Of a stretch of DNA of 64,000 bases, positions 1 through 64,000 are shown one piece after another. The notes under the pieces are model-generated. The model ran no database searches, was not told the DNA's origin, and worked only from the letters and a program-made list of their open reading frames with translations. Origin of the DNA: Henckelia pumila (taxonomy: Eukaryota > Streptophyta > Magnoliopsida > Lamiales > Gesneriaceae); assembly GCF_033568475.1 (NCBI RefSeq), contig NW_027331831.1, forward strand, positions 1,736,001-1,800,000, given 5' to 3'. How positions within the stretch are numbered: position 1 is the stretch's first letter; each line of letters begins with the position of its first letter. Made by a program: the position numbers and the translations under genes.

Positions 1-595
1 CACCCAAAACCTCTTCAAAACTTGAAAGATTAATACTAGTTTCAGGTAGGACCACAGAATACATTAGGCTGAGAAAATATTTTACACAGAGACAGCGCCT
101 CACGTAGAAAAAAGCCTCCAAGGGACCAAGAGAGAGTTATTGCCACGGTATCCTAAAAATAGAAGAACAGACTCTGGAGAAAAGAGAAATTTAACGAATG
201 ATGCATAATAAACCGAGTTACCAAAGAAACTGTGAGAATATATGACAAAGTGAAAAACTAAACGCCAAACTACTGATGCTTGAGTTTTACATAAGTATTC
301 TCTAGTCCCTAGGTCAGATCAAGTAGTTTGACAAAGCAAGGTATAGGCCATGTTTGCATATCACATTCTGGCGGCACTCTAATGTATTCTAAAAACAAGC
401 TTTAGAACATTCTTAGATAGACAAAGCTTCTTCTACAGTATGCCCACACGAAATTGTTTTAACTCCATGTCCGTTTTGTGTCACGCATGAAAAAAAACAT
501 CAAGAAACTGGCAAAAATAAAGATATGTTCGTCAAACACTTACTAATTAAAGATTAAAAAAAAGAATAAACCTATGTTGAAGCCAGAAATCTTAC

Positions 596-1866
596 TCATT
601 AAATAGCCCATGAACAGATAAGTCATTCTCTCTGAGCTTGGGACCAGTGCTATACCAGCCAACCACATGCTCTTTTGCTGATATGTTTATAAATTATCAA
701 ATTAAAATTAAAATTAGGACTCACAAAATTGGTAATAAGAATTTGGGATAATGGCATATCAAATACCATTAATTCTTCTGAACATGGAAAACATTGATTC
801 ATGGTAGTTATGATCAAGAAACCAAATGCTTGGGTCCCGATCTTCTTCTTCAAAGGGAACTGCATATATCAGCCAAATGGAAATTGATTAGGAAAGCAAG
901 GCAAAATGGAACTCGGGACAAAATTTACCCTACTAGAGTTGGAAGATCATTTAGGACTGAAAAATTTAGAAATCCCAGCAAATCAAACATTTGTAACTCA
1001 ACATTGCAAAATTACTATTACAAAAGTCTAAAAGTATACTAACATGCATTTAGCAAAGTTGGATCAAAGAGAGAGAGAAGAAAATATGCAGACAAGAAGG
1101 AACTATTATTTAGTGAGTAACCCAATCGTTGCTGAATGAAATTGAACCCTAATCTTAAAATTTGGACAAAATAACGAAATTGACAATTGCCAAAATGGGT
1201 CATATGATCGTTCCTAATTCCAGTTTCAGACTTTCAAGTTCAAGGAACCATCTGTTTTTCCCCACTAACTATCAAATGATATTATGGAAGCTAATCCTAT
1301 AAAGCACAATACTCTTCAGAGTCCTAGCTGCAGCAATTCATCCGATCATTCTTATAGCACAATACTCTTCAGAGTCCTAACTGCAGCAATTCATCCTATC
1401 ATTCTATTATCTCCCCCACCACCCCCCACCCCCCACCCCAAAAAAAAATGAACACAGCCCAAAACATAAACCCTACGCAGCACTCAGTGGGTGCAACTAT
1501 CATCAACCGAATTCAACCCATGCAAAATTCAATAAACAAATCTTCCAACAAATGACAATTCATAACTCAAAACCTAAGCTCCTAAATACACATAACACGT
1601 CAAAAAAGGTCAAATAATTACAAAAATGAAAAATAGCAGTCTATAGTGAGAAAAAAAAGGTCAGATCTGAAACACCCACCGGCGTAGCTGTTGGTTACAT
1701 CAACCGTGCCCTTAAAGGAAGAACCAAGAAGAACTCCGACGACACGCTTCCTGGTATCACGTGCCACGCGATTGTAGTGGTCGACGATGCTCAGCAGCAC
1801 CAGTGGGTGCACCACCACCTTCTCAATCGGCCGCGACGAAATTTGCTGAGATTTTATCACGTCCAT
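596..1866 (-). CDS. RPN8: 26S proteasome non-ATPase regulatory subunit 7 (RPN8), exons 1-3, gene runs off the window
   Basis: RPN8 is a lid subunit of the 26S proteasome and pairs with the deubiquitinase RPN11. I can read three coding exons: 1680-1866 (starts [16 protein letters not shown]), 767-859 ([19 protein letters not shown]) and 596-677 ([19 protein letters not shown]). All junctions are GT-AG and phases agree (1, 1, 2). The frame needs exon 1 to end at the GCCG before GTGGGTG, giving NSYAVPFEE as in other plant RPN8 proteins. Exon 3 stops at donor GTAAG; the remaining exons are not within 1-594 and must lie left of the window. The segment covers roughly the first 120 residues, the front of the MPN domain. 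GWYSTG stands where active JAMM proteases have the metal-binding HxHP, so this is a non-catalytic MPN scaffold, as known for RPN8. Family assignment is very secure. Confidence 0.95.
1299..1404. repeat. 53-bp tandem duplication in RPN8 intron 1
   Basis: Two adjacent copies of a 53-bp unit containing CACAATACTCTTCAGAG, starting near 1299 and 1352 with few differences. It lies wholly inside intron 1 and is followed by a C-rich tract at about 1411-1440. No coding effect is expected. Confidence 0.85.
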
Positions 1867-2034
1867 TTCTCGCGATTCTCTGCTCTCTTGTTCTTCTCTA
1901 TTTTCTAGGGCTTTTAGGGGGAATCTGGTTTCAATTTCTTAGGCGGAAAGCTATGTTGATGCTTATGGTTGAACGAATATGGGCGCCGATTCAATTGACC
2001 TTGGTGTAATCTCAAATAGAAATTTGTTGGTCAT

Positions 2035-2100
2035 CAGGCCCAATAAAAGTTTTGGGTCCCCAGGCCCAATAAACGTTTTGGGTCTCCAGGCCCAATTCAA
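2035..2100. promoter_or_regulatory. 26-bp tandem repeats carrying GGCCCAAT upstream of RPN8
   Basis: GGCCCAAT occurs at 2037, 2063 and 2089, exactly 26 bp apart, inside two and a half copies of a 26-bp unit. This is about 170 bp upstream of the RPN8 start codon. GGCCCA/TGGGCC is the plant site II type element, bound by TCP factors and common in promoters of proteasome, ribosomal and other housekeeping genes. The repeat is seen directly; the regulatory role is inferred. Confidence 0.6.
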
Positions 2101-2243
2101 AGAATATGCCCAACTCAACTCTTTCCTAATATATACTAAAAAAAAAAAAACTCTTCCCTAACATATTTATGTTCCCCGAGATCAAACATGTACCATTCAT
2201 TACCATCCAATGCCATTAATTCATATGCGTGGAATCCCGAAAT

Positions 2244-2636
2244 CGTGAGATACCGCTTTGTAGGTATGATGAGATAAATAATACATAGATAAGTAATATA
2301 ATGTAATAAAAAATAAATAAAAAAGGATAGTGAATATAATATTTGATTTGATTGATGAATTATAATTTATTGATTTGATTGATAAAATTTTATATTAAAA
2401 AATGACAAATTACCATTTTATCCTTTTAACAATAAATAAAATATAAATAATATTATTTATAAGGGGTAATATAGTAATTTAAATTAAATGATTTGATTGA
2501 TGTAAGATAAATAATTGATGATTTGATTGATGTAAAATAAATAATTAATAGATGGATAAATAATATTATGAGAAGAACGTGAGATTTGATAAGATAAGCT
2601 ATACACATATTAATAATATAAGCTACCAAACGGAGC
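2244..2636. mobile_element. MITE-like dispersed repeat, copy 1
   Basis: About 390 bp of AT-rich sequence that recurs at about 17,972-18,356. Both copies share GATAAGTAATATAATGTAAT, AACAATAAATAAAATA and several GATTTGATTGATGTAA blocks in the same order. The right end here reads, in reverse, GGCTCCGTTTGGTAGCTTAT and the left end has a weakly similar CCGCTTTGTAGGTATGAT, suggesting degenerate terminal inverted repeats. No coding capacity. Superfamily not determined. Confidence 0.6.
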
Positions 2637-3085
2637 CTGAGGGTATGATAGTATTTGAGATTGTTGATAAAAAAATATTTTTCAGTTTTTCTTTCACATA
2701 AAACATATTTTTTGAAAATAATCTCACACACCACGTATATATTTGGCCAAAGAGCCGAGAACTTCCCGTCAAGAAACTCACGGGAATGCGACGTAATTCG
2801 TCATGATCTAACCTTGAAGCCACTTAATCTAGTTTCTGAAACGAACACCACAGTAGGAGAAATTATATTATATTCCTCAAACGAATTGATTCTCCTATAA
2901 GTCATTGAATGATTGTGAACAAATTATATTCCTTAAAGAATTAATATGATTTCCTATGCACATGTATTGTATATGTTTAGCGTGTGTGCGTGAGTGTGTG
3001 TATATAAAAAAAAAAAAAAAAAAAAAAAAAAGAGTGTGTGTATATATTTCCAATAACAATAAAATTGAACATTGTTGTTTGTTGA

Positions 3086-3315
3086 ATTTAAGGTAGCTTT
3101 TCTTCTTCTTTTTCTCTTTTCCTTTTCTTGGGCTTTTGGGAACAAGTTTACGCTAGTTGTTTTTATAAGCCGTAAGGCCCAACATGTGTTCTATGAATTC
3201 ATTTAAGGTAGCTTTTCTTCTTCTTTTTCTCTTTTTCTTTTCTTGGGCTTTTGGGAACAAGTTTACGCTAGTGGTTTTTATAAGCCGTAAGGCCCAACAT
3301 GTGTTCTACGAATTC
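3086..3315. repeat. 115-bp tandem duplication
   Basis: Two near-identical direct copies, 3086-3200 and 3201-3315, each with a pyrimidine-rich TTCTTCTTCTTTTTCTC tract, GGGCTTTTGGGAACAAG and GTAAGGCCCAACATGTG. Only a few substitutions separate them, so the duplication looks recent. Each copy carries a GGCCCA motif. No gene within. Confidence 0.9.
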
Positions 3316-4339
3316 ATTGGGGGAACTAAATAAACTAAACTAATAGCATATGTTTCAATAATATCATTTACTATTTCTCAAAAAAAAAAAATGATATCAT
3401 TTACTTAATCGTAAGGAAATGAGATAGTGTAAATCAACTATAGCAAGATAATATAACAGATTCACAACTTAAATTTATAAAATTATTATGATATCATTGT
3501 ACATACAAGTAACTTAAATGTTTCAGTCAAGCAATGAATTATTAATATACCGTACGTGCTTATCATGGTAACCCTTGAAATGGGTAAATATATAGTTAAT
3601 TATTCGAAATTTAACATTTCATTTGAATGTACAATTCAAGCATTTCTTATTGTCAGTATTTATTATTAAAGAATTTCAATAATTTATAATAATTGCAAAT
3701 AATTTGCCATTGGACTCGACTTATAATTAATTAATACCTAAAATGGTCAACAAAGATTAATGCAAAAGAATTGTAGAAGGCTTAATTAAAATCTGAAGCT
3801 GATCACCTCAAATTTCAACTCAAGCCCTCCAATTGAATCCAAAGCATAAATTCACGTGTACGTAATTGAAAGGTGAATCAAGCTAATAATTGGATTATAA
3901 TTATATATAATTAACAAATAGAGCCTTTTCTTGTAGCTTCAAAACAATTAATATGGTAGTTTCTCGACTAGCTAATAGTCATAGAATAACTCATAATATC
4001 GCTTGTTTTGCGATTTTTTTCGTATCATCATTTGTTTTTTGGTTGATTAAGCTTGTAAAATGGACGACTACCATCAATACAATTCCAAGTTATATCCGGT
4101 TAAAAAAAACAATTAATATGGTGCATATTTAACCAAAAGTCACGTACCACTAGTGCAACGAAGTAAAGCTATACCAATAAACCTAAAGTTAATTTTCATA
4201 TTTCTTGAGTAATAAATAACTTCTTGAAAACCCTAAAGTGAAAACTTCAGCTAGTACTACTCTCGTAAACCCTTGAAAACCTATATATATATGATCAGTT
4301 CTGGAGAGCGGACGGATCGAATTCGAATGGTTCGATGAT

Positions 4340-5133
4340 CTAAACGAAACTTAATCGGAGATCCAACGTGGGATGATCCATTTCTGCATACGCGAACTTG
4401 GAATTCTCCTTGCAAACGTCCCGAAACAATCTGATCTTTTCGGAACCTGCAGCTGTTTCATTGAAAGAGTTCAAGGGGAAGAGTTGTAAAGTTTCTTTCG
4501 CTGATCTTTCCGGCTCCGAAACTAATTTATTCGTCTCTGAAAAACCTGCAGTATATATATTAATTATTTGGGATATATATATATGCATCACAATCTGTAG
4601 TTTTTCAAGAAAATGAAGGGAAGGTGCCATTTGGGAGAGCTTTTAGCAAACACTTCTCAGTTTTTCGTTAAAATTTCAAATTTTTGTTAACGAAAAAGCT
4701 GAGAAGCGCTTTTAAGAAGCTCTCCCACGTCATCATGAAAATATGAATGAATATAATGAAAGAAATTAGCTTAGTACGTACCTTTTGCAGTAGTGGAGAG
4801 CTTACTAATATAATTAATATCATGGTTTCCAGCAGGTTCTTGAACCAAAACCCTGCGGCGTTTCTGTCTCTCCCTGGCTTTGTGATTTTGGAACCAATAG
4901 AACACATTCTTGCTCTCGATTTTGCCATAAAAACTGAGCTGGGAAGATATTTTTTGGATCTGATCCGTACTCGGGGTCCGAAGACCTGACCTGAACAGAT
5001 CAGTCAGAACTTTAACTTGTTCGCTTGTCGGGTTCCACCGCCCACACTTGGTCCCTGTCCCACCTCCGCCGCCGCCGCCGCCGCCGCCGCCGCGAGGCTG
5101 AATGCATATGCTTGAGTAATGATCATGATCCAT
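4340..5133 (-). CDS. WOX5: WUSCHEL-related homeobox protein, WOX5 type
   Basis: Nuclear homeodomain transcription factor; in Arabidopsis WOX5 marks the root quiescent centre and keeps neighbouring stem cells undifferentiated. Two exons: 4782-5133 and 4340-4545, joined in phase at a glycine codon, giving 185 residues (AtWOX5 has 182). Residues 15-25 are eleven glycines from a GGC-type run. The homeodomain spans about 30-95 and keeps the WOX-specific KNVFYWFQNHKARERQKRR recognition helix. TGTKCGRWNPT before it and FYGKIESKN match WOX5/WOX7 rather than WUS itself. Exon 2 carries the WUS box TLQLFPLNSF (from residue 136) and ends with an EAR-like LDLRLSF repression motif. The single intron (4546-4781) holds a small MITE. 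Calling it WOX5 rather than another close WOX5/7 paralogue rests on motif recall, not on a tree. Confidence 0.93.
4632..4727. mobile_element. Short MITE (TGGGAGAGCTT family) inside the WOX5 intron
   Basis: About 96-bp foldback sequence: TGGGAGAGCTTTTAGC at the left pairs with GAAGCTCTCCCA at the right, and CTTCTCAGTTTTTCGTTAA pairs with TTAACGAAAAAGCTGAGAAG internally. A second member with perfect 19-bp terminal inverted repeats lies at 21,082-21,189. No target duplication is obvious. It lies about 50 bp from the 5' donor side of the intron. Confidence 0.8.
5053..5095. repeat. CCG/GCC trinucleotide run encoding polyglycine in WOX5
   Basis: A near-perfect run of GCC-type triplets on the plus strand encodes the glycine tract at residues 15-25 of the WOX5 product. 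It is a microsatellite in coding sequence and likely to vary in length between individuals. Confidence 0.9.
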
Positions 5134-8100
5134 TTTAATGGAAATCTTGGTGAATCTTTGTTACTTTCTTGGTTATTTATGGATATACAAGGATACAAGG
5201 GTTTTGTTTCCTAGTCTGGTACAAGACTACAAGTGGAGTTGGATCAGTAATCAGCGTACTTATAAATACGTACATATAAAAAAAAAAATTAGGGCAGCTC
5301 AATTATTGGATTTTTTTTCATGTATATAATGTACTCAAAGCCCAATGTTTATGTGTAAAAAATATATATATTTAATAACAATGCACACACCTCTAACAGA
5401 AACTCTTGATGATATTTCAATCTTCAAGAAGAGAAACATGTATTTTGTCTAAAAAAAAAAAGAAAAGAAAAAGGGGAATATATAGACACATGTTAAAAGA
5501 AGATAATTCTTGTGAGTAAACGTAAATTGTTGACTGAGAATGATCATAACAAGATCTTTAATCGAATATGAATTCTTGCTTATTTGATACTAAGTACCCG
5601 AATGCACGCGATGCATGCTTTTATTGTTTATTTTTAATTAAAAATATAATAGTTATATTAAAAATGATATTTACGTAAATAAATATTCATGAAATAAAAA
5701 AAACAATGAAAATGGCATGTTCGTAATTTTATAATTATATAAAGGCAAAAATAAAGATGATGTCATACCAAAAAGACCGTTGTTCTTACTTAATATATAA
5801 CTAGTAAAAGTGCACACGCTATGCGTGTGTGGTCAATATAATATAAACCAAATTCATTTCAGTTTCCTTCAACATAGGAGATGTTGATGTAGTTATTAAT
5901 AATGTGTAGAATGCAGTTTTCAAAGTGCAAGGCAATTTTTTTTGTTTTTGTTTTTCACCTATTTTTACCTTTTTTTTCAATGTAAATATATTAAATTTTA
6001 AATAACTACCAAGAGTTAAATTGTAAATATATTTTGGTGTCATCAAAACGTACCAAAACAGTTTTTAAAAATGGCTCAAGTTTTATAAAATAGTAAGATA
6101 TAATATTACTATCCGATCGACTATATATAATTAATATCCAAGAAAAAACCTGATATATTTCAGACAAAAACTCCAACAATAAAATTTAGAACTTTAATTT
6201 ACTCGGCTTGTCAAGAAAATATACATATAGTGATATATATTATTAATTTAGATACGTTAATGTTTAAAAAAGTAGTAAAAGACTGTGGCTATGTGACAGT
6301 GGTTGTGCATTGAATTTAGGGAATGCGAGATAAATGGTGAATCTTGAAGGTTAAAATTTGATGGGATTGTTGATATATACGTGTATGTATAAGTATATGC
6401 TTGGTTTTTTGTGTTGAACGGGAGATAGAGATGCACAAAAGCTGCCACTGTTCAAAGTTTTGAGCCCAGAGCAGACAAAGAGGCGAGTCCTCGTTATTAA
6501 TTAATTACTAATATTCACAAAATAAATAAATATCATATATTATTTCAAGAAAGCAACGCTACTCTACGTTTTCATCGCCATTTCGATCGAGATCATTAAT
6601 AGATAACATTCTATACTATTTTTAATTTATTAAATATTAAAGGAAATACTTGCGACGGCGAAATAAATATTTACCCATGCTGGGTGAAAATTAATAATTT
6701 AGAAATATATAAATCTTAATTATCATATATTGTACAACTGATTGAAACAGACATATATCAGACAAATACATCATACATGAACATAAAACATTACTGGGGA
6801 AAGAAGAAGTTTATTGATGATATGATAAAGTCAAAAGTACACATTAATGATTAATTATATATTTTGATCCTACTTGGAGTTAAGTGATCACAGATTTAAT
6901 TACTGACATGGATACTGAAATTCGTTGACTGTGTTAGTCAAAAAAAATGTTGGATTAATTAAAATAAAACCCCTCCTTTTAAGGGGTAATGGGGACACAA
7001 ACTACGCGACATAAAGCCACCAAAATTTGAGATTTGGTAGAGAGATTGAGACAACACATGACCAACTAAAAGGGGGACCAAATTGGCTTTTCTAATGTCC
7101 AATGCTTCCTGTCTTAATATACAAATTACATTTATATATAATGAGTTCTTTCATTCATTATATATTATTCAAAAAGTTGGATTTATTTTAACTCATCCAA
7201 GAAATTTGACCAACTCAACTTTTTTTTTTTAAAAAAAATAATCCATCCAAGAAACGCATGCATGATCGAGAATTTTAAAAAAGAGTTATATATTATATAT
7301 ATATTTGTTTTCAAGAATTGAATTAGGCCATGTTTTGTTTCATGTTAATTAGGGTTTGTCTAGCTCTCTTCCACTAATCGATCATTGATTTTTTTTTATT
7401 TCATGATGTTAAACATTTATGAACAAATGTCACATCAAATCTTTTTCAAGAAATAAAATTTAAATTCAACTAATTAAATATATCGAATGTGACTATATAA
7501 ATACATAATGATCAATATTATATATATATATACATATATGTAATTTATGGATGTTTTAAAAACAGAAAAAGCCCATGAACAACAGGACGAGGATGATGAG
7601 GCAAATTAATTAATTTATTTATCTTTCTAATTCCAGAATTAATAACCACATATATATGTCTTTTTGATAATCATTCTGCACAAATTCCGAATATTATATA
7701 TATTATAAGGCACATGATTCTATAATAATTAAGAAATTCCACCAGCCAATTTGTTGTGCGTGCTCTTCACAAGTCCCGAGAATGTTTGGATCTCTATAAA
7801 TAATTCCTCATTATACTAATCAACTCACTCGTCCCTTTGTGCTTGGCTATGCATTTTGTAGCGCCCTTCAAATATATAAATGATACTACTTTATATATTA
7901 TCACTCATACGTACCCAAAATTATAATAAGTACTTGATTCAAAAATAAAATAATAATAATAACTACTTATATTATATAGAATATTTCTTTCTACATAATA
8001 TGCATTAATCTATGATGTAAACTTTTTTGTAATTCATGATCATATAATAACGAATGTAGTTGATCAAGTTCTAACTGCTTGCTAGCTAGCTAGCTCTAAA

Positions 8101-8369
8101 TGAATTAATTATGAAATTATGCAATTTTCTTACAAAAAGTACTAATAATGAAAAGAAAAACAAACAAATTTATTCATTTATTAATCACGATAAGTATTCA
8201 GTAATTCCAGTCATCTATTTATGTACATCAGTTTTGATAGCATAACTACGATTTGATCAATATTACAATACATTCAAAGGTTCTAAAATGAGAAGCATTT
8301 ATTAATTGATAATTCTCACAAACCCAATACTTTTTTCTCTCTTTTTTTTTTAAAAAAAAAAAATTAACT

Positions 8370-8519
8370 GGGTTAATCAAATGCATAATTAAAATGTATA
8401 ATTATTTGATTTATCACGTAAACGTAATTATATATATATATATAGGGTTAATCAAATGCATAATTAAAATGTATAATTATTTGATTTATCACGTAAACGT
8501 AATTATATATATATATATA
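8370..8519. repeat. 75-bp tandem duplication
   Basis: Two adjacent copies (8370-8444 and 8445-8519) of GGGTTAATCAAATGCATAA followed by ATTTGATTTATCACGTAAA and a TA run. They are almost identical. The TA run then continues toward the neighbouring foldback element. Confidence 0.9.
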
Positions 8520-8532
8520 TATATATTATATG

Positions 8533-8688
8533 AGTTTCTTTCAGCTGTCCACCTATCATGCTCACCAATGATGTGACACTATGTTATTGGATGTGATAAA
8601 GATGTGATAAATTGTAGGTCCAATAGAATAATGCCACATCATTGGTGGGCATGGTAGTGGACACGATAGGTGGGCAGCTGAAAGAAAC

Positions 8689-8689
<1 letters not shown>
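8533..8689. mobile_element. 157-bp inverted-repeat MITE in a TA microsatellite
   Basis: Left arm AGTTTCTTTCAGCTGTCCAC and right arm GTGGGCAGCTGAAAGAAACT are near-perfect inverted repeats, and the pairing extends inward through CACCAATGATG and CATCATTGGTG. It is flanked on both sides by TA repeats, so a TA target duplication (Tc1/mariner Stowaway or PIF-like) is possible but cannot be proved here. No coding capacity. Confidence 0.8.
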
Positions 8690-8735
<46 letters not shown>

Positions 8736-10527
8736 GGAACATGCACGATATACACGTCGAGTGCTGCTTGTTTTTTTACTGGGTTAATCAGATGCTTGTT
8801 CCGATCACTTGACTTGCATATAGTTATCTAGATGATAGCACAATACTTATGTATATATCGACCACTAGTTTTAATATTTTCGCTTCATGTTAATATGTTT
8901 AACATTAAGGCATGATTGAGATCGACTGGATCACATTTTTCTCAATGTAGGATAAAATGACTTGTCGATTCTTGCATGTTAACTAGTAATCAATACGAGA
9001 TTACTCGACATTGAGATCGAGGCCAGGATAATTAACGCACTGGTTATTTTAATGAAGTGTGTTTTTAATACAATTAGTGATTGTAAAGTCATAGGAAGAA
9101 CCAAAAGCTATGATGGATAAAAGTGTCATGCGTCCGATTCACTTGTCCCTTTCCATTCCTCCAAATAGATAGCAATACCACAACCTATCTTTTCTCGAGT
9201 AAATATAAACATATAATACAACGGTAACGAAATCCATGAATTTGATCGAGAGAAAATAAAAACGAATTTAATTATTTTTAATACAAATTCTTTATGTTTT
9301 TTTTAAATTTTTTTTTAAATCTAAAATTAAACCCACCAATATTGACGTCCACTTACTCACATAAACGAAGGGAAATGTTTTTCAGTGAGATTCGAGAAGT
9401 GTAATAAAGAAATGGGGTTTTGTAAAAAATCAAAGGGAATAGAGGAGAGGAGGGATGGGCGTGAAGTCTAGGCAACCCTAATTTCCGTCGGTTTCTTTCT
9501 TGTCTCCACTAATTTTTGTCACCACTCTTTTGTGCAAGCTCTCTATAATTATACTCATCATTATATATTTATATTCATCATTAAAACCCTTTCCTATGTT
9601 TTCTTTTTCAATAAAAAGAAACACTTTTTGTGAGATCAACAAGCACTCTGTGTAAAATACAATTGTCGTATCAATACACCGCACACAAATAATATAGGAA
9701 AATGGTGGAATCGTCCCAAGTGTATTCGAGTGTATTCCTGTGAAATCATTGGATTACTAAAAATTTCTTATGATTATTAATCTCTTATGTTTTCAAAGAG
9801 TGTTTGTGCTCAAAATTTGAATATATGAGACCGTATGTGCTCAAAAATCAAAAACACAATGAGCTAATAGATCTTTTTTTTTCATAAATAAAAAACATGA
9901 TAATGTGTAATGTGTGCAATTATCCGTATTATTTTAGAATTCTTTTAAAATTGTGTGTAAACTAGTACATAGGTTTGGGTCGAGAACATGACATTCTTTT
10001 AAAATTTACACAAGTATGGGTCCATGGACTCATAAGATCAACATAGCCGATTGTCTTAACACCACTTGATTTATTGTGTCATTGGCACGAATCTCTGATG
10101 AGTGCATATATTATCTCATGTTAATCTTAGATTTGTCATTATTAAGGAGAGCCACAGAATTGGGCGATAATTTGGGGAGAAACCAAACTGGACATATCAG
10201 CAGTCTCAAAAAATATGAATAAATACAAAATGCCGCTTTAAAGCTTCAATACCAAAACTATCGACTACCAAATAATTCAACCGCAAAATCACAAGTGTTC
10301 CATCAAAGAAGCCCTTGAAATAGCTCAAGCTATAATGTTCCTATCACTATTCCATACATACCATCTTGGTCACTACATGCTCATAATCAATCAAATACAT
10401 AAAAACACCGGTGTTTTCTTTCGGATCGACGAGGCTGAACAAACAAATGTCACGCCATTGCAAGTGATAGTATTGTAAGAATTAACATGGCATTTGAGTT
10501 TTCTTGGAAGTAGATTGGTGTCGTCTG

Positions 10528-13500
10528 TTACAGGATCTGAGCAGCAGTATTCAGTTTTTCGGCTAAACTGAGTTGTGTTCTTGTGATGCTAGACAAATAA
10601 ACCAAGAGCAGTTGGTCCTGCAAGGAGATAACTTGAGTGAGACAGAAAGTTCCCAATGAAAGAAAAGTGGTTCTAGAAACACGAGTTACTGAAAACGCGG
10701 AGTCCAAATCTTAGAAATTTATAACCATGAGTTTTGCTTGCTAAAAGATACATGTAGGGGTAATCTAATTACAAACAAGTTTTAGTCTGGGTAATAATTA
10801 CCAACAGGAATAGTGAAATCTTGGCCAAAAAAAATAAAAAATAAAAATTATCCTTACATGAATCAGGCGTACCACAAATTATTATTATTTTTTTATAACA
10901 ACCCCTTATGTTTTATCAACATTGCTTTAGATTCTCCACCCCGACCTTCACCCCCAAATTCTTAAGTTCCACTACAACACCCACTGTATTTTACACCCTT
11001 TCCAAGTGCTGATTGTATAGGAGAATCCATGCATAATAAGAATGTCTATTTTGCTACTTTAGACCAATCTCATAGTTGATCTACTTAACTGTGATATTTT
11101 TTGCTTTCCCGAGCTGATACCTAGTACCATACTGTGTTTAAAGAAAGTATCCATTATTTTCCTTCTACTCTTGTGAACTTCAAAATTTTCCCATAGATAT
11201 CTCAAGAAAGATTGGCATCATATGATACTAAAATATGACCTGAAAAACTATGGAAGCTAGTGTTTGCTTCAGAACAATTCTCGGGAAAAATTGGCAAAAA
11301 GAGTCATACCTGCAGACCATTATTCATTAGCTTATCAAAAACATGGGGAGGGAGTTTAGGAAGAGATGCCACGGTGTCTGATAGGAATCTTCCAATTTCA
11401 TTATCAGGGGCAACACGGCCTTCCTGCATGAGACAAAAAAGAACAGCATTCAGGACAAGGAAAAAGGGGCTCCGCGTTAGAACATAAGCAGAAATATGAT
11501 GGTATCATCTCACCACCACATCATCTACGTATTTGTAGATTTCATCTATTAGAGTAAGCAAGCGTTCCATCGATACTTCCATTCCTTCAACATCATTGGG
11601 AAGCTTGTCTACATTTGTGGGTTTAAGCACATCAACTACAATTAGCAAAAACAATCTATATCAGTTTTTCAGAAACTGAAAGATACAAGTAAAGTCAAAT
11701 TAAGGAAGATCCTCTCTCACAATAAACAGCCCAAGGAGGAATATTTCATTTCAATTTCAAAGAAACAAAAAAAACAATAATAATAATAATAACAGTGTCT
11801 GATGACAAGGGTATGTAACTTGTAGAATAACATCATGTCAAATACTCGCGATCATGTGTTTATTTATGAGATAGACAACCAGATTTCACAAATTATTCTA
11901 AAAATTGAAAATAGAACAGTTTACTTTCTCTAGCTGGCACTTAACCATGAAACATTTTTTATATGAAGAGCAGCTACATAATCATTCAATCCAAAATCTT
12001 AAAAGAAACACAATGCTTAATCAAATAAGCATCAAGGCCACACACAATGCCATAAGCCAGCGATAAAAGAGATACACGAGTTTTTATTTTTACAAATCAA
12101 GCTTTCTATCACAAGTGGAATTACATAAAACAAAAATCACACATTTCAGCACCATAGAGCAGAACCAATCCAAGATATTCACTGAAGTGTCTCCAAAATC
12201 GGCTAGATTAGAATGATTTAAGTGTATAAAACTTGAACGTGGTGACATAATGTCATGAATATATTGTGCATAAAAAACCCACAAACTCAGAAAATGCTAG
12301 GTCATGGTCATTTATGGAGTCTGAGATCAGAGAGACATACATCCAATCTGCTCTGCCTCAATCATACACAGGTCCAGAGGAATTTCTTGAAACTGTGCAG
12401 CAAGTTGTTGATCCCCAAGAGATAAATTTGTAGACACAAAAGCCTTGATTGTAGCCTTTCCATTTCTAAATGCAGTATCAACAGTCAAATGAACAGGATT
12501 GGTAACTTCCCTAGAGTAGAACTCATGGAACAAAGCACTGCTGCCAGAGACTCCAAAACCAGTTGAAAACCTGTCCGCATAAAATGGCACACCATCCACA
12601 ACCCGAACTCAGAAAATAAATTGAAATTCCATCACAGCAGAAAAGGCATGAAATCTTATCAATCCTTTAGTCTTCAGGGAAGAAAACTTCATATAAAAAA
12701 TAAAAAAGCAGGACCTCGATGAAAATTTCGTTAATCAACAAGACAGAAATCATATATGTATATCATTGCAACCATAATTTGGTATCAGTACCATGCCAAA
12801 TGCTGTCATTAGTTCAGTAAGTTATCATCAAGGGAAAAGGCAAAATAACAAATAGCAATACCGTAAACACTAGACACAACAATAAGAATCCTAATCCTAA
12901 AATATATAAAGACTTCACCACTATTCAAAGACAGTCATAAACTTCACATCTTAAAAATATTGAACTCTGGGAGAAGGAACACGCAAAGGATCGTGCAGTC
13001 TACTTTGAGAAAAAAACCGTGAACAAAGTACACATAAATAATAGTCTGAACATGGCCCCAATCAGACATGTCTTATATGATCAAATATAGACAAACAGCC
13101 AATACAAACAGATAAAGCATTAAAGCAACCAATACGGGAAGAAAAAACTACCATCCAACAATGACTTCCTTCGGATTCACCTTCTGATGGGATGCCAACA
13201 TGTTGTTATGATAATCAATATCCAGAGCAACCTACAAAGAAATCCACCAACAAGGTAAATAGTACTTAAAACAAACCAGGAGCATCCATCTCACAGCTCC
13301 GCCAAAAATTTACATCATGGAAACACCCACATCCCACCCAAAAAAAATTCACAAAAAACGATTACACAAAATATAAGAATTGTGTTCTCAAAATATATAA
13401 AGACTTGAAATGTATGAAATTTTAATTCGACCCCGGCAACAGGTCATGACCCCCCTGTATAGAAGGAAAAGAAAACATCTTTCCCATCGCTTAAACTTCA

Positions 13501-13803
13501 TATTCATTAATTAAAAATTTTCCCACAAACTAAAAAATATATACATAATATAGTAGCAAGAAACTGAAGAAAGCGACGAACCTGATCCGAGGACTCATTG
13601 TGAGGAACCGCATAGGAGTTACGAATATCAACGGTGCCATCTGGTAGAACGCAACCGAGAAGCGTGCCGATGACTCTCTCAGCTTGGTCGGGTCGCCTGA
13701 CATAGTAATCGCTGACGTTGAATATGATCAGTGGATGTACTCTCGCCGATAGGATTGTCGTTGGTGGTCCGAACTGCAACACAGTTTGTTTGCTGGACGC
13801 CAT
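10528..13803 (-). CDS. eIF3f: Eukaryotic translation initiation factor 3 subunit F (eIF3f), complete
   Basis: eIF3f is a cytosolic MPN-domain subunit of the eIF3 complex that helps load mRNA and initiator tRNA on the 40S ribosome. Six exons on the minus strand: 13582-13803, 13152-13231, 12341-12570, 11514-11635, 11310-11423 and 10528-10617. All introns are GT-AG and phases fit (0, 2, 1, 0, 0). The sum is 858 nt, 285 residues plus TAA; Arabidopsis eIF3f has about 293. Recognisable blocks are RPDQAERVIGTLLGCVLPDG and NSYAVPHNESSDQ in exon 1, HNNMLASHQKVNPKEVIVGW in exon 2, NPVHLTVDTAF in exon 3, and a C-terminal LSSITRTQLSLAEKLNTAAQ. The MPN domain covers roughly residues 15-150; GWFSTG replaces the catalytic HxHP, so it is a scaffold MPN protein. 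Start chosen as the first in-frame ATG, giving the family N terminus. Confidence 0.96.
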
Positions 13804-13916
13804 TGCTGGGTATCAATTCCTGCTGTAGACGCGGTGAGACGGGTGTGAGGGATATCGCCGCAGGGAAAATTGGGAATTCTAGGGTTCTATAGGGGGAGTG
13901 GCTCTCTCGAAATTGG

Positions 13917-13939
13917 TTGGGCCGAATTGATCGGCCCAA
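13917..13939. promoter_or_regulatory. Palindromic TTGGGCCGA-5-TCGGCCCAA element upstream of eIF3f
   Basis: TTGGGCCGA (13917-13925) and TCGGCCCAA (13931-13939) form perfect 9-bp inverted arms around ATTGA, 114-136 bp upstream of the eIF3f start. The arms are two opposed TGGGCC/GGCCCA site II type elements, a layout often found in plant translation and proteasome gene promoters. A further GCCCAG lies near 14,007. Function inferred. Confidence 0.65.
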
Positions 13940-15049
13940 TTTATTGCCGAATCAGTGAGTATCCAGATTAACCTGGCTACTCAATTCAGGCTAATCTAGA
14001 CACAGCCCAGTTAGTATTTCTGGGAATACCATATAAACTTAATTGAAAAAACTAATGTGTGTTTGAAATCGAAGCATAAAATTAATGTACTTAGTTAACA
14101 TAAGAAATTTCAAATTCATAATTTTAATTTTATAAAGAAAATGTATATAGTATATTTGAGGTGTCTCTCATTCCAAACGCAACCTTCACTTTGATGTCTA
14201 TAAATTTAAATCGTGATTGGATATGATGATTTGATTTAACAAACGATTTAAATGATATATTTGAAATCCACACGATATAAATTTATTCAAGCAATCAAAT
14301 TGATTTGAAATTTAATTCTCTTAATTATTCTACACAATTTTATCTTGAAAATTTTGTTAATTAACTCCAAAAAATGTATCTCATAATTTTTTTTTATCCC
14401 AAATCAGCTCGGTTTAACATTGCTAATAATTACTTTAATTTAAAATTTATTTCAACGTTTTAAGTGATGATTGCTATTGTTATTAGTACTTCATTTTATT
14501 TTTTGAAGCAGCACCTAACGTTTTTAATAGTTTCACTTTTTTTGAAAACAACAATAAAAGGAAATATCACAAATATATCTAGAGAGAAGGCCTAATTAAT
14601 GTTTATAACTTATCATATATTTAGTGACCTTCACCAAAACAACTGCAAATTCGAGTTTCTCACAAATGGTTTTGAAAAAATACAAATAAAAAAATAAAAA
14701 AAATAATTTATCCTAAATATTCTTATTTTTATTTAATCTAATCATAAAATCTATCTAGTTCATAACAACTCTTCGGTATCAAGCAAAACAAAATGTACAT
14801 CCACAACAGCACAATGTACCAGCAGACTATTTTCTCCGGTGCTGACGAACAACCAACCATAAAACGACACGTGGACATAATGTGGGGTCCATAGCCCTTT
14901 TTTGCCAATTCCATTTTTGCTGTACTCACTCACACAGCCAGCATGCATACAAAACGTCGCCGCAGGTTCTTCGGCCTCCACAAAGAGCCCCCTTTTTAGC
15001 AAACAAACGCCACCATATTTCCGGCCACCGTGTTCCGCCGCCGTCGCAG
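13940..15049. other. Divergent spacer between eIF3f and the WIYLD gene
   Basis: About 1.1 kb, AT-rich up to 14,760, then more balanced near the plus-strand gene. The two genes are head to head, so both promoters lie here. I see no coding exon; open frames on either strand at 14,738-15,168 lie over the 5' part of the WIYLD gene and look like chance. Confidence 0.6.
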
Positions 15050-17504
15050 ATGAGAAGAGGAAGACCCAGAAAGGTTTTCTCTTTTCTTTTCTTTATCTTT
15101 TTCCACATGTTTTTCTGACGATTCTTTTGCATTTGTTTTTCCTTCTCCGTCTGCTGATTTTTTTTTAGCCTCGTTTGACTCGGATGGACGCGGCGGTGGA
15201 TGCCATGGCTCCGTTAGGGTTCACACAGAAGCAGGTTCAAAAAGCAGTGAAAGGACTTCTCAAGGTACGTACGTTGTTGAAGTATTTGGGCGTAGTTTTG
15301 TGTTTTATTTTGAAAATGGGTGTGCATTGTAAAACTTAGGTATTTTACGTATCTATCTGAATAAGTCACCAAACCCACGAATGCTACTTGAAATTATCAT
15401 TCTTTTGGGTGAAGCAATCTGTTTTTTTTTTTTAACAAAAAAGAATTAAAATTCATGTTTTTCTTAGTGTTAATGCTTTTTAGAGAAGAAATGTGTCGAG
15501 ACTTTAATCGTTGTATCAATTTTTTTCTGCTTCATAGCACAATTTAACATTAAATTTATCGATGTAACTTACTTAGTATGTTTGGAATGTCAGGTATACG
15601 ATGGAAATGATGCATGGCCAGTCATTGAAGAATCTTCATATACTTTGCTTCTTGAAGTGATGCTTAATGATGTAGAAGTTAATCGAGAGCAAGGCGCAGA
15701 AGTTGCAAACGACTCCAAGGTATAATCCACATGTTTGTATTATGACAATTATATCACAATCCTCTATCAAAGATCATGTGAAGATTTGTTTCCCATTTGA
15801 ATTTGTCTATCATTATCCAACATGCTTTCCTAATTATCGAAGATGTGAAGATACTCCCGTGAATTCATAGGGCCAGGTCCCTGCAGGTGGATGAGCGAGG
15901 TTCGCGGACCCGAGAGCTCATACTTTTCACCGGACCTACCAGAAATCTACTCGCCACCTCCTCAGCATCTCAGATCCTCGGCATACTCCCTTACACCATC
16001 CCTGAGCTGAGCTCAGACAAGTTCCTCAGTCACCTCAGAGTTTAGACCCCTCGACTTGCTACCTCAGCCTTCGTTATTACTTATTCCCATCTGTTCGGGC
16101 CTGGTCGGGGATGGTGGGACGTCTAGATGTTACCGGGTTTATTAAGGACAAAAAAACCAACATTAGATTCAGTGTTCTGATTAGTAAAGGCCATTCATTC
16201 TTGATTAGTACATCTAGTTGGAAAGTATGTTCATGGGCTTTTTGGTAGAAATATGAAGTTGGTTCAGTGGCCATTACTTTTAAACTTCTTTACAGTTTTA
16301 AGTTGAAATATGTTAAAAAAATCAAACTGAATGCCAGTTACATTATTCCAATTTAATGATTTAGCTCGATTTGCTTCTTCATATATCAAGACACCCTATC
16401 TTTTACCTTTGAAATAATCACAAGATAACATGAAGAATCACATATGCTTTTTCACAAATTTTCAATCCCCTCTTGCTGGTTCATTTTCACATAGAGTAGC
16501 CTACTTGTGTTTCCAGGACAATTGCTTGGAGGAAGGGACATCAGGCATAGCTTCAAATACTGTACTTTCAGGTATTCAACAACATGAAGAACGCGAAGAA
16601 GGTGTCCTGAATCTCTCTGTTGTAGTTGCAGAGCTCATTATCAATGGTACTTGAGTTACTTCCATTTTTGGCTTTTCCCAAACAATACATTGACTTTCAT
16701 AAGACACTTATTTTGTACATTTCAACTGTACTATAACAACACTTGAATTTGCTCACGAACTATATCAGATGAAGTTTTAGAAGCCCGAGTAAGAATAAGA
16801 CTGAGCATTTGTTATGAACGTAGTTTTGAACATGAAGACAAATAAACTCTTTAGTTTTTCCAGATACCACAGAAAGAGAAGAACCAAGAGTGTTGCTAGA
16901 AAGATGGCTAAAAAACTTGTTGCCATTTTAAAACATAGTGTATCTCTGCGTTAGAGTATGGCTTCTTTGCTTTACTTTCTCTTTTTTTTTTCATATCAAA
17001 GTATGAAGCAGATTAAAAAGGAGGCATTGTTAGTGCAAGTCTGAAATTTCGACGAAAATGAACTTACAAATATTTGGTGAGATTTGCAGGTTTAGACAAT
17101 TTTAGTTTCAAAATCCTTCATCCCACCCTCTGTATCAAATCTTTGGTCTGCCCCCATCAAAAGTTACTGTGAGTAAAATGTTGAGTGACCGAAAACACTC
17201 TCAAGAAAATAAGGTATTCTTGATTTAATCCGATTACTTCTCTTGATAAATTCAAACTTGTTCTACTAATGCAGAAGGTGGCGCTGAAGTTCTACCAAAT
17301 GAAACAACGGAAAACCTTTTGTGCAAAACCGCGAGGGATTCTGATACCGGATTGCAGCTTGCAGTGAAGAGTTCATCATCGAGTCTTACTCCTCCAGCAA
17401 CCGATGCTCATCCATCTAGAAAGCGTTGGCCTTGCCATGGATGGATCGACAGTGATGAAGATGAGGAGCCAAACGACTTCATCATGTACTTGAATCCGGC
17501 CTGA
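15050..17504 (+). CDS. Small WIYLD-domain protein, complete, five exons
   Basis: Exons 15050-15073, 15169-15264, 15594-15719, 16517-16646 and 17275-17504 join with GT-AG junctions and consistent phase (0, 0, 0, 1), giving 606 nt and 201 residues. Exons 1-3 read MRRGRPRK, then PRLTRMDAAVDAMAPLGFTQ, then VYDGNDAWPVIEESSYTLLL: the WIYLD fold, a small helical module described as ubiquitin-binding and found at the N terminus of SUVR-type histone methyltransferases. The RGRPRK start resembles an AT-hook or basic nuclear signal. The middle is acidic and low in complexity; the tail RKRWPCHGWIDSDEDEEPND ends the protein without any SET domain. A chromatin or ubiquitin-linked adaptor role is inference. 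The 24-nt first exon is the least certain part, though the splice signals are good and RPRKPRL flows into the domain as in relatives. Confidence 0.85.
15866..16145. other. GC-rich foreign-looking insert in WIYLD intron 3
   Basis: About 280 bp with a much higher GC content and CTCAG/CCTCAG-rich texture than the AT-rich intron around it, starting near GGGCCAGGTCCCTGCAGG and ending near the TTACCGGGTTTATTAAGGAC stretch. It has no splice-consistent open frame in phase with the gene. It looks like a fragment of a dispersed repeat, perhaps LTR-derived, but no terminal repeats or target duplication were found. Confidence 0.45.
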
Positions 17505-18553
17505 TCAACTGGTTTCTTTGATCTAACATAACTTTTTCAACATGAAACCAAACACATTTGAGTTCAAGCGTGTATACATAGTTAGTTAGAAGAGGGGAAA
17601 AAAGTTTGATGGAGCATAAATTCTTGACCCTTGTCTCCACCTCTCCAGACTCTAGTTAAGCACATGTTGCAGCAAATATTTATCCATTTAAGTTGCCAAC
17701 CAGAGCTGGAAAGGTAGTACTGTTAAAATTTCTAATATTGATTATTTATTTTGTCATTTGGGTATTTTTTTTAAGGGCATTTTCATATTGAGTGTATACT
17801 GCAAGTTATATATTTTTTTCAAATGGCATTACTATTTTAGGTTCGAAATAAACTAACATCAAGAAATTTTAATATTATTTCCGTGATTATAAATTTGTTT
17901 ATCAGTGTGAAATAGTTTTTTTACTCATCAAATAGCGTTTGAACATTAAAGTATTATCATTTCTGTAAGGCAGTTTGAGGTTTGATATAAGTAATATATA
18001 GATAAGTAATATAATGTAATAAAAAATAAATAAGAAATGATAGTTAAAATAGTATTGAATTTGATTGATAGATTATGGTTTATTTTATTTGATTGATTAA
18101 ATTTTATATAAAAATGTTAAATGACTATTTTGTTATTTTAACAATAAATAAAATAAAAATTATATTATTTATAAGAGGTAATATAGTAATTTGAGTCCAA
18201 TGATTTGATTGGTGTAAGATAAATAATTAATGATGATTTGATTGATGTAAAATAAATAGTTAATATATGGATATATAATATGATGAGAAAAACGTGGGAT
18301 GAGATGAGTTATACTTATATTAGTAATATGGTGAACAGAATTGTGCCTAATATAATAATTTTAAAATAAATCACACCATGATTAAATAATTGACAATTTT
18401 AATATGATAGCATGCTAATTAATTACTTATATGTAATTGGTTAGTGCATTTTCCTTTTTTTATTTTTTTTAAAAAATTAAATAATCCCAGTTCCTCGAGA
18501 GTCGAGGGATAACGAAACAAACTGTAATTCCTACAACAAATGAACTGGAATTC
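17505..18553. other. Spacer between the WIYLD gene and RARE1
   Basis: 3' flank of the WIYLD gene, then a second copy of the AT-rich MITE-like repeat (about 17,972-18,356), then a short RARE1 leader. No coding exon seen. Confidence 0.65.
17972..18356. mobile_element. MITE-like dispersed repeat, copy 2
   Basis: Shares long colinear blocks with 2244-2636 (GATAAGTAATATAATGTAAT, TTAACAATAAATAAAATA, TTATAAGAGGTAATATAGTA). Its ends, AGGCAGTTTGAGGTTTGAT and, in reverse, AGGCACAATTCTGTTCACC, are weakly related inverted termini. Non-coding, non-autonomous; superfamily undetermined. Confidence 0.6.
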
Positions 18554-20833
18554 ATGACGATTCTCCAGTCACTGAACCCGCCGCTGCCGCAATCATCATT
18601 TCCTTACACGGACAAGATATCAAACATTCGGACTGCAAATTACACCCAAATTCCCTCTTGGGTTTCTCTCAAATCCAGCAAGTTGTCATCCAGAAGTCCC
18701 CAACAATCTCAGGAGGGGAAACTCGAGAACGTCCATTTAGTTTCGCTGTCTGAGCAAGGAAAACTGAAAGAAGCCCATGAATTCCTTCTTGAAATGCAGC
18801 GTTGTAACGTTCCTGTTGCCGCTCAATCGTACAGACACTTACTTCAAGCATGTGCAAATTTAAGGTCCTTGCACTATGGAAAGTCAATTCGCGATGGATT
18901 AGGAGAAAACCCACCTGTGTTTGTCTTAAATTATGTTCTTGAGATGTATTGTGATTGCGGGAGTCTTCAGGATGCTCGGAATTTGTTCGATGAAATGGAT
19001 GAAAGAACTTTGGGTGCGTGGCTCACACTTCTATCTGCTTATGTAAATGAAGGTACGAAGGCTTTAGAATTGTACTTGAAAATGCAGGAATCAGATGTTA
19101 AAGCTAACGCATCTGTTTATATTAGTCTTTTGAAATCGTTTTCCGATTTTTCGTATTTGGAGCTGGGCAAACAGATTCACTGTCAGGTCATTAAGGCTGG
19201 GATGACTAAAAACGTGGCTATGGACACTGCGATATGTAGCATGTATGGTAAATGTGGGTATCTTGAAGGTGCCGAGTTCGGATTCAATCTGATGCAAGAA
19301 AAGAATACCGTGACATGGACAGCAATGATGGTGGGTTGTACTCAGGCTGATAGGCAAGATGATGCCTTGATATATCTCAAGAGGATGGTGGATCAAGATG
19401 TTCATTTGGATGAGTTTGTATTTTCGATTGCTCTAAAGGCATGTGCTGTGCTCAACGATCGTAAAATGGGGAAGCAAATTCATACTTTGATTGTTAAACA
19501 CGGGTTGGAAAACGAGGTGTCGGCAGGTACGCCACTTGTGGATTTTTATGTCAAATGCGGAGATATTGAATCTGCTTGTCAGGCCTTTGAGCAGGTAAGG
19601 GAACCAAATGATGTTTCTTGGAGTGCTATATTACGTGCTTATTCCCAAATCGGTGAAGCTGATAAGTGTGTCAAGGTGTTCAATTCTTTAAGAAGTAAAG
19701 GTGCCATTTTGAATGAATTCATATACACAAGCATCTTTCAAGTGTGCTCTGCATTAGCAGACTTGAATTTGGGTGCTCAAGCTCATGGAGATGCCATAAA
19801 AAGAGGCTTGGTTTCATATCTTTATGGTGAGACTGCCTTGATTACTATGTATGCCAAATGCGGAAGAATGGATGATGGCCGTCAAGTGTTTGAAATGATG
19901 GACGAACCTGACACTGTAGCTTGGACTGCTTTGATTGCTGGTTATGCCTACCATGGTAATGCTTTTGAAGCCTTATCTCTCTTTAGAAGGATGCGGGCTT
20001 CTGGTGTGAAGGCGAATGGTGTTACATTTGTGGCAGTTTTGAGTGCTTGTAGCCATGCTGGTTTGGTTGGAGAGGCCAAACAGTATCTAGAGTTCATGAG
20101 CAGTGAGCACGGTGTGGAACCAATAATTGATCATTACGATTGTATGATTGATATTTATTCTCGAGCTGGTCTACTAAATGAGGCACTTGAATTGATACAC
20201 ACAATGCCTTTTGAACCTGATGTAATGAGTTGGAAAAGTTTCTTAGGAGGGTGCTCGATTCACAAAAATTATGAGCTGGGGAAAGTTGGAGCTGAGAAGC
20301 TCCTTCAATTGGATCCGAACGACACAGCAGCTTATGTTCTCATGTTCAACTTGCATGTTTTGTCTGGTAGATGGGATGAAGCTGCAAGAGTAAGAAAGCT
20401 GATGGCTGAAAGAGATTTAAGAAAGGAAATTGGCTGTAGCTGGATTACTGTCAAGGGTAAGTTACACCGATTCGTAGTGGGTGATCAGCACCATCCTCGA
20501 ACTAAGGAGATTTACTCAAAACTTGAGGAACTGAAATTTGCTGATTCTAGCAAAGAGAATGCAGTTTTAAGTGAAGATGATGTGTCAAATATTTTGGCAG
20601 AGCGTAAGGAACAGCTTCTAATCCACAGCGAGAGGCTTGCAATTGCATTCGGCCTCATTTCATTACCAGCTGATGCTCCTATCACAGTTTTCAAGAATCT
20701 CAGGGCTTGCAAAGATTGCCATGATTTTGCAAAACATACATCTTCCGTTGCAGGACGAACAATTGTTGTTAGAGATTCTAATCGATTCCACCACTTCAAA
20801 TCCGGAGGATGTTCCTGTGGCGATTACTGGTGA
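18554..20833 (+). CDS. RARE1: DYW-class pentatricopeptide repeat protein, RARE1-like RNA-editing factor
   Basis: Single-exon gene of 759 residues. PLS-DYW PPR proteins bind organelle transcripts in a sequence-specific way and deaminate selected cytidines to uridine. The Ser/Thr-rich first 50 residues fit a plastid transit peptide. Residues about 65-600 are PLS-type repeats, followed by E motifs and a full DYW domain: the HSE zinc and catalytic motif near residue 691, RACKDCH near 719, and the C-terminal GCSCGDYW. Blocks such as GTPLVDFYVKCG, REPNDVSWSAI and HYDCMIDIYSRAGLLNEAL match, as I recall, Arabidopsis RARE1, which is required to edit plastid accD mRNA. Orthology is from memory of motifs, so the target is inference. 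It lies beside HCF164, whose 3' end faces it. Broken copies of its 3' part lie at 27,056-27,870 and of its middle at about 30,683-30,783. Confidence 0.9.
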   Translation: MTILQSLNPPLPQSSFPYTDKISNIRTANYTQIPSWVSLKSSKLSSRSPQQSQEGKLENVHLVSLSEQGKLKEAHEFLLEMQRCNVPVAAQSYRHLLQACANLRSLHYGKSIRDGLGENPPVFVLNYVLEMYCDCGSLQDARNLFDEMDERTLGAWLTLLSAYVNEGTKALELYLKMQESDVKANASVYISLLKSFSDFSYLELGKQIHCQVIKAGMTKNVAMDTAICSMYGKCGYLEGAEFGFNLMQEKNTVTWTAMMVGCTQADRQDDALIYLKRMVDQDVHLDEFVFSIALKACAVLNDRKMGKQIHTLIVKHGLENEVSAGTPLVDFYVKCGDIESACQAFEQVREPNDVSWSAILRAYSQIGEADKCVKVFNSLRSKGAILNEFIYTSIFQVCSALADLNLGAQAHGDAIKRGLVSYLYGETALITMYAKCGRMDDGRQVFEMMDEPDTVAWTALIAGYAYHGNAFEALSLFRRMRASGVKANGVTFVAVLSACSHAGLVGEAKQYLEFMSSEHGVEPIIDHYDCMIDIYSRAGLLNEALELIHTMPFEPDVMSWKSFLGGCSIHKNYELGKVGAEKLLQLDPNDTAAYVLMFNLHVLSGRWDEAARVRKLMAERDLRKEIGCSWITVKGKLHRFVVGDQHHPRTKEIYSKLEELKFADSSKENAVLSEDDVSNILAERKEQLLIHSERLAIAFGLISLPADAPITVFKNLRACKDCHDFAKHTSSVAGRTIVVRDSNRFHHFKSGGCSCGDYW

Positions 20834-21719
20834 AATTTGTGATGATCCCATACTGTTATTTCAAATTCTTTGAAAGGAAGACACTATATATGTTCAGTGA
20901 AATCAATTGTCCGTTGAATAGATTTTCCAAAAGAGAGATTTCAGAAACCGGATTCGACGTCCCCTGCAGATGTCCCAAGGCCCTCCGATGTAGTGGAGCC
21001 AGCATGCCTTAGCTCTAACACTCTGAATCATTCCAAAGCCAGACGAGTAGAATCAAGTCATTTGTAAGATTGATTTATATAGTGTTTGGGAGAGCTTCTA
21101 GGAAACAATTCAGCAACAAAATTTTCAAAATTTTCAAAATTTTGTTAATAAAAAGCTGAGAAGTGCTTATTAGAAGCTCTCCCAAACACGACCTTATTAT
21201 ACATCACCAATGTCTCCTGACAAGCAAATACGTGAATATTTTATTTTAGAACTCGAGTCTTGTGTCAAGTACAAAAACTAAAAAAGAGAGCGCGATCGAA
21301 TCATAGAGCTATTTTTTAAATATATATAATTTATCGAGCTATTTTTTTAGAAAATGCAGTGTATTTTCACTTTTTTATTTTCTATTTTTACCCCATAAAC
21401 CTGGGTTTTGGTCAGGTTCTTTTATGAATTATAACTTCGGGCTAATTTTCCATGTGAAACGTTATTCCCTAAAAAATATTAATAATCTAATATATTCTTC
21501 ATTTTTTTATAACAAATCAATCACATTTTTTAAAAAAAAAAACTCAATTATATTTGCTGATTTTTTTTAAAAAATGTTTTAAATGCAATTAATTTTACAA
21601 AGGAATCATTTGCATTTTTTAAACTTTTATGACACGCTTCGTAACTTCCTACTATAGTATGAATGTATGATGATTAGAATGAAATTACAAATAGTAAATT
21701 ACAACCTCCTGAAATGTCT
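20834..21719. other. Convergent spacer between RARE1 and HCF164
   Basis: 3' flanks of both genes. It contains a 108-bp MITE at 21,082-21,189. Much of the rest (AACTTCGGGC, CTAATATATTCT, TTTAAATGCAATTAATTTTA blocks) recurs with divergence at about 27,880-28,690, marking it as part of the duplicated segment. No coding exon. Confidence 0.7.
21082..21189. mobile_element. 108-bp MITE with perfect 19-bp terminal inverted repeats
   Basis: Starts GTGTTTGGGAGAGCTTCTA and ends with its exact reverse complement TAGAAGCTCTCCCAAACAC. The interior TTTTCAAAATTTTCAAAATT and AAAAGCTGAGAAGTGCTTA resemble the copy in the WOX5 intron. No coding capacity. The paralogous site near 27,955 lacks it, so it arrived after the duplication or was lost from the other copy. 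Confidence 0.85.
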
Positions 21720-23404
21720 CTAACCATGACTTCTAGGATCTGTAACTTGATGAGCTTTTCTGGCTTCAGCACTCGAATATTGTCCCACAACACGAGCATG
21801 AGGTACTGTCGCTTCACCTCGAGCAAGAGCATCCACATTCTCAAAGAGGTACTTTCTCGGAAGGCGACCTACAACATTACCTTCTTCATTACCATCCCTG
21901 TCCAGGAATGCAAAATGTGGGATACCTTCAACACCGAACTCATCGAGCTCTTGTTCCCACTTCGTGTTATCAACATTCAGCATGACAAAATTTACTCGGT
22001 CCCTGAATACGAAATGGTAGTCTTGTTAGAATACATGCCATGTCACCGAATATGTGCCATAGACATATTTTCCCGCCACGATTAAAGCTACCATGTAACC
22101 ATCGTCAATTTTTAACACAGCACAAGTATATTGACAACATATTACGAAATAAGACGGTGGTTCAGCCTTAAATGCCTACATCCATAACATATAGACAGGA
22201 GGGCTGAAACATTTATGCATCAGGCCAGATTAAGAGTATAAAGGTCGTTACTTGTACTGTTGTTCCACTTTGTATACTTCTGGAGCTAGTTCTTTGCATA
22301 CTTCACACCAATCCGCATAGAACTCCACAACAGTAGGTTTGCCATTTGACAGAGCCTACAAAGACAAAGCCGAAGAAAAAAGCAAAAGGGATGCAAATTG
22401 ATAAATAAGGCATGTATAATATGGATGCAGCACTTCAAGAAAGCCGCAAAACACACACTGGAGAATAAACAATAGATGCTCGAAAGCACCCTTACATCTA
22501 AAATGGAAAAATTTCCTTGATAGAGGAATGTGACATGCAGCTTCCTAATCTTCATAACTCAAAGTAGCTCCTACTTATTCATCTTCATGGTATTGATACA
22601 TATAACTATATATCAAGTCCAATAACCAAATGGAACTCCAATACCATCACCCCTGATAGCATTAACACATATCAAGCCAGTGTAAGAACCAAATTTTCAA
22701 AAATTCAAATTGTTTCATTTAAAACTTCTTGAAGCAAGATCAAGTTCTGATATATATATATATATATTCCATTCAAATATCAACTGAACAAACCAACCTC
22801 TTCATACGGCAAAGCTGCAGCAGAGAGGTCTTTCAAAGATACCCCAAAATCGAGCCGTGCCGATAGGAAAAGCCCAACTGCTGCAAAAGTTGAAACTGCA
22901 GCAATCACCATATTAAATTTTTTGTCAGGATACTCGGGAAATCCGGGACTAGAGGGTGGAGCCGTCTCTGAAACAGCAGTATTAGCTGTTCTTGAGTCGA
23001 TTTCAGATCCAGCCTCTACTACCTGCTTTTCCTGCACTAATAATTTTACCACAGCAGCCAAATACACTAATCACAAATGAAACAAAACGTAAGAACACTT
23101 CAAAAAACAGCCCATTTTCGAATTCAATCACAGCAAGCTATAGGGTTCATTTGTCGTTTACCTTCACAATTTTTCAAAAAAAGGGAGCTAAGAAAGAGTA
23201 AAAGGGAATCAATCGAAAGCAATTACTGAGTCGGCGAACCTCTGATGTAGCAGATTCAGCTGCATCGGGATTGGTTTGACATAAAAGTATGGGAAATCGG
23301 TGATTCCTGTTGTGTAAATGGAAAGAGAAATTCACGTGGGCAGGCGATTGAGGATGGAGCCTGGGGAGGACAACTGCCGTCGAAGTTGAAGCAACACCAG
23401 CCAT
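21720..23404 (-). CDS. HCF164: Thioredoxin-like protein HCF164, chloroplastic, complete
   Basis: HCF164 is a thylakoid membrane-anchored thioredoxin whose domain faces the lumen; it is needed for cytochrome b6f assembly and passes reducing power across the membrane. Four exons: 23240-23404, 22798-23031, 22252-22355 and 21720-22002, all GT-AG with phases 0, 0, 2, giving 786 nt and 261 residues, the same length as I recall for the Arabidopsis protein. Residues 1 to about 50 are a transit peptide rich in Ser, His and Pro with few acids; a hydrophobic span near 96-115 ([20 protein letters not shown]) is the membrane anchor. Then [13 protein letters not shown], and the redox site WCEVC at residues 149-153. 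The C-terminal exon is nearly invariant, from [20 protein letters not shown] to VTDPRSHG. Identification is very secure. Confidence 0.96.
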
Positions 23405-25170
23405 GGCAGCACAAGCTATCGGCTCCTCAAACTAATCAGATAAAGCCCTTTATCTAATTAATTACCATAAATTTGGTCATATTATAATTTTATATTACTT
23501 TTTATTTTTTAAGCATTTTAATTATTTCTCGTTTGTTTGTTCGTTTGTTTTTTATTTTTCAACTTTTTTCGATTTGTCATATTATTTAGGGCAAATTCTT
23601 GATTTAGTTCTATATTTTTGACATTTTTTCGGTTCGATCTTAAATATTTTGATATTCTCAGTTTAGTCATAAACGTTTAAAAAATTAGCTCGAATTAATC
23701 TTTACGTCAATTTAATGGTTAAAATTAAAAGAGAAAAAAATCGATCCAGTCCCGGATGATGGACTCTTTTCTCAGTTTGATCCAGATGTTTCATAGTTAT
23801 TTTAGTCCTAAATATTTGTAAATTTTGACTAAATTGATCTTTCCATCAATTTTGACCGAGTTGAGCTCAAAATGACTCAATTAAAAATGGATAAATTTTT
23901 CAACATCAATGCTTACATACCTTTATTTAATTTATGACTCTTTTTTCCATAAAATCAAAATTATAAAAAAAATCTCTCATTGGAAAAATTGATACCTTAA
24001 TTCTAAAAAAATTCAATGGCAAAGAAAAAAACATAATCGACCAACAAGAATACGAAATTGAACAAATAACGACACATATCCAGAAAAAGTGATTTTTTAT
24101 TTTAATTTTTTTGAAAAAAAAACTCTGAAATTAAAGTTCTACAGAAATGTCTGAATCCGAGAACAAGAAAATGCGGTTAGCGACACATGAAAAATATAAA
24201 ACCGGAGTTATCTGATAGAGATAAATTGTGCGCAACAGCGTCAATATCATTCGCAAGGTTGAGCCTTATTTCTAAGTGTGATAACAACGTGAAAGACATT
24301 TTTTCCATGCTCGAATTGGATAAGAAATTAGCGCATCTGATTTGGCTTTGGGATTTTAGTGGTATGATTGTCATATATTATGTTTACGGTTAGTTTTAAC
24401 CATTAAATTGACAAAAGGACCAACTCGATCAAAATTTATAAATGTTTAGGACTAAGTCAGCAATGCAGAAAAATTTGTGACCAACTGAGAAATAAACCAA
24501 ATATTTGGGACTCAACTGAGTTTTTTTTCCTATTATTTACAATTTTACATATGCATTACCACATCTTTTTATCTGATTAAAGAAAAAAAAACTAAAATTA
24601 TACAAACTTGAAAATAATAAGCAAGAACAACAATTTGATAATATAAATATCAAAGAATTAAAATTAGGTTTGCTCTCATTTTTATTCTTTGAGTCATCAA
24701 AAGAAAGGTATCTCGAGCTAACATCAGAGAAATAAAGTGCAATTTACTCAATATCTCAAACGTGCTAACAAAGATCACAAATGTGTTGCATCTAAAAAGC
24801 CTTGAAATTTGGTTCCGTACAACTTACAATAGAACGATTATTTTGCGCATATTGTTTCCAATATATTTGTTTTTTTGAATGAGTAATTTTTTTCACATTG
24901 AAGAAAAATGTAATGTTTTAAAAGAGAATCTCATATAAATTTTTATGTTTTTATAAATTCGAGTGAAACACGTGATTTATCCCTCGCACAAAAAATATAT
25001 AAAAAATGTTTCCAACCTAAAAAACAAAAAAAACAAAAAACAAAAATGATCGTGAAAAAAAAAATCACAAAGTTCCTCTGTGAATCAAATGAATCTCTCT
25101 ATTTTGCTATATTTTAACCATTCAGCGGCGAGTTTGTTTGCAGATTATTTATGCGGTTGGCTGAAGAAAT
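23405..25170. other. Spacer between HCF164 and the first Rf-like gene
   Basis: Holds the short HCF164 5' flank, then a 942-bp inverted-repeat element (23,589-24,530), then the Rf-like 5' flank. The stretch 23,408-24,020 recurs at about 30,786-31,752, and 23,570-23,700 partly recurs at about 44,500-44,660. No coding exon seen; the 60-odd-residue frames at 24,177-24,393 lie inside the repeat. Confidence 0.7.
23589..24530. mobile_element. 942-bp inverted-repeat, non-autonomous Mutator-like element with 9-bp target duplication
   Basis: Flanked by perfect 9-bp direct repeats TATTATTTA (23,580-23,588 and 24,531-24,539). The left arm (CAGTTTAGTCATAAACG, AATTTAATGGTTAAAATTAA) and the reverse complement of the right arm (GACTTAGTCCTAAACA, AATTTAATGGTTAAAACTAA) align over about 170 bp. 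No transposase frame. A 9-bp duplication with long inverted arms is typical of Mutator-like elements; the superfamily is inferred from that alone. Confidence 0.7.
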
Positions 25171-26871
25171 ATGCGGCGAATTGATGCCATTTCTCTGATT
25201 CGGAGTAGAATTTTAGGTAAATTTTCTTTCAACAATCCTACTGCGTGTAATCATCCCATTTCATATTTCTGTGCTAAATTTCAAACCGTAAGATCCCTTG
25301 AAGAAAAAGAACCCATTTGGTCCAAACCCAGGTTTGATTTTAGTTCTATACGTGAGCTGGAGGATGCTGTGGACATGTTCCAGGAGATGGTGAGAGTGAG
25401 ACCGAAACCTTCTGTTCTTGCGTTCAACAATATATTGAGTGTGGTTGTGAAGATGAAACACTATTTTGCAGCCCACCTGATGTTCGATCAAATTCGTCAC
25501 TTGGTTGTTATTAATGAATACACGATGAATGTCGCCATTAATTGCTACTGCCTGCTGAATCGAGTAGATCTTGGGCTCTCAATCTTGGGTAGCTACTTCA
25601 AGCTTGGTCACGACCCAGACGTAGTCACCTATAACACTCTCATCAAAGGGATCTTTTTAGCAGATAAGGCTTCTGATGCAGTACAAGTTTTTAAGAAGTT
25701 ATACAGAGAGAAACTATGTGAGCCAGATGAAGTCACCTTTCTAGCTGTAATTAACGGCTTGTGCAAAGCTGGGTACACTCTCATGGCCCGTGATTTGCTT
25801 GGCGAATTAGAGAAGGGAAGCTGCAAACCTAATGTTCATTCGTATAACACAATAATAGATAGTCTATGTAAAGATGATATGATAGATGATGCTCTCCAAT
25901 TGTTATGCCAGATGATCGAGAAAGATGTTTACCCCAATGTCTTTACTTATACTTCAGTGATTCACGGATTATGTAAATTCGGTCGGTGGAAAGAAGTGGT
26001 AGACTTTTTAAATGAAATGCAAGACCTCGAAGTTCATCCAAATTTGGTGACTTTCAATATATTGGTGGATTCTTTTTGCAAGGATGGGAAGGTTCATGAG
26101 GCTGATGATCTGTTGAAAATCATGAAGCGAAGAAATATTCCTCCCGACATTGTCACATACAGTACCTTGATAGATGGATATTGTTTGCGAGGAGAAATGG
26201 ATAGAGCACAAAAGTTATTTGATTCATTAACAAATTTGGGCCTTAAGCCATGTATTATTAGTTACACTAGTATGATCAATGGATACTTTAAGATAGGAAA
26301 GGTGGATGTGGCTTGTAAACTATTTCGTGAAATTTCACGCAGAGGGTTGGAGCCCGAAACGATGACCTACAGTTCCATGTTAAACGGATTATTTCATGCA
26401 GGTAGATCTAACGCTGGATGTAAGCTTTTCAATGAGATGGAAGAGAAAGGTGTCAGCCGTGACATTGTAACCTATTCTATTCTAATATATGGATTGTGCA
26501 GTGATGGAAAACGCGAAATCGCTAGAAATCTTTTGGGTGAACTTCCTTCCAAGGGTTTGAAGCCTAATGTTATAACTTACAACATAATTATTGGTTCTCT
26601 TTGTCAAGAAGGACTAGTACAGGAGGCAAAAGAAATTCTAATAGATATGGAAAAAGGCGGTTGTGTACCCAATGGTGGAACGTTCAATATTTTTGTCCGA
26701 GGTTTGCTAAAAAGTAAAGAACTTTTTAATGCCATACCACTCCTGGAAGAAATGGTGAAAAGAGGTTTCTCAGCTGATGCAACAACAATGTCGATGCTAC
26801 TTCACAAGTTCGGAGAATGTCAAGATAATGTTCTGTTGGATCTGATAAAGAGACTTGTGCCAAAATATTGA
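25171..26871 (+). CDS. Rf-like P-class PPR protein, copy 1 (566 aa)
   Basis: Single-exon gene of 566 residues made almost entirely of 35-residue P-class pentatricopeptide repeats (NVVTYTSVIHGLCKFG-type units) from about residue 75 to 545. Texture and repeat signature fit the Restorer-of-fertility-like clade, whose members enter mitochondria and bind specific transcripts, often blocking or processing CMS-type chimeric mRNAs. The N terminus MRRIDAISLIRSRILGKFSF is basic and hydrophobic, fitting a mitochondrial presequence. No E or DYW tail. Compared with the 601-residue copy at 28,745 it lacks exactly one 35-residue module. Start chosen as the ATG shared by all three copies. RNA target unknown; no gene symbol is justified. 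Confidence 0.9.
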   Translation: MRRIDAISLIRSRILGKFSFNNPTACNHPISYFCAKFQTVRSLEEKEPIWSKPRFDFSSIRELEDAVDMFQEMVRVRPKPSVLAFNNILSVVVKMKHYFAAHLMFDQIRHLVVINEYTMNVAINCYCLLNRVDLGLSILGSYFKLGHDPDVVTYNTLIKGIFLADKASDAVQVFKKLYREKLCEPDEVTFLAVINGLCKAGYTLMARDLLGELEKGSCKPNVHSYNTIIDSLCKDDMIDDALQLLCQMIEKDVYPNVFTYTSVIHGLCKFGRWKEVVDFLNEMQDLEVHPNLVTFNILVDSFCKDGKVHEADDLLKIMKRRNIPPDIVTYSTLIDGYCLRGEMDRAQKLFDSLTNLGLKPCIISYTSMINGYFKIGKVDVACKLFREISRRGLEPETMTYSSMLNGLFHAGRSNAGCKLFNEMEEKGVSRDIVTYSILIYGLCSDGKREIARNLLGELPSKGLKPNVITYNIIIGSLCQEGLVQEAKEILIDMEKGGCVPNGGTFNIFVRGLLKSKELFNAIPLLEEMVKRGFSADATTMSMLLHKFGECQDNVLLDLIKRLVPKY

Positions 26872-27055
26872 ATCGTACTTCTATGGAACCTGATCGTTCT
26901 TACTTTGAAAACGTAAGTTCTAAAGTTACTAGAATATGCAGTAGTAGTCAAGTCATGTTTATGCTTATTTTGGTTGATTTCAAATGGAGAGATCTCTCTT
27001 CAGTCAGTTGTTTGTTATCAAAATTTTATGAATAATCAAAAGTTTAAAAATTTAG

Positions 27056-27870
27056 CGTGAGCATGGTGTGGAGCCAATAATTGATCATTACGATTGTATG
27101 ATTGATATTTATTCTCGAGCTGGTCTACTAAATGAAGCACTTGAATTGATACACACAATGCCTTTTGAACCTGATGTAATGAGTTGGAAAAGTTTCTTAG
27201 GAGGGTGCTCAATTCACTAAAATTTTGAGCTGGGTAAAGTTGCAGCTGATAAGCTCCTTCAATTGGATCCGAACGACAAAGCAGCTTATGTTCTCATGTT
27301 CAACTTGCATGCTTTGTGCGGTAGATGGGATAAAGCTGCAAGAGTAAGAAAGCTGATGGCTGAAAGAGATTTAAGAAAGGAAATTGGATGTGGCTGGATT
27401 ATTGTCAAGGGTAAGTTACACCGATTTGTAGTGGGTGAGCAGCACCATCCTTGAACTAAGGAGATTTACTCAGAACTTGAGGAACTGAAATTTGCTGATT
27501 CTAGCAAAGAAAATGCAGTTTTAAGTGAAGATGATGTGTTAAATATTTTGGCGGAGCGCAAGGAACAGCTTCTAATCCACAGCGAGAGGCTTGCAATTGC
27601 ATTCGGCCTCATTTCATTACCAGCTGATGCTCCTATCACAGTTTTCAAGAATCTCAGGGCTTGCAAAGATTGCCATGATTTGCAAAATATGCATCTTCCG
27701 TTGCAGGACGAACAATTGTTGTTAGAGATTCTAATCGATTCCACCACTTCAAATCCGGAGGACGTTCCTGTGGTGATTAGTGGTGAAATTTGTGATGATC
27801 CCGTGCTGTTATTTCAGTGAAATTAATTGTCCGTTGAATAGATTTTCCCAAAAGAGAGATCTCAGAAACC
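27056..27870 (+). pseudogene. Truncated duplicate of the RARE1 3' half (E/DYW region)
   Basis: Closely matches RARE1 from about 20,105 to its stop and into the 3' flank. It has no start and no PPR tract, and the frame carries a TAA at 27,218 (CAC TAA where RARE1 has CAC AAA), a TGA at 27,452 (RARE1 CGA), and one lost T near 27,680 that shifts frame inside the DYW zinc region. The left junction follows TTTAGCGTGA, the same sequence that follows the third Rf-like copy at about 47,217, so the break used the short match GTGA. Open stretches inside it are remnants. A host-gene relic. Confidence 0.93.
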
Positions 27871-28744
27871 GGATTCGAAGTCCCCTGCATGCCTTAGCTC
27901 TAACACTCTGAATCAATCCAAAGCCTGATGAGTAGAATGAAGTCATTTCTTATCAAGATCGATTCATGTCTTCCCCAAAGGTGTACTGAAGTATTTCTTA
28001 TCAGGACTCGAATCTTGTGTAAGTAAAAAAAGATAATAAAGATTTTTTATTTTTATTTTTATTTTTGACACGAAACCTGCAATATTATTGAATACTAGAA
28101 ATGTCAGATATTAACAAGTTTACCCTGCAATATTATTTTTATTTTTTTTAAAAGCCTAATTATCGTTTTATTTAATCACCAGTGGTGGTGGTACATATGA
28201 GATATAATTTTGTCATGTTTATAAATATAACAATAAAATTCATTGTTATATCAAAATGCATGGAAATGTGGAAAGATGCTTACATTATTTATGTGAAAAA
28301 AAGAAGTAATGAAAAAAGGAAAAAAAAAAAAATTTGCAATTAATTTACAGATTTTGAATTTGTGAGAACTTGATCGAGAAAAACTCTCCCCTAAATTGAA
28401 ATAAAATTGCTCTCTGTGGTCAAATTATTATCCACGTAACTTCGGGCCAATAATCGATGTGAAGGTTTAAGACGTAAATAAATTCCCAAAAAATATTAAA
28501 ATCTAATATATTCTACATTTTTTCTAAAACAAATTTGAAAAAACTCAATGACATTTATCCCAATCGTATGGAGTTTTATTCTTTAAAAAATTATTTTAAA
28601 TGCGATTAATTTTACACAGGAGTTATTTGTTTTTTCTTTATTTTAAATGCCCATGTAATTTGCCTTCGTAACTTTGATTAGAAAGAAATTACCATTCAGC
28701 GGCGAGTTTGTTTGCAGATTATTTATGCGGTCGGCTGAAGAAAT
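27871..28744. other. Duplicated RARE1 3' flank joined to Rf-like promoter
   Basis: From about 27,880 to 28,690 the sequence follows the RARE1-HCF164 spacer (21,000-21,650) with indels and without its MITE. At about 28,691 it switches to ACCATTCAGCGGCGAGTTTG, which occurs upstream of Rf-like copy 1 at about 25,118. HCF164 and its repeat-rich upstream region are thus missing from this copy. Confidence 0.75.
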
Positions 28745-30550
28745 ATGCGGCGAATTGATGCCATTTCTCTGATTCGGAGAGGAATTTTAGGTATATTCTC
28801 TTACAACAATCCTATTGCGACTAATCATCCCATTTCATATTTCTGTGTTAAATTTCAAACCGTAAGATCACTTGAAGAAAAAGGACCCATTTGGCCCAAA
28901 CCCAGGTTTGATTTTAGTTCTATACGTGAGCTGGAAGATGCTGTGGAAATGTTCCAGGAGATGGTGAGAGTGAGACCGAAACCTTCTGTTCGTGTGTTCA
29001 GCAAGATATTGAGTGTGGTTGTGAAGATGAAACACTATTATGCAGCCCACCTGATGTTCGATCAAATTCGTCAATGTGTTGTTATTGATGAATACACGAT
29101 GAGTGTCGCTATTAATTGCTACTGCCTGCTGAATCGAGTAGATCTTGGGCTCTCAATATTGGGTAACTACTTCAAGATTGGTCATGAACCAGGCGTAATC
29201 ACCTATAACACTCTCATCAAAGGGCTTTTTTTAGCAGATAAGACTTTTGATGCAGTTCAGGTTTTTAAAAAGTTATTCAGAGAGAAACTATGTGAGCCAG
29301 ATGAAGTCACGTTTCTAGCTGTAATTAACGGCTTGTGCAAAGCTGGGTACACTCTCATGGCCCGTGATTTGCTTGGCGAATTAGAGAAGGGAAGCTGCAA
29401 ACCTAATGTTCATTCGTATAGCACAATAATGGATAGTCTATGCAAAGATGATATGGTAGATGATGCTCTCCAATTGTTATGCCAGATGATAGAGAAAGAT
29501 GTTTACCCGAATGTCGTTACTTATACTTCAGTGATTCACGGATTATGTAAATTTGGTCGATGGAAAGAAGTGGGAGACCTTTTAAATAAAATGCAAAACC
29601 TTGGAGTTCATCCAAATTTGGTGACTTTCAATATATTGGTGGATTCTTTTTGCAAGGATGGGAAGGTTCATGATGCTGATGATCTGTTGAAAATCATGAA
29701 GCAAAGAAATATTCCTGCCGACATTGTCACATACAGTGCCTTGATAGATGGATATTGTTTGCGAGGAGAAATGGATAGAGCACAAAAGTTATTTGATTCA
29801 TTAGCAAATATAGGCCTTAAGCCATGTATTATTAGTTACACTAGTATGATCAGTGGATACTTTAGGAAAGGAAAGGTGGATGCAGCTTGTAAACTATTTC
29901 GTGAAATTTCACGTAGAGGGTTGGAGCCCGATACAATGACCTACAATTCCATGTTAAATGGATTATTTCGTGCAGGTAGATCTAACGCTGGCTGGAAGCT
30001 TTTCAACGTGATGGAAGCTCGGAAAGTGTTTTGTGATATTTGTACTTGCAATATTTTGTTGGATAGGTTGTGTAGGACTAAACAATTTACCCAAGCATTT
30101 TCATATTTACAAGTTATGGAAGAGAAAGGTGTCAGCCCTAACATTGTTACCTATTCTATTCTACTATATGGATTGTGCGGTGATGGAAAACGCGAAATGG
30201 CTAGAAATCTTTTGGGTGAACTTCCTTCCAAAGGTTTGAAGCCTAATGTTATAACTTACAACATCCTTATTGGTTCTCTTTGTCGAGAAGGACTTGTACA
30301 GGAGGCAAAAGAAATGCTAATAGATATGGAAAAAGGCGGTTGTTTACCCGATGGTGCAACGTTCAATATTTTTGTCCAAGGTTTGCTGAAAAGTAAAGAA
30401 CAGTATAATGCAATACCACTCCTGGAAGAAATGGTGAAAAGAGGTTTCTCAGCTGATGCAACAACAACGTCGATGCTACTTCACAAGTTGGGAGAATGTC
30501 AAGATAATGTTCTGCTGGATCTGATAAAGAGACTTGTGCCAAAATATTGA
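28745..30550 (+). CDS. Rf-like P-class PPR protein, copy 2 (601 aa)
   Basis: Single-exon 601-residue P-class PPR protein, close paralogue of the copy at 25,171 (MRRIDAISLIRRGILGIFSY start, DLIKRLVPKY end). The array of 35-residue repeats runs from about residue 75 to 580. It carries one extra module, from MEARKVFCDICTCNILLDRL through FTQAFSYLQV, absent from copies 1 and 3. The module is bounded by direct ATGGAAG repeats at 30,011 and 30,116, exactly 105 bp apart. Predicted mitochondrial RNA-binding protein of the Rf-like clade; target unknown. Differences from copy 1 are spread along the repeats and leave the frame open, so both may be working genes with different RNA preferences (inference). 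Confidence 0.9.
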   Translation: MRRIDAISLIRRGILGIFSYNNPIATNHPISYFCVKFQTVRSLEEKGPIWPKPRFDFSSIRELEDAVEMFQEMVRVRPKPSVRVFSKILSVVVKMKHYYAAHLMFDQIRQCVVIDEYTMSVAINCYCLLNRVDLGLSILGNYFKIGHEPGVITYNTLIKGLFLADKTFDAVQVFKKLFREKLCEPDEVTFLAVINGLCKAGYTLMARDLLGELEKGSCKPNVHSYSTIMDSLCKDDMVDDALQLLCQMIEKDVYPNVVTYTSVIHGLCKFGRWKEVGDLLNKMQNLGVHPNLVTFNILVDSFCKDGKVHDADDLLKIMKQRNIPADIVTYSALIDGYCLRGEMDRAQKLFDSLANIGLKPCIISYTSMISGYFRKGKVDAACKLFREISRRGLEPDTMTYNSMLNGLFRAGRSNAGWKLFNVMEARKVFCDICTCNILLDRLCRTKQFTQAFSYLQVMEEKGVSPNIVTYSILLYGLCGDGKREMARNLLGELPSKGLKPNVITYNILIGSLCREGLVQEAKEMLIDMEKGGCLPDGATFNIFVQGLLKSKEQYNAIPLLEEMVKRGFSADATTTSMLLHKLGECQDNVLLDLIKRLVPKY

Positions 30551-30645
30551 ATCGTACTTCTATGGAACCTGATCGTTCCTACTTTGAAAACTCAATAGAT
30601 AATAAATGATAATCTTCCATGCCGAGTTGATAAACTTTAAATCTT

Positions 30646-30801
30646 GATAAATAATAATAATAATAGTAATCAAGTGAAGTGTAGTCAGGTACGCCTCTTG
30701 TGGATTTTTATGTCAAATGCGGAGATAAATAATAATAATAATAGTAATCAAGTGAAGTGTGCTCTGCTTTAGCAGACTTGACTTATGGCAGTAGAAGCTA
30801 T
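30646..30801. other. Patchwork junction with small RARE1 pieces and a 78-bp partial duplication
   Basis: GATAAATAATAATAATAATA followed by GTAATCAAGTGAAGTGT occurs at 30,646 and again at 30,724. Between and after them lie GTCAGGTACGCCTCTTGTGG through ATGCGGAGATA (matches RARE1 near 19,522-19,563) and GTGCTCTGCTTTAGCAGACTTGA (matches RARE1 near 19,742). These pieces join directly to the HCF164 start-codon flank (TATGGCAG, then AAACTAATCAGATAAAGC). This looks like filler DNA from end-joining repair. Confidence 0.7.
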
Positions 30802-31752
30802 TGACTCCTGAAACTAATCAGATAAAGCGATTTATCTAATTATTTACCATAAAATTTGTCATATTATATTTTTATATTACTTTTTATTCTTTAAGAATTT
30901 TAATCATTTGATTAAAAAAAATTGATCATTCTTCTTTTGTGTGTTTTTTTTTAAAAAAAATTTTCGTTTGTTATATTATTTAGGGTAGGCGAAATATTAG
31001 TTCAGTTCTATATTTTTTTTACCATTTTTTTGGTTCGATTTTAAATATTTTGATATTTTTAGGGAAAAATTGCAAATTTAGTTCTGTATGTTTGTCAATT
31101 TGCGATTTTGGTCCTCTATGTTTTCATATTCCAGTTTTAGTCCTGCATGTTCTGATTTTTGGCAATTTCGGTCATTTTTATTCGAAAATGCTTACGTGGC
31201 ATTGTACACGTCAGCTCCACATCAGCACTGAATTGGTGCCACATTAGCGCCACGTCGAAAAAAGGACTAAAATTGCCAAAAAAATAAAGATAGCGGACTA
31301 AAACTGAAATCTGAAAATATAAATGACTGAAATCGCAAAATGACAAACATACATTACCAAAAAAACAATTTTCTCTATTTTTAGTTTAGTTCTAAAACAT
31401 TTCAGAAATTAGCCCGAGTTGATCCTGCCGTTAATTTAATGGTAAAAATTAACAGAGAAAAGAGATTCAGTCCCAAATGATGGACTCCTTTCTCGGTTTG
31501 GTCTCAAATATTTCAGAGTTTTCAATTTAATCCTAAATATTTATAAATTTTGATCGAGTTGGTCCTTTCATTAATTTTAATCGAGTTGGCCTCAAGATAA
31601 CTCAATTAAATATGAATAAATTTTTCAACATCAATTGTTGCATACCTTTATTTAATTTTTTACTTTTTTTTCCATAAAATGGAAATTGTAAAAAATCCAT
31701 AATTGGGAAAATTAAAACCTTAATTCTAAAAAAATTTAATGGCGAGAAAAAG
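30786..31752. repeat. Duplicate of the HCF164 5' flank and of the left part of the 23.6 kb element
   Basis: Follows 23,408-24,020 at good similarity, including the TATTATTTA flank (30,974-30,982) and the first part of the Mutator-like element from 30,983. It is interrupted by a separate 313-bp MITE at 31,063 and ends abruptly at 31,752 where LTR-like sequence begins. The right end of the element is missing. Confidence 0.75.
31063..31375. mobile_element. 313-bp inverted-repeat MITE with 9-bp target duplication and known empty site
   Basis: Perfect 9-bp direct repeats TATTTTTAG at 31,054-31,062 and 31,376-31,384. Ends GGAAAAATTG and CAATTTTCTC. The arms pair over more than 90 bp: left GTATGTTTGTCAATTTGCGA with right TCGCAAAATGACAAACATAC, and CAGTTTTAGTCC with GGACTAAAACTG. 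The duplicated sequence near 23,653 reads GATATTCTCAGTTTAG without the insert, so it is a direct view of the unoccupied site. Non-autonomous, Mutator-like by target duplication length. Confidence 0.88.
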
Positions 31753-32310
31753 TGTTGGGTTTTGGAATATAAGCAATCCTGATTTTGATGATAATAAAAT
31801 TTGTTATTGTGTTTCTAACATATTTACTCTAGTGTGAAGTTGCTAAACTAAACATGGAAGCCAAAACTCAAAGTTAGCAAAATTGAATCTCTGGCGAGTT
31901 CTGCTATTTTGATGATATCTCATGGATCAGAGATTCAAATTATTATCCTCTAAGACGACTGCATAGAAAACTCAATTTGGAACATATTGTATTTCACGTC
32001 AGTTGAGAAAAAACGGATGTTATCTTGGCCAAACTAACGTCGCAATACCAAACTGAATCACATCAGTTTAGCAGAAAACACACCATCAGTTTACCACAAG
32101 CAGTTTTTGTATTTTGGGCATATCTTGCAGCTCGATTATTCGAATGGAGCGATTCACCATGCGTTGGAAAGATAAGACAATGATCTACAAATCATATTCA
32201 CTAGTCAAAGACTGAATCGGATCTTAAGAAGATGATAAACTGTGTCAAAGCCACTGGTTTGGAACAGAAATTCTGCAGAGCAGAATTTCTGGCATAGTTT
32301 AGACTCTCGT
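31753..32310 (+). mobile_element. LTR-like fragment starting TGTTGGG (probable Ty1/copia relic)
   Basis: Sequence similarity to the 23.4 kb duplicate stops at 31,752 and a new sequence begins TGTTGGGTTTTGGAATATAA, with GATGATAATAA shortly after, a start common to copia LTRs. It ends where the Ty3/gypsy LTR begins at 32,311. No matching second end was found, so it is a fossil fragment. Family is tentative. Confidence 0.45.
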
Positions 32311-35300
32311 TGTAGTAGCCCGATTTCCATTTTACAAGATTAAGTGATTTTAAACATGTTAAAAAATGACATATAATTTTAAATGTGTCAAAACATATTT
32401 AAGGAGTCATTATTTAATTAAAATAAGGGAAAAATCAGATCCGGAACATCCAAAAATGGTAGGGTAGGTCTCGGGGGTCCAAAAACAGTAAAGAAATGGG
32501 TGTTCACTTCGGAGCCACCGTTGTGCAGATCGGAGCTGCTGATACGAACGAAAGTTCCGATGGAGAACGAAGCTTCCGATCTGCTGTCTGAAGACGTGGC
32601 GATGAGGATTGTACACGTAGCCACATGCAACACATCGGAGCTTCCGTTGGCACATCGGAGCTTGCGATCTCAACCAGTTGCAACGTGGATTCCATGCACA
32701 GAACGGAGCTTCCGTTGGCACTATCGGAGCTTCCGATTGTGCTCTATAAATAGGGGTTCCGATGACCTCATTTTTCACCCCAAATCATTCTTTCTCTCTC
32801 GTTTTAGGTGTAGTCCAGGTGTTTTAGGTGGTTTCCAGCCTTCCTAAGCTTGGTCCGGAGGGTGGCGAGGCGCTCCAGGGTTGCTGCGGAGCAGTGCCCA
32901 AGTTCTGGGGCAATCATCATCAGTGGGCTGACAATGGACGCATGTATAGCTCTGGCTCTTTATAGTAAATAAGGAGTATGCTATAGCGTAGTTAAGGCTT
33001 TTAGAATAAAGTGGTAATGCATGAGTACTTTGCATTATAGTGCGGACTGTAGGCTTGGACATAGTGCTGGTCTAACTTGCCTAGTGTATGAGGTACGGAA
33101 GTATTTATTCGAGATATCCAGATGAGTATGCATGTATTATGTGTTTGCATGGATTATGTGATTGCATATTTTTATATGCCTTTATATAGAGCATGTCATG
33201 ACTGTATGTTGCATACATGAGCATATTGAGCTTTTACCTTAGAGGTATCCTGTAGTAGGGCGCTCACCCTACGAGTTGTGGATGGTTGGATACTTCAGCC
33301 TTGTGTCAATTCACCGTTATGGTTGGACACATGTACTAGTATCAGGTCACCATTATCCACTGGGTATATGAGCTACCTCTTGAGGCGACGGCGCAGCGTG
33401 CTATATACCCTGGGCCCGGTCTATGAGCTTGTTTCTTGACCTGAGTGTATTGGTACTCAGTTCACTTGCATACATGCACACATAACACCGTATACTCATA
33501 CTCTCGTACTGAGCTTATCATGCTCACGTCCCGTACTTTGTTGTATCTAGGCACCCTATTCCATGGGGCAGGTCTGCGGCTGGACGATACGGGTGGTTCC
33601 AGGAGGGCTTAGGTGTTGGATGACCATCAGGGCTTTGTCTAAGCTTTTGTTTCTGTTGTATTTGGATTAATACACTGGATTTATTCGATATGGTTGTATA
33701 ATAATTATGGGTTTTGCTATTTTCGATGTTTATTTTTTTTTTATGGTTTATTTTAATGCATGTTTAAACTTCTGATTAATAGGTGATCACGGTACAGGGC
33801 ACTACATTTATGGTATCATAGCATGCATAGTAACCTTGGGATCTAGATTGTTGGAATTGGGATTAACCTTTAATCATCGTGTAGATGGCGGGTCATGGTG
33901 ACGAGAGTAGCCACGGCAGCGTAGGTGGACGCTGGGGTGATCAGGATGATCGAGAGCATCGTTGGGGACGTCATCACCATTGCCATGATGATCACAGGCG
34001 TTTCAGCATGCATAGGTTTATGCAGATGGGTCCGAAACCTTTAGTCGGAGGAGAGTCACCGGAGGATGCAGAGAACTTGCTACGACGTATGGAAGTTTGT
34101 TTCCGGGAGTTTCGATGCACTGAGGAGCAGCGGATGGAGTCTCTTGATTTTTTGGTAGAAGGACGAGCTCGGAAGTGGTGGGATTCTACTTCTGCGCCTT
34201 TTATTGCAGACCGAGGAGTTGCTACCTGGGATGAGTTCCGCACGGCTTTTCATAAGCTGTATTTTCCTCCTGCTCTCTGAAAGGCGAAGAAAAGCGAGTT
34301 GTTGAGTTTGCGGCAGACATCTATGTCGATCGATGAGTACCAGTTGAATTTCTTTAAGTTACTGCCCTATTGCCCCCAGATTTCTGATAGCACGAAGGCG
34401 AAGTATAATCTGTTCCTCCAAGGCCTTAATCTGGAAATTCATGATCGAGTTGCTATGGGGATGACATGACTTATGAGGTATTAGTGATCCGATGTCACCA
34501 GGCAGAGGACAGCATCCGCCGTAACAGATCCTTCTACTCATCTAGACCCGCGAGTTCTTTGGGTCGCCGTGCTCAATCTTTCAAGAAGTCTGTTTCTACT
34601 TCTTCTTCCTCGAGATCTGTAACACCCGGTATTTTTAATACGTAAATTCGCATGCATAATTAGAAAATTTATTTATTTAAAATTTTAGATTTATTGGTTA
34701 AATTATTATGTGAATTAATTGTGCAAGTTTTAATATTTATTTTCAAGCATTTAATCCATAATTTGAGATTTTTATGATTTTTGGCATTTAAATTATTTTA
34801 TCGCGTAGACGGGACCGTGAACGGACGAGATGACAACTTTCTATCCAATTTATTTCATGAGCATTTTAGAGCCCAAAAATATTATTTTGAGTTTTATTTC
34901 CTCAAAATTATCAGTATTTAATTTTATATATTTTTAGGAGTCCGTTTTTATTCAAAATAAGCCAAAATAATGACTTTTTATTATCTTTAAAATTCCCTTA
35001 ATTATATATTTCGGGATTTTATTAAAGTTATCAGATTTTAATTATTATTTAGAGCTTTTAAGTTATATATTTCATAATTAAAATCCTTATTAATATTTTT
35101 AATTATTCCAAAACTTTATTTTAATTAAAAACACCCTAATTCTACCCCCAAACACCACGACCCAAAGCATTCAGCCGCCACCTCCCTTGTTCTTCATCTT
35201 CTTCATCGGCTAGCATCTCTAAGGACTCCATAGCCACGATTTTGAAGCTTCCAAGTTGTGTCATCGTCGCCCCATCGTCCCGGAATCGTCATCTACGCCT

Positions 35301-37440
35301 ACTTCTCTCCATTCAACGGTGCAAGACATGATTTTCTTCCCTATTTTTCGTACTATATCAGATATTATGGTGTGTGTATTGTGTATGCATCGAAATTTCA
35401 AAGTTTTCAGAAAAAGTGTTCGTTTTTATGATTGAAGGCGCACGGTTCTTGTTGTGTTTGGTTGTTCATGCTCATGTTTTCCTCCATGGTTGCGTCTAGG
35501 CTGTTGGTCAGGGTTCCTAGGCGGTGTGGGGGTGGCCTGGACTCGAATGGCTCGAGTGGTTCGAGCCAAACGAGCCCAAGAAACCACAATGTTCAGACGG
35601 CTTCCATGGGAGACGCAGATTAGGGTTCACGGGAAGAAGGGTTCGGCTAAGGGTTCTAGGGTGCATGGGGCTGGGTTAGTGGCTAGGTTCGAACCGCCCA
35701 GACGTGGGCTACGTCTGGGCGGCGGCGCTCCAGCCAGGGGCGGCCGGAGCAGGCCGGCAGCAGCCAAGGAGTGGCTGCTGCTCACGGCCGCAGCAGAAAC
35801 GAGAGTAGGGGGCGGTCGGGTTAGGGTTCCAGGTGGATTTCCGGGTCGGGTTGGTGGTCCGGGTCAAGTCAGTGGGTCATGGATTATGTTAGTTGGGTTC
35901 GAGTCCGGGTCAAGTTAGTTGGGCTCGGGTATTTTATTTTTAAGTTAATTAATAAGTCTAAGTGTTTAATTGGGCTAATTAGTTTAATTAAATTAATGGG
36001 CTATATTTAATTTTCTTAGTGAGCCTAAATAATTAATTTAAGTTAGTCCACTAATTTTTATGGGCTTCAGAGCCCATGGAAATTATTGGGCCAGTCTTTG
36101 GGCTTTTGGTCCTATTGGGTCAGAATAGAGTGTTATTGGGCCAGGAAATTTTATTGGGCTTAGAAATGTGTTAATGGGCTTAAGTATGTTAATGGGCCAG
36201 TCTCAGTGTTAATGGGCCATAATTTGAGAAATTGGGCTTGAGTGTTAGGGCCAGCAGTTTAGTACAACCCATGAGAAATTGCATGTGCCCTGAATATATA
36301 TTTAATTATTTTTATGCATGGAAGTTATTTTTAGTATTTATATGTTAGTATGAAATTAAATTAAATATATATAAAGGACACACATTTTATTTAAGTACAT
36401 GCATTCATGAAATAATTTTTATGCATGATTTAATATTTAAGGTTGAGCAAAAGAAAAATAATTTTATGTTAGAAGATGAAGTAGTGTTACAATTTAAGGG
36501 GGATTCGTCCCCATATGTGAACTATTGAAGGGCAGTTTACTGCCAATTTAAGAGGTGATTCGTCACCGCCATGTACGTTGGTTTACCACGCTGATCAGTA
36601 TTTAATGTATGTATGGTTACACTATGGATAAGACCTTTCGATGTTAGAAAATACTTTGCTCAACAATGTTTATGTATTATTATGATATTCAAGTCTAATT
36701 TAAGTTTATGTTATGTTCATGATATTTTTAAGCATGCTCATTCATGTATATGTAATGTATTAGTATTTAAGTGATTTAAATTATTTTAAACCCTTGTTAT
36801 GTTAGCATGTTGGGCCTCTAGGCTCACTACACTGATATGGTGCAGGTGAGTACGTAGAGGAGGATGTAGTACCCACCGGCGGCGAGGACCTATGAGTGGA
36901 CATGCAGTGACCCCGTGACCGTTGTCTGAGTCTATATGCATGTTTCGAATATTTTATCATGTTATACATTTTTATTTATTTTCAGTAATTGACACTATTG
37001 TATGTTTTTATTTAAATATTTTCAGTGCAGGTAAACTTTAATTTATTTTGCTTTTGTCAGTATTTTATTAAATGCATGACTCAGATATTTAATTTATGAA
37101 ATATTAAATTTTCGAATTGTTGCGTTATTTTATTCAAGTTATTTATTTTTTTAAAAAAAAACTACTTATTTTGTGCATATATGTATGGGCATGTATGTAC
37201 ATATTTTTACATAGTAAGTAAAAAAAAATAAAAAAAATAAAAAAATTCCGCATATTTATTTACATTTAGAGAGTTAGGGTCGTTTCAGGATCCGAGGAGG
37301 TGATGCGTTTTGAGCGAGTGAGAGAGCGAGGGATGAGGATGTGGCATTTCCTAGATTCCTTTCGTTGTCCTCCCCGTGCTAACCTTCCTTTGTTGTCTCC
37401 TGCAATGCGTCTAATCATGCAAGGATGCAATGGTGCAAGT
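32311..37440 (+). mobile_element. Ty3/gypsy LTR retrotransposon remnant (5' LTR plus gag), split by a solo LTR
   Basis: LTR 32,311-33,806 (1,496 bp) starts TGTAGTAGCCC and ends GGGCACTACA, followed by a primer-binding region with TGGTATCA (33,811), typical of initiator-methionine tRNA priming. A gag region begins at about 33,885 with a His-rich start and a retrotransposon gag core. At 34,618 it is interrupted by a solo LTR of another family and seems to resume briefly after 37,288. Protease, reverse transcriptase, integrase and 3' LTR are absent. A broken fossil with several losses, older than the solo LTR inside it. The right boundary is approximate. Confidence 0.75.
34618..37287 (+). mobile_element. 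Solo LTR (2.67 kb) of the same chromovirus family as the 50.9-61.0 kb element
   Basis: Starts TGTAACACCCGGTATTTT and ends AGGGTCGTTTCA, matching along its length the reverse complement of the LTRs at 50,930 and 58,389, but clearly more diverged from them than they are from each other. Flanked by AGATC (34,613-34,617) and GGATC (37,288-37,292), a target duplication with one mismatch. No internal sequence remains, as expected after LTR-LTR recombination. It lies inside the gag of an older Ty3/gypsy remnant. Open frames within it (such as 35,454-35,918) are not genes. Confidence 0.9.
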
Positions 37441-40400
37441 TCATGCTTGGTACTCAAAGAACTTGAGACGTCCTGAAGTCTTCTGGAGTTCGGCTTCTCA
37501 TTATTCTCACTGAGCGAGATGAAATGCAGAACATATGCTTTGATTATAACGTCTGCAATGGTCAAGGCTCTCGAAGTGCTTGGATGATCAACTGGAGCCA
37601 TGAAATGCGTAGTAGGATAGATCTTGCTCGTGTAACTTTCAATGCAGATCAATGAATGAAATGCGATTATTCTTTATGCTTCTTATCTGTTCTTATTCAA
37701 GCAAGTGACCATCATATAATTAATATTCCCCCTAAACATGTGCATATTAATCAATATCAATTAAGCCAAGAATATTTCGAAAATAAGAAAACTTAGCTTC
37801 GGGTATTGGCTTTGTGAAAATATCAGCAACTTGCAGATCGGTTGAGACATGTTCTAGACGAATGTTTTTCTTTTGCACATGGTCTCGGATTAAATGATGA
37901 CGAATGTCAATATGTTTCGTTCTGGAATGTAAAACAGGATTGTATGTGATAGCAATTGCACTTGTATTGCCATAGAAAATTGGTGATTCAGATGAATCAA
38001 CACCATGGTCTCTGAGTTGATGTTGAATCCAGAGCAATTGTGCACAACAAATTCCTGCGGCTAAGTATTCTGATTCAGCTGTAGATGTAGCAATAGATGT
38101 TTGTTTTTTGCTAAACGTAGAAATAATTCTATCTCCAAGAAATTGACAAGTCTCACTTGTGCTTTTACAATCAATTCTACAACCTACATAATCTATATCT
38201 GAGTAACCAATTAGATTAAAGCTTGAATCCTTTGGATACCATAATCCAACATTCTGAGTTCTCTTTAGATATTTTAGAATTCTTTTGGCAACAATGAAGT
38301 GAGATTGCTTCGGATCAGATTGAAATCTTGCACAAAGATCGACTGAGAATATAATATCTGGTTTGCTTGCTGTCAGATAGAGTAGTGATCCTATCAATCC
38401 TCTGAATAAAGTTTGATCCACTGAAAGTCCAGCTTCATCTTTGTCTAATTTGATTGAAACACTCATTGGGGTACTAGCAGCAGAACAATTATCCATTCTA
38501 AACTTCTTTAGAAGTTCCTTTGTGTATTTGACCTGATTAATGAATATTCCTTTTTCTATTTGTTTGACTTGTAATCCGAGAAAGAATGTCAACTCTCCCA
38601 TTATACTCATCTCAAATTTGTCATGCATCATCTTATAGAATTTCTTGCATAATTTGGGGTTAGTTGACCCAAAAATGATGTCATCAACATATATTTGAAC
38701 TAATAAAGTATGATCGTCTTTGACAAATTTAAAAAGAGTTTTATCTACTGAACCAATAGTAAAACCGTGATCATTTAGAAAAAGTGAGAGAGTGTCATAT
38801 CAAGCTCGCGGAGCTTGTTTCAACCCATAAAGAGCTTTATCCAGCTTGAATACATGATCTGGATAAGTTTGACTTTCAAAGCCTTGGGGTTGTTCAACAA
38901 ACACTTATTCTTGAAGAAATCCATTTAATAATGCGCTTTTAACATCCATATGGTATACTTTAAAATCTTTGAAGGCGACATAAGCAAGAAATATTCTAAT
39001 AGCTTCAAGTCTAGCTACCAGAGCAAATGTTTCATCGAAATTGATTCCTTCCTCTTGTCTGTAATCTTGTGCTAATAAGAGAGCCTTATTTCTTACTACA
39101 GTACCACTTTCATTGAGTTTATTCTTAAATACCCATCTAGTTCCTATTATAGATTTATCTGAAGGTCTAGGAGCTAAATGCCAGACAGAATTTCTTTCAA
39201 ATTGGTTTAATTCATATTGCATTGCCTCTATCCAGTTACTGTCAAGTAATGTTTCTTCTACTTGTTTAGGTTCTATGTGAGAAATAAAAGCAGCATGCAT
39301 TAACTCATTAATCATCTGACCTCCGGTTCTCAAAGGTACAGAAGAATTACCTATTACCAAGTTTGGTGGATGAGTCTTGGACCATCTGTAATTTGGGCCA
39401 AGTTGATCTGTGTTTCCTTGTTTATCTTGATCATCGAGATGTTCAATGTGATCTGTGTTTGTTGGAACCTCATTGTCAATTGGTGGTTCTTCTGGTATTT
39501 GTTGTCCAACTTGAGCTGGTTCATATTGAATTTCTCTATTCTGTCTGATTTGGATTTTTTCTTCAACATCTGTATCAAGCTTCAAATCTTCTATTCTGTT
39601 ACTAAGATTATTTAAGCTTGGAGATTCATTAGTGATAGATGTTTCATCAAACACAACATGAGCTGATTCCTCAACTGTTAGAGATTTAGTATTGAAAACT
39701 CTATATGCTTTACTAACAGATGAATATCCAAGGAATAGGCCAGCATATAATCTGACATCAAGTGCAATTAGATGAGTCTTGCCATTGTTGTGAATGAAGC
39801 ATCTGCATCCAAATACCTTGAGGTATGATATCATCGAAACTTTACGGTACCAGATCTCATAAGGTGTTTTTCCAATTTCCTTGTTAATCATTGATCTGTT
39901 CTGAGTATAACAAGCTGTATTTACAGCTTCTGCCCAAAACTTTTGTGAAATACCTGAATCAACAATAATTGTTCTGGCAGTTTCTTTCAGAGTTCTATTT
40001 CTCCTTTCTGCAACACCATTTTGTTGTGGAGTTCTTGCTGCAGAATACTCATGCTTGATTCCATGATTTTTCAGATAGGTAGACAGAGTTTGATTTGTAA
40101 ACTCGGTTCCTCTGTCACTTCTAATTTTGTCAATCGTTAGAGATCTCTCATTTTGAAGTCTTAAAAGAAGTTTAATCAATTGGGTGGCAGTTTGATTTTT
40201 GTTCTTTAAAAATATCACTCAAGTAAATCTTGAGAAATCATCAACAAAAACTAGGGATCTGATTTGGAAGATCCATGTGCAATAGTTCTAAGCTTTTGGA
40301 AGATGATTTACAACTTTTGTTTTTAAAAGTTGATCTGATTTGCTTGCCCATTTGACAATCAGTGCAAACTTTATCGTTTGAAAACTCAATTTTAGGCAGA

Positions 40401-43400
40401 CATGTAACCAATTCATGTTTACCCAGATTGGCTAAAGCTTTGAAGTTCAAGTGATTGAGTCTTTTGTGCCATAACCAATTTTGGTTCATCTTTGATGCTA
40501 CCAGGCAGACTGAAGTGGATGGTTGATCTGTCCAATTTACTTTGTATGTATTTTCACTTCTTTCTCCTGTCAAAATGGTTATTTCAGATTGATCTTTTAC
40601 TGTTCAAGTGTGCTTTTGAAATTATACGCAATAGTTATGATCGCACAATTGACTAATACTAATCAGATTATATTTCAAATTTTCTACAAGTAGAACATCA
40701 TTAACGCAAATATTTCTATGGATAAGCTTACCCTTACTCATAGTTGTACCTTTAGAGTTATCTTCGAAAGTGATCTTAGGTCCTGGTCCTGGAGTTTATT
40801 CAGATAACATTCTTATGTCTCCAGTCATGTGCATTGAGCACCCACTGTCTTAGTACCAGACTGCTTGTATGATAAGCTCACTTTTGTTTACCTTCATAAA
40901 CAAATTAAAATAACTCTGGTCCCCATTCCTACTTGGGTCCATGCTGGATTAATCCCTTTGGAATCCATACTTGGATTATCCTTACAGACTTTCCATGATG
41001 TTGTTCTTTGGGAATGACAGATCTATATGATGTCCTTTGTGCATTGTGATGCGTGTGCCAAGTGTAGTAATCAGATCGATTGTTCCTATTTGACTTTCAA
41101 TACCTTCTATAGGAGTTATTGAAATGTGGTTTATGCTGAGTTGAATGAATTCTTTGTCTTTCAAAACCATGGCCAGACCATTTTGATCTAGGCTTAGTCC
41201 ATCGTGACTTAGATTTATCTGGCTCAACATATCCCAGCCCTTTGTGTAAGAGTTTAATCTTTTGGGGTATTGAATATGTCATAGGAGCTTCTGGTTCATA
41301 TATCGTGCTAGATCTCACAAACTTCATATATTTGAAGTTGTTATTTTTCAGACAGGATTGAGTGGTTGGGATGGATAAACTTCCTTCATTCATGTTATAG
41401 CCTAAGCCAGATTTATCTTCAACTTGCTTTTGCATTCCAGTAAGTTTATCCAAGGATATCGAAGCTTTATTCCAAGAGTTAACTAGATCTGATAATCTCT
41501 GATTTTCGGATAAAGTTTTTTGAAGCTTACTTCTCATATCATTGTTCTCGGTCATTAACAAACTTATCTGAGCCTTTAGACTGTCTAATCTAGTGCACTC
41601 ATCCGAATTACTTTGATCTGACTTATCTATTGGACTTTTTTCATTTGTTCTGACTTCATCAAACTTACGAGATAGTATACGATATTCAATGATCATCTCA
41701 TTTAATGCATTAATAAGATCTTCCCTACTAAATTCATCAGAAGTAAAGTCAAGTACATCTTCATCATCTAGATTGTCAAGGTCATTAGCCATAAGACATT
41801 TGACATCGTCATCTTCACTTTTTTTTGATGATGTTTCTGAGTCAGATGAGGTAGTGCCAGATTCAGCCCACGTGCTGTTTCTTTCTTCTGCTAATAAGGC
41901 CTTCTGATCTTTCTTTTTTTCTGAACCTTTTCTTTTCTTCTCTTGGAGTCTTCTTGTAAGATGTTCTTTTCTCATCCTTCTTAGGTTTGGTACAATCAGC
42001 TATGAAGTGCCCTTATTTTCACAGTTGTAGCAAGCTCGATTTTCTTCAACTGGTTCCTTTGGTTTGAAGTTTGATCGATTTGCTCTTTGAAAGTTACTGT
42101 TATTCTTCCTCATGAATCTTCCAAATTTTCTAACAAATAGTGACATTGCATCACTACTGATTTGTTCTGCAGTCTTGGTTGCTAGAGTTTCGTCTGCTGC
42201 AGTGAGGGCTTTAGTCACTTGTGATGTTGACGTGTCTTCCTCAGTTCGAACTCCCAACTCAAACTCATAAGCTTTGAGATCTGCAAATAGATCATGTAAT
42301 TCGATCTTATTGAAATCTTTGGATTCTTTCATAGCTACTGTCTTCACATCCAATTCACGAGGTAAAGCTCTCATTACTTTGAGTGTCACTTCACGATTGA
42401 TGTAATTCTTTCCAAGTGCATTCAGCTCGATCATAATGCTGCTGAATCTTTCATCAAATTCGTTCATGGTTTCTCCTGGTTTCATCTTCATGTTGTCAAA
42501 CTTTTGGATCGCCACCATAAGTTTGTTTTTTTTTTGTTTGATCATTTCCTTCACATAGTTGAGTGAGTTTTTCCCATATTTTTTTGGCAGTAGAACTTTT
42601 GATTTTTTTGAACATGTTCTTGTCCAGAGTTTTGTATAGTATATCTCTAGTTACATTATCAAGATTGGCTTTTCGCTTATCTTCAATAGTCCATTCTGCT
42701 CTAGGCTTTTCTATCATCTGAGGGGCACCTTCAGTAATAACAACTGCAGTGTTGACTTTCATAATCTTCATTGGTCCATCTGATACTACGAACCACATGT
42801 CATCATCCAGTGCTGATAGATGTGCCTGCATACGAATTTTCCAATCATCGTAATCTTCTTTTGAGAACATAGGAATTTTTCTAAAAGATGCCATAGCTAA
42901 GGATGCCATAGTTTAAGAGACGATTCAGGTGATAAGCAAGAACCTCTCTGATACCACTTGTTAGGATCGAAGATAGTTGTAGGGGGGTGAATACACTATT
43001 TTAATTTTAAAATTTCTTCTATATGATTCGCTAAAACCAGATGGAAGTTTTGTTGCTTAAAACTTTGATCTGCTCGAAAGATCTGGAGTAATCAGGCGGA
43101 AGTAATCTTCCTCGCAGATTTGAATCAAAGTAGACTAAGGCAGATAATATAATGTAAGTGCAGTATGTAAGGAGATAGAGTTGTTTCTGGATGTTCGAAG
43201 ATGAATTCTCCTACGTCGCCCCTTCTTCTGTGTCCAGAAGGATTTCATTAGAAGACTTTAATTTATACAACTCTTTGCACAAATTCAATCCGATTTAGGA
43301 CTTATCCAATGCCTAAACAAGAACTCCTAGCAATACTCTTCTCTCTCAAAACAGAGTAATCGATCTGCTTGAGTTACAAATGAAGCTACAGAGTGTGCTT

Positions 43401-44140
43401 CAATGTGTTGATCTGGATCGCTGTGATTGACTTCGATCTGGATCGTTCTTGTGTATTTCTTTATTTGAGCACAACAATCTCTGTAATATACTCTAACTCA
43501 GGATCTCGAGACTTTGATCTGATAAGACTGATTTCTGAGTTAGGATATTGAATGAAGGCTTTTTGGCTTTTCCAGATGGACTTAGAATTTGATAACTTCG
43601 AATATTTGATTTCTTTCAAGTTGTCCTCTGTAATCACTGTAAAAATCCCCTCCTCTCGTATTGAGTCTTCTTGAATATATATAGCCTTCAGAAAACTAGC
43701 CATTAGGCACTGAGCCACCAACCATTTTGGATTTGAACTTCCGACATATTCCATAGATTGGCTCATGTTTCTTGACTTTTAGTGAGTGCCTTTTTCAACA
43801 TTCAATGTGCCTTTGTCTTCCAATTCAACGGTCACTTTCAAGTGGAGCTTTGAGCTTTTCGAGAATTGATTGATCTGGCTATTTGACGAGTCATTGATCC
43901 GGCTCAAATAGATTTGGTTTGTCCTTAGAGAAAGTCCTGTGTGTTCGATCTGCTTGAGTTAAGTTGTTTACGCGGGACTATAGATAGAATCCGAGACTTA
44001 ATTTGTATCGGATATTTGATCTGGCAACTACTTGTTCTTCGATCTGGCTGGGTCCAATTCGATCTGTTCTTAATTTTTTTTATTGCTTGGTTTTAGTTTT
44101 GACTTATTATCACCGAAACTCTAGAATTTGTTCTCCAACA
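37441..44140 (-). mobile_element. Degenerate Ty1/copia LTR retrotransposon with one recognisable LTR
   Basis: Reverse orientation. The 5' LTR is 42,959-44,140 (1,182 bp, TGTTGGAG...CCTAACA in element sense), followed by a primer-binding region with TGGTATCAGAG near 42,943-42,957. Gag-like sequence covers about 41,100-42,909, with a UBN2-type core and a zinc-knuckle trace; integrase and the start of reverse transcriptase lie at about 38,905-40,573; the rest of reverse transcriptase and RNase H run to about 37,747, in copia order. A purine-rich tract follows near 37,730. No 3' LTR was recognised and the left boundary is uncertain. Broken in several places; a moderately old fossil. Confidence 0.85.
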
Positions 44141-44393
44141 AAAACTACACGTAAAAATATTCTCAATGTCAAATAATGTTCTTAATTAGTAGGATTTGGT
44201 TTTTATTAACGCATGATATGATTATTTAACAAAATTCAATGCATTATATAGTACATGAAAGGGTAAAAACAACTCACAAAAGAAAACAAATATACAAAAT
44301 AGAAAATGACAAATTGGAAAATTCAAAATTGAAGATCATATATTTGTAGTAGTCGTAATAGCAATAGCACGTAATAGTATGTAAGTAAGTCAG

Positions 44394-44445
<52 letters not shown>

Positions 44446-45658
44446 TATGATTTTGATATGCCGCACATTCATTGCCTTAAATATTTTATAAAAAAAATAA
44501 CGCAAATTGATATTATTCAGGGCGAATTCTCGGTTATGTTCCCTTTTTTCTTTTTTTCTTTTTTTTTTTTTTTACCATTTTTGCAGTTCGAACCTAAATA
44601 TTTGATTTTCTCGATTTAGTTTTAAATGTTTCAAAAATTAGCCCAAATTGATATTTGTTTATCTTGGACAAGAAAATATTGATGTTGTTGATTACATTTG
44701 TAGTCCCTAAAATTTCAAAAATATTACACAATTAGTCATCACCATTTGTTTTATAATATCTCTTTCTAAAAACTGAAATATCAGAAAGTTTAGTTAGATG
44801 ATCAAATCTTTAAAAAATAAATAAATGATTGAATAAAGGATGTGAGTACATTTTCTATATAAATAAAATATTAGAACCTCGACTTATGACATGATTTCAC
44901 TTGTCTTGAATGCAATGGTGAAAGTTAATGGTTTGATTTAATTTTTATATTTTTTTTAAAATTTTAATAATCAAAATATTACGTTAAAATAATATAGTAA
45001 ATTAAAAACGTAACTATGACAATAAAATTGAAATAAGTCCAAAAAATTAATTTTTTAAAATTTATAGAGCAAAAATTAAGGTAGTTTTCAATAATTATTT
45101 TTTATTTCCATAAGTGTCACAATATAGATTTAGGACATGAATTAAATATTAACAATTAATTTACCTTCAATAAAAAAAATTCAAATTAACATAATCTTCT
45201 ATTTTTCATATTCCTAGTCCGTAGATGCAAACAAGCAAATATTCTAAAAATTATTGGTGCAATCTTTCCATACTTATAGGAATATAAATTTTTTATTATA
45301 TTAATATTTTGTGCATCTAAATAAATGGAAAGAGTAATATAACACGAATATAAAATCTTTGTCCAAAATAATTAAACAAAAGAAATTTAAAAGAGCACTA
45401 AAAAACACTTTCCATTAAAAAATTAATGGCGCAAAATTTTAAGAAACACAACAAAAAATTTAACAAGGGAGCTCCGGACCAGGAGTCGCATAGATGTATT
45501 TATCAATGATAATTTATAATTTGTGATAACTAATGAGAAAATAGTAGAATCACGTGTAGTACGGCAGGACCTCACCTACCGTTCCTGAGTAGATCAAATC
45601 TCTCTATTTTGCTATATTTAACTGTTTGCAGATTATTTATTCGGTTGGCTGAAGAAAT
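44141..45658. other. AT-rich spacer upstream of Rf-like copy 3
   Basis: Contains a TAA microsatellite (44,398-44,442), a diverged fragment of the 23.6 kb element (about 44,500-44,660), and then AT-rich unique sequence up to the Rf-like 5' flank near 45,595. No coding exon. Confidence 0.65.
44398..44442. repeat. TAA trinucleotide microsatellite
   Basis: About fifteen uninterrupted TAA units. Simple sequence, likely variable in length. Confidence 0.95.
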
Positions 45659-47029
45659 ATGCGGCGAATTGATGCCATTTCTCTGATTCGGAGAGGAATT
45701 TTAGGTAAATTCTCTTACAACAATCCTAATCATCTCATTTCATATTTCTGTGTTAAATTTCAAACCGTAAGATCACTTGAAGAAAAAGGACCCATTTGGC
45801 CCAGACCCAGCTGGAGGATGCTGTGGGCATCTTCCAGGAGATGGTGAGAGTGAGACCGAAACCTTCTGTTCTTGTGTTCAACAATATATTGAGTGTGGTT
45901 GTGAAGATGAAACACTATTATGCAGCCCACCTGATGTTCGATCAAATTCGTCACTGTGTTGTTATTAATGAATACACGATGAATGTCGCCATTAATTGCT
46001 ACTGCCTGCTGAATCGAGTAGATCTTGGGCTCTCAATCTTGGGTAACTACTTCAAGCTTGTTATGCCAGATGATCGAGAAAAATGTTTACCCGAATGTCG
46101 TTACTTATACTTCAGTGATTCACGGATTATGTAAATTTGGTCGATGGAAAGAAGTGGTAGACTTTTTAAATGAAATGCAAGACCTCGGAGTACATCCAAA
46201 TTTGGTGACTTTCAATATATTGGTGGATTCTTTTTGCAAGGATGGGAAGGTTCATGAGGCTGATGATCTCTTGAAAATCATGAAGCGAAGAAATATTCTG
46301 CCCGACATTGTCACATACAATGCCTTGATAGATGGATATTGTTTGCGAGGAGAAATGGAGAGAGCACAAAAGTTATTTGATTCATTACCAAATGTGGGCC
46401 TTAAGCCATGTATTATTAGTTACACTAGTATGATCAATGGATACTTTAAGAAAGGAAAGGTGGATGCCGCTTGTAAACTATTTCGTGAAATTTCAAGCAG
46501 AGGGTTGGAGCCTGAAACGTTGTCCTACAGTTCCATGTTAAACGGATTATTTCATGCAGGTAGATCTAACGCTGGCTGTAAGCTTTTCAACGAGATGGAA
46601 GAGAAAGGTGTCAGCCGTGACATTGTAACCTATTCTATTCTAATATATGGATTGTGCCTTGATGGAAAACACGAAATGGCTAGAAATCTTTTGGGTGAAC
46701 TTCCTTCCAAGGGTTTGAAGCCTAATGTTATAACTTACAACATCATTATTGGTTGTCTTTGTCGAGAAGGACTTGTACAGGAGGCAAAAGAAATGCTGAT
46801 AGATATGGAAAAAAGCGGCTGTGTACCCGATGGTGAAACGTTCAATATTTTTGTACGAGGTTTGCTGAAAAGTAAAGAACTTTTTAATGCAATACCACTC
46901 CTGGAAGAAATGGTGAAAAGAGGTTTCTCAGCTGATGCAACAACAATGTCGATGCTTCTTCACAAGTTCGGAGAATGTCAAGATAATGTTCTGCTGGATC
47001 TGATAAAGAGACTCGTGCCAGAATATTGA
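45659..47029 (+). pseudogene. Rf-like PPR gene, copy 3, broken by two deletions
   Basis: Third member of the Rf-like set, closest to copy 1 since both lack the 35-residue module of copy 2. The start codon and first 50 or so residues are kept. Relative to copy 1, 25 nt are missing near 45,810 (between CCCAG and CTGG) and 296 nt near 46,062 (a break at a shared TTG). The two losses total 321 nt, so the downstream frame returns to the original one, but the stretch between them is shifted and reaches a stop at 45,847. An internal ATG at 46,025 leaves a 334-residue open frame with about eight repeats and no targeting peptide. Most likely a pseudogene; a short translated product is conceivable but unsupported. 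Confidence 0.88.
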
Positions 47030-47496
47030 ATCGTACTTCCATGGAACCTGATCTTTCCTACTTTGAAAACTGAAGTTCTAAAGTTACTAGAATATGCAGT
47101 AGTCATCGAGTCATGTGTATGCTTATTTTGGTTGATTTCAAATGGAGAGTTCTCTCTTCAATCAGTTGTTTCTTATCAAAATTTTATGAATAATCAAAAG
47201 TTTAAAACTTTAGCGTGAACCGGACATGGCATGGACACCATGCCTAAATAAAATTCTGAAAAAATACATAGGAGGATGTTGTCACATAATATTTAAACCC
47301 CTTTTGAACAGAAATAACATAACATAAATTGAAGCTCCATCGATGTATCATTCATGGGTCATTTTAAGGACTATGTACAATGAAGATATACGGTACATGA
47401 CAAACACGACAAGCACCAACGAAAGAATCCAGGAGTTCAAGAAGGCAGGAAGAGAATGTACAATTGAAGATACATTTAGAGATGTTAAAGAGTCAT
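47030..47496. other. Spacer between Rf-like copy 3 and the Yippee-like gene
   Basis: Up to about 47,217 it follows the 3' flank of Rf-like copy 1 (GGTTGATTTCAAATGGAGAG). After TTTAGCGTGA it becomes unique sequence leading into the minus-strand gene's 3' end. Nothing else seen. Confidence 0.7.
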
Positions 47497-49191
47497 TCAA
47501 AAATCATTTGCATCGCTTCCTCCAGGGAATGCTTCTTGGCTTGCACAATAATGACTTCCATCTGGACCCGAAATCTTGAAACTGTTCAATCGAAAATACG
47601 CATCTCAAAATCATGGGACCATTTCATACTTGAAAATAATTTCACATTGAGAAAGGTTGTTAAAAATGACTCTTAAGCCATGGAACAGACCGCTCAAGAA
47701 CGGATTTGCCTTCCTTGTACTTTTGATTCTTCTCATAAGCCATTTCCTGAGAACAATCGCGCAAAATATTCATATGACGACCCATGCCTTAACATGTGAT
47801 CCACAGCCTACATTGTTGCGAGACAATAAAACTTACGTATTTCCATCCAACCACTGACCCACAGCGAACACAGAAGATATCAACAACCACATGAATTCCA
47901 GTCATCATCATCCGCTCTACTTTCTCCCCTAGTGTTACATTCACTCTGCACGAGGAAACTATCCAAATGTTTGTCCACAAAATGATGTTCAAACATAAAA
48001 TTTGTCGCATTTCTCCACTAGAAAGCCGATGCTAATCATTTTGTAAGTTTGCATCCTGTGCCACTAGTTTAGTTTAAGTTAATGTAACGCCTTCACAGCT
48101 ATCAACTCGTTTTTACTGCTTGACATGAATGCCATATCCACAATCATTAATGAAGGGGTATCTCTACCAATTTGTACATTTGTCGCTCGAAAAATCACTT
48201 ATAGATGATAAGACCGAGAAAAACTACATGTTCCCTGCCTAATTAGCATCAACAGCCCAAAATCGAGAAACACTTACGCCTTACTGAAGAGATAAGCCTT
48301 CCCATGCTTGCATTGGAAAGACTGAAGCAAAGAATCAACAAAGGAAGAACAAAGTTAAATGACCGAGGAACTTGATATGCAATGCTTAAAAACTCGTTTC
48401 GCCATTAGATCAAACAACCAAAGATCAGCCTTTATTGCACTGACAGCAAGATTGATAGACAACAAATGGAAATATGAATCCATTAAAGGCCTAATCACAG
48501 TGCAAGAATCAAGATTTCGAGAAAATGTTGAGTCGGACCAGTTCCAACAGGTTTTGCAATAAGCTGCATCATTCATCCATTGAAATAAACCACTTCCCAG
48601 TTAAATCTCCAACTGCCACCATTATTACCTCCACATGATCAACAACACAGAGTCAACCATCCACCGTAAAACGTCGCCCGGTGTTTAATATCGGGCGAAA
48701 CAATTAATTTGATTAAATTCGAACCAAAGGAAATGGAACTGAATCAGATGTTGAAGGATTTAAAATTAATTTATTTCTTTGACCTTCACTCAGTTGTTTA
48801 GAAAGGAATGCACAAAGTAGATATTACATGTCGTTTTCACTTCCCGCATTATTTCGCAGTCTCTCATTTTAACCAAGAAAAAAGAGAGTCAGATCATGTC
48901 CAATCCAATCCCAACAACAGACTCCATAAACATGCTCAAAACCAAAATTGAAGTGTCAAATTCAAGATTGCACATCAACTAAAAAAAACAAAAAACAAAA
49001 CAAAACAATTATCTTTGGAGTCAAATTACGATAATATCGTCGCAAAAACAAGGGAAAAAATTGATCTTGAAAGAAAAAAATGATAGACCTTTCACCTTTG
49101 AGACGATGTCTTCACACGAAGCCAAGTGAGTCCCACAGTGCTTGCAACTGTAGATCTTGCCTTCAAGAGTCACCGCAAATATCCTACCCAT
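47497..49191 (-). CDS. Yippee-like zinc-binding protein, complete, five exons
   Basis: Yippee/YPEL proteins are small, very conserved eukaryotic zinc-binding proteins; yeast and animal relatives act with E3 ligase complexes, and the plant role is poorly known. Exons 49096-49191, 48278-48321, 47837-47945, 47691-47746 and 47497-47581 join by GT-AG with phases 0, 2, 0, 2, giving 390 nt and 129 residues, the usual family length. Exon 1 reads [20 protein letters not shown] with the first CxxC at residues 16-19; exon 2 gives [14 protein letters not shown]; exon 3 holds [20 protein letters not shown] with the second CxxC at 72-75 and GWKY; exon 4 has [12 protein letters not shown]; exon 5 has [18 protein letters not shown]. 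The tail GGSDANDF is acidic as in relatives. Identification is secure. Confidence 0.94.
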
Positions 49192-50929
49192 CTCACTTTT
49201 TTGACACCCCCCACGAATCAAAATGGGCAAAATTCGGAAAAGAAATCGATCGAAGAAATTAAAGAAAACACCAAAAATCAACTCACTTGCAAAATGGGTT
49301 CGGTCAAAATTTCGAGAATCTATATAATAAATGGATAAAAAGGGGTGGCAGACCAGAACGGCAAGGCTAGAATAATTAATAATATATGAATAAAGAAAAA
49401 AAAAAAAGCAACACTTTTCTTGAAGACACTAGAAAACTTCAAATTAGTGAGATTTTTACCTTGGGAGATAGGACAACCGAAAGTGCAAGAAATGCGGGTT
49501 GCGAGAAATTTTTATTCATCAGAATTCAAGAAAAGGTGTACTATAATATATAATAATATGAGTATATGGAAATTGTGGCAGCGGCAGCATATGCTCATTC
49601 GGGCTTTCCCTCTTCGCAATTTTTTCCAAGTTTTTTTCATTTTTTCCTAGTTGGGTCTCCAATATTACGCCATTTGTATTTGCATTTAACAGAAGAAGAT
49701 GGGGCCGCCAGAGGCACATATATTGCTTTTTACAGTAACAATCTTTATGGCAACAGATATCGCGTTTAGTCAAGAGATGTCTAAAACCAGGTATCTTACA
49801 CGCCCACAAAAATAGCACGGTAGGAAAATATCGGATATTGTGAAACGAGATCCAATAAAAAAAAATGTGGAAGCTTCTCGATAAGAACTTGTCACCAATC
49901 AGTTCTACGAATTTTTAGTGTCATGATTCAAGAACCGTTATCCTATATATGTATATTGATATTTCATCCGAACAAGGTGTAAAGTGCGACTGTTTAGCAT
50001 ATTTCAATTTAATTTTTTGCAATTCAATTAGTCCTCCCATTTCATGTACATGACAGAGACACGAGCTTTGTTTTCGTTACATTTTCAAGATTAATGATCA
50101 AATAACATTAAACATGTATTCACGTTAGCTAAAATTAAGTGTCTTTTTAATGGTAAAATTAACAAACAAGGGATATACTTGCTAATTGATGCCCTGCATG
50201 AGAGTATTTAGCTTGCGCAACGCATGTTATAAGCGAAAAACAACATTTTTGAGCCACAATTTTCTCAAGGGAAAGGTGGGGGAATGCCTTACTTCATGCG
50301 TCTCCATTCTGTGGCAAGCATGGACTTTTGCTTGCGTCAAGGCTTCTTCAACATTTTGATTTTTTTTTAGATGGTTCAAGCAATAATCTAATTAATAGAA
50401 GATTTAGGACAGGAAGGCGAGTTGTATTAGAAGTTCGGGTACTCCTTGAATTCCGACCCTTATATTCTTATCACTCAAATATGTAAAAAAGATGATAAAT
50501 GGAGTTGCGCGCACATCATTTAGCTCTAAAAGTAATTTTCTTAGAGTCAAGTGTAAAGTGGATCAATTGTGTTTTACCATCTTGGTTAATTTTTTTTTGT
50601 TATTGTAGTTTTTTTTAGCATTACTATTGAAGCTGATATTGTTTTAATGATTTATTCTAATAAACGAGTTTATTCTTTTTAAAAAAAATCTCCAATATGA
50701 TATAGTAGGAAAATATAGTTTAATGTATTGATTTCGTAACATATATATGTATATATATCATATATGTGAAAAATACCGTGAAATTCTATTGGTATCGAAA
50801 GAATCAACTGGTTTTTCACAATTATATATGTATTTTATTTATTGAAGCTTTGCGAAAATATTTTAAAACAAATTTATGCTTGATCAAGTTTTTTTTTTTT
50901 TTTTTTGTAACAAGAGGAAGTATACGTAC
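49192..50929. other. Spacer from the Yippee-like gene to the chromovirus insertion
   Basis: 5' flank of the Yippee-like gene and AT-rich unique sequence ending at the target duplication CGTAC (50,925-50,929). Contains a T run at about 50,889-50,906. Short open frames at 49,420-49,818 have no recognisable content. No gene seen. Confidence 0.6.
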
Positions 50930-53535
50930 TGAAACGACCCTAACTCTATAATTAATAAATAAATATGTGGAAAAAATTTCTTTTTTATATTCCTACTAAA
51001 TAAAATATGCACATATATGCCCATACATACATGCACAAAATAAAAAGATTTAAAATAAATAAATAAATAAATAACTTAAATAAAATTGCATTCTTTAAAT
51101 AAAATAAATATCTGAGTCAAACGTTTAATTAAAAATACTGCAATAGAAAAATGATGTAAAATTTGCATGCACAGAAAATATTCAAACCACAACCACTGAA
51201 AAATAATTAAAAAGTGTAACGTGCTGACATAACTAAAACATGCAATATGACTCAGACATCTATCACGGTCACGGGGTCACTGCATGTCCGCTCATATGTC
51301 CTCGCCGCCGGTAGGAGCTACATCCTCCTCTACGAACTCACCTGCACCATACCAGTGTAGTGAGCCTAGAGGCCCAACATGCTAACATAACAAGGGTTTA
51401 AAATAATTTAAAACAATTAAATATTAATACATAACATATACATGAATGAGCATGCTTAAAAATATCATGGCATAAACATAACTTAAATTAACTTAAATAA
51501 CATAATACATACATATTGTTGAGCAGTTAAATTTCTAACATCGCATGGTTGTATCCGTAGTGTAACCTTAAATCATACATTAAATACTGATCAGCGTGGA
51601 AACCAACGTACGTGGCGGTGACGAATCACCTCTTAAATTGGCAGTAAACTGTCCTTCAATAGTTCACATATGGGGACGAATCCCCCTTAAATTGTCACAC
51701 TACTTCAACTTCCAACATAAAATATTTTATTATTGCTCAACCTTAAACATTTAATTATGCATAAGATTATTTCATGAATGCATGTACTTAAATAAAATGT
51801 GTGTCCTTCATATATATTTAATTTAATTTCTTACTAACATATAAATATTAAAATAACTTCAATGCATAAAAATAATTAAATATATAATCAGGACACATGC
51901 AAATTTCTCATGGATGGTCCTGGACTGCTGGCCCTAACACCCAAGCCCAATTACTTAAATCTGGCCCAATAACATACTTAAACCCAATAAAATTATTCTA
52001 AGCCCAATTAAAATAATTTAAAGCCCATAAAACATTCTAGGCCCAATAACAACTTAAACTGGCCCAATGGGCCCAAAAGCCCAAAGACTGGCCCAATAAC
52101 TTTTATGGGCTCAAAAGCCCATAAAATTAATGGACTAACTTAATTAAAATTTTAAAAGCCCAAATAAAATTATTTGGGAGTCCAAATAATTTTATTTCTA
52201 ATTAATTGGCCCAAAAACCCATTAATTCATAAAATACTTTAAAAATAAAAAGACTCGAGCCCGGCCCACCGAACCCGGACCCGAACCAACTTAACCCGAC
52301 CCACTACCCTACTGACCCGACCCGGACCACACCTAAAACCCTAAACCCGATCCCCCCCTACCCGACCTTCCCTCGGCCGTGAGCAGCAGGCCTTCATGGC
52401 CTGCTGCCGGTCAGCTCCGGCCACCCCTGGCCGGAGCGCCGCCGCCCAGACGTAGCCCACGTCTGGGCGGTGCTAACCTGCCGTGGCTCAGCCCGAGCCA
52501 CGGTCCCTACCTCCAGCCCGAAGACTTCTTCCATGGAACCCTAAACTGCACCCCTTGGACCATCATCGCATCAGTTGGCTTCCTGGGCTCGTTTGGCTCG
52601 AACCACTCTAGCCACTCGAGTCCAGACCACCCTTACACGACCTCAAGACCCCTGGCCAGCAGCTGAACACCCCCATGGCACCCAAAACGTGAGCATGATA
52701 CACAAAAGCATGAACAAGGCGCATACATCCATCCAAGTTCGATTCTTTTTTGAAAAATTCTTAAAAAAAATATGATGCTCACGCGCACACACACATATAA
52801 ACACTGATATAGTACGTAAAAAAAATAAGAAGAATCATGCCTTTCACCGGAAACGAAGAGAAAAACGAGCGTGGGACGATTCCGGGACGACGACGACTTA
52901 CTTTGGACCTTCAAAAACGTGGCTATGGAACTACCTTGGAGATGTCTGGCCGAAGATGATGATGGAGATGGTGGGGTGAGGCGGCTGATGGCTTTTGGTC
53001 GATGGGTTTGGGGTAGATTAGGTTTTGTTTTTAATAAAATAGGTTTTTAGGATATTAAAAGTTTTAAATAAAAAACATAAAATTTTAAAACTCTAAATAA
53101 AAGTTGAAATCTGATAATTTAAGTTAAACATATAAAAATCCCGAAATTATAAATTTAGGGAATTTTAAAAATACTAAAAAGTCAATATTTTGGCTTATTT
53201 TGAATAAAAATAGACTCCTAAAATTATATAAAATTAAATACTAAAAATTTTGAGATAATAAAACTCAAAATAATATTTTAGGGCTCTAAAAAGGCTCATG
53301 AAATTAATTGGCTAGAAAGTTGTCATCTCGTCCGTCCACGGTCCCGTCTACGCGATAAAATAATTAAAATACTAAAAATCATAAAAATCACTAATTATGG
53401 GTTAAATGCTTAAAAATAAATTAAATCATGCACAAATAATTCACATAATTATTTAACCCATAAATCTAAAATTTAAATAATTAAATATCCTAATTATGCA
53501 TGCGGATTTACGTATTTAAAATACCGGGTGTTACA
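50930..53535 (-). repeat. 3' LTR of the chromovirus
   Basis: 2,606 bp, ends TG/CA. A dense group of GGCCCA/AGCCCA motifs lies at about 51,940-52,230, next to a telobox-like AAACCCTAA-type stretch near 52,335 and a GC-rich part at 52,370-52,550. Nearly identical to the copy at 58,389. Confidence 0.95.
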
Positions 53536-53580
53536 ATTCTCCCCCCCTTAAATTGAATTTCGTCCTCGAAATTAAAGTAC

Positions 53581-56500
53581 TTACCCGAACAACTCCGGGT
53601 AGCGAGTCCTCATGTCTGCCTCGGTCTCCCAAGTAGCTTCCTCCTCCGAGTGATTCAGCCACTGGACTTTGACCATCGGTATGACCCGCGTCCTAAGCCT
53701 CCGCTCCTCCCTTGCCAAGATCCGCACTGGCCTCTCCTCATACACTAGATATGGTGGCAACTGTAAGGGCTCGAAATCCAACACATGCGACGGGTTGGAG
53801 ACATATTTTCGAAGCATGGATACATGGAAAACGTTGTGCACTGCCGCTAGCCCCGGTGGTAGAGCTAAACGGTAGGCTAACGTGCCAACTCTCTCCAAGA
53901 TCTCGAATGGCCCTATATACCTCGGATTAAGCTTGCCTCTCCGGCCAAAACGCACTACTCCCTTCATAGGTGACACCTTCAGGAATACGTGATCACCTAC
54001 AGCGAACTCCAAATCTCGTCGTCTGGCATCTGCATAACTCTTGTGCCGACTCTGAGCACTCATCCGATCTCGAATCTGAGTCACTATGTCAGCTGTCTGC
54101 TGCACAATCTCAGGACCCAGCAAAATCCGCTCACCAACCTCATCCCAAAGCACAGGAGATCTGCATCTCCTCCCATACAATGCTGCATAAGGAGTCATAC
54201 CTATAGACGACTGAAAACTGTTGTTATAGGTAAACTCCACTAATGGCAGGCTAGTCTCCCAAGAGCCCCGAAAATCAATGACACAAGCTCTCAGAAGATC
54301 CTCGAGAACCTGGATCACCTTCTCAGACTGACCATCTGTCTGGGGATGGAATGTTGTGCTGAACAAAAGCCTAGTCCCCAAAGCTGTGTGCAGACTCTTC
54401 CAAAACGCAGATTTAAATCTCGGATCTCTGTCTGACACAATAGACACTGGTATGCCATGCAGTCTAACAATCTCTCTGATGTAAAGATTTGCATACTGTG
54501 TCAAAGAATAAGTAGTCCTCACCGGCAAGAAATGAGCTGACTTGGTGAGTCTATCCACAATCACCCAAATCGTTGTGCAACCTCGGGCACTCCTCGGTAA
54601 GCCAACCACAAAGTCCATCGTAATATTTTCCCATTTCCATTCCGGAATAGGAAGAGGTCTAAGAAGTCCTGCTGGACGCTGATGCTCTGTCTTGACTTGC
54701 TGACAAGTCAAGCACTCTGACACCACTCTCCCGATGTCACTCTTCATCCCGGGCCACCAATACAATAGCTGCAAATCTTTGTATATCTTCGTACTTCCGG
54801 GGTGAATGGAGTACGGAGATGTGTGAGCCTCTGCTAAAATCTCAGCTCTCAACTGATCGACGTTCGGTACCCACATCCTACCACGGTACTGAACGATACC
54901 ATCCACCACTGTATACAAGAGGTTACCCCTAGCCTCATCTCTCTGTCTCCATCGCTGCAACTCCTCATCAGTAGACTGTCCCTCCCTAATCCGATCTCGC
55001 AGAACTGGCTGCACCGTCAACACTGACAAGCTCGGTGCATGGCCACTCGGATAACACTCCAAGACAAATCTCTGAATCTCGCTCTGTAGTGGTAACTGTA
55101 CGGTCAAACATGATACCACTGACAACTTCCGACTCAAAGCATCGGCCACTACATTAGCTTTACCCGGATGGTAGCTAATGTCACAGTCATAGTCCTTCAC
55201 CAACTCCAACCATCTGCGCTGTCTCATGTTCAACTCCTTATGTGTGAAGAAGTACTTGAGACTCTTGTGGTCTGTGAAAATCTTGCACTTCTCGCCATAC
55301 AGATAGTGCCTCCAGATTTTCAAAGCGAAAACCACTGCTGCCAACTCCAAGTCATGCGTCGGATAATTCTGCTCATGAATCTTCAGCTGCCTCGACGCAT
55401 ACGCAATAACCTTGCCACACTGCATAAGTACTGCGCCTAAACCCAGCTTAGACACGTCGGTGTACACCACTAACTCCTCGTGTGGTACTGTCATCGCTAA
55501 CACTGGTGCAGTAGTGAGTGCTTCCTTCAGCTGATCGAAGCTCCTCTGACAGTCTGAACTCCAGATAAACTTCGCATTCTTCTTGGTCAAGGAAGTCAAG
55601 GGTACTGCAATAGAGGAAAAACCCTTGATGAACTTCCTATAATACCCTGCCAAACCCAAGAAACTGCGAATCTCTGAAGCATTCTTCGGAATACCCCAAT
55701 TCTGCACTGCCTCAACCTTAGACTGATCAACTGCAATCCCATCTCTCGAAATAATGTGGCCAAGAAATGCCACTTGCTCAAGCCAAAACTCGCACTTGCT
55801 GAACTTGGCATACAACCGATGCTCCCTCAAAGTCTGCAAGGTTGTCTGAAGATGCTGTCTATGCTCCTCGATGCTCCTAGAATAGATCAAAATATCATCA
55901 ATAAAGACTATGATGAACTGATCTAAATACGACTGAAAGACTCAGTTCATGAGATCCATGAAAACCGCTGGAGCATTGTCATCCCAAATGGCATCACTAA
56001 GAACTCGTAATGCCCATATCGTGTCCTGAAAGCAGTCTTGGACACATCTGCATCTCTAACACGCAACTGATGATAACCAGATCGCAGGTCGATCTTGGAG
56101 AACACCGAAGCTCCCTGCAACTGGTCAAATAAATCCTCTATCCTCGGCAGTGGATACTTGTTCTTCACTATGACCCTGTTGAGCTCTCGGTAATCGATGC
56201 ACAGTCTCATACTGCCATCCTTCTTCTTCACAAATAACACCGGAGCTCCCCACGAAGAAAAGCTAGGACGAACAAAGCCTTTCTCTAACAACTCCTGAAT
56301 CTGCTCCTTCAACTCTTTCATCTCGGTAGGAGCAAGTCTGTACGGTGCCTTAGAGATAGGCACGGTATCTGGCACTAAGTCGATGCTGAACTCCACATCT
56401 CTCACTGGTGGAATTCCTGCAACATCCTCCGGAAAGAAATCCGGAAAGTCACGAACCACCTCTATCTCTGATAATGATCTGCTAGATGGCTCTGAAGTCG

Positions 56501-56990
56501 TGACGATACACGCTAGAAACCCCTGGCAACCCCGTCTCAACAACTTCCTCGCCTGAATAAGAGATATCACCTGAGGAATATCACTGCTCTGAGATGCATG
56601 AAAAGTGAACGGGTCGCCTACTGTAGTTCTCACTGACAGTGATCTCCAACGAAAATCAATCGAAGCCCCATTGACTGTCAACCAGTCCATGCCCAAAATC
56701 AAATCGAATCCACTCAATGGCAAAACCACCACATTTGCTCGAATGGAGTGTCACTGCAGCTCCAACTCCAGTCCTCGAATGACCTTCGAGGTAGAAATAA
56801 TCTGTCCTGACGGCATAGTAACATCATACCCACTGTCACTACTCTCAGGTGTGATGCCTACCCGCCTGATAAACTCCAGGGAGATAAACGAATGTGTAGC
56901 CCCTGAATCTAGCAACGCAAACGTGGAGTTGCCTCCAACTAGAATTCTCCCTGCACGCAGAAAATTCCCAACAGTTTCATACCACTACTA
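53581..56990 (-). other. pol region of the chromovirus
   Basis: Element part in minus sense. Aspartic protease sequence lies in the upper part, followed by reverse transcriptase ([17 protein letters not shown]), RNase H ([10 protein letters not shown]), an integrase with its zinc-binding and catalytic core segments ([22 protein letters not shown]), and a C-terminal chromodomain-like segment ending in [18 protein letters not shown]. This order is that of Ty3/gypsy elements; the tail places it among chromoviruses, which use it to steer insertion into particular chromatin. Confidence 0.9.
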
Positions 56991-57137
56991 AATTTTTCCC
57001 AATGAGTCACTACTAACTCTTAATTCTAATCACAAGTAAAACATGCTTCCTATTCTAACATGCAGTTAAATAACCCAAATAACAACAAATTCCAAATTAA
57101 AGACGAAATTTTAACCAAATGAAAAATTATTAAAATG

Positions 57138-58217
57138 TTAGGGGTAAGATATACCGGTGATCAAGGAGGTTTCTGGATCTACCTCCTCGGCCTGCATCAC
57201 AAACACCCTACCAGCGGTGTTCTTCTTCCTCGGGCAGTTAGCTATCTGATGCCCTGGCTCCCTACAGTGGTAGCAAACTCCTGCTCCCAATAGACAAGGT
57301 CCCGAATGCATCTTTTGGCACTTCGGGCAAGTAGGATAAGCTATGGCATTAGGGGCCCCGCCCCTCTGCTGCTGCGGCCTCTGCTGCTGTGGCCTCTGCT
57401 GTGGATTCGAGCCCTTAGCCGGCCCTGTAAACTGCTTTTTCGCAGGAGGCTGCGAAGATGGTCGCTGATACCCAGCCTGAAACTGCCTCTTCCCCTGCTG
57501 CTCCCTCTGAATCTCTCTCCGACCCTCCTCGGAATGCAAGGCTCTACTGACTGCAGACTCATAAGTAAGGACGTCTGCCATGCGAACATCATGCTTGATA
57601 TCCGCCCTCAAACCCTCCACAAACTGCCTCAACTTCTCTGGTGGACTATCTGAAATCAGAGGCACAAAGCGACAGCCCCTCTCAAACTGACTCATGTACT
57701 CGACCACTGTCTTGTCCCCCTGACGGAGACTCATAAACTCCCGGATCATGCGACTGCGCACATCCTCTGTGAAGTACTTGGCGTAGAAGATACGCCTAAA
57801 CTCTGTCCATGTCAGTGTAGGAAGGTGAACTCCCCTGACAGCACCCTCCCACCAAAGCGCTGCGTCACCCCTCAGCATGTACGTCGCACAGTTCACCCTA
57901 TCGGTGTCTGTGATCCCCATATAAGCAAAGATGGACTCCAGAGAGCGAATCCATCCCTCAGCCACCAAAGGATCGGTGGTACCAACAAACTCCTTGGGTC
58001 CCTTCTTCTGGAACCTCTCAGCAACGTCCTCCTCATGGGACAACCTAGGACGAGTAACCTGCTGCTCTAACAGAGCAGTAATCCCCGCCATCATATTCGC
58101 ATTGGCCTGCTCCAATGCTGCTAGAGGGTTCTGCGGAGGTGGAGGTGAAGGTGGAGGTGTAGGTGGAGATCCCCCACGTCTGTTCATCGGTCTAGGAGGC
58201 ATTCTGCACCACCACAT
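57138..58217 (-). other. gag region of the chromovirus
   Basis: Element part in minus sense: a proline-rich start, a retrotransposon gag core (WTEFRRIFYAKYF, GDKTVVEYMSQFERG), a Gln-rich linker and one zinc knuckle of CX2CX4HX4C form (CYHCREPGHQIANC). It forms the particle shell in this family. Confidence 0.9.
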
Positions 58218-58388
58218 ATTTCTTTACGTAAATCGCCATGCATAACTAAGTTGTTTAAAATTAATGTTAACTTAAATTCTAAAAATTAAATCATGCTATA
58301 AACACTTAAAACTTACAGACCGGTAGCGTGGATTTCTGAGCTCGCATAGCAGTAATGACCCCTCCAAGGACCGTGCTCTGATACCAAC

Positions 58389-61022
58389 TGAAACGACCCT
58401 AACTCTATAATTAATAAATAAATATGTGGAAAATTTTTTTTTTTTTATATTCCTACTAAATAAAATATGCACATATATGCCCATACATACATGCACAAAA
58501 TAAAAAGATTTAAAATAAATAAATAAATAAATAACTTAAATAAAATTGCATTCTTTAAATAAAATAAATATCTGAGTCAAACGTTTAATTAAAAATACTG
58601 CAATAGAAAAATGATGTAAAATTTGCATGCACAGAAAATATTCAAACCACAACCACTGAAAAATAATTAAAAAGTGTAACGTGCTGACATAACTAAAACA
58701 TGCAATATGACTCAGACATCTATCACGGTCACGGGGTCACTGCATGTCCGCTCATATGTCCTCGCCGTCGGTAGGAGCTACATCCTCCTCTACGAACTCA
58801 CCTGTACCATACCAGTGTAGTGAGCCTAGAGGCCCAACATGCTAACATAACAAGGGTTTAAAATAATTTAAAACAATTAAATATTAATACATAACATATA
58901 CATGAATGAGCATGCTTAAAAATATCATGGCATAAACATAACTTAAATTAACTTAAATAACATAATACATACATATTGTTGAGCAGTTAAATTTCTAACA
59001 TCGCATGGTTGTATCCGTAGTGTAACCTTAAATCATACATTAAATACTGATCAGCGTGGAAACCAACGTACGTGGCGGTGACGAATCACCTCTTAAATTG
59101 GCAGTAAACTGCCCTTCAATAGTTCACATATGGGGACGAATCCCCCTTAAATTGTCACACTACTTCAACTTCCAACATAAAATATTTTATTATTGCTCAA
59201 CCTTAAACATTTAATTATGCATAAGATTATTTCATGAATGCATGTACTTAAATAAAATGTGTGTTCTTCATATATATTTAATTTAATTTGTTACTAACAT
59301 ATAAATATTAAAATAACTTCAATGCATAAAAATAATTAAATATATAATCAGGACACATGCAAATTTCTCATGGATGGTCCTGGACTGCTGGCCCTAACAC
59401 CCAAGCCCAATTACTTAAATCTGGCCCAATAACATAGTTAAGCCCAATAAAATTGTTCTAAGCCCAATTAAAATAATTTAAAGCCCATAAAACATTCTAG
59501 GCCCAATAACAACTTAAACTGGCCCAATGGGCCCAAAAGCCCAAAGACTGGCCCAATAACTTTTATGGGCTCAAAAGCCCATAAAATTAATGGACTAACT
59601 TAATTAAAATTTTAAAAGTCCAAATAAAATTATTTGGGAGTCCAAATAATTTTATTTCTAATTAATTGGCCCAAAAACCCATTAATTCATAAAATACTTT
59701 AAAAATAAAAAGACTCGAGCCCGGCCCACCGAACCCGGACCCGGACCAACTTAACCCGACCCACTACCCTACTGACCCGACCCGGACCACAGACCCGACC
59801 CGGACCACACATAAAACCCTAAACCCGATCCCCCCCTACCCGACCTTCCCTCGGCCGTGAGCAGCAGGCCTTCATGGCCTGCTGCCGGCCAGCTCCGGCC
59901 ACCCTTGGCCGGAGCGCCGCCGCCCAGACGTAGCCCACGTCTGGGCGGTGCTAACCTGCCATGGCTCAGCCCGAGCCACGATCCCTACCTCCAGCCCGAA
60001 GACTTCTTCCATGGAACCCTAAACTGCACCCTCTTGGACCATCATCGCATCAGTTGGCTTCCTGGGCTCGTTTGGCTCGAACCACTCGAGCCACTCGAGT
60101 CCAGACCACCCTTACACGACCTCAAGACCCCTGGCCAGCAGCTGAACACCCCCATGGCACCCAAAACGTGAGCATGATACACAAAAGCATGAACAAGGCG
60201 CATACATCCATCCAAGTTCGATTCTTTTCTGAAAAATTCTTAAAAAAAATATGATGCTCACGCACACACACACATATAAACACTGATATAGTACGTAAAA
60301 AAAATAAGAAGAATCATGCCTTTCACCAGAAACGAAGAGAAAAACGAGCGTGGGACGATTCCGGGACGACGGGACGACGACGACTTACTTTGGACCTTCA
60401 AAAATGTGGCTATGGAACTACCTTGGAGATGTCTGGCCGAAGAAGATGATGGAGATGGTGGGGTGAGGCGGCTGATGGCTTTTGGTCGATGGGTTTGGGG
60501 TAGATTAGGTTTTGTTTTTAATAAAATAGGTTTTTAGGATATTAAAAGTTTTAAATAAAAAACATAAAATTTTAAAACTCTAAATAAAAGTTGAAATCTG
60601 ATAATTTAAGTTAAACATATAAAAATCTCGAAATTATAAATTTAGGGAATTTTAAAAATACTAAAAAGTCAATATTTTGGCTTATTTTGAATAAAAATGG
60701 ACTCTTAAAATTATATAAAATTAAATACTAAAAATTTTGAGATAATAAAACTCAAAATAATATTTTAGGGCTCTAAAAAGGCTCATGAAATTAATTGGCT
60801 AGAAAGTTGTCATCTCGTCCGTCCACGGTCCCGTCTACGCGATAAAATAATTAAAATACTAAAAATCATAAAAATCACTAATTATGGGTTAAATGCTTAA
60901 AAATAAATTAAATCATGCACAAATAATTCACATAATTATTTAACCCATAAATCTAAAATTTAAATAATTAAATATCCTAATTATGCATGCGGATTTACGT
61001 ATTTAAAATACCGGGTGTTACA
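58389..61022 (-). repeat. 5' LTR of the chromovirus
   Basis: 2,634 bp. Longer than its partner mainly through an 18-bp tandem duplication of GACCCGACCCGGACCACA (59,774-59,809) and a short GACGGGACGAC expansion near 60,367. GGCCCA-type motifs cluster at about 59,400-59,690. Confidence 0.95.
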
Positions 61023-61027
61023 CGTAC

Positions 61028-61596
61028 GTTAAATTTAGAATAGATTTTCAGTTTTACCAACTGGATTCAAGTTATATTAAATTTGTTATAACTCAAGAAA
61101 TGTGACTTTATTTCATGTTATACAATTCTACGAATCAAAGCCAGTAAGCCACACAATATACTTGTTTTTCGGTTGCCACCCCATTTTCCATTCTCAAAAA
61201 ATAATATCAAATTTCATCGACGCAATATCCATTTAAGTGAAGTGATTTCAACCTTTTTTTATCAATAATTGGCACTACAGATTTCGATACATTCGCTTGA
61301 AATATATCTCCAAACACAAAAATATAAGCAAACATCGCAAGGGAAAGGGTCTTTGATTAATTCAATCGTCATATTATAATTCGTGGTGAAAAACGAACCA
61401 TAATTTTGCGGGAACTATATTATGTGCAAGTTGGTATTTCCCCTCCTTTTTTGTCCCAATAATAATGAACATTTTAAATAGTTTTTCGCCTTTTGGTCCA
61501 TCGACATGCGCGAAAGGTCAGAAGGAGAGTCAGGAGACCCAATGGCTAAGTTAATAAATGGATGGGAAGCAATGAATTATTAAAACTTTTAGTAGT
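61028..61596. other. Unique AT-rich flank right of the chromovirus
   Basis: No gene. The stretch 61,380-61,520 (GGGAACTATATTATGTGCAA, GTCCATCGACATGCGCGAAA) is a diverged relative of the repeat at 62,720-63,222. Confidence 0.55.
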
Positions 61597-62098
61597 GAGA
61601 GTTCGGTTAATTCGGTCAAAAACCGAATCGAATTAATTGAAATTACATTAATCGAATTATTTTTAGATTGATCAAATCGAATCAAATTTATGTTAAAATC
61701 GATTTAATCGAACCGAATTAAAATCGGTTAATTCGGTCCGTCACCAAATTAACCAATTTTTTTCACAAAATAAATTAAAAATACAAAATTTCATAAAAAT
61801 AATTATTTAAATATGATATTTTTATCATAATAAAACATATTAAGCTTAAAAAATTAAGTACAATATTAAATATAAACACATTAAAAATATATTATAAATT
61901 ATATGTAAAGTCTAATGAAAAAATTCAAAATTTAATTATTTATAATTCGGTTAAACAAATTAATCGAACTTTTTTGAAGAAAAATGAACCGAATTAATCG
62001 ATTTAATCGAAATTTAATTCATAACACTAAAACCGAATTTTCGTATTCATTCGATTCGATCGGTTAATTTGGTTTAACCGAAATACCGTTCACCCCTT
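61597..62098. mobile_element. About 500-bp inverted-repeat element with GGTTAATTCGG motifs
   Basis: The left end GTTCGGTTAATTCGGTCAAA and the right end CGGTTAATTTGGTTTAACCG, with many CGAATTAATCGA blocks between, form imperfect inverted arms around an AT-rich core. It resembles a widespread non-coding plant repeat that also begins GGTGAACGGTATTTCGG in reverse. No coding capacity; superfamily not determined. Confidence 0.65.
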
Positions 62099-62269
62099 AA
62101 TATAATACAAGTTAAATAGTTGGAAGGGTGGCACGTAAATCCATGTGTCGGCTTAATCTTGCCATGTGAATCTAGCTTTTATGCTTGGGATGGAGGTTTT
62201 TAAAATTTAAATAAAAAATTAGGAATCACGAGTTCGATTTTACTATGAATGTTGTTTTTGAACTAGCTT

Positions 62270-62680
62270 AATTATATAAAACTTATATGATTTATTTGAT
62301 TAACGTGATTTACATACCATTTCGTTAATTCATAGATTATTTTTATATATATCGAAATGTGACGGTTGTAAATTCTATCAGTGTATGAGAATAAATCATT
62401 TAAAATTAATAAATGGACAAAAGAATTTATGTGATTTATCTGATTAGTCTTATTCACATACCATTGCGTTAATTGATTTATCTCATATACACCGATATAT
62501 GGTAGTTGTAAATTCCATCAGTGTGAAAATAAATAATCTAAATATAGTGAAAATAAATAATCTAAAATTGATACACCGAAATGTGGTAGTTGTAACTTCC
62601 ATCAATGTGAAAATAAATAATCTAAATCTAGTGAAAATAAATAATTTAAAATTGAGAGATGGAAAAAAGACTTTGATTAA
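62270..62680. repeat. Imperfect tandem repeats with GTGAAAATAAATAATCTAAA units
   Basis: A block TTGTAAATTCYATCAGTGTR followed by AATAAATAATCTAAA recurs at about 62,368, 62,508 and 62,588, with shorter AGTGAAAATAAATAATYTAA units between. Upstream GATTTATYTGATTA and ACATACCATT blocks also repeat. Non-coding. Confidence 0.75.
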
Positions 62681-62778
62681 TTTCCATCATCCTTTTTTTA
62701 AGAAAAAACTTTTATATTTTAATTCATGACGTGAAACGAATCATAATTCTGAGGGAAACTATATATTTTATGCAAGGT

Positions 62779-63222
62779 TTCCCATTTTTCGTCCCAATAA
62801 TTGATTTTTTTTTTTCACAAAGATTTAGTGATGTAGCCTTATCATGTATGTCCACATGCGCAAAATGTCCGAAGTCACCCGATGACGTCTTACTCATTTG
62901 ATAATTTATTATCAAATATGACATGAAGTATTGAGTTCAAGATCTAATTATAGTAAAGAGTAAATCTCATGTAAGACAGTCTCGATAATTTTTATCCATT
63001 TTCCCATTTTTCGTCCCAATAATTGATTCTTTTTTTCCACAAAGATTTAGTGATCGATGTAGCCTTATCATGTATGTCCACATGCGCAAAATGTCCGAAG
63101 TCACCCGATGACGTCTTACTCATTTGATAATTTATTATCAAATATGACATGAGGTATTGAGTTCGAGATCTAATTATAGTAAAGAGTAAATCTCATGTAA
63201 GACAGTATCGATAATTTTTATC
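62779..63222. repeat. 222-bp recent tandem duplication
   Basis: Copies 62,779-63,000 and 63,001-63,222 share CATTTTTCGTCCCAATAATTG through CTCATGTAAGACAGT and differ by a 4-bp insertion and a handful of substitutions. Non-coding; the unit itself resembles sequence at 61,440-61,520. Confidence 0.9.
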
Positions 63223-64000
63223 GGTGAGACGGATCAATCGTGTTCCGGTTTAGAATACAAATCAATACATTTAGTGTCATATTTAATGTTTTTTTTATAT
63301 GTAACTTAAATAAGATATCGATCTTATAAAACTGGCCTATGAAATCGTATCACAATAATTGTGTGATATAATAACAATGTTATAAAAAGCTCTAGGTGGT
63401 AGGTGAGCGGCGACCCACCGCCTAGGAGGGCCTAAGCGTTTTTTTAAAGCCTAAATAATAAATACATTGATATATTAATGAGTTTTACTATAAAATATAA
63501 TTTGTATGTCTTGTGCTTTTCAAATTTTGTACGAAACTCTTATAAAATTTTAACAATAATAATAATAATAATAATAACAACAACAATATAGATATTAATA
63601 GATATCAAGTCTTCATATTACGTAATATGAGATTTAGTTTTTCGCTTGACTTTTTTCTGTGTTTTTTCGTTAATTATGTGTTTGTTTCTTACGTCGCGTA
63701 TCTCTTTTTTACTTTTTACTTTTTAAATTTTTTTTGATAATAAATAGTAACCGTCTAGGCGAAAGATTAAGTGGACAACGTCTAGAGACATAGCCTAGCA
63801 AGAAAGCGAGACGGTGAACAACAATCTATCGTCTAGACGCCGTCTTTTAGAAAACTTTATAATAATTAATATCTTAAAAAAACCGGAAATAAAGGTAAGG
63901 AACTCATAGGAGACCCAATAATTTATCTCATTGATGGATACAACTACGTCCGAAGCAACCAAGCTGTCTAAGCAAAAGATTAGATAGGCAACGCCTAAAT
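63223..64000. other. Repeat-derived tail of the window
   Basis: Contains a TAA/CAA microsatellite (about 63,550-63,588) and two stretches with CCGCCTAGGAGGGCCTAAGC (about 63,385-63,450) and CGTCTAGGCGAAAGATTAAG (63,753-63,835), echoed at 63,965-64,000. These CCTAGGC-type phrases are typical of a dispersed plant repeat. No gene seen. Confidence 0.5.

What the first reader, a model, noticed from the sequence alone, without database searches (positions are those of the whole stretch)
18554..31752. Mosaic segmental duplication of the RARE1 - HCF164 - Rf-like block with HCF164 dropped out
The ancestral-looking order is RARE1, HCF164, inverted-repeat element, Rf-like copy 1. The second block runs RARE1 3' half (broken), RARE1 3' flank, then Rf-like copy 2, then small RARE1 pieces, then the HCF164 5' flank. 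HCF164 itself is gone from the duplicate while sequence on both sides of it is present but reordered. This suggests duplication followed by deletion and patch repair, keeping only the Rf-like gene intact.
Basis: partly seen in the sequence, partly recalled or inferred. Interest (0 to 1): 0.7.

Follow-up and report, generated by a model that had tools for sequence, protein, structure and literature searches.

The report
Duplicated plant block, one gene swapped
A small block of plant genes was copied next to itself and, in the copy, a photosynthesis-related gene was replaced by an extra fertility-restorer-like gene, apparently through patchy DNA repair; it is a clear example of a known way that such gene clusters grow.

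Summary
Block B (27057-31751) matches block A (20103-24029) in same-order pieces at 71-88% identity; four of the weaker homologies were each tested and reached by 0 of 100 shuffles. HCF164 coding sequence is absent from B. Three corrections. (1) The flanks are not reordered: Rf-like copy 2 sits where HCF164 should be. (2) The partner of Rf-like copy 1 is a copy the finding omits, at 45597-47218, beyond retroelement sequence; its homology to copy 1 ends exactly at the A/B junction (27057-27060, GTGA overlap), as a tandem duplication predicts. (3) Copy 2 is not a plain copy of copy 1 or 3: it keeps a 105-bp PPR repeat both lack. The block appears to have two ages: HCF164 flanks old, RARE1 3' half and the three Rf-like copies younger (Ks about 0.08). 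RARE1 pieces beside copy 2 look like repair filler; the larger one matches only intact RARE1 genome-wide. Best explanation: old tandem duplication, later replacement of HCF164-2 by an Rf-like gene during break repair, and later homogenisation of RARE1 and Rf sequences. Known mechanisms, well preserved; moderate interest.

The parts
18554..20833 (+). Intact DYW-type PPR gene (RARE1-like; the name RARE1 is recalled), 759 aa, block A
   Evidence: ORF; Pfam PPR, E motif, E+ motif, DYW_deaminase
21079..21189 (.). Dispersed palindromic MITE-like insertion in the RARE1 3' flank, absent from block B
   Evidence: inverted repeat; many genome copies
21720..23404 (-). HCF164-like thioredoxin gene (4 exons read by eye; name recalled); the only complete copy listed by a DNA search of the genome
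   Evidence: exon frames; exons 3+4 hit Pfam Thioredoxin; genome search
23403..23588 (.). Unique HCF164 5' flank, shared with 30785-30985
23589..24530 (.). Dispersed repeat with related inverted ends (MULE/MITE-like by eye), at the same place in both blocks; left part present in block B
   Evidence: inverted match to 31466-31577
25171..26871 (+). Rf-like P-class PPR copy 1, 566 aa, lacks one 35-aa repeat
27057..27060 (.). Tandem-duplication junction: Rf-like 3' flank joined to RARE1 at 20103; 4-bp GTGA overlap
   Evidence: the flank of copy 3 continues differently from 47219
27057..27967 (+). RARE1 3' half pseudogene and 3' flank, block B (three stops in the frame of A, one 1-bp deletion)
28437..28690 (.). 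Old duplicate of the RARE1/HCF164 intergenic sequence and HCF164 3' flank (A 21432-21690)
28691..30595 (+). Rf-like copy 2 (ORF 28745-30550, 601 aa) occupying the place of the HCF164 coding sequence
30596..30784 (.). Patchwork filler: RARE1 pieces (from 19514-19565 and 19740-19769) and a 37-bp perfect direct repeat in two copies
30785..31751 (.). HCF164 5' flank from its start codon outwards plus left part of the dispersed repeat, block B
31062..31372 (.). Inverted-repeat element inserted in block B only
31753..44141 (.). Retroelement sequence splitting block B (Copia-like frames on the minus strand and a 2.7-kb LTR-like stretch at 34612-37288, both named by eye); exact boundaries not resolved
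45597..47218 (+). Rf-like copy 3, truncated (about 0.3 kb internal deletion against copy 1), true partner of copy 1 including its 3' flank
47219..47240 (.). Start of the sequence to the right of copy 3, taken as the ancestral right flank of the duplicated unit

Best explanation
An old tandem duplication copied a unit of about 7 kb running from inside RARE1 (20103) through HCF164, a dispersed repeat and an Rf-like gene to 27060, leaving one new junction. In the copy (block B), the HCF164 coding sequence was later replaced by another local Rf-like gene; the right edge was sealed with patchwork filler copied in part from the intact RARE1 gene, now about 11 kb away, as expected of double-strand-break repair with template switching. 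Independently or in the same period, the RARE1 3' half and the Rf-like copies were made alike again (gene conversion or a second partial duplication), so they look younger (Ks about 0.08) than the HCF164 flanks around them. Transposable elements then invaded B and separated copy 3. Shown: the arrangement, the junctions and their overlap, the RARE1 origin of filler pieces, the extra repeat in copy 2, the two divergence levels. Inferred: the order of steps, break repair as the cause, conversion as the cause of the younger tracts.
For: Colinear pieces and a single junction, with copy 3 ending at the same point. HCF164 coding sequence missing from about 30 bp beyond its stop codon (21690) to its start codon (23403), with copy 2 in the gap. 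The 52-bp RARE1 piece of the filler matches nothing else in the genome than intact RARE1 (3 matches listed: itself, HCF164 flank, RARE1). Ks: RARE1 A/B 0.083, copies 1/3 0.080, 1/2 0.087, 2/3 0.077 (Rf values on the 454 codons shared by all three copies). Two ages: divergence steps from 36 of 868 to 21 of 93 sites at about 21041, some 200 bp past the RARE1 stop codon (0 of 1000 permutations; the right side is 21041-21078 plus the alignable piece 21233-21287); in the intergenic piece A-B differ at 58 of 222 sites, A-C3 at 49, B-C3 at 45 (C3 is an HCF164 fragment on contig C3), so A and B parted there about as early as C3 did, while RARE1-B is closer to A in coding sequence (30 of 730) than the C3 exon 4 fragment is (16 of 126; p 0.0004).
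Against: Upstream of copies 1 and 3 the sequences are not alignable beyond about 25080/45585, which a plain tandem duplication does not predict; part of it is a dispersed repeat at 44651-45178, the rest is unexplained; 28043-28436 has no counterpart in A either. The step in divergence is not significant inside 20103-21078 alone (p 0.143). With strict columns A-B, A-C3 and B-C3 are equal (20, 20, 21 of 124; similar in three other alignment settings) and A-B is the smallest in 31-36% of bootstraps, so the old split is only shown to be not recent. No clustering of copy1=copy3 sites was found (window test p 0.78; near the deletion p 0.13), so conversion between Rf copies is not shown. Outgroup-polarised sites only weakly join copies 1 and 3 (8 against 5 and 2). 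The clean unique HCF164 5' flank differs at 14 of 125 sites, not significantly more than young noncoding sites, 25 of 365 (p 0.13; the tallies were put together by eye from the alignments).
Confidence: 0.6

Rival explanations
1. One recent tandem duplication (Ks about 0.08) of 20103-27060 followed by replacement of HCF164 in the copy; the HCF164 flanks look older only because AT-rich noncoding and transposon DNA changes faster.
For: One junction suffices; RARE1 and Rf Ks agree; the dispersed-repeat part shows a transition excess, 46 of 64 differences, as methylated DNA would; the clean unique 5' flank is 14 of 125, not clearly above 25 of 365.
Against: The intergenic piece is as far from A as an independent old fragment on C3 is: A-B was half of A-C3 or less in none of 2000 bootstraps with all columns in each of 4 alignment settings, and in 0.15-0.6% with strict columns. 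The jump lies inside noncoding flank, not at the stop codon.
Confidence: 0.25
2. Copy 2 came in by reverse transcription or inside a transposon that had captured it, not by break repair.
For: Copy 2 matches copies 1 and 3 only from 54 bp before its ATG to about 41-45 bp after its stop, and transposon-like repeats are abundant here.
Against: No A-tail follows the match as read by eye, and RARE1 pieces at its edge fit repair. Flanking target-site copies and transposon ends were not searched for systematically. Intron loss is uninformative because the Rf-like genes are uninterrupted frames.
Confidence: 0.08
3. Assembly artefact: false duplication or misjoined haplotypes.
For: Read data are not available here.
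Against: The copies differ at 4-26% of sites and carry private insertions, and the assembly has 133 contigs for 885 Mb.
Confidence: 0.05

Closest known systems
Maize p2/p1 chimeric gene with complex filler DNA (PMC2686159; passages read)
   Same: Deletion plus filler copied from nearby sequence, mosaic of two source sites, next to tandem duplicates
   Different: There the filler is 50 bp; here a whole Rf-like gene plus about 190 bp of patchwork fill the gap, and the two RARE1 bits come from one gene
Gene movement by double-strand-break repair with gene-bearing filler (Wicker et al. 2010, known here only through passages of PMC3445842)
   Same: A gene-sized stretch placed at a new site as repair filler
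   Different: Here source and target appear to lie in one local cluster and an existing gene is displaced
Radish Rfo locus (PMC2848758; abstract and one section read)
   Same: Closely related PPR genes in a locus shaped by recombination, internal repeat duplication and foreign inserts
   Different: Rfo was compared between alleles and is a known restorer locus; here one genome only and no functional data
RFL gene clusters growing by tandem duplication and unequal crossing-over (barley, PMC7380019; passages read)
   Same: Local Rf-like copies more alike to each other than to other clusters, partial copies present
   Different: Here non-RFL neighbours RARE1 and HCF164 were duplicated along and one was lost

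Membership tests
Tandem segmental duplication | Same order and orientation of pieces in both copies | tested here: met
Tandem segmental duplication | One novel junction joining the right end of the unit to its left end, with the original right flank after the second copy | tested here: met
   27057-27060 and 47218/47219
Tandem segmental duplication | Homology continuous through the unit apart from later insertions and deletions | tested here: inconclusive
   no alignable match upstream of copies 1 and 3, nor for 28043-28436
Break repair with filler DNA (NHEJ/SDSA) | Deletion with patchwork sequence copied from nearby, short or no overlap at edges | tested here: met
Break repair with filler DNA (NHEJ/SDSA) | Comparison with the unaltered ancestral site | not testable with these tools
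   says the genome has no relatives here
Restorer-of-fertility-like (RFL) PPR | P-class tandem PPR array without E/DYW domains | tested here: met
   12 and 13 repeats found by a simple scan; no DYW or E family among the Pfam hits
Restorer-of-fertility-like (RFL) PPR | Clustered, closely related copies including fragments | tested here: met
   three in the window; further groups of matches on C2 and C4 at 68-82%
Restorer-of-fertility-like (RFL) PPR | Falls in the RFL clade by phylogeny; mitochondrial targeting; restores fertility | not tested
   no plant reference proteins used
RARE1 orthologue | PPR protein with E, E+ and DYW domains | tested here: met
   orthology itself not tested, name recalled
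HCF164 orthologue | Thioredoxin-like domain with WCxxC motif | tested here: met
   WCEVC in exon 3, Pfam Thioredoxin 2e-20 for exons 3+4; name recalled
HCF164 orthologue | Orthology and N-terminal membrane anchor | not tested
   no plant reference protein used

The most novel reading that the evidence does not exclude
A single repair event used several templates in series (an Rf-like gene, then two stretches of RARE1) and so exchanged one gene's coding sequence for another's almost exactly, from the 3' flank to the start codon, leaving the HCF164 5' flank in place beside a new Rf-like gene with changed RNA-recognition positions.
Probability: 0.3. Interest if true: 0.5.

Novelty: new member of a known kind. 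Interest (0 to 1): 0.35.

Why it matters
It shows, with readable junctions, how an Rf-like cluster can gain a gene at the cost of a neighbour's duplicate, and that two ages of sequence can be woven together in one duplicated unit of about 7 kb, so dating such a cluster by one segment may mislead. It gives concrete tests in sister species. The mechanisms themselves are described in the papers cited.

Tried and rejected
Reordering in block B: rejected, order is kept once copy 2 is read as a replacement and copy 3 as partner of copy 1. Copy 2 as a plain copy of copy 1 or 3: rejected because of the 105-bp repeat present in copy 2 and in the four outgroup paralogues aligned (four of the seven loci looked at). 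Gene conversion tract around the 105-bp deletion: not supported. A second complete HCF164 elsewhere as source: none among the 11 matches. Besides itself and the block B flank these are fragments on C1 (37.03 Mb, exon 3 and intron, 89%) and C3 (185.0 Mb, 81%), followed up, and seven shorter matches on C1, C2 and C4 (70-82%, all to 22224-22451, in and around exon 3), of which two were looked at and none explained. A complete LTR pair for the element splitting block B: not found by self-comparison, so its boundaries stay open; the 4-of-5 match AAAAG/AAAAC at its outer ends is too short to count. Literature: four searches; they were not an attempt to show that this locus is unpublished, and the species was not identified.

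Rows dropped before counts: one search leaves out codons with gaps or stops. One search tallied 104 variable sites, of which 34 had disagreeing outgroups, 2 had too few outgroup bases and 13 had an outgroup state matching neither, leaving 55; sites where all three copies differ were not tallied unless they fell among those 34 and 2; outgroup o15 was aligned but not used for polarising. One search leaves out 21079-21232, which holds the palindrome and unaligned sequence. Genome searches list lower bounds for repeats and skip simple repeats.
Full report
The window lies in a plant genome of 885 Mb in 133 contigs (C77:1736001-1800000; 'plant' is judged from the genes). The species was not identified. 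Gene names RARE1, HCF164 and Rf-like are recalled; what the tools show is a DYW-type PPR gene, a thioredoxin-like gene with a WCEVC motif, and P-class PPR genes. A search of solved structures with exons 3 and 4 of the thioredoxin-like gene gave thioredoxins and protein disulfide-isomerases.

Arrangement. Block A reads RARE1 (18554-20833, plus), HCF164 (21720-23404, minus), its 5' flank, a dispersed repeat of about 940 bp (23589-24530; many genome copies) and Rf-like copy 1 (ORF 25171-26871). Block B reads RARE1 3' half (27057-27967), flank (to 28690), Rf-like copy 2 (28691-30595), filler (30596-30784), HCF164 5' flank from the start codon outwards with the left part of the same dispersed repeat (30785-31751), retroelement sequence, and Rf-like copy 3 (45597-47218). 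Four of the weaker homologies were tested against 100 dinucleotide shuffles each and none was reached.

Why this is a tandem duplication. The RARE1 fragment of B begins at 27057-27060, exactly where the 3' flank of copy 1 stops matching that of copy 3 (47215-47218). RARE1 (20103-20106) and the Rf-like flank share GTGA there. Only one new junction is needed: RARE1 is whole at the left end of A, and the sequence after copy 3 (47219 on) is then the ancestral right flank. The finding ended at 31752 and therefore lacked the partner of copy 1.

What happened to HCF164. Block B keeps the HCF164 3' flank up to the equivalent of about 21690, some 30 bp beyond the stop codon, and resumes at the start codon (23403). 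Copy 2 lies between. Its match to copy 1 begins 54 bp before its ATG and ends 41 bp after its stop (45 bp against copy 3). Next come a stretch without a known source, a 37-bp perfect direct repeat in two copies, and two pieces of RARE1 in their natural order, 52 and 30 bp, with 6 differences in 82 bases. A search of the genome with 30590-30990 lists three places: itself, the HCF164 flank of block A and the 52-bp RARE1 piece; the 30-bp piece was too short to be listed there. The RARE1 pieces lie upstream of the duplicated unit, so block B would not have held them by duplication alone. This is what break repair with copied filler leaves; the maize p2/p1 case is the closest I found (PMC2686159, passages).

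Where copy 2 came from. It is an intact 601-codon frame and keeps a 105-bp unit, one 35-residue repeat, next to a short repeat ATGGAAG. Copies 1 and 3 both lack it; the four outgroup paralogues aligned have it. Copy 2 is thus not a plain copy of either. Outside this window the DNA search lists matches to copy 1 of 66-82% only, the 82% one being 130 bp long, so the source of copy 2 was probably local and is gone, or the deletion spread between copies 1 and 3; no clustering of shared sites supports the latter. Of 55 polarised sites, 8 join copies 1 and 3, 5 join 2 and 3, 2 join 1 and 2, and 40 are private (20 to copy 2, 10 to copy 1, 10 to copy 3). A simple scan with a recalled PPR consensus finds 12 repeats in copy 1 and 13 in copy 2, with several differences at the recalled RNA-recognition positions 5 and 35. 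Ka/Ks on shared codons is 0.64 (1/2), 0.48 (1/3) and 0.66 (2/3); fewer nonsynonymous than synonymous changes is nominally significant for 1/2 (all codons, p 0.03) and 1/3 (p 0.01), not for 2/3 (p 0.14).

Ages. Synonymous divergence is 0.083 for RARE1 A/B, and on codons shared by the three Rf copies 0.080 for 1/3, 0.087 for 1/2 and 0.077 for 2/3. RARE1-B is a pseudogene: three stops in the frame of A and a 1-bp deletion, the third stop lying after the deletion. Yet the HCF164 flanks in B are more diverged: 48 of 254 and 64 of 371 sites on the 5' side, 58 of 222 in the intergenic piece. Along RARE1 into its flank the rate steps from 36 of 868 to 21 of 93 at about 21041, roughly 200 bp past the stop codon (0 of 1000 permutations; the right side includes the separately aligned piece 21233-21287); within 20103-21078 alone the step is not significant (p 0.143). 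An independent fragment on contig C3 (185005414-185005923), holding the same intergenic piece and the end of HCF164 exon 4, serves as a yardstick: in the intergenic piece A-B is not smaller than A-C3 (58 and 49 of 222; strict columns 20 and 20 of 124), whereas in coding sequence RARE1-B is closer to A (30 of 730) than C3 is (16 of 126, Fisher p 0.0004). So two ages appear woven together. I favour an old tandem duplication with later homogenisation of RARE1 and Rf sequences; a single recent duplication with uneven rates remains the main rival, and the clean unique 5' flank (14 of 125 against 25 of 365, p 0.13; tallied by eye) does not decide.

Open points. Upstream of copies 1 and 3 nothing convincing aligns; 44651-45178 is a dispersed repeat, the rest is unexplained. 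28043-28436 has no counterpart in A. The retroelement boundaries at 31753 and 44141 are not resolved. Three genome searches that bear on these did not complete.

Assessment. The finding is sound and its core reading (duplication, deletion, patch repair) holds, with the order and the partnership of the Rf-like copies corrected. The processes are known for Rf-like clusters (PMC2848758 abstract and one section; PMC7380019 passages) and for plant break repair (PMC2686159, PMC3445842 passages). What is unusual is the near-exact exchange of one coding sequence for another and the legible two-age mosaic.

Noticed in passing
G000 C1:37032647-37032903 (L034, L041, L042): Isolated fragment of HCF164 exon 3 plus intron (89%), with in-frame stops; no other match to window 1-48500 within about 10 kb on either side.
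   Followed up: partly
G000 C3:185005414-185005923 (L035, L039, L040): Fragment with the RARE1/HCF164 intergenic sequence and the end of HCF164 exon 4 (71-81%), near sequence that matches the retroelement stretch of the window.
   Followed up: partly
G000 C1, C2, C4: seven further short matches: Matches of 70-82% to window 22224-22451, in and around HCF164 exon 3; whether HCF164-derived or an intron repeat is unknown.
   Followed up: partly
G000 C2:166857590, 166893231, 166928914 (L014, L013, L015): Three Rf-like matches at 77-78% to copy 1, spaced 35.64 and 35.68 kb apart, suggesting a tandem array of 35.6-kb units; not compared with each other.
   Followed up: no
window 50922-53535 and 58381-61022; 34612-37288: Gypsy-like element (named by eye) with 97.8% similar long repeats, and a 78-79% similar single repeat in the opposite orientation inside the retroelement stretch that splits block B.
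   Followed up: no
window 17983-18329 and 2270-2619: 350-bp repeat at 84.7% just upstream of RARE1 and again 15.7 kb further left.
   Followed up: no
window 62280-63222: Several neighbouring direct repeats at the right end of the window.
   Followed up: no
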